From a virus: DNA of 28,932 nucleotides. Numbering within the stretch: position 1 is the stretch's first letter; each line of letters begins with the position of its first letter. The notes below the pieces were generated by a model that did no database searches, was not told the DNA's origin, and saw nothing but the letters and a program-made list of their open reading frames with translations. Location: positions 1 through 28,932 of the IMG/VR virus record IMGVR_UViG_3300037585_002651. One strand, given 5' to 3'. Positions 1 through 28,932 of the stretch are shown piece after piece. The translations under genes and the position numbers were made by a program.

Positions 1-570
1 CACGGCTTAACCAGGTTTAGTATGGAGGACGCTCCTGCGAATAGCTTTTTTTTAGAATACTTATCAAGACCACCTACAGCTGAAATATTCTTTGAAGATG
101 TGTTGATGGCGTTAGTATTTTACGGTATGCCAATACTAGCAGAGAATAATAAGCCTAGATTATTATATTATCTAAGGCGTAGAGGTTACAGAGGTTTTAG
201 CATGAACAGACCAGATAAAATTTGGAATAAATTATCTGTAGCAGAAAAAGAAGTAGGTGGTATACCAAACTCAAGTGAAGATATTAAACAAGCTCATGCC
301 GCAGCTATAGAGATGTATATACAAGATCATGTTGGCATGAAAAAAGATGGAACATTTGGAGATTTATATTTTAATGAACTGTTAAATGATTGGAGTAAAT
401 TTGATATAAATAAAAGAACAAAGTTTGACGCAACTATAAGTTCTGGTTTAGCCATAATGGCAAACAATAGACACTTATACGCGCCAAACGCTAAGGTTGA
501 AAAACCAAAACTAAACATAAAAGTTTCTAAGTATAGTAATACTGGAAGTAATTCACAAATAATCAAATAA
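1..570 (+). CDS. terL: Terminase large subunit, C-terminal part (5' end outside window)
   Basis: The reading frame is open from the first base, so this is the last 189 residues of a longer gene; the ATG at 22 is probably internal. The segment FYGMPILAENNKPRLLYYLR, followed by GFSMNRP and later NKRTKFDATISSGLAIMA, matches my memory of the end of phage packaging terminases. There the large subunit pumps DNA into the prohead (N-terminal ATPase) and cuts it with an RNase H-like nuclease. The Asp in KFDATISSG is a plausible last acidic metal ligand of that nuclease. The Walker motifs would lie upstream and cannot be checked. The gene ends 5 bp before the portal gene, the usual order. The last 30 residues are Lys/Asn/Ser-rich and probably flexible. 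Nuclease part of TerL is my call; exact family is not determined. Confidence 0.8.
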   Translation, partial: HGLTRFSMEDAPANSFFLEYLSRPPTAEIFFEDVLMALVFYGMPILAENNKPRLLYYLRRRGYRGFSMNRPDKIWNKLSVAEKEVGGIPNSSEDIKQAHAAAIEMYIQDHVGMKKDGTFGDLYFNELLNDWSKFDINKRTKFDATISSGLAIMANNRHLYAPNAKVEKPKLNIKVSKYSNTGSNSQIIK

Positions 571-575
571 TAAAT

Positions 576-2996
576 ATGGCATATTCTGGCATTAAAAGTT
601 ATTTTCCAAGTCAAACTGTAAGTGATGCTGAAAAGCTAAGCTATGAGTATGGTTTAAAAGTAGGTAAAGCTATAGAACAAGAGTGGTTTAATGAAGATAG
701 AAACCACAATAGACACAGATCTAATCATAGTGATTTTCATAATTTAAGATTGTATGCTAGAGGCGAACAATCTATACAAAAATATAAGGATGAGTTATCT
801 ATAAACGGTGATTTGTCCTATTTAAATTTAGACTGGAAACCAGTTCCAATTATTTCTAAGTTTGTAGATATAGTTGTAAATGGTATGACGGAAAGAATGT
901 ATGATATTAAAGCGTACTCTCAAGATCCATATGGTGTTTCTAAAAGAACTAAGTATATGGAGTCTATACTTGATGATATGAGAACAAAAGAATTAAATAC
1001 TTATACAGAACAAGCTTTTGGTATACGAGTTGCGGATAATGATCCAGAAACTTTACCTGATTCTGAAGAAGAATTACAGTTACACATGCAGCTTACATAC
1101 AAACAATCTGTTGAAATAGCAGAAGAACAAGCTATAAACACTTTATTAGACGGTAATAGATATGAATTAATAAAGAAAAGGTTTTATTATGATTTAGCTG
1201 TGCTTGGGATTGGAGCTGTTAAAACAGGTTTTAATACATCAGAAGGAGTTGTTGTTAATTATGTTGATCCAGCTAACTTAGTTTATTCTTACACTGAGTC
1301 ACCTTATTTTGAAGATATATATTATGTTGGTGAAGTTAAAACTATACCAGTAAACGAATTAGCAAAACAATTTCCTCATTTATCAGAAAGCGATCTTGAA
1401 GAAATAATGAAAAACAAATCTTACAATAGATCTAATTACAACTCAAGACATAACGAAGATAAAGAAGACAACAATACTATTCAAGTTTTATATTTTAACT
1501 ATAAAACTTACATGAATGAAGTTTATAAAGTAAAAGAAACTGCAACTGGTGCTGATAAAATTATAGAAAAAGATGATTCTTTTAATCCGCCTGAAGACAT
1601 GGAGGGAGGTTTTAAAAAAATGTTAAGATCTATAGAGTGTTTATACGAGGGTGTTTTAATACTTGGTACTAATAAATTAGTTAAATGGGAAATGTCAAAA
1701 AATATGATGCGTCCTAAAAGTGATTTTACTAAAGTTAAAATGAATTATTCTATTGTAGCACCTAGAATGTATAACGGTAAAATTGATTCATTAGTAAAAC
1801 GTATAACAGGTTTTGCTGACATGATACAACTTACACATTTAAAGTTGCAGCAAGTAATGTCGCGTATGGTTCCAGATGGTGTTTATTTAGATGCTGATGG
1901 TTTAGCTGAGGTTGATTTAGGTAATGGAACAAACTATAATCCGCAAGAAGCATTAAACATGTTTTTTCAAACTGGTTCTGTTATTGGTAGATCATTTACA
2001 AGTGATGGTGATCAAAACCCAGGTAAAGTGCCTATTCAAGAAATAACATCAGGTTCTGGTGGTAATAAAATGCAAGCTTTAATTGGTAATTACAATTACT
2101 ATTTACAAATGATAAGAGATGTAACCGGTCTTAATGAAGCTAGAGATGGTAGTATGCCTGATAAAAACGCTTTAGTTGGCGTGCAAAAGTTAGCTGCAGC
2201 AAATTCAAACACGGCAACAAGACATATATTACAAGCTGGATTATTTTTAACAGCTGAAACTTGCGAGTGTTTATCACTTAGAATATCTGACATATTAGAG
2301 TATTCACCAACTGCAGATGCTTTTTTACAAGCTATAGGTGGCCACAATTTAGCAACTCTTAACGAAATGTCCGACTTGTATCTTTATGATTTTGGTATAT
2401 TTTTAGAATTAATGCCAGATGAAGAAGAAAAAGCTGTGTTAGAGAACAACATACAAATGGCGCTGCAACAAAAAAGTATTGATCTTGAAGATGCTATTGA
2501 TGTTAGAGAAATTAGAAATGTAAAACTTGCAAACCAAGTCCTTAAAATTAGAAGAAAGAAAAAGCAACAAAGAGATCAAATGGTTCAACAGCAAAATATT
2601 CAAGCACAAGCACAAGCAAACGCACAAACACAACAAGTTGCTGCTCAAGCTGAAGTGCAAAAAAATCAAGCTATAACTCAAAACAATGCTCAGCTAGAGC
2701 AAATTAAAGCTGATTTAAAATCTAGACAAATGGAACTAGAAGTTGAGCATAAAATGAAACTAATGCAATTTGAGTTTGAAATAAATCAACAGCTACAAAA
2801 AATGAACATGGAGCAAGTTGACATGAAGGATACTATGAAGGAAGATCGAAAAGATAATCGATCAAAAATGCAAGCATCACAACAAAGTGAGCTTATAGAT
2901 CAAAGATTAAACAAGAAACCACCTAAAAACTTTGAGTCTTCAGGTAATGATATACTAGGAGGCGGTTTTGATTTAGGTTCGTTTAATCCTAGTTAA
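576..2996 (+). CDS. Portal protein
   Basis: An 806-residue protein directly after the terminase and before scaffold and capsid genes, which is the portal position. Portals form the twelve-subunit ring at one capsid vertex through which DNA enters and leaves. The N-terminal part (DWKPVPIISKFVDIVVNGM near residues 87-105) resembles the start of the portal core in large podovirus and crAss-like portals. A Gly-Thr-Asn/Gly-Ser rich stretch and RDVTGLNEARDG lie around residues 450-530. From about residue 660 the chain is a long Gln-rich coiled coil, with a run of QAQAQANAQTQQ, a likely barrel/crown extension into the head. Residues 770-806 are Gly/Pro/Asn-rich and likely disordered. The length is close to that of crAss-like portals. 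The start at 576 follows an A/T leader without Shine-Dalgarno. Confidence 0.85.
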   Translation: MAYSGIKSYFPSQTVSDAEKLSYEYGLKVGKAIEQEWFNEDRNHNRHRSNHSDFHNLRLYARGEQSIQKYKDELSINGDLSYLNLDWKPVPIISKFVDIVVNGMTERMYDIKAYSQDPYGVSKRTKYMESILDDMRTKELNTYTEQAFGIRVADNDPETLPDSEEELQLHMQLTYKQSVEIAEEQAINTLLDGNRYELIKKRFYYDLAVLGIGAVKTGFNTSEGVVVNYVDPANLVYSYTESPYFEDIYYVGEVKTIPVNELAKQFPHLSESDLEEIMKNKSYNRSNYNSRHNEDKEDNNTIQVLYFNYKTYMNEVYKVKETATGADKIIEKDDSFNPPEDMEGGFKKMLRSIECLYEGVLILGTNKLVKWEMSKNMMRPKSDFTKVKMNYSIVAPRMYNGKIDSLVKRITGFADMIQLTHLKLQQVMSRMVPDGVYLDADGLAEVDLGNGTNYNPQEALNMFFQTGSVIGRSFTSDGDQNPGKVPIQEITSGSGGNKMQALIGNYNYYLQMIRDVTGLNEARDGSMPDKNALVGVQKLAAANSNTATRHILQAGLFLTAETCECLSLRISDILEYSPTADAFLQAIGGHNLATLNEMSDLYLYDFGIFLELMPDEEEKAVLENNIQMALQQKSIDLEDAIDVREIRNVKLANQVLKIRRKKKQQRDQMVQQQNIQAQAQANAQTQQVAAQAEVQKNQAITQNNAQLEQIKADLKSRQMELEVEHKMKLMQFEFEINQQLQKMNMEQVDMKDTMKEDRKDNRSKMQASQQSELIDQRLNKKPPKNFESSGNDILGGGFDLGSFNPS

Positions 2997-3009
2997 AATT
3001 ATTAATTAT

Positions 3010-3023
3010 TATTATATTATATT
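3010..3023 (+). promoter_or_regulatory. AT-only leader repeated before two genes (copy 1)
   Basis: The 14 bases just before the ATG at 3024, tattatattatatt, are identical to those before the ATG at 5830, and both are followed by ATGG. There is no Shine-Dalgarno. It may be a translation-initiation enhancer, a promoter element, or a coincidence of low complexity. The sequence alone cannot decide. Confidence 0.35.
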
Positions 3024-4220
3024 ATGGAAGAAAAAAATGAAAACGTAGTTGAAGAGACTACACAGATTAATCAATCGGATCCAGGTGATGAAAACGTGGT
3101 TAAAGTTGATGAAAGTAAATTTGAGTCTGCTGGTGATGACAGTGTTATAAAAATAGACTTAAGTAAACCAGTAGAACCAGAGCAAAATGAAACTAAAGAA
3201 AATAACGCTGACGACAGTGGAGTGGTTACAGAGCCTGAAAATGCCGATGCCACAGAAAAACAAGAAGAAGTACAACCGGAAGCAGAAGCACAAGAAGCTA
3301 CAGTATTAGAAGAAATTACCGAAGAAGAGGTTGCTGAAGTTGAAGAGCAGGTTGAAGAAGCTGTAGCAGAAGCTGAGGCTACCGGTAAACCACTACCAGA
3401 AAATATTCAAAAGTTAATGGACTTTATGGAAGAAACTGGTGGAGATTTAAATGATTATGTTAAGCTTAATCAGGATTACAGTAGTTTAGATAATGAAGAT
3501 TTACTATACGAATACTACAAGCAAACAAAACCTCATTTAAATAACGAAGAAATTAATTTTCTCATGGATGATCAGTTTGCTTTTGATGAAGACGAGGATG
3601 ATGAGAAAGAAATAAGAAGAAAAAAACTAGCGTTGAAAGAGCAAGTTGCTAACGCTAAAAGCCACTTAGACGGGCAAAAGTCTAAATACTATGAAGAAAT
3701 TAAAGCTGGAAGTAAGCTCACAACCGAGCAACAAAAAGCTGTAGATTTCTTTAATAGATACAACAAAGAGTCAGAAGAGACTAAAAAAGTAACAGAAAAA
3801 CAAACTTCTACTTTTTTAAATAAAACTAAAAAAGTTTTTAACGACAAGTTCAAAGGTTTTGAATACAACGTCGGGGATAAAAAGTATAGGTTTAATGTCA
3901 ATAACGCTAGCGAAGTTAAAGAAACTCAAAGCGATATTAATAATTTTGTCAAAAAGTTTTTGAACGAAAATAATGAAATGTCAGATGCTACGGGTTATCA
4001 TAAATCTTTATACACAGCTATGAATGCTGACGCTGTTGCAAAACACTTTTACAACCAAGGGAAAGCAGATGCTATGAAAAGTAGTATTGCTAAAGCTAAA
4101 AACGTTGATATGAATCCAAGACAAAGTCATGGAAAAATTGAAGCGGGTGGTATGACTGTAAAAGTGTTAGGTGATAATTCTTCTGATTTTAAGTTTAAAA
4201 TTAAAAACAAAAATAAATAA
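3024..4220 (+). CDS. Acidic scaffold-like head assembly protein
   Basis: A 398-residue protein between portal and major capsid genes. Residues 1-115 are strongly acidic and low in complexity (Glu/Val/Ala, for example EEVAEVEEQVEEAVAEAEA). A second acidic patch (FDEDEDDEKE) is near residue 190 and is followed by a charged helical region (KKLALKEQVANAKSHLDGQK). The C-terminus is basic, ending FKFKIKNKNK. Position, acidic N-terminus, predicted helices and basic tail fit internal scaffolding proteins, whose basic end binds coat subunits. No protease motif (Ser-His-Asp/Glu set or HExxH) is visible, and I see no separate prohead protease gene nearby. An alternative is a minor head or portal-associated protein. 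Function is inferred from context and composition. Confidence 0.55.
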   Translation: MEEKNENVVEETTQINQSDPGDENVVKVDESKFESAGDDSVIKIDLSKPVEPEQNETKENNADDSGVVTEPENADATEKQEEVQPEAEAQEATVLEEITEEEVAEVEEQVEEAVAEAEATGKPLPENIQKLMDFMEETGGDLNDYVKLNQDYSSLDNEDLLYEYYKQTKPHLNNEEINFLMDDQFAFDEDEDDEKEIRRKKLALKEQVANAKSHLDGQKSKYYEEIKAGSKLTTEQQKAVDFFNRYNKESEETKKVTEKQTSTFLNKTKKVFNDKFKGFEYNVGDKKYRFNVNNASEVKETQSDINNFVKKFLNENNEMSDATGYHKSLYTAMNADAVAKHFYNQGKADAMKSSIAKAKNVDMNPRQSHGKIEAGGMTVKVLGDNSSDFKFKIKNKNK

Positions 4221-4240
4221 CAATTTAAAAAAAATTAATT

Positions 4241-5758
4241 ATGGCAATTACTGCAGGAAGTGCGTTGAATAGTGTAGCTGCTTCACAAAAGCAAACACTA
4301 GCAACAAACTACATTGACTTCAACCAAGATATGGGTTGGGCTCAACAATATTTACCAGACCTAATGGAAAAAGAAGCTGAAGTTTTCGGACCGAGAACTA
4401 TTTCAGGTTTCTTAGCACAAGTTGGGGCTGAAGAGGCTATGACTGCTGATCAAGTAGTATGGTCTGAACAAGGAAGATTACATTTATCTTATAAAGGTAA
4501 CGTTAACTCAGCAACTGCTGGTGCTGATCCGGGTACAGGTGTTTCTAATATCGCTCAAGTTACAATTGAAGATGATATTGATGGAAACGTTGGTTCTGGT
4601 TTTACAGCCGCTAACCACGGTATTAGAGTTAATGATACTATTATTGTATCTAACTCAGATGGTGTTTTCAAATGTTTAGTATCAGTTGTTAATGGTGCTG
4701 TGCTTGATGTATTACCTTACGGTTCGTCTGCTTTATCGGCAAACACTTCATCAAAAGCAACAACTATATTAGTTTATGGTTCTGAATATGGAAAAGGACA
4801 AAGCTATGTAGCTGCTGCTGGTACTACTAATACTACAGATCAAAGAGGCGCTAATGAGCCTACGTTCAAAACTTTTGACAACAAACCAATTATTATTAAA
4901 GATTACTACGAAGTATCAGGTTCTGATGTTTCTAGAATTGGTTGGATTGAAGTTGCTTCTGAAGGTGGAGCTACTGGATACATGTGGTACTTAAAAGCTG
5001 AAGCTGATACAAGAGCTAGATTTACTGATTACTTAGAAATGGCAATGTTAGAAGGTGAGCTTGCTGTTGCTGCTTCTGAAGTTCCTGGCGCTACAATCGC
5101 TCCGTCTTCTACATTAAATACGGCTGATACTGCGGGTACTGAAGGTTTATTCGCTGCTGTAGAGTCTAGAGGAAATGTTACTTCTGGTATTACTGGTGTT
5201 ACTGCTGCAACTGATTTAGCTGAGTTTGATGCTATTTTAGCTGAGTTTGATAATCAGGGTGCTATTGAAGAAAACATGATGTTTGTAAATAGAGCTACTT
5301 CGCTAGCAATAGATGATATGTTAGCTTCTATGAATAGTCATGGAGCTGGTGGTACTTCTTACGGAGTATTTGATAACTCTGAAGATATGGCTCTTAACTT
5401 AGGTTTCTCTGGATTCCGTAGAGGTTCTTATGATTTCTATAAGTCTGACATGAGATACTTAAATGACAAAGCTACAAGAGGTGGTATTAACGACGCTAGT
5501 TCTGCTAACGCAATTAGAGGTGTTGTTATTCCAGCTGGTACATCAACTGTTTACGATCAAATGTTAGGGAAAAACTTGAAACGTCCGTTTTTACACGTTC
5601 GTTACAGAGCTTCTCAAACTGATGACAGAAAAATGAAAACATGGGTTACTGGTTCTGTTGGAGCTGCTACATCTGCTTTAGACGCAATGTCAATACACAT
5701 GCTATCTGAAAGATGTCTAGTTACACAAGGTGCTAATAACTTTATGTTATTAAAGTAA
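4241..5758 (+). CDS. Major capsid protein
   Basis: A 505-residue protein downstream of portal and scaffold. The N-terminal arm (NYIDFNQDMGWAQQYLPDL, residues 23-41) leads to GPRTISGFLAQVGAEEAMTADQVVWSEQGRLH. Then comes a Gly/Ala/Ser-rich beta insertion (about residues 85-200), followed by KPIIIKDYYEVSGSD, IGWIEV and GYMWYLKAEADTRARFTDYLEMAM. The end has RYRASQTDDRKMKTWVTGSVG. These segments resemble capsid proteins of crAss-like and uncultured marine phages that I remember. An HK97-type fold is expected but not proven here. It uses more GCT, GGT, CGT and TTC codons than its neighbours, as expected for a very highly expressed gene, and a strong terminator follows directly. The start at 4241 follows an A-rich leader. 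Confidence 0.85.
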   Translation: MAITAGSALNSVAASQKQTLATNYIDFNQDMGWAQQYLPDLMEKEAEVFGPRTISGFLAQVGAEEAMTADQVVWSEQGRLHLSYKGNVNSATAGADPGTGVSNIAQVTIEDDIDGNVGSGFTAANHGIRVNDTIIVSNSDGVFKCLVSVVNGAVLDVLPYGSSALSANTSSKATTILVYGSEYGKGQSYVAAAGTTNTTDQRGANEPTFKTFDNKPIIIKDYYEVSGSDVSRIGWIEVASEGGATGYMWYLKAEADTRARFTDYLEMAMLEGELAVAASEVPGATIAPSSTLNTADTAGTEGLFAAVESRGNVTSGITGVTAATDLAEFDAILAEFDNQGAIEENMMFVNRATSLAIDDMLASMNSHGAGGTSYGVFDNSEDMALNLGFSGFRRGSYDFYKSDMRYLNDKATRGGINDASSANAIRGVVIPAGTSTVYDQMLGKNLKRPFLHVRYRASQTDDRKMKTWVTGSVGAATSALDAMSIHMLSERCLVTQGANNFMLLK

Positions 5759-5771
5759 GCATTATTATATT

Positions 5772-5800
5772 AAAGACCGGGGCTTCGGCCTCGGCCTTTT
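5772..5800 (+). terminator. Rho-independent terminator with UUCG loop after capsid gene
   Basis: CCGGGGC (5777-5783) pairs with GCCTCGG (5788-5794) through one G-U pair around a C(UUCG)G tetraloop at 5784-5787. The outer AAAG (5772-5775) pairs with CTTT (5796-5799) across one mismatch. A T-rich tract (ttttattttt) follows. It lies 13 bp after the capsid stop. It probably caps or attenuates abundant capsid mRNA before the downstream tail genes. The reverse strand has an A-rich rather than T-rich exit, so it acts mainly on the + strand. Confidence 0.88.
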
Positions 5801-5815
5801 ATTTTTATTAATTTA

Positions 5816-5829
5816 TATTATATTATATT
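5816..5829 (+). promoter_or_regulatory. AT-only leader repeated before two genes (copy 2)
   Basis: Same 14 bases as at 3010-3023, again touching an ATGG start, here right after the capsid terminator. Because the downstream genes need transcription past or after that terminator, this is a reasonable place for a promoter, but no classical -33/-7 Bacteroidota pair is evident. A translational role is equally possible. Confidence 0.35.
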
Positions 5830-6690
5830 ATGGCAAAAAAACAAAAAACAGAAAAGGTTGTGGAACCTTCAATAGAAAAAACAGTTACAGAATTTTTTGA
5901 AGAAACTGTAACTCAAGAAACACCAGTGGTTGAACAACCAAAAGCAAGAGAAAGAAAAAAACCTGCAAACGAGTGGGAGGTTAAAGACAGGATGTACAAT
6001 TTAAAAGGAGATAAAAAACCTCTTTCAAGATCTATTAAGTCAGCAAATATATTTTGGTTTGATGAAGAAAAAGGTTATGAAAGAGAATTAAAATATACAA
6101 GAAATCAAAGAACTCCTTTTGTTGATGAAATGAAAGGCGATCAAAGATTAGAGCATATTATATTTAGATCTGGTTCTTTATTTGTTCCAAGAGAACAAAC
6201 AACATTACAAAAACTTTTAACTTTGTATCATCCACACAGAGATAAATTGTATGAAGAGTACAAGCCAGCTGCGTTAGCAGAAGAAGAAATTGATATGTTA
6301 GAAATGCAAGTTGACGCATTAACAGCAGCTAGAAATGTTGATATTGATATGGCTGAAGCTATCATGCGTGTTGAGAAAGGTTCTAACGTATCTACGATGA
6401 GTTCTAAAGAACTTAGAAGAGATTTATTAGTATTTGCTCGTAATAATCCTCAATTATTCTTAGAGTTAGCTGATGATGAAAATGTAATGCTAAGAAACTT
6501 TGGTATTAGAGCTGTTGAAGCTGGTATTTTAAGATTATCTTCAGATCAAAGAAACTTTTTGTGGGGTAGTAACGGAAGAAAGTTAATGGTTATACCGTTT
6601 GACGAGCATCCTTACACTGCTTTAGCACATTGGTTTAAAACTGACGAAGGTATGGAGATTTACTCCAACATTGAAAAAAGATTAAATTAA
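5830..6690 (+). CDS. Conserved virion-assembly protein of unknown role (286 aa)
   Basis: The first 50 residues are charged and low in complexity (Lys/Glu/Thr/Val). Conserved-looking blocks follow: FWFDEEKGYERELKYTRNQR (residues 75-94), PFVDEMKGDQRLEHIIFRSG, LQKLLTLYHPHRDK, then a helical region DIDMAEAIMRVEKGSNVSTM and SSKELRRDLLVFARNNPQLF. The end is SDQRNFLWGSNGRKLMVIPF and LAHWFKTDEGMEIY. I recognise this set as recurring beside capsid and connector genes in marine phage genomes, but I know of no assigned function. The place between capsid and connector genes suggests head completion or a capsid auxiliary. No catalytic motif is seen. Start at 5830 is supported by the A/T leader and distance from the terminator. 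Confidence 0.6.
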   Translation: MAKKQKTEKVVEPSIEKTVTEFFEETVTQETPVVEQPKARERKKPANEWEVKDRMYNLKGDKKPLSRSIKSANIFWFDEEKGYERELKYTRNQRTPFVDEMKGDQRLEHIIFRSGSLFVPREQTTLQKLLTLYHPHRDKLYEEYKPAALAEEEIDMLEMQVDALTAARNVDIDMAEAIMRVEKGSNVSTMSSKELRRDLLVFARNNPQLFLELADDENVMLRNFGIRAVEAGILRLSSDQRNFLWGSNGRKLMVIPFDEHPYTALAHWFKTDEGMEIYSNIEKRLN

Positions 6691-6697
6691 TCTAACT

Positions 6698-6734
6698 GTA
6701 GATGCAGTCGCTCTACGGGGCGATTGCAAACTAC
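6698..6734 (+). ncRNA. Long RNA hairpin with UACG loop between two genes
   Basis: The stem has bases 6703-6713 pairing with 6718-6728 (two G-U pairs) around a C(UACG)G loop at 6714-6717. An outer GTAG (6698-6701) pairs with CTAC (6731-6734). UNCG loops are unusually stable. No T-run follows, so it is not a standard Rho-independent terminator; the next bases are aaattaaattat and then the start codon at 6747. Possible roles are RNA processing or 3'-end protection of the upstream message, attenuation, or control of the downstream start. It stands out as a GC-rich island in AT-rich DNA. Confidence 0.65.
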
Positions 6735-6746
6735 AAATTAAATTAT

Positions 6747-6908
6747 ATGGAAAAAAAATCAAAAGGACTTGGTGATACTATAGCTAAAATTACTAAAGCA
6801 ACTGGTATAAAAAAAGTTGTAGAAAAAGTAAGCAAAGCTGTAGATAAAGATTGTGGGTGTGGTAAAAGACAAGACACTTTAAATAGATTGTTTCCTTATA
6901 ATAAATAA
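6747..6908 (+). CDS. Small conserved protein with Cys-Gly-Cys motif (53 aa)
   Basis: I place the start at the ATG at 6747, not the in-frame ATG at 6702. The latter lies inside the hairpin at 6698-6734 and its first 15 codons look non-coding, while 6747 has the A/T leader and ATGG context of the other genes. The product begins MEKKSKGLGDTIAKITKATG, has a basic amphipathic Lys/Val helix (IKKVVEKVSKAVDK), then DCGCGKRQDTLNRLFPYNK. I remember similar tiny proteins with a KGLGDTI start, a CGC motif and an LFPY end from other marine phages, without a function. The two Cys could bind a metal as a multimer or form a disulfide. A DNA-binding or connector-plug role is possible. Function unknown. Confidence 0.75.
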   Translation: MEKKSKGLGDTIAKITKATGIKKVVEKVSKAVDKDCGCGKRQDTLNRLFPYNK

Positions 6909-6917
6909 AAAGAAATT

Positions 6918-7649
6918 ATGGTAATTATAGATGATGTATATCAAAAAGTTTTAGCTATAGCTAATAAAGAACAAAGAGGTTATATAACCCCGCAAGAGTT
7001 TAATCTATATGCAAACCAAGCACAGATAGAAATATTTGAACAATATTTTTATGATTTAAATCAACAAGCAAGAATACACGGTAATGAATACGTGTATGCT
7101 GATGTTGATGATATGCTAGAAGAAAAAATTCAAATATTTGAAAAAACAGATTTAACTGCTATTATAAATTCTTACGCTATTGCCGCTGGTACTGGTGGAC
7201 GTTTTCTTCCTGATTACGTTTATAGAGTTGGTAAGGTAGAATTTAATGGCGCTGACTGTGAAATATTAAAAACTAAAGATTTCAATAACTGCATAAACAG
7301 CGGTCCTTTAATAAGGCCTAACGATAAAAGACCTATAGCTAATATTAGAGATAACGTTATTAGAGTAGTGGGTGGAACTTCTTCAAACCCAACATTATTT
7401 AGAACTCCTACATCATTAGTTTATTTAAAAAGACCAGCTAATGTTAGTTGGGGTTATTATGTTGTTGGTTTAAAAGCTCTACACGATCCAAATCCAGCTA
7501 AAACAAAAAATTTTGAATTACATAAATCAGATGAAGCTGAGTTAGTTTACAAAATATTAAAACTAGCTGGTATATCTATGAAGAGCGCTGACTTAGCGAG
7601 CTCCGCGCAGAATATGGAAAACACAATAGATCAAAAAGAAAAACAATAA
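6918..7649 (+). CDS. Head-tail connector / ring-type protein (243 aa)
   Basis: The N-terminus MVIIDDVYQKVLAIANKEQR, then GYITPQEFNLYANQAQIEIF and EQYFYDL, looks like the helical start of a family I recall beside tail genes in crAss-like and marine phages. The middle is beta-rich (VYRVGKVEFNG, residues 101-111; NIRDNVIRVVGG), with LVYLKRPANVSWGYYVVG near residues 168-185. The C-terminal helix has DEAELVYKILKLAGISMKSA. Arrangement (helical N-terminus, beta core, helical end) is compatible with a connector ring subunit between portal and tail. It ends 4 bp before the next connector-like gene, so the two are probably translated together. No enzyme motif is visible. The role is inferred from recalled family resemblance and position. 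Confidence 0.6.
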   Translation: MVIIDDVYQKVLAIANKEQRGYITPQEFNLYANQAQIEIFEQYFYDLNQQARIHGNEYVYADVDDMLEEKIQIFEKTDLTAIINSYAIAAGTGGRFLPDYVYRVGKVEFNGADCEILKTKDFNNCINSGPLIRPNDKRPIANIRDNVIRVVGGTSSNPTLFRTPTSLVYLKRPANVSWGYYVVGLKALHDPNPAKTKNFELHKSDEAELVYKILKLAGISMKSADLASSAQNMENTIDQKEKQ

Positions 7650-7653
7650 ATAA

Positions 7654-9006
7654 ATGTCTTATATAAATCAAACTTCTCAAGCGTATTACGATGGTGGTGA
7701 CTTTGGTAATTATCAATTTGTATCTTTAAATGATATAGTAAATCAATTCATGATTGTTTATGTAGGTGAAGATAAAATTATACCTAAAGCTAAAAGAATA
7801 GATGTTGCGTTTCACGCGCAAAGAGCTTTAGCAGAATTATCTTTTGATACTTTTAAATCATGTAAAGCTAAAGAATTTACTGTGCCTGCTACACTTCAAA
7901 TGCCACTTCCACAAGATTATGTAAATTACACAAAAATAAGCTGGGTAGATTCTTCCGGTATAAAACACTTGTTATATCCAACATCTAAAACTTCAAATCC
8001 TTCTCAAAATTACTTACAAGATTCTAACGGAGACTTTAAGCTTCAAGCTGCTGGTGAACTAGTAACTACTTCTAGTAACGTAGTTTTAAATGGAGAGTAT
8101 TCTAATATTTTAGTTGGAATGGAAATACTAGTAGGTCAAGCTCCATATAATAATGCTTATATACCTAGCGGCACTGTTGTTGGAGCAACTTCTAATAGTG
8201 GTGGTATAACAACAATCACGCTACATGATTTATCTGGCAACGTTGTAAATCCACTTATAAGTGGCGCGGGTATAACGTTAACTTTTCAAAATATTGGTGG
8301 GGCTTTAATTACGCCAAAAAAATCATATAATATAGTTGAAAATTTATCTTGGAATACCGCTGATTATAAAATAACAGGAACTGCCTCTGAATTAACAAAT
8401 TTAAAAGTTGGTATGTTTGTTTACAATGAAGACTTTCCAATAGGAACTGTTATAAAAAATATAAGTGGTACTACTATAATTGTAAGCGCTTTACCTAGTG
8501 TTGCTGTTACTTCAGGTGGAGAAATTACTTTTGTAGACCCAGAAGATGCTGATTCAGATACTTGGGCAGCATACAAATCAAACGCACCATCTGAAAACAA
8601 CAAAGACGATTACCAAGATGATACTTATTGGCCGTTAAATGGAAATAGATATGGGCTAGATCCTCAGCACGCTCAAGTAAATGGTTCTTATTATATAGAT
8701 AAAGAAACAGGAAAAATACATTTTAGCTCTAATGTCTCAGGAAAAACGGTGATAATAGATTACATAAGTGATAGTTTAGGTACAGAAGATGAAATGCAAG
8801 TTCATAAATTTGCCGAAGAAGCAATGTACAAATGGATATCTTACGGTATATTGTCTACAAGAGCAAACACACAAGAATATATAGTTCAAAGATATAAAAA
8901 AGAAAGATTTGCTGAAACAAGAAAAGCAAAACTAAGATTATCTAATATTAAATTAGAAGAAATTACTCAAATTTTAAGAGGTAAATCAAAACAAATTAAA
9001 CACTAG
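7654..9006 (+). CDS. Tail tubular / connector-ring protein with inserted beta repeats (450 aa)
   Basis: The N-terminus (FVSLNDIVNQFMIVYVGEDK, residues 22-41), RIDVAFHAQRALAELSFDTF and LPQDYVNYTKISWVD are blocks I recall in tail-tube or connector-ring proteins of marine phages. The C-terminal part (IIDYISDSLGTEDEMQVHKF, EEAMYKWISYGIL) is helical. Between them lie two beta units with a shared pattern: ILVGMEILVG...IPSGTVVG (residues 152-177) and LKVGMFV...FPIGTVIK (250-267). They look like a duplicated inserted module. The gene ends in TAG (9004-9006), the only non-TAA stop in the window; read-through would add only five residues before TAA. It lies 4 bp after the previous gene and 4 bp before the giant tail gene. 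Ring/tubular assignment is inferred. Confidence 0.6.
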   Translation: MSYINQTSQAYYDGGDFGNYQFVSLNDIVNQFMIVYVGEDKIIPKAKRIDVAFHAQRALAELSFDTFKSCKAKEFTVPATLQMPLPQDYVNYTKISWVDSSGIKHLLYPTSKTSNPSQNYLQDSNGDFKLQAAGELVTTSSNVVLNGEYSNILVGMEILVGQAPYNNAYIPSGTVVGATSNSGGITTITLHDLSGNVVNPLISGAGITLTFQNIGGALITPKKSYNIVENLSWNTADYKITGTASELTNLKVGMFVYNEDFPIGTVIKNISGTTIIVSALPSVAVTSGGEITFVDPEDADSDTWAAYKSNAPSENNKDDYQDDTYWPLNGNRYGLDPQHAQVNGSYYIDKETGKIHFSSNVSGKTVIIDYISDSLGTEDEMQVHKFAEEAMYKWISYGILSTRANTQEYIVQRYKKERFAETRKAKLRLSNIKLEEITQILRGKSKQIKH

Positions 9007-9010
9007 TTAA

Positions 9011-12000
9011 ATGCCAGATATTAAAAATCAGTTTACCGGTGGTAAAATGAATAAAGATCTTGATGAAAGACTTGTTCCAAAGGGCCAATATCGAGACGCA
9101 ATGAATATACAAGTTTCAACATCAGAAGGTTCTGAAGTTGGTACTGTTCAAAATATACTGGGTAATGCTCAAGTTAGCTTATTAAACGGCTTTACTCTAC
9201 CTGTAGAATCTAAAACTATAGGATGTGTGGCAGACGAAAAAAACGATGCTTTATATTATTTAGTTTGGAGTAATGATGCTAACTATATAATTGAGTATAT
9301 AAGAGGCAATGATTTTGCAACTCCTGTTTTTACAGATACTAAGCATGTTTTAGAGTTTAATTTTGATACTAGTATTACAGGTATAAATATTATTGATGAT
9401 ATGATATTTTGGACTGATAATAAAACTGAACCTAAAAAAATAAACATAGTTAGATGTAAACAAGGTACTATTGATTTTGTTCAACATACGCGTTTAATAA
9501 ACGAGTCTCAAAATATCTTACTTATTGATAACGTAGATATTGAAACAAAGCACATAACGGTTATTAAAAAATGCCCAAAAACAGCTTTAAAATTAAATTT
9601 AAAAACAGCAAGAGAAATAGATAAAATATACACAGGTGTAATTACTATAACAAATTTTAACGAATTAAACGTAATACCTGAAAACATACATCCTTTCGGT
9701 GGTGATTTAGTACCAGCGGCAAATGGTAATGTAATAAACAGTTTAAACTACTCTTCTTTTGTAAATGTAATATATACACAAAACGCCCCTATAAATGATA
9801 GGTTTGATTTTGATGGGCTTACTACCGAAGACGGTAGTAATGAGTTTAGTGTAAAAATAATGAACGGTATAGATCAGCTTGGTAACGAAGTGCCTTTAAG
9901 TAAAATTAATGAACAAGGTGGTTTAAACGGTTGGCACCATGCTAGCGCAACTTACGGTGGTGGTCCAAACAGTGGAGATACTAATAAAACTAATATAGCA
10001 ATAGGTACTAAGGTGGTATTAAAACCTTATGATGGTGTTAATCCACCCGGGCTTCCTGTAACAGATTACGTTATAAAAGGTGAAATTACAGATCGTTTTC
10101 CATCATTTACAAAATATGGAACTAGTACAAATGCTATTCTTCAACCTGAATTTAATACAGATGATTACGCTGTTGATATAAAAATAACAGCTATAGACGG
10201 TACGCCACCATCCGTGCCTGATGGTGAAACTGAATTAAAGTATGTTATTGATTTATTTGATGATACCGAAAAACTTTTTGAATTTAAATTTCCTAGATTT
10301 TCTTATAGATACAAGTATTCAGATGGTGAGTACTCTACCTTTGCTCCTTGGACACGAGTAGCTTTTCAACCAGGACCATTTGATTATCATCCTAGAAAAG
10401 GTTACAACTTAGGTATGACAAATAGAATACAAAGTGTTGACTTGTACGGTCTTGTTACACCAAAAACACCTGAAGATGTTGAGTCTATAGATATTTTATT
10501 TAAAGACGAGCCATCACCAAGTATATATGTAGTGGATACTATTAGAAAAGATGATGTTGCTATTTTTGGATCAGTAAACAAATGGGACTCTATTTTAAAC
10601 GGTGGTGTAAATAGTTTTTATAATATTAAAAAAGAAACTATAAATAGTATAGTTCCTTCTAATCAATTACTAAGACCTTGGGATAACGTTCCAAGAAAAG
10701 CTTTAGCACAAGATATAACTGGAAATAGAATTGTATACGCTAACTATATACAAAACTATGATCTTAAAAAAGATGGAAATAATTTTGTTCCAAATTTTAC
10801 AGTAAACTTTATAAACGATGCTTATCGTGTAGATTTACTTACGGGTTGGACAAAAACTTCGGGGGCTGATAAATCAATTAAATCATTAAGAGAATATCAA
10901 TTAGGTGTTGTTTTTGTAGATAAATACGGAAGAGAAACACCTGTTATATCTAACGAGTCTGGTACTATAAAGTTAGAAAAAGAAGAGGCTGATAAATATA
11001 ATAGACTACAAGTAAATTTAGGTAATGTTGCTGATGGTTATCCAAGTTCAAACGAAAATCATTTAAGGTATTTTAAATTTTATATTAAAGAAACTTCAGG
11101 AGAGTACTACAACATGGCTATGGATAGATGGTATGATGCTGAAGATGGAAACATTTGGTTAGCATTTCCTTCTTCTGATAGAAACAAATTAGATATAGAT
11201 TCGTTTTTAATTCTTAAAAAAGGATCAGATGAAAGTCAATTAGTTAAAGATCCCGCTAGATACAAGGTTATAGCTATTGAAAATGAAGCTCCAGATTATA
11301 TAAAAACTAGAAAAACTTTAACGGCAAAGGTAGTACACTCTTTTAGTTCTACAAATCCAGGCGCTTTTGGTAATTCTATTTCTAACGGTCCAGCGCAAGG
11401 AAGAAATGAAATTGAAATTAATTACAAAGCCTTTAGTCAAACTAGTGGTTTGCATTTAGATGAGTATACTGGTGGTGAATTATACATAGAGTTTGGTAAC
11501 GCAGGTGGTCAGTTTTCAGATAGATATAGAATATCTGGTATTGAACATGATAATGGTAGATCTATTAATAACACCGATAGTGTTGATTTTGATGATGCAA
11601 AATACTATATTACACTTGCTGATAATTTAGGCTCTGATGTTAATTTTATAACTGATGATCCATCAGGAATTAACTCTAGTTTAATTGAAAATGGAACTAT
11701 AGTAAATATATATAAATACGAAGTAGCTAATAGTCCTAAGTTTGATGGTAGGTTTTTTGTTAAAATATATTCTGATGATGTTTTTTCAAGTAACATAGGT
11801 AAATCATTTGAAGAAGGTCTTGATTTTAGAGTGTTAAATTCTAAAAAAGTATTTTACATGCATCCTGAACACAGAAAGATGCACACTGAAAATCATAATT
11901 ATTTTTTAACTAAAGGTGAGTTTTCTACACTTGGAGACGAGGTAGATGAATTTTTAAATGACTCAGCTTTAACTGCTTGGGGTTATTATTCTGTTCCAGA

Positions 12001-15000
12001 GTTTGCTTCTATGGCAATGTTTTTTAGAAGATATGCTCGTGGAATAAGTGAAAATGCATCAAATTTTTCGGGAAGTGATTGGAATTGGACAAGCCCTTCT
12101 ATAGACAATGGAAAGTGGCCGCTTTTAGCACATTTAAAACTTGGAACAAATGGCGTCTCAGCGCCAGCAATATCAGGAGCTCTTGATCGAACGTATTTAA
12201 ATGAAGAGTGGACTCCTGCTGATAATTGGGCAAAAGAATGGGGTGGTAGTAATACTTCTCCAAGCGCTAATTTTCAAGGAGTAAACGCTGGTATGACTAA
12301 TAGTTTTTATTACGAAGATTTTGGCACAGGACCAACGTTCAACAGACACATATACGAAAAGCATACTCAAGAAACAACTGATCAAAATAGTAGAGATACT
12401 GAAGTTTGGTTTATAGATGGTAGTGATTTTGCCGGTGTTGGAAATTTAAGCGATGAAAATACTTTAAGTTGGAACCCTGCTCACTATGAGCATCAAAGAG
12501 AATATGGTACTGGAGTTGCAGTGCCTTTGTATACTGGACCTAACTCTGGACCTATGGGATCAGCAATTTATGGAGATAATTTATCGTTTACTAGTGATGA
12601 ATTAGCAGCAGGAGCTGGAAGCGCAGATGGAACTGCTCAAGGTTTTTATGATTTTTACACAAGAAGAAACCAAGGCATTGTAGGTAAAGGTAATGATACG
12701 CATGAAATGAATCTTTCTTTTGGTGGTATTATAGGCGCTACAAATGCTCAGCAAACTGATAATTTTTTTAACATTGGTAATTATGGTGTTGGTAGTGGGG
12801 CGTCATTAAATTCAAGGTATTCAGATTTAGAAAATTTTATTCAAAATTTTAATTCTGGTATTAAATTTAGATGGAAGCAAGATCCAACAGGTCAAGTTTA
12901 TACAATTGGAATTACTAGTTATCAAAACCAATTTAGACATAGTAGCGTTAGAACGCACGGTGATTGGTTAGGTCATCCTACACATCCAACAGGGGTTAAC
13001 TATGGGGTAACGGCAATGAATAATCCTAGTTGGGGGAGTATTGTTAGTCAAACTGTAAAACCTTCATACGTTACAGGACCTATACCAACAGAAGAACAAG
13101 TTTTAGGTGGTAATTCTATGGCTGAAAACTTATCTTTTAATTTTTCTAAAAAATATAAAATCTCTGATATATCACCAGATTATAATTCAAGTTCTTGGTA
13201 TCCTTTAACAGACGGAGAAATTACTAATGGTTACACAATACACTTAACTTGTTGCGACTCTTCTGGTAGTACCACTGGAACAGTTACAGCCGCGGGTACT
13301 ACAATAGCGCTAGATTTAGAAATATATGTTACTAGTTTAACTGGAGCTATTGGAAATCCACACGGTGACGCTTACGTTTCTTCAACTCTTTTAGTTGGCA
13401 TGGCTTTAGAGTCTTATACTTTAACAGGAACTACCGCGCTTACAACAGTCGCTAGTAATTTAGGCGGACAAGAGTTTTTAGTTATTAGAGATATTCAAAT
13501 TGAAACAAATACAACTACTAATGTTAGTTTTTATAAATTAATACTTGGTGGATATAGAAAAGCTTTAACAACTACAGACCACGCTTTAGCTATTACACCA
13601 TCTAAAAGACCTCAAGCTGGAGAATTATTTAAATTTGTACAAGTTGGTATGAATGGGTATAGTCCTAACTCTGAATTTAATATTAACACGATGGCTTTTG
13701 AAGAAGGAACTTTTGGGACTGTTGGTGCTGTTGGGTATGATTTAGAGTTTGTTGAGTTTATAGAGCCGGAAGAAGTTTTATCTGAAAATCCAGCTGTATG
13801 GGAAACAGAACCTAAAGATATAAAAGAACTAGATATATATTACGAAGCTAGTCCTAGCATACCAATGGTTATTGATGAAGAAACTATTGAAAGTGCTTTT
13901 CCTGTTAATTCATATTTTCAAAACCCTGCAAACTTATTGATGTATGCGGTTGACTATGATGGTAGTAATTTAATCATGAGTTCTAATCCACCACCTGCTA
14001 CTACTTACGCTGCTGCATTTAGTGGTGTAACTTTTCCGCTTTCAGTATCTGTGTTTAGACCAGATGGTATTACGTTTTATATTAGTATATTAAGTATTAC
14101 TGATATAGGAACTAATGCTCTTGTAGAATTTAATCCAAAGTTATATAATCTTAACTATGACTTAGACTGGCATAATTGTTATTCTTTTGGTAATGGAGTA
14201 GAATCAAATAGAATAAGAGATAATTTTAACTTACCTTTTATAACAAATGGAGTTAAAGTATCAACAACTTTAGAACATGAGTATAGAGAAGAGCATAGAA
14301 AATATGGATTAATATATTCTGGTATATATAATTCTACTTCTGGCGTAAACAATTTAAATCAATTTATACAAGCTGAAAAAATTACTAAAGATATAAATCC
14401 TATATACGGTAGTATTCAAAAGCTGAAAGCCGGATGGGGCCAAGGTGGTGATTTAGTAGCTCTTTGCGAAGATAGAGTATTGAAAATACTAGCAGATAAA
14501 GATGCTTTATTTAACGCAGATGGTAACACCAATGTAACGGCAACTAATAGAGTTTTGGGTCAGGCAGTTCCTTATTCTGGTGAGTATGGTATATCAACTA
14601 ATCCAGAGTCATTTGCATCGGAAGCTTATAGAGCATATTTTACCGATAAAGTTAGAGGTAAAGTAATGAGATTATCTATGGATGGTTTAACACCTATATC
14701 AGATGCTGGGATGAAAGATTGGTTTAAAGATAATTTAAAATTAGTTAATACAGCTATTGGTAGTTACGATGATAAAAAAGATCAATATAATTTAACTTTA
14801 GCTAATAAACCTGATGTTTACAATGTTACTTTTAAATCTACTTTAGGAGCTGTATACAATATAGCGCCATCTACGCCAACCCAACTTCAATTATCAGCTT
14901 CTCACACAGTAGGTTTTAAAGGAAACTTTACATCAAGCGCTCCAAACGGTTGTGCTGGTCCTTACGTAGCTAATAGATTATTTAGAGCAGAGCAAGGTAT

Positions 15001-17449
15001 TTTTAACGTTGGTGATGCTATTTCTGGTAGAGGTATTCCTATTGGTACAACTATTGTTTCTATTTTTCAAGACGTAACGCTAGCATATTATATTTATGAA
15101 TTAAGTCAAGATCCAATTGGCGTTTCTAGCGCACACGATCCTTATAGTTGCGAAGACGAAAGCTTGTCAGCATTAGCACGTCCTTTAGGTATACAAGGAG
15201 ATCAATGCGCTACATGTTGGGACGTTGTAGTATCTAAATCTACAACAAATGATCCAGTTAAAACAATTACATATAAAGAAGACGTGAGAGGATGGGTTAG
15301 TTTTAAATCATTTTTACCAGAACAAGCAATTAGTATGGCAAATGATTATTATACTTTTGATAAAGGTAGATTATGGAAACATCACGATGAAACTGTAGGT
15401 AGAAATACTTTTTACGGAATACACAGTGAAAAAGATTATTCTACTGTTAACGTTATAATTAATCAAGCACCTGGTACTGTTAAATCTTTTAATACGTTAA
15501 ACTACGAAGGTAGTAAATCAAGAGTTGTAGCAAATACACTAGATGATCAATACTATAACTTAGCAAGTAAAACTGGTTGGTATGTAGATTCAATATTTAC
15601 AAATAAAGAAACTGGAAGCTTAGAAGAATTTATAGAAAAAGAAGGTAAGTGGTTTAATTACATAAAAGGTAACCCGGCATTACATGGCAATAGTCAAGAG
15701 TGGGACGAAACAACTAATGCTAATATAATGATAAACCCAGATGGTGAGTCTTCTTGGGATCAAGCTAGCTTTGCGATACAAGGATTAGGCATGTACGGTA
15801 CTATGATACTTGGCTGCACGGATGCATTAGCAACTAATTATGATTCTAATGCCAACACTGATGACGGATCATGTTTATATCCAGCGGTACCCGTTTATGG
15901 ATGCATGGATTCAACAGCGTGTAACTATAATCCATTAGCAGACACTGCACAAACATGTGACTATACTTCATGCGCTGGTTGTTTAGATCCATTAGCAACT
16001 AATTATGATGCAGCCTTTACTATTAATAATCAATCGGCGTGTATATTCTGTGTTGATGGTTGTATGGATGCAACACAATTTAACTACAATGCTTTAGCAA
16101 CATGTGATGATGGTTCATGTATTCCATATTCATATGGGTGTACGGATCCAACCGCAGTTAATCAAGATATTTCAGCGAACACAGATGATGGTAGTTGTAT
16201 TTATCCATGCACGCCTGGTTGTAATGTTGGTGTTATAGCTGGTAATGACCAAAGTTTGTTTGGCCAACAGGTAAATTCTAATTACACAGGAAGTAACTGT
16301 GATTGTAATGGTGTTCCTAATGGAACAGATGATTCTTGTTGTACTCCTTGTATTTATGGATGCACAACTACAACAGCATCAAACTATGATATCGGAGCAA
16401 CATGTAACGATGGATCGTGTATACCATTAACATATGGATGTACAGATCCGAGCGCTGTAAACTATAACTTAACAGCAACTGCTGATGATGGTTCTTGTTT
16501 ATATCCAGGATGTATGGATGTGAATGCTAATAACTATGATTCAACTGCAACTTTTGATGATGGGTCATGTACTTACACAGCACCTGGATGTACGGATGTG
16601 AATGCAAACAACTATGATGCGTTAGCAACGAGTGATGATGGAAGTTGTACATATCCGCCCGCTTGGGCTTGTAGTACTCAAGGCTCTTGCAATGCGGATT
16701 TTCTTACTGCTAACTATAATCCTAATTATCAGGCAGGACCATGCGGATTGCAATTTGGTCTTGCAAGATTTCAAAGACCAGAGCCATCTTGTTCTACAGG
16801 CAGTATAAATAACAATAATGTTTCACCTTGTGCTGATTGGGACGGCGATGGAAATGTTGATCCTAATACTAACGGTAGAATTGTTAGTACAGTAGGTACT
16901 CCTGGGGTATACCCACCAGTAACTTCTGCTAGCGGTGTTACAAGTGTTAGCCCTATGGATTATTACCCAATGACAATCACTTTAACAGCTATGGATAATA
17001 CGCCATTGTTTAACGCTGGTGATCTTATTCCGCTCAATGGACCAGGATCAAGTACATCTTATACTATCCCTTCACCCGCGCAAACAAGTCAAACTACTTG
17101 GGATTTTACTTTACTAAATAATGGACCTAATAATATGTTTGGAAGAAGTGTTAATGGGTTAGCTTTTACTTTTAATTATCTTCCATCAATCCCTAGAGTT
17201 AAACTTGAGGTTTATTCTGCTAATGGATGTTCTGCAGAGTTTGTTTATCAAATGAATAGTGTAGGAGCTTTTGAAGTTGGTAAAAGCTGTAATCCAACGC
17301 CTACTGGAAACCAAGCAAATATAACGGCAACTGAAAATTATTTTACTAGCCCTCCTAATCAATTTGTTCCATCTGGACCTCAAGGTTGGCAAGCTCAACC
17401 CTGTGTAGATCTTGTTAATGGTTGGGATGGAACAGGCTACTGGATATAA
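9011..17449 (+). CDS. Giant tail-stabilisation (P22 gp10/muzzle-like) protein with Cys-rich C-terminal array (2812 aa)
   Basis: The start has GKMNKDLDERLVPKGQYRDA and NIQVSTSEGSEVGTVQNILG, which I associate with large beta-propeller tail proteins of short-tailed phages (P22 gp10-like stabilisation, crAss muzzle). Residues about 1770-1940 hold further propeller-like sequence (GSIQKLKAGWGQGGDLVALC, DKVRGKVMRLSMDGLTPISD). Residues about 2060-2250 contain GWVSFKSFLPEQ, YTFDKGRLWKHHDE, FNTLNYEGSKSRV and EEFIEKEGKWFNYIKG. Residues 2268-2549 are ten Cys-rich units. Next is a Ca-binding-like loop DWDGDGNVD (2609-2617), then a Cys-poor beta-rich end. A module pattern GIPIGTTIV (2008-2016) recalls the units in the preceding gene. 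It probably closes the tail and, through its C-terminal 540 residues, may touch the host surface. The N-terminal assignment is fair; the C-terminal role is inference. Confidence 0.7.
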   Translation: MPDIKNQFTGGKMNKDLDERLVPKGQYRDAMNIQVSTSEGSEVGTVQNILGNAQVSLLNGFTLPVESKTIGCVADEKNDALYYLVWSNDANYIIEYIRGNDFATPVFTDTKHVLEFNFDTSITGINIIDDMIFWTDNKTEPKKINIVRCKQGTIDFVQHTRLINESQNILLIDNVDIETKHITVIKKCPKTALKLNLKTAREIDKIYTGVITITNFNELNVIPENIHPFGGDLVPAANGNVINSLNYSSFVNVIYTQNAPINDRFDFDGLTTEDGSNEFSVKIMNGIDQLGNEVPLSKINEQGGLNGWHHASATYGGGPNSGDTNKTNIAIGTKVVLKPYDGVNPPGLPVTDYVIKGEITDRFPSFTKYGTSTNAILQPEFNTDDYAVDIKITAIDGTPPSVPDGETELKYVIDLFDDTEKLFEFKFPRFSYRYKYSDGEYSTFAPWTRVAFQPGPFDYHPRKGYNLGMTNRIQSVDLYGLVTPKTPEDVESIDILFKDEPSPSIYVVDTIRKDDVAIFGSVNKWDSILNGGVNSFYNIKKETINSIVPSNQLLRPWDNVPRKALAQDITGNRIVYANYIQNYDLKKDGNNFVPNFTVNFINDAYRVDLLTGWTKTSGADKSIKSLREYQLGVVFVDKYGRETPVISNESGTIKLEKEEADKYNRLQVNLGNVADGYPSSNENHLRYFKFYIKETSGEYYNMAMDRWYDAEDGNIWLAFPSSDRNKLDIDSFLILKKGSDESQLVKDPARYKVIAIENEAPDYIKTRKTLTAKVVHSFSSTNPGAFGNSISNGPAQGRNEIEINYKAFSQTSGLHLDEYTGGELYIEFGNAGGQFSDRYRISGIEHDNGRSINNTDSVDFDDAKYYITLADNLGSDVNFITDDPSGINSSLIENGTIVNIYKYEVANSPKFDGRFFVKIYSDDVFSSNIGKSFEEGLDFRVLNSKKVFYMHPEHRKMHTENHNYFLTKGEFSTLGDEVDEFLNDSALTAWGYYSVPEFASMAMFFRRYARGISENASNFSGSDWNWTSPSIDNGKWPLLAHLKLGTNGVSAPAISGALDRTYLNEEWTPADNWAKEWGGSNTSPSANFQGVNAGMTNSFYYEDFGTGPTFNRHIYEKHTQETTDQNSRDTEVWFIDGSDFAGVGNLSDENTLSWNPAHYEHQREYGTGVAVPLYTGPNSGPMGSAIYGDNLSFTSDELAAGAGSADGTAQGFYDFYTRRNQGIVGKGNDTHEMNLSFGGIIGATNAQQTDNFFNIGNYGVGSGASLNSRYSDLENFIQNFNSGIKFRWKQDPTGQVYTIGITSYQNQFRHSSVRTHGDWLGHPTHPTGVNYGVTAMNNPSWGSIVSQTVKPSYVTGPIPTEEQVLGGNSMAENLSFNFSKKYKISDISPDYNSSSWYPLTDGEITNGYTIHLTCCDSSGSTTGTVTAAGTTIALDLEIYVTSLTGAIGNPHGDAYVSSTLLVGMALESYTLTGTTALTTVASNLGGQEFLVIRDIQIETNTTTNVSFYKLILGGYRKALTTTDHALAITPSKRPQAGELFKFVQVGMNGYSPNSEFNINTMAFEEGTFGTVGAVGYDLEFVEFIEPEEVLSENPAVWETEPKDIKELDIYYEASPSIPMVIDEETIESAFPVNSYFQNPANLLMYAVDYDGSNLIMSSNPPPATTYAAAFSGVTFPLSVSVFRPDGITFYISILSITDIGTNALVEFNPKLYNLNYDLDWHNCYSFGNGVESNRIRDNFNLPFITNGVKVSTTLEHEYREEHRKYGLIYSGIYNSTSGVNNLNQFIQAEKITKDINPIYGSIQKLKAGWGQGGDLVALCEDRVLKILADKDALFNADGNTNVTATNRVLGQAVPYSGEYGISTNPESFASEAYRAYFTDKVRGKVMRLSMDGLTPISDAGMKDWFKDNLKLVNTAIGSYDDKKDQYNLTLANKPDVYNVTFKSTLGAVYNIAPSTPTQLQLSASHTVGFKGNFTSSAPNGCAGPYVANRLFRAEQGIFNVGDAISGRGIPIGTTIVSIFQDVTLAYYIYELSQDPIGVSSAHDPYSCEDESLSALARPLGIQGDQCATCWDVVVSKSTTNDPVKTITYKEDVRGWVSFKSFLPEQAISMANDYYTFDKGRLWKHHDETVGRNTFYGIHSEKDYSTVNVIINQAPGTVKSFNTLNYEGSKSRVVANTLDDQYYNLASKTGWYVDSIFTNKETGSLEEFIEKEGKWFNYIKGNPALHGNSQEWDETTNANIMINPDGESSWDQASFAIQGLGMYGTMILGCTDALATNYDSNANTDDGSCLYPAVPVYGCMDSTACNYNPLADTAQTCDYTSCAGCLDPLATNYDAAFTINNQSACIFCVDGCMDATQFNYNALATCDDGSCIPYSYGCTDPTAVNQDISANTDDGSCIYPCTPGCNVGVIAGNDQSLFGQQVNSNYTGSNCDCNGVPNGTDDSCCTPCIYGCTTTTASNYDIGATCNDGSCIPLTYGCTDPSAVNYNLTATADDGSCLYPGCMDVNANNYDSTATFDDGSCTYTAPGCTDVNANNYDALATSDDGSCTYPPAWACSTQGSCNADFLTANYNPNYQAGPCGLQFGLARFQRPEPSCSTGSINNNNVSPCADWDGDGNVDPNTNGRIVSTVGTPGVYPPVTSASGVTSVSPMDYYPMTITLTAMDNTPLFNAGDLIPLNGPGSSTSYTIPSPAQTSQTTWDFTLLNNGPNNMFGRSVNGLAFTFNYLPSIPRVKLEVYSANGCSAEFVYQMNSVGAFEVGKSCNPTPTGNQANITATENYFTSPPNQFVPSGPQGWQAQPCVDLVNGWDGTGYWI
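15812..16660 (+). repeat. Tandem array of ten Cys-rich GC-[TM]-D...DDGSC units
   Basis: About 24-47 residues per unit, encoded residues 2268-2549 of the 2812-residue tail protein. The consensus is G-C-[TM]-D-x-x-A-x-N-Y-[DN]-x-x-A-x-x-D-D-G-S-C. Units 1, 4, 5, 7, 8, 9 and 10 keep [DN]DGSC. Units 2 and 3 vary at this site (AQTC, NQSAC). Unit 6 is longer and divergent (NVGVIAGNDQ..., DSCC). Units 9 and 10 are the most alike (D-V-N-A-N-N-Y-D). The paired Cys suggest one disulfide per unit and the Asp cluster suggests Ca binding; both are inferred. I know such repeats from secreted proteins of marine Bacteroidota. Confidence 0.9.
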
Positions 17450-17465
17450 CAATAAAAATTAAACA

Positions 17466-17822
17466 ATGGCAATAACAACTATATCATTCAACTTTCCAAC
17501 AATAAATGTATCTGCGCAAGTAGGTGATATTGCTTATTACTCATACGGTGGTACTAACACTGGTGGTTTTGATAACACTGCACTAGCAAACACTGTTATG
17601 TTAGGTCCTATATTAAGTATAATAGGCAACGTTGTAACTGTTCAATATGACACTGCTTTATCAAATCCAATGCCAGGTAATTACATATCATTTGCTAAAG
17701 ATAAAAAAGCAAATACATCAAGCATGTTAGGTTATTACGCTAGTGTAAACTTTGTTAATAACTCAACAGAAAAAGCAGAGTTATTTAGTGTTGGTTCAGA
17801 AATTTCAGAGAGTAGTAAATAA
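17466..17822 (+). CDS. Small conserved structural protein (118 aa)
   Basis: MAITTISFNFPTINVSAQVG begins a beta-strand-rich chain with VGDIAYYSYGG, GPILSIIGNVVTVQYDTAL (residues 47-65) and NYISFAKDKKANTSSMLGYY. The end is FVNNSTEKAELFSVGSEISE. I recall proteins with the same KDKKAN..S.LGYYA.V.FVNNSTEKAELF ending following giant tail genes in marine phages; no function was assigned. No signal peptide or membrane segment is visible. It sits 16 bp after the giant tail gene and 14 bp before the 708-residue protein, so a small tail accessory or adaptor is likely. Length and A/T start context match a real gene; role unknown. Confidence 0.65.
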   Translation: MAITTISFNFPTINVSAQVGDIAYYSYGGTNTGGFDNTALANTVMLGPILSIIGNVVTVQYDTALSNPMPGNYISFAKDKKANTSSMLGYYASVNFVNNSTEKAELFSVGSEISESSK

Positions 17823-17836
17823 TAAAAATAAAATAA

Positions 17837-19963
17837 ATGGCAAACGGATACGGATCATCAACACCACCATCATCAAGTAGTGCTAGACAAAGCACTGTTA
17901 ATGTTCAAGCGCAAGTAGCGCCACCTGGTTTTCATTATATGCCAGATGGCACTTTAATGTCAGATGCTCAACACGCAGCGTTATACAACACAGCGCCGCC
18001 TGTTACTCCTATAGCTGCTCCTACTACTGCTGCTATTATAACATCACCACCACCAGCAGTTGCGCCAATATTAGCTACTCCTACTACTGGTACTGCCACG
18101 GCGGTTAAAGCTATAAAAAACTTTAATATAAACTTAGGTAATTTACCAGCTAGTAAATCAGTAAGAAGTTTTATTATAACTGGAGATCAAGGTGCTGTTT
18201 TTAGTTTAGAAATAAAAAACGAAGATAACCACTATTATAATTTTAATACACGATTATTTCAAGCATCAGTATCAAGATTAAGTAAAAAAACTATACCTTC
18301 TGGTGGTTATAGAAATTCTATTTACTTTCCAGCAGTTACAGATGACGATCAATACGATATATATTTATATTCTGAATCTGGAACTATACATAGCGGATAT
18401 CAAGAAGTAAGATTTGGAGATGGTACTGTTGATATAAATAAGTCTCAAGGATCTAACTCTTATTTAATGCAAAAAGTAATACATCAGTATGCTTCTGACT
18501 TGCAGTTAAAATTAGATGTTAATCAAATTTTATATATTGATCTCACAAATCCTAATATTAACTCTTCTGCAATTACTTTTTCAACACACGGTAGAGGAAC
18601 AACTAAAACAACTTCGTCTTTTTCATTACCTTTCTCTGTAAATTCATTATCAACTGCTTTTCAAATTATAAAACAACCAACTGTTAGTGATATTTTTGCT
18701 TACAATCGTTTTGGAATTGGTGATGCAGAAACATTACCAGGAGAAAATGCATATCCAACTGTTAGCAATACAGACACTGTTGATGGTGCTATAACTGGTG
18801 GTGGTAGTGATATTAAAGTTGTTATGGATACAGACGTAGCGGACAAACTAGTTGTTGGTGATAAAATAACAGCAGCAGCGGCTACCGATACTGTAGATGG
18901 CGCGGTTAGTAGTGGTATTAAAGTTGTTATGGATAATAACGTTGCTGGTAAAATGGCTATTGGAGATAGAATAACTGGTACTACTTTTTTAACTTCAAAT
19001 TTAGTTACAGTAGCTGCTTTAAATCCAGATGGTGATAACGCAAAAGAATTTTCAATGTCAGAAGCTGTAGCTCTTGATGATGGTACAACGTTAACATTTA
19101 ATCCTAAATGTAATAGAAGTTTAACAACTGTTGTTGCTTTAAATCCAGACGGAGATAATACCAAAGAGTTTTCAATGTCTCAAAACATAGGACTTGTAGA
19201 TGGTGTTACGCTAAGTCTTAGTAATCAAAAAAATCAAAGATTTTCTTTAAGCACTGTTGTTGGTATTTCTGAAGGACAATCAATTTTAGTAGATGAAACT
19301 ACCGCGGCTATTAACAATACTGTAGCTAACTCTTTAGTTTCTAAATACAGAGATACTACAGTTGTATTTGAAGGCACAGAGCAAGAACAAACAATAGTAA
19401 AAAACGAAGCTCCTGCTATAGATTATAAAGGTCAAAAACCAACTATAACAAAAGGAGAGTTAGATATACAACCAGGTAGTATTGTTTTTTCAAATCAACA
19501 ACCTCTTTTATTTGCGTCAGGTACTTATAACATTGGTGGATTTGGAAATAATAATATAAAATCTGCAACAGGTTATAGTTTAAGTATAACAAATCTTAAA
19601 ATAACACCAACACCAATAACAGTAACAACTACATCAGCGGTACATGATAGCGCTGTTATACCAGTTACATCTGTTAACGGTGTTATAGATAATATTACAA
19701 CTGTTAGTGGCGTAGGTATAAATTCAGCGGTAGCAAGCCCAACTATTATTAGTAGAAGTGTTACAAGTGGAGCTGGTAATATAACTTTAGATAGTACGCA
19801 AAATTTAGAAAAAGGAATAACATTAACTTTAGCTGGATCTAGCCAAACAGTTACTATAACTGGTGATATACAAATAACAGGTTCACCTACATCTCAACCT
19901 ACCGCTCATAATGTTGCGCGTACTTTATATTTTGATGTAGACAAGCTTGTTTCTATATCATAA
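17837..19963 (+). CDS. Repeat-bearing tail/virion surface protein (708 aa)
   Basis: Residues 1-95 are Pro/Ser/Thr/Ala-rich and likely a flexible tether, with PPGFHYMPDGTLMSDAQHAA inside. Residues 95-300 form a beta-rich domain (FNINLGNLPASKSVRSFIIT, YYNFNTRLFQASVSRL, SGGYRNSIYFPAV, IHSGYQEVRFGDGTV). Residues 313-470 contain two duplicated units: DTVDGAI...IKVVMD at 313 and 351, and ALNPDGDN.KEFSMS at 394 and 434. The rest is Thr/Ser/Val-rich beta sequence (VTTTSAVHDSAVIPVTSVNG) ending in YFDVDKLVSIS. Composition and repeats fit a tail fibre, head fibre or decoration protein. No lyase or esterase motif is visible. It follows the small tail gene and precedes the internal proteins. Host contact is a plausible role but not shown. 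Confidence 0.5.
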   Translation: MANGYGSSTPPSSSSARQSTVNVQAQVAPPGFHYMPDGTLMSDAQHAALYNTAPPVTPIAAPTTAAIITSPPPAVAPILATPTTGTATAVKAIKNFNINLGNLPASKSVRSFIITGDQGAVFSLEIKNEDNHYYNFNTRLFQASVSRLSKKTIPSGGYRNSIYFPAVTDDDQYDIYLYSESGTIHSGYQEVRFGDGTVDINKSQGSNSYLMQKVIHQYASDLQLKLDVNQILYIDLTNPNINSSAITFSTHGRGTTKTTSSFSLPFSVNSLSTAFQIIKQPTVSDIFAYNRFGIGDAETLPGENAYPTVSNTDTVDGAITGGGSDIKVVMDTDVADKLVVGDKITAAAATDTVDGAVSSGIKVVMDNNVAGKMAIGDRITGTTFLTSNLVTVAALNPDGDNAKEFSMSEAVALDDGTTLTFNPKCNRSLTTVVALNPDGDNTKEFSMSQNIGLVDGVTLSLSNQKNQRFSLSTVVGISEGQSILVDETTAAINNTVANSLVSKYRDTTVVFEGTEQEQTIVKNEAPAIDYKGQKPTITKGELDIQPGSIVFSNQQPLLFASGTYNIGGFGNNNIKSATGYSLSITNLKITPTPITVTTTSAVHDSAVIPVTSVNGVIDNITTVSGVGINSAVASPTIISRSVTSGAGNITLDSTQNLEKGITLTLAGSSQTVTITGDIQITGSPTSQPTAHNVARTLYFDVDKLVSIS
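18773..19186 (+). repeat. Two pairs of internal direct repeats in the 708-residue protein
   Basis: Pair A: DTVDGAI.../DTVDGAV... each leading to IKVVMD and VGDKIT or IGDRIT, encoded from 18773 and 18887, 114 bp apart (38 codons). Pair B: ALNPDGDN.KEFSMS encoded from about 19016 and 19136, 120 bp apart (40 codons). DNA copies differ mainly at third codon positions (for example ccagatggtgataac and ccagacggagataat), so the duplications are old and kept at protein level. Confidence 0.85.
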
Positions 19964-20011
19964 GGTAAAAAAATAGGTAAAACTGTGATTATAAATAACA
20001 AATAAATAAAT
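19964..20011 (+). promoter_or_regulatory. 48-bp gap before internal-protein genes, possible promoter
   Basis: One of the longer gaps in the window. It holds two GGTAAAA copies (19964 and 19976) and a TATAAAT-like box at 19990-19996, followed by an A/T leader to the ATG at 20012. This could start a transcript for the three internal virion proteins. The evidence is weak in such AT-rich DNA and no matching -35/-33 element is clear. Confidence 0.2.
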
Positions 20012-20803
20012 ATGGCAACAGGTAGAATAGTAAGCCCCGCAAAATTTTTAGGAAAAGTTGTGGGCGGAATAATGAACGTTGTGCAAGGAAACAAAGCTGG
20101 TAAAGACGCGGCAGAACAACAAAGGATAGCTAGAGCAGAATTAGAAAAACAAAAATCAGCTTATGGCGACTTAGATACTAGTAATTTAGCGGCTGGTGTT
20201 CAAAACGCTTATGGTAATATACAAACAAATTTTGAAAATGTATATGAAGATTTAACGGTTAACCAACAACAAGCTCAATTCCAAGCTGAACAAGGAGCTC
20301 AACAAAGAGCTAACATAATGCAAAACTTACAAGGCGCTGCTGGTGGTTCTGGTATAGCTGGTTTAGCACAAGCTATGGCTAATCAAGGTCAACTAGCAGC
20401 TCAACAAGCATCGGCTTCTATTGGTCAACAAGAAGCGGCTAATCAAAGAGCAATGGCTCAGGGCGCTGCTAATGTACAGGCTATGGAAGCTACTGCTGAA
20501 AAACAAGTTGCGTTAGGAGCTCAACAAGCTGAAACAACTAGATTACAAGGAGCTAAAGATGCTAGAGGATTAGAGTATGATAAAACAACAAATTTACTTG
20601 GTATGGCATCTGGAGATTTACAAGCAGCAAACGCTGCTAAAGCTGCTGCCGACGCGCAAAAAGCATCTGGTGTTTCTGGTATTGTTGGTGGTATTGGCGG
20701 TGGCGTAATGGCTGGGTTATCAGGCGGGTTGTTTGGTGATGGTGCAGCAAATTTTATGAAAAATAATTTTGATTTTTCTAAAAAAGCAGGAGGTAATGCA
20801 TAA
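20012..20803 (+). CDS. Ala/Gln-rich internal virion (ejection) protein (263 aa)
   Basis: The chain starts with an amphipathic, partly hydrophobic helix (SPAKFLGKVVGGIMNVVQGN, residues 8-27). A long helical Ala/Gln-rich body follows (AEQQRIARAELEKQKSAYGD; QQQAQFQAEQGAQQRANIMQ; ANQRAMAQGAANVQAMEATA) with a Gly-rich GAAGGSGIAGL hinge near residue 110. Near the end is a hydrophobic Gly-rich stretch (GIVGGIGGGVMAGLSGGLFG, residues 224-243) that could insert into membrane. This layout recalls small ejection proteins of podoviruses such as T7 gp14 or crAss cargo proteins, which leave the particle before the DNA and help form a channel. Two larger proteins of probable internal type follow at once, as in an ejection cassette. 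The resemblance is of composition and context, not of a verified homologue. Confidence 0.5.
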   Translation: MATGRIVSPAKFLGKVVGGIMNVVQGNKAGKDAAEQQRIARAELEKQKSAYGDLDTSNLAAGVQNAYGNIQTNFENVYEDLTVNQQQAQFQAEQGAQQRANIMQNLQGAAGGSGIAGLAQAMANQGQLAAQQASASIGQQEAANQRAMAQGAANVQAMEATAEKQVALGAQQAETTRLQGAKDARGLEYDKTTNLLGMASGDLQAANAAKAAADAQKASGVSGIVGGIGGGVMAGLSGGLFGDGAANFMKNNFDFSKKAGGNA

Positions 20804-20814
20804 AAATAAATAAT

Positions 20815-21864
20815 ATGGCAAAAAAACAAAGTTCCACAACGTTATTTGAAAGAGCAGGGTTTGCTTCAGGAGCGTCTAAATTAAAAATGCAACATCATGA
20901 CTATGTTAAGTCTCTTGGTGATTCTTTAGATTTTAGTATGAAGAAAAGCGAAGAAGATAAAGATAAGCCAAAGCAAGAGTCAACGCAAGATCCTGAAACA
21001 GTGGAGTATGTATTGGCGAAGAAAAATGAAATAGCAAACTTAATGAAAATAGAAGAGGGTAAAAAAAACCCTGATGGTATACCTTACACACGGCGACAGG
21101 TAGCTGAGGCTAGCGCAAAAATAGATGAAATAAACAAAGGTATAGTTAACTTTAGACAAGGCATAGCTGACGCTGATAATGCAAGGTTAAATGCAAACGC
21201 AAGGCTGTTTACTACAAATCAAAATGGAGTATCAGTTACTAATCCAAATGGTATAAGTGGTGGTATGACTAAAGAACAACAAAAAAATTTAGTTGATTTT
21301 GAACGTGGTGAGCTTCCTAAACGATTAAATGAACAAACTAATCAATATGAATATTTAGATTATACCACTGGAGTTATGGATAATTTTGGAAAAGTAAAAT
21401 ATCAATACAAGCCTTATAACGAAGTAAGCATGGGCTCCCCAACAAATCCAGAGTTTGCAAACGCAATAGCAGCTAACTCAATAAATATTTTTGAGATAGC
21501 GCAAAGAAGAAGTGTTAAAAATGATCCTACTGAATGGTCAAGAATTTACAAGCCACAAATGTTATTAGGTATAAAGCAAATGTTAAAACAAAACCCTGGT
21601 GATGCTAAAAACTTAATTTTTACACCTGAGTTTGAGCCTGTTTTAGATAATTTAATATTTGAAGGTTATTTTAATGATCAAACAGAAGATATAGATGGTA
21701 TAACTAATTTTGAAGAATATAAAAATAGTGATGCTTATCAAACAGCGGTAAATCAAATTAAAAACATGAAGTTAGATAATAATTTTTTTCTAGAAGAATA
21801 CGAGTTAATGATAGACAGAGAATTTAACGCAACTCAACCTATTGCAAAACCAAAGCCAGAATAA
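20815..21864 (+). CDS. Probable internal virion protein (349 aa)
   Basis: The N-terminus is basic and polar (MAKKQSSTTLFERAGFASGA), then highly charged helices (SMKKSEEDKDKPKQESTQD; residues about 70-125 AKKNEIANLMKIEEGKKNPD and AEASAKIDEINKGIVNFRQG). The central part has GGMTKEQQKNLVDFERGELP, YEYLDYTTGVMDNFGKVKYQ and a helical C-terminal half (EWSRIYKPQMLLGIKQMLKQ, residues 240-259) ending in a Pro/Lys tail. No membrane segment, enzyme motif or signal peptide is seen. It lies 11 bp after the Ala/Gln-rich protein and 4 bp before the giant protein, so the three form one unit. I infer that it is an internal or ejected virion component comparable in place to T7 gp15, without sequence proof. Confidence 0.45.
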   Translation: MAKKQSSTTLFERAGFASGASKLKMQHHDYVKSLGDSLDFSMKKSEEDKDKPKQESTQDPETVEYVLAKKNEIANLMKIEEGKKNPDGIPYTRRQVAEASAKIDEINKGIVNFRQGIADADNARLNANARLFTTNQNGVSVTNPNGISGGMTKEQQKNLVDFERGELPKRLNEQTNQYEYLDYTTGVMDNFGKVKYQYKPYNEVSMGSPTNPEFANAIAANSINIFEIAQRRSVKNDPTEWSRIYKPQMLLGIKQMLKQNPGDAKNLIFTPEFEPVLDNLIFEGYFNDQTEDIDGITNFEEYKNSDAYQTAVNQIKNMKLDNNFFLEEYELMIDREFNATQPIAKPKPE

Positions 21865-21868
21865 AAAT

Positions 21869-24800
21869 ATGCCAGATTACTTAAATAAAAACGGTGAAAC
21901 TTACACCGAAGAAGAGCTTATTAAATACGCAGAAGAAGATAACTTAAGCTTTGAAGAATACATGAAAACTAAATCTTTTGAAATTGTTGGCGGAGAAGAA
22001 ATTCCTGAAACATCAGAAGTAACAACTCCTGAAGTATCGGGAGACCAAACTCCGACGGATACCACGGAGAAGGTAGAAAATATGGTATCCACTGGGGAAG
22101 AAAGTTCTACGGATACACCAGTAATAAAGCCTGACCAAGTAATAGAACAAGGAGGTTATGAGTATAAGTTTGGATTTGGTGATGATGATAAACCAATATA
22201 TTACACTAAAAAGAAAGATGATTCTAATTGGTCAGTTGTAAGCCCTGATTTAGATGAAAATAATTTTATAACAAACCCAGCATATGTAAGCATAGGTCAA
22301 GAGTTTAATCATTTTAAAGGTGAAGATTTTGATAGAGAGGCTTATTTTAAACAACAAGCCGAAGCAACAGAAATATCTCCAAAGCAGCCTGAAATAGGCG
22401 CTTGGCAAAGTTTTAAAAATAATATCTATAATACTTTTGAAATGGTTGGCGATCTCCCTGAGTATTATTTTAGCGATGAAGGTGCTGGTAGTAGTTTTGA
22501 TATTGCTGCTACGCTTTTATATGAAACTGCTTTTGGTAAAGATAAAATTGAAGAATGGAGATCAAGTGATTTTGGTAAATGGTTTTTTGGTGGATACGAA
22601 GGCAGTGGGACTAAAGAATTTGAAAAATCTATTGAATCATTTGAAAAAGAAAAAGAAGGTTTAAAAAGAACTATGACTTTTAAAGAGGCAGATAGTTTTA
22701 CTGATTATTTATCTGTTGTTTCTGGGTCTATAGCTCAAGTTGGTGGTTCTGTTATTTATAATTTAGGTACTGGTGGTACTGGGTTTTTTATGGATTTTGC
22801 TTCTGAAAACTTTATAACTGCTAATGAAGAAAAGGCAAAAGCAAGTAACACTACTGTAAGTGAAATATTAAAATCTGGAGATCAAGATGTAGAAGCGCCT
22901 CTTAAAATAGCCGCTTTTCAAGCTGGATTAGAATACTTTGGTTTTAGTAAAATAATAGGTAAAACAGGTGTTGGAAAAAAACTAAATAAAAAAGTTGGAG
23001 AATACCTAACTAAAAACTATAAAAAAAGCAAAAACATAAGAACTGGTTTAGATATATTAGGAACTGGTAGGGTAGAATCTTTTACGGAAATGGGCCAAAC
23101 AGGTTTAGAAATATACAACGAGGAACTAGCTGTTGCGAAAGGAAAAGGTGAAGAAATAAATGACTTAATGTCAATAGCAAACGGTATGTTTAGTGAGCGA
23201 GGCATAGAGTCTGGTTTACAAGGTTTTTTTGGAGCTACTGGACTTAAAGCAGGTAGTTATTCAGCTAAAGCTTTAAATAATATTAGAAAATCTAATAAAG
23301 ATTTAGACGTAGAGCCTGAGTTAAGTAAACTAGCTGAAATAACAAAAAGAAAAAATTCTACTAAAGATAAAGATTTAATAGCTGCTTTTGACACTCAAAT
23401 TAATGAATTACAAGAATCAATAAAAAGTAAAATTAAAAATGGTAACGATATCTATGAAAAACTTTCTAATAAAGATATAAAAACAATAGAAGATTTAAAC
23501 GAGTTAGCTAATGTTACTGCTTTTAGAGCTAATAATTTAATAGAAAAGTTTCAAAAAGGTGAAATATCTAAAGAAGATTTTAACGCTGCTATAGATGGTC
23601 TTGGTAACAAATACAAAGATAATAAACAAGGTATACAAGATATAGTTAATAAAGCTAGAGCTAAAGAAGTAACAGAAACAGTTAGAAAACAAGTTGGTAA
23701 AATAGCAGAAGCACAAGGAGTTGAAGGTGTTGTTACAGAGGCAAATACTCAAGAAATAATTGATGCGCAAGGAGAAAAGTTAGCTATAATAAACGCGGAA
23801 AAAGATATTAATCAGCAAGTTTTAAATAATCCTGATGTTAGCGCTGAGCAAAAACAAATTGCAGAAGAAAATATAAAAAGTTTTGATCAACAAATAAATG
23901 ATATTGAAAACGCTGATTCTAGCTTTGGTTACATTGATGAAAAAGTTGATAATGAAGGTAATTTAACTGGTGATTTTGAGATAATAATCAACAAAGATAA
24001 ACCAATGCTTGGAACAGCTGCTCATGAGTTTTTACATAAAGTATTGTTTAAAACACTTAAAGGTAATCAAAAGTTACAAGATAATGTTGGCGATGCTGTT
24101 ACTGATTATGTTACTGGTAAATTTGGTGGAGTATCACCTGCTTTTATAAACAGGATGAGTGCTTATATAAATCCAAAAACCGGAGAACAAGTTAGTGAAT
24201 TTGGAGAAGAAATTATTACTGTAATGTCTGAATCCATATTAGATGGTAGTTTAGAATTTAAAGAAAACTTTTTCACTAAAATAGGAGATATTGTTAGACA
24301 AAACTTACAAAAATATGGTTTAAAATCTATTCAATTTAACACCGGTAGAGATGTTTATAATTTCATCAAAGACTTTAACAAAAGTATAGAAAAAAATTAC
24401 ACAAGTAAAGCTATAACAAAAGCCGCTGTTGAAGGCGTAAAAGGTAAATTAGTTGAAAGTAAAGAAAAAACTAAACCTACAGCTAAAAGAAAAATGTCTA
24501 AGGTTAGTCCAAAAGCAAAAACTTTTTTAGAGGAGAAAGATGACGATGGAAAGTTGATGTATACAAACGAAATGTTAGTTGACATAATAAACAATAAACG
24601 TTCTAAAGAAGATGATAGGTTTGGTGCTATTGAAGCTTTAATTGAAAAGAACTGGCCTGTAATTAGTAAAGGTTTGAAGTTTAATCCGAGCGGTGATATT
24701 ACAATGGAATCTATAAAGACGGCTATATCCGAGCAAATGACCGGTATATTTCCTAAAATTACACTACCAAATGGTCAAACTATAAATCGTGAAGGTAAGC

Positions 24801-27800
24801 GTTTACTAGATACGTATAATAAAGAACAAAAAGTAACAACGTTTTTAGACGCTACTTTAAGAAATAGACAAGCTGAAATATTTACTAGAGCTAAAACAAT
24901 AGATGCAAAAAGCCAAGGCGTAAGCTTAGATGAAGCTAAAAACATTGCTGTTTCAACTGAATTAGAAAATGAAACATCAAATCAAATAGATACTAGAAAA
25001 AGAATAAATGTTTTAAAAATACCTAAAGTTGCTAGAGTTGCAAAAGAAATAAGACAAGACACTAAAGTTGTAGAAGGAGACACTCACAAGCAGGTTACTA
25101 AAAACAACGAAGGTAGTGTAGGTAAAAAAATATTTAACATACCTGAAAATAAAATAACAAAACCAAATGAAAACTTAACAACATCGGATGAAATTGTTAG
25201 TATTGAAACTGGAGAAGTTATTACAAAAGAAGAATTAGACGCTGGTGCAACTGGTATATTATCACCATCAGAATCTAAAAGCGTGCAAGATGTTTTTGCT
25301 GATTATGAAACTTCAGAGCAATTTATTAAGATATTACCAAAAACAAATGTTAGCGAAAAAGATGCTTTAATAAACGAAATAGGAGAAAATATTCCAGTTT
25401 CTAGAAATGTTTATGGTAGAGCTATAGGCTTGCAAGATAGAATACTAGAGTATTTTTACGAGCCATTGTTTAAGCCAAATGGTAAAAGAGCTAGATCACA
25501 AGGTAAAACTTCACAAGTGCCATTGTGGACATTAAAAGAGCAATTTATTAATCCTAAAAAAGACGTTGTAGTTCAGTTTCAAAGAGACTTAGGTATTACA
25601 GAGCAACAACAAATAAATATACTTCCTACTAAAGAAAAAAGATCTGAAATAGGTCAGTTATTAAAAGGCGCTGCTAGAACGCTTAGTCAGCAAGTGTCAT
25701 TGTCTGCTGCTCAAAGAATACTAGAAGCAAGAGGAGCATCACCGCAACAAATAGCAGATGTTACAGCTGGACAAAGAAAAAGAGCTTATAGTAAAGCTAA
25801 AAAACTTCAAGAATATGCTGATTTAAAGAAAGTGTTTACAGGACCATTAGCACCAACATCTGAAATACTTGCAGAAATAGAAGAAAAAACTGGCAAAGTA
25901 AAAGTTAAAGTTATAACTAGAAGAGATTTAGAGCAATACCAAGATGAAAAAAACAAAATAATTTGGGAAGAGTTTTATATGAACCAAATATTAGATTTTC
26001 TTAACGAATTTCCTCAGTATTATGAAGTTATGTCAACCGGTTTAACTGGTGGTATAAAAAAAGCCGCATTTTTTAACATACCTTATTTTAGAAAAGCTAT
26101 TAAAAAATACGCTGAAAAAAGTGGTAGAAAAAATATTATAGAAAAAATAGACAGTGCGAAGCAAGTAAAGCCATCAAGAACTTATTATCACGCGGGAAGT
26201 ATATTTAAAGGTGTAAAAAATATTAATTTTTCTAATGAAAAGGGTAAAATAGAATTTTTAGAACAATTTTTTAGAGACATTGCTAAGCATGGTAAAGGAG
26301 AAGAAATTTTTCAAGAACTATTAACTCATCTTGGTTTTGACCAAAGTAACTTTATGAGACATGCGGGTGTGCTTCTTGCTTTCCCTGTTAAGAGCAAAGG
26401 TAAAAACAAAGGCAAAGAAGTAACTAGCGAAATAGGTGTGGAAGAACACGATCCACAAATGGAAATGGCTAGAATTTTATTTGCCGCAGCCCGTGATGGA
26501 AATATAGAAGACGCTATTAAGCTTTTAAGATTTGGTTACTCACAAAGCTCTTTAAGAAAAAAAGATGATCCAGGTGGTAATCTTAGAAAGTCTAGAGGTA
26601 AAGATTTTTTTGAAAAAGTAGTTCCTAGAGTTTTAAACAATCAATTAGACTTTTTACCTGACGGTTTTGGTGCTATATATAGATTTATGAAAGCAGGAGT
26701 AAATCCTAATGCTTACGCTTTAATAAAAGAAAATCAAACAATAGCAGAATATTTTGGTGTTGATAATTTAAACGTTGGAAAAGCTCGACAGGCTATAATT
26801 GATGTTTTTGAAGGTAATCAAGATATAAATGCTTTACGTGAACAATCAAAAGTTAAATATAGTAAAGATATAGATAGTAACAACAAGTTAAATAAAGCCA
26901 TAACTGTAGCTAGAAAAAGCTCAAAAGATCCAAAAGGTATTACTGTTTTAGATTTTGACGATACATTAGCTACAACTAAATCTTTGGTTAAATTTACAAC
27001 TCCAAATGGCGATACTGGAACTTTAAATGCTGAAGAGTATGCTAATACATATGAAGACTTGCAAAACCAAGGTTATACGTTTGACTTTTCAGATTTTAAC
27101 AAAGTTGTAAAAGGTAAGTTAGCACCATTGTTTCAAAAAGCGTTGAAGCTACAAAAGAAATTTGGTCCTGAAAACATGTTTGTATTAACAGCTAGACCAC
27201 CTCAAGCTGCTAAAGCTATATTTGATTTCTTAAAAGCTAATGGTTTAAATATACCAATGAAAAATATTACTGGCTTAGCTAATTCTACAGCTGAAGCAAA
27301 AGCTCTTTGGATAGCAGATAAAGTTGGTGAAGGTTATAATGATTTTTATTTTGCTGATGATGCTTTACAAAATGTACAAGCTGTAGATAACATGTTAGAA
27401 CAATTTGATGTTAAGCGTAAAGTACAACAAGCTAAAATTAAATTTAGTAAAGATATGAATACTGATTTTAATAATATATTAGAAGAAGTAACTGGTATTC
27501 AATCTATTAAAAGATTTGCAGCTACTAAAGCTAGAAAACGTGGCGCTGATAAAGGTAAGTTTAGATTTTTTATACCACCATCGCATGAAGATTTTGTAGG
27601 TTTACTATATAACTTTATGGGCAAAGGTAGGCAAGGTGATAGGCATAGAAACTTTTTTGAACAATCTTTAATTAGACCTTTGAATAGAGCTAATAGAGAA
27701 TATGATACAGCTAGACAGTCTATAGCTAATGATTACAAAGCTTTAAACAAACAGTTTCCAGATATTAGAAAAAAGCTTACAAAGAAAACTCCAGATGGTG

Positions 27801-28932
27801 ATTTTACTTTTCAAGACGCGATAAGAGTTTACCTATGGAACAAACATGATCACAATATACCTGGTTTAAGCGAGATAGATCAAGCTAATTTATCAGAGTT
27901 GGTAATGGCAGATGCTAGTCTACAAGCTTACGCTGAAACATTAAACGTAATATCTAAGCAAGATGAATATATAAATCCTACTGATGGTTGGGAGTCTGGA
28001 GATATTAGAGTTGATCTAGATGATGCTACAGGAAGAGTTGGTAGAGATCAATATTTTGATGAGTTTAACGAAAACGCTGATATAGTGTTTTCTGAAGAAA
28101 ACTTAAATAAAATTGAGGCTGGTTTTGGTAACGGTGTTAGAGAAGCATTTGAAGATATGCTGTATAGAATTAAAACTGGTAGAAACAGACCTACTGGACA
28201 AAACAGAATAGTAAATGGGTTTATGAACTACTTAAACGGTTCTGTTGGTACAGTCATGTTCTTTAATATGAGATCTGCTTTATTACAGCAAATGTCTTTA
28301 GTAAACTACATAAACTTTGCTGATAATAATATATTTGCAGCCGCTAAAGCTTTTGCTAATCAAAAACAATATTGGAAAGATTTTGCATTTATATTTAACT
28401 CTGACATGCTAAAACAAAGAAGAGGTGGTATACAGACTGATGTTAATGGTGCAGAGCTCGCTGAAAGTCTTCGTAACTCAAAAAATCCTACTAGAAAATT
28501 AATATCAAAATTACTAGAACTTGGATTTTTACCTACTCAAATTGGTGATAATATTGCAATTGCAACTGGTGGCTCTCCTTATTATAGAAATAGAATAAAC
28601 ACGTATTTAAAACAAGGTTTAAATCAAAAAGAAGCAGAAGCTAAAGCTTTTACAGATTTTCAAAACTTAACACAATCAACTCAGCAGTCAGCAAGACCCG
28701 ATATGGTTTCGCAACAACAAGCATCTGTTATTGGTAAGGTTATATTAAACTTTCAAAATGTAACATCTCAGTTTAATAGATTAGGTAAAAAAGCTTTTCA
28801 AGATATATACAATAGAAGAATAACACAGCCTAACACTACTCAAATGCAAAGTGATATATCTAATGCTGCTAGGATAACATACTACTTTGCTGTGCAAAAC
28901 GCTATATTCTACACATTACAAACAGCTTTATT
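21869..28932 (+). CDS. Giant polyvalent internal virion protein with metallopeptidase and HAD phosphatase motifs (3' end outside window)
   Basis: Open from ATG 21869 to the window edge: 2354 residues and no stop. Residues 1-110 are acidic (starts MPDYLNKNGETYTEEELIKY). Hydrophobic Gly-rich stretches (SVVSGSIAQVGGSVIYNLGT near 284; GLQGFFGATGLKAGSY near 450) could touch membrane. Charged coiled coil spans roughly 480-690. HEFLH (719-723), with possible third ligands in SEFGEE (776-781), is a zinc-metallopeptidase signature. Residues about 1690-1840 hold a HAD set: DFDDT (1695-1699), TAR (1774-1776), Lys 1811 or 1818, FADD (1828-1831). C-terminal blocks include MFFNMRSALLQQMSLVNYIN and PTQIGDNIAIATGGSPYY. 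Such multi-enzyme chains fit large polyvalent proteins packaged and injected by phages. The HAD part may act on nucleotides or nucleic-acid ends; substrate unknown. Confidence 0.7.
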   Translation, partial: MPDYLNKNGETYTEEELIKYAEEDNLSFEEYMKTKSFEIVGGEEIPETSEVTTPEVSGDQTPTDTTEKVENMVSTGEESSTDTPVIKPDQVIEQGGYEYKFGFGDDDKPIYYTKKKDDSNWSVVSPDLDENNFITNPAYVSIGQEFNHFKGEDFDREAYFKQQAEATEISPKQPEIGAWQSFKNNIYNTFEMVGDLPEYYFSDEGAGSSFDIAATLLYETAFGKDKIEEWRSSDFGKWFFGGYEGSGTKEFEKSIESFEKEKEGLKRTMTFKEADSFTDYLSVVSGSIAQVGGSVIYNLGTGGTGFFMDFASENFITANEEKAKASNTTVSEILKSGDQDVEAPLKIAAFQAGLEYFGFSKIIGKTGVGKKLNKKVGEYLTKNYKKSKNIRTGLDILGTGRVESFTEMGQTGLEIYNEELAVAKGKGEEINDLMSIANGMFSERGIESGLQGFFGATGLKAGSYSAKALNNIRKSNKDLDVEPELSKLAEITKRKNSTKDKDLIAAFDTQINELQESIKSKIKNGNDIYEKLSNKDIKTIEDLNELANVTAFRANNLIEKFQKGEISKEDFNAAIDGLGNKYKDNKQGIQDIVNKARAKEVTETVRKQVGKIAEAQGVEGVVTEANTQEIIDAQGEKLAIINAEKDINQQVLNNPDVSAEQKQIAEENIKSFDQQINDIENADSSFGYIDEKVDNEGNLTGDFEIIINKDKPMLGTAAHEFLHKVLFKTLKGNQKLQDNVGDAVTDYVTGKFGGVSPAFINRMSAYINPKTGEQVSEFGEEIITVMSESILDGSLEFKENFFTKIGDIVRQNLQKYGLKSIQFNTGRDVYNFIKDFNKSIEKNYTSKAITKAAVEGVKGKLVESKEKTKPTAKRKMSKVSPKAKTFLEEKDDDGKLMYTNEMLVDIINNKRSKEDDRFGAIEALIEKNWPVISKGLKFNPSGDITMESIKTAISEQMTGIFPKITLPNGQTINREGKRLLDTYNKEQKVTTFLDATLRNRQAEIFTRAKTIDAKSQGVSLDEAKNIAVSTELENETSNQIDTRKRINVLKIPKVARVAKEIRQDTKVVEGDTHKQVTKNNEGSVGKKIFNIPENKITKPNENLTTSDEIVSIETGEVITKEELDAGATGILSPSESKSVQDVFADYETSEQFIKILPKTNVSEKDALINEIGENIPVSRNVYGRAIGLQDRILEYFYEPLFKPNGKRARSQGKTSQVPLWTLKEQFINPKKDVVVQFQRDLGITEQQQINILPTKEKRSEIGQLLKGAARTLSQQVSLSAAQRILEARGASPQQIADVTAGQRKRAYSKAKKLQEYADLKKVFTGPLAPTSEILAEIEEKTGKVKVKVITRRDLEQYQDEKNKIIWEEFYMNQILDFLNEFPQYYEVMSTGLTGGIKKAAFFNIPYFRKAIKKYAEKSGRKNIIEKIDSAKQVKPSRTYYHAGSIFKGVKNINFSNEKGKIEFLEQFFRDIAKHGKGEEIFQELLTHLGFDQSNFMRHAGVLLAFPVKSKGKNKGKEVTSEIGVEEHDPQMEMARILFAAARDGNIEDAIKLLRFGYSQSSLRKKDDPGGNLRKSRGKDFFEKVVPRVLNNQLDFLPDGFGAIYRFMKAGVNPNAYALIKENQTIAEYFGVDNLNVGKARQAIIDVFEGNQDINALREQSKVKYSKDIDSNNKLNKAITVARKSSKDPKGITVLDFDDTLATTKSLVKFTTPNGDTGTLNAEEYANTYEDLQNQGYTFDFSDFNKVVKGKLAPLFQKALKLQKKFGPENMFVLTARPPQAAKAIFDFLKANGLNIPMKNITGLANSTAEAKALWIADKVGEGYNDFYFADDALQNVQAVDNMLEQFDVKRKVQQAKIKFSKDMNTDFNNILEEVTGIQSIKRFAATKARKRGADKGKFRFFIPPSHEDFVGLLYNFMGKGRQGDRHRNFFEQSLIRPLNRANREYDTARQSIANDYKALNKQFPDIRKKLTKKTPDGDFTFQDAIRVYLWNKHDHNIPGLSEIDQANLSELVMADASLQAYAETLNVISKQDEYINPTDGWESGDIRVDLDDATGRVGRDQYFDEFNENADIVFSEENLNKIEAGFGNGVREAFEDMLYRIKTGRNRPTGQNRIVNGFMNYLNGSVGTVMFFNMRSALLQQMSLVNYINFADNNIFAAAKAFANQKQYWKDFAFIFNSDMLKQRRGGIQTDVNGAELAESLRNSKNPTRKLISKLLELGFLPTQIGDNIAIATGGSPYYRNRINTYLKQGLNQKEAEAKAFTDFQNLTQSTQQSARPDMVSQQQASVIGKVILNFQNVTSQFNRLGKKAFQDIYNRRITQPNTTQMQSDISNAARITYYFAVQNAIFYTLQTAL
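24023..24211 (+). other. Zinc-metallopeptidase motif region in the giant protein
   Basis: GTAAHEFLHKVLF gives HExxH at residues 719-723 (two zinc-binding His and catalytic Glu 720), preceded by small residues typical of the active-site helix. About 55 residues on, SEFGEEIITVMSE offers Glu 777, 780 or 781 as third ligand, as in gluzincin-like and polyvalent-protein peptidases. It may cleave the giant protein itself, other virion proteins or a host target. Confidence 0.65.
26951..27361 (+). other. HAD phosphatase motif set in the giant protein
   Basis: Motif I DFDDT: nucleophile Asp 1695 and acid/base Asp 1697. Motif II: Thr 1774 in VLTARPP. Motif III: Lys 1811 or 1818. Motif IV: Asp 1830 and 1831 in FYFADDALQNV. 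Order, hydrophobic context and spacing fit a compact HAD phosphatase. I recall the same DFDDTLATT and FADDALQNV wording in giant proteins of marine phages. All catalytic residues are present, so the domain looks active. Confidence 0.85.

Follow-up and report, generated by a model that had tools for sequence, protein, structure and literature searches.

A giant phage protein that joins a zincin-like metallopeptidase domain to a HAD phosphatase domain with an enzyme insertion site in its relatives

The window, by which we mean the whole stretch of DNA analysed here, is a linear virus contig of 28,932 bp from a marine phage that closes with the gene of a giant polyvalent-type protein (21869..28932, + strand). 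A single frame runs from the ATG at 21869 to the contig end over 2354 residues; because this open frame meets the end of the linear record, the gene is 3'-truncated, and judging from full-length relatives some 190-300 C-terminal residues are missing. Tails were read in three relatives and all three are Lys-rich at the end. The earlier note on this DNA had described one open frame of more than 2354 residues with an HEFLH motif and a full HAD set, which is confirmed in the sequence; the membrane-like segments that it also mentioned are not supported, since the highest hydropathy over 19-residue windows is 1.18, under the usual membrane-helix threshold, and membrane helices were rejected as weak. 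The intact window protein had no significant match in Pfam or PHROG scans, and tblastn against 50,697 phage records gave none for the whole protein, for one HAD (from relative L043) or for one ART insert; as these searches were empty, no isolate was found with the HAD/C-terminal protein.

The terminase, portal and structural genes of the window match phage head-and-packaging families. The portal protein (576..2996, +; phrog_6547, E 1.9e-147) places the phage among Bacteroidota podoviruses, with an identity to flavophage relatives of 54% (ctfjg026), 48% (Maribacter phage Panino), 40% (Elemovirus) and 35-28% (Callevirus, Baltivirus and Gundel). We take the host from the portal because a scan of genome contigs gave matches on MAG contigs only, many of them labelled Bacteroidota and some labelled with other taxa, possibly through mis-binning. 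Gene order agrees across the portal-related phages, where the giant gene ends the structural block; within the stretch of Gundel that was read, there is no giant gene at that place. The gene had been called the last of a cassette: it does close a large structural block, but in relatives further genes on the same strand lie 3' of it. Several small Lys-rich basic proteins are encoded 3' of the giant gene in relatives (L008:19925-20173, L010:19850-20329, L013:18378-18617); such proteins, for example MKKAPAKMKKAPMKM..., recall histone-H1-like DNA-binding proteins.

Upstream of the giant gene, a 2812-aa virion protein (9011-17449) has Cys-rich GC(M/T)D..A.NYD..A..DDGSC repeats arrayed at its C-terminus. 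A 263-aa Ala/Gln-rich protein (20012..20803, +) stands in the place of phi18:3 gp120, a protein detected by MS/MS, is locally, though weakly, similar to elemoA (E 8e-4) and to gp120 itself (E 0.009), and is a probable ejection protein. Directly 5' of the gp120-like ejection gene some relatives have, by eye, a GNAT-like gene of about 140 aa (L004:5354-5794, L010:4816-5217). The 349-aa protein encoded between the gp120-like and giant genes (20815..21864, +) is the counterpart of phi18:3 gp121 by gene order alone.

In phi18:3 the products gp114, gp115, gp120, gp121 and gp123 are annotated "experimental MS/MS proteomics", and it is gp123, of 1935 aa, that occupies the position of the giant gene, which corresponds by synteny to the final structural gene in Pachyviridae, Pervagoviridae and Elemovirus phages. 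No sequence homology of gp123 to the HAD, C-terminal core or zincin of the giant family was detectable. The HAD and C-terminal core profiles likewise found no match in phi18:3 gp123, phi38:1 gp101, elemoA, Panino or ctfjg026. Among these five phages the only clear domain sharer is the elemoA giant protein, which has the zincin (hmmsearch 2.7e-10 among five sequences, hhalign E 4.7e-7); the zincin profile had no match in phi18:3 and only a marginal one in ctfjg026. Because the Elemovirus giant alone clearly shares a domain, packaging is argued from position, and it is plausible that the giant protein is packaged in the virion and ejected with the DNA. The earlier proposal of injection is thus favoured by synteny with an MS/MS-annotated protein and weakened by that protein's lack of detectable homology.

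One viral scan yielded 167 relatives, 80 of which were retained, most of them full-length; a wider set comprises 252 distinct related giant proteins. Full-length members measure 2250-4318 aa and share a domain order: first an N-terminal part that varies greatly, next the zincin, then a stretch of about 950 residues, the HAD, and finally the C-terminal core, about 700 residues long. The HAD and the core are the best conserved parts in the aligned relatives. The core, which in the window extends from aa 1881 to the contig end (27509..28932, +) and is delimited by conservation, matched no Pfam or PHROG family and gave no useful PDB match by profile sequence search. At least two unrelated effector domains plus a zincin occur in one giant phage protein of this family, and domain architecture and conservation in about 230 relatives support the description of a giant polyvalent protein that joins a metallopeptidase to a HAD phosphatase. 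One 50-kb contig, IMGVR_UViG_3300025131_000066, holds two giant HAD-kinase genes that differ from each other, one on each strand (L115, L164).

The zincin-like metallopeptidase domain (aa ~690-880; 23936..24508, +) is defined by the conserved alignment A4 and by its homologous Elemovirus domain. Its predicted zinc-binding/catalytic motif HEFLH (aa 719-723; 24023..24037, +) is the sole HExxH in the window protein, where composition shuffles give 0.0075 HExxH per protein, and it is accompanied by a nearly invariant downstream Glu, E781 (24209..24211, +), the candidate third zinc ligand. H719, E720, H723 and E781 are each at least 90% conserved in A4, and HExxH is found in 67 of 70 aligned relatives, having been lost in L039, L056 and L059. 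The domain has no Pfam match and, by sequence, no PDB match.

The HAD phosphatase domain (aa 1684-1880; 26918..27508, +) is recognised from its motifs, profiles and predicted fold, and its set of conserved residues is complete: motif I DFDDT (26951..26965, +), with D1695 as predicted nucleophile, D1697 as predicted acid/base and T1699; motif II T1774-A-R1776 (27188..27196, +); motif III K1811 (27299..27301, +); and motif IV D1830-D1831 (27356..27361, +). This pattern, together with the flanking hydrophobic strands, arose in none of 2000 shuffles, and motifs I, II and IV are kept in 71/71 aligned sequences. When loss of catalytic residues in close homologues was looked for in the wider set, the full HAD set, including the Lys, was intact in 234/234 HAD-bearing proteins and HExxH was present in 219/231 proteins, so that the claim of two enzyme domains withstood this check.

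An AlphaFold model of the domain (pLDDT 84) has a HAD-like fold, and HAD structures are among its top PDB matches in Foldseek (probability 0.99-1.0, TM ~0.45). For the HAD alone these PDB matches are Lem4/Ceg4, effector phosphatases of Legionella, and not PNKP, and searches of PDB sequences with the HAD profile gave no useful match. The phage matches are of another kind: phrog_415, "polynucleotide kinase", matches the HAD in 35 of 43 members (best E 5e-8), and the named structure matches in BFVD include several phage polynucleotide kinases or PNKP phosphatase domains and one Swiss Army Knife RNA-repair HAD. A direct hhalign comparison of the HAD family with T4 PNK is weak (probability 27%) and limited to motif I and its vicinity. 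The best BFVD matches are unannotated deposited virus proteins, at most 86% identical, and the domain has therefore been sequenced before without a described function. BFVD also holds HAD structure matches in proteins named cytidyltransferase-like or deaminase (A0A6J5MBE6, A0A6J5KPZ7_2, A0A218MMM0_2), a hint that in other phages the domain has more enzymes as partners.

The hairpin after motif I, which we take to be the C1-cap site, lies at aa ~1712-1719 (27002..27025, +); from spacing and alignments it is empty in the window and an insert site in relatives. Motifs I and II are 77-81 residues apart in most members, the window protein included, and 121-146, 209 or 275-280 residues apart in others. 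The longest versions contain a complete P-loop kinase inside the hairpin, matched by Pfam AAA_33 (5.7e-17) and Zeta_toxin (2e-12), by phrog_505 polynucleotide kinase (2e-13) and, in hhalign, by the kinase of T4 PNK (7.6e-6); in profile searches of PDB sequences the kinase of C. thermocellum Pnkp comes top (1.2e-5). A model of the nested HAD-kinase unit (pLDDT 87) has T4 polynucleotide kinase as its best PDB match (E 4e-8, 364 alignment columns). Zeta toxins follow closely behind T4 PNK and Pnkp, and the kinase is about equally near to both groups. In kinase-bearing members Walker A and other kinase residues are invariant alongside those of the HAD.

By profile, the nested kinase is present in 44 distinct giant proteins and an ART-like insert in 12. 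Other inserts are a helical one of about 45 aa and a 184-aa insert of L220 with no assigned domain. Kinase and HAD share one chain in relatives such as L057, L072, L038 and L301, in the last of which they stand in tandem, while L122 and L254 have the kinase without HAD; the window protein, which has no insert, lacks this combination. Because kinase and HAD are found nested, in tandem or with the kinase alone, a functional coupling of the two is suggested. An ART-like match at aa 173-269 of L026 (E 3e-4), well towards the N-terminus and not within the HAD, suggests that ART can occupy slots other than the hairpin.

Frequencies were taken from a scan by the C-terminal core alone, which is blind to HAD and gave 67 evaluable proteins. 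HAD is present in 57 of these and absent from 10; the kinase is nested in 20 (30%), in tandem with HAD in 1 and without HAD in 1, and 9 proteins have neither. With 138 members on FastTree trees, 11 changes of kinase state are needed on the HAD tree and 17 on the core tree, against a shuffled mean of 27.5, and the 8 ART members need 7 changes; built on short alignments, such trees show scatter and not the number of events, and gain and loss are indistinguishable on them. From these change counts we conclude that inserts moved among giant proteins more than once, as HAD cassettes probably did too. Judged by the alignments, the relatives have a hot spot of domain insertion in the hairpin just behind motif I.

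Taking these observations together, the architecture is solid, while substrate and injection are what we infer from it. We see an even chance that Bacteroidota podoviruses have here a giant virion protein built of modules, of the polyvalent (ejected) type, with a HAD that acts as a PNKP/RNA-repair-like end phosphatase. The giant protein would be packaged beside the two smaller ejection proteins and leave with the DNA; its zincin would then cut its own chain, as proposed for polyvalent proteins (PMC5512222), or host proteins, and free the modules. The HAD would act on nucleic-acid ends by stripping their phosphates (3'-phosphate); where a kinase is nested in it, the HAD-kinase unit would also phosphorylate 5'-OH ends. 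In this way tRNA or phage DNA cut by host nucleases would be healed before any phage gene is expressed. The window protein would bring the phosphatase half alone.

End healing is suggested by the profile and structure matches, the coupling of kinase and phosphatase, the occurrence of an RNA-ligase domain in 5 of 26 long related records (3 above cut-off) and the known phage repair HADs, phage RNA repair being known to employ both PNK-fused and Swiss-army-knife HADs (PMC7824862). Several observations pull the other way: the HAD matches Lem4/Ceg4 in PDB and T4 PNK only weakly in hhalign, it can be absent altogether, the kinase has a zeta-like side, and phi18:3 gp123 shares the position but no detectable sequence. 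RNA ligase was not found in 21 of the 26 records, which may be incomplete, and was rejected as a constant partner, and the ART-like inserts fit poorly with a pure repair role. Of the two functions proposed earlier, terminus repair gains from the PNK-like domains that relatives have inside their HAD or adjacent to it; for an action against nucleotide-based defence we found no specific support.

A delivery scaffold for host-directed effectors is the strongest competing explanation, possible though on the unlikely side in our judgement. In that case the targets of HAD, zeta-like kinase and ART would not be nucleic-acid ends but metabolites or proteins of the host, such as phosphoproteins, the transcription machinery or cell-wall sugar nucleotides. 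The Zeta_toxin and zeta toxin structure matches of the kinase and the Legionella effector phosphatases that head the PDB matches of the HAD are consistent with this, as is the top Pfam match of the ART-like inserts, which in 4/4 is ART-PolyVal (PF18760; E 1e-4 to 0.04, below gathering score); zeta-like kinases and ARTs have also been reported in polyvalent proteins (PMC5512222). However, both the profile matches of the HAD and its viral structure matches speak for PNK/RNA-repair HADs, and no single PDB entry matches the nested unit better than T4 PNK. We consider it improbable that the protein is a structural or assembly component of the head or tail interior, with the zincin at work in virion maturation, the HAD in the late infection of the producing cell and no enzyme delivered. 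The place of the gene in the structural block, the presence of a syntenic protein in virions, the conservation of the C-terminal core alongside the HAD and the dispensability of the HAD would suit such a part, but the repeated exchange of unrelated enzyme domains is hard to explain if it is purely structural, and wherever there is a HAD its catalytic residues are intact. It is scarcely credible that the nested architectures arose as artefacts of assembly or by chance, and that the protein is an ordinary two-domain fusion: the relatives do come from metagenome contigs and no isolate encoding the HAD/C-terminal protein was found, yet the 44 nested-kinase and 12 ART-like giants are distinct, uninterrupted frames on many separate contigs, and both domains' catalytic residues are invariant where a kinase is present.

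Returning to the end-healing interpretation, we hypothesize, with the balance evenly poised, that the hairpin of this giant injected protein is a plug-in socket where whole enzymes, among them the polynucleotide-kinase-like kinase and the ADP-ribosyltransferase-like (ART-like) domain, have been inserted and exchanged repeatedly while the HAD stayed catalytically intact, one product being a virion-delivered end-healing enzyme with a kinase nested within a phosphatase. HAD caps are, to our knowledge, usually not enzymes, and we know of T4-type phage RNA repair otherwise only from proteins made after infection starts. If this hypothesis is right, marine Bacteroidota phages deliver an end-healing phosphatase, often with a kinase, at the first moments of infection, and such particle-borne repair enzymes would act against nuclease-based defences ahead of phage gene expression. 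The socket would be a natural record of enzyme swaps in one loop of a conserved phosphatase, and with an insert that is short, variable and at a fixed address, what phages inject would become directly testable.

Compared with known systems, phi18:3 gp123, phi38:1 gp101 and elemoA phanotate90 as last structural proteins of Pachyviridae, Pervagoviridae and Elemovirus phages, have the same gene position and size class, elemoA with a homologous zincin, and differ in that no HAD or C-terminal core was detected in any of the five phages compared. The N4 virion RNA polymerase (gp50) is the precedent for a giant ejected protein with two smaller ejection proteins (PMC12633501), and N4-like RNAPs fused to zincin domains have been described (PMC5512222); an N4-like vRNAP identity was rejected, as a Pfam scan of 15 family members gave no RNA polymerase domain. 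Swiss-army-knife RNA-repair phosphatases share the HAD fold, and one viral structure match bears that name, but they reportedly tend to be standalone proteins in jumbo phages (PMC7824862). With T4 polynucleotide kinase/3'-phosphatase (PseT) and PNKP the relatives, though not the window copy, share a P-loop kinase and a HAD in one chain; here the kinase sits within the HAD hairpin, whereas in T4 PNK it precedes the HAD, the HAD profile match is weak, and the unit belongs to a probable virion protein of ~2500-4000 aa. The polyvalent proteins of Iyer et al. 2017 (PMC5512222) likewise have a giant multidomain chain, a zincin, predicted injection and interchangeable effectors, among them zeta-like kinases and an ART-PolyVal-like domain. 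In the main text of that paper, word searches found none of "phosphatase", "haloacid", "polynucleotide kinase" or "PNKP", and our searches of the open-access literature, in titles, abstracts and a few passages, did not return any HAD in which the hairpin after motif I holds a nested enzyme. Polyvalent proteins as such are thus already known, while in the present family HAD is a near-constant module with other enzymes nested inside it, and the kinase-in-HAD architecture is possibly new.
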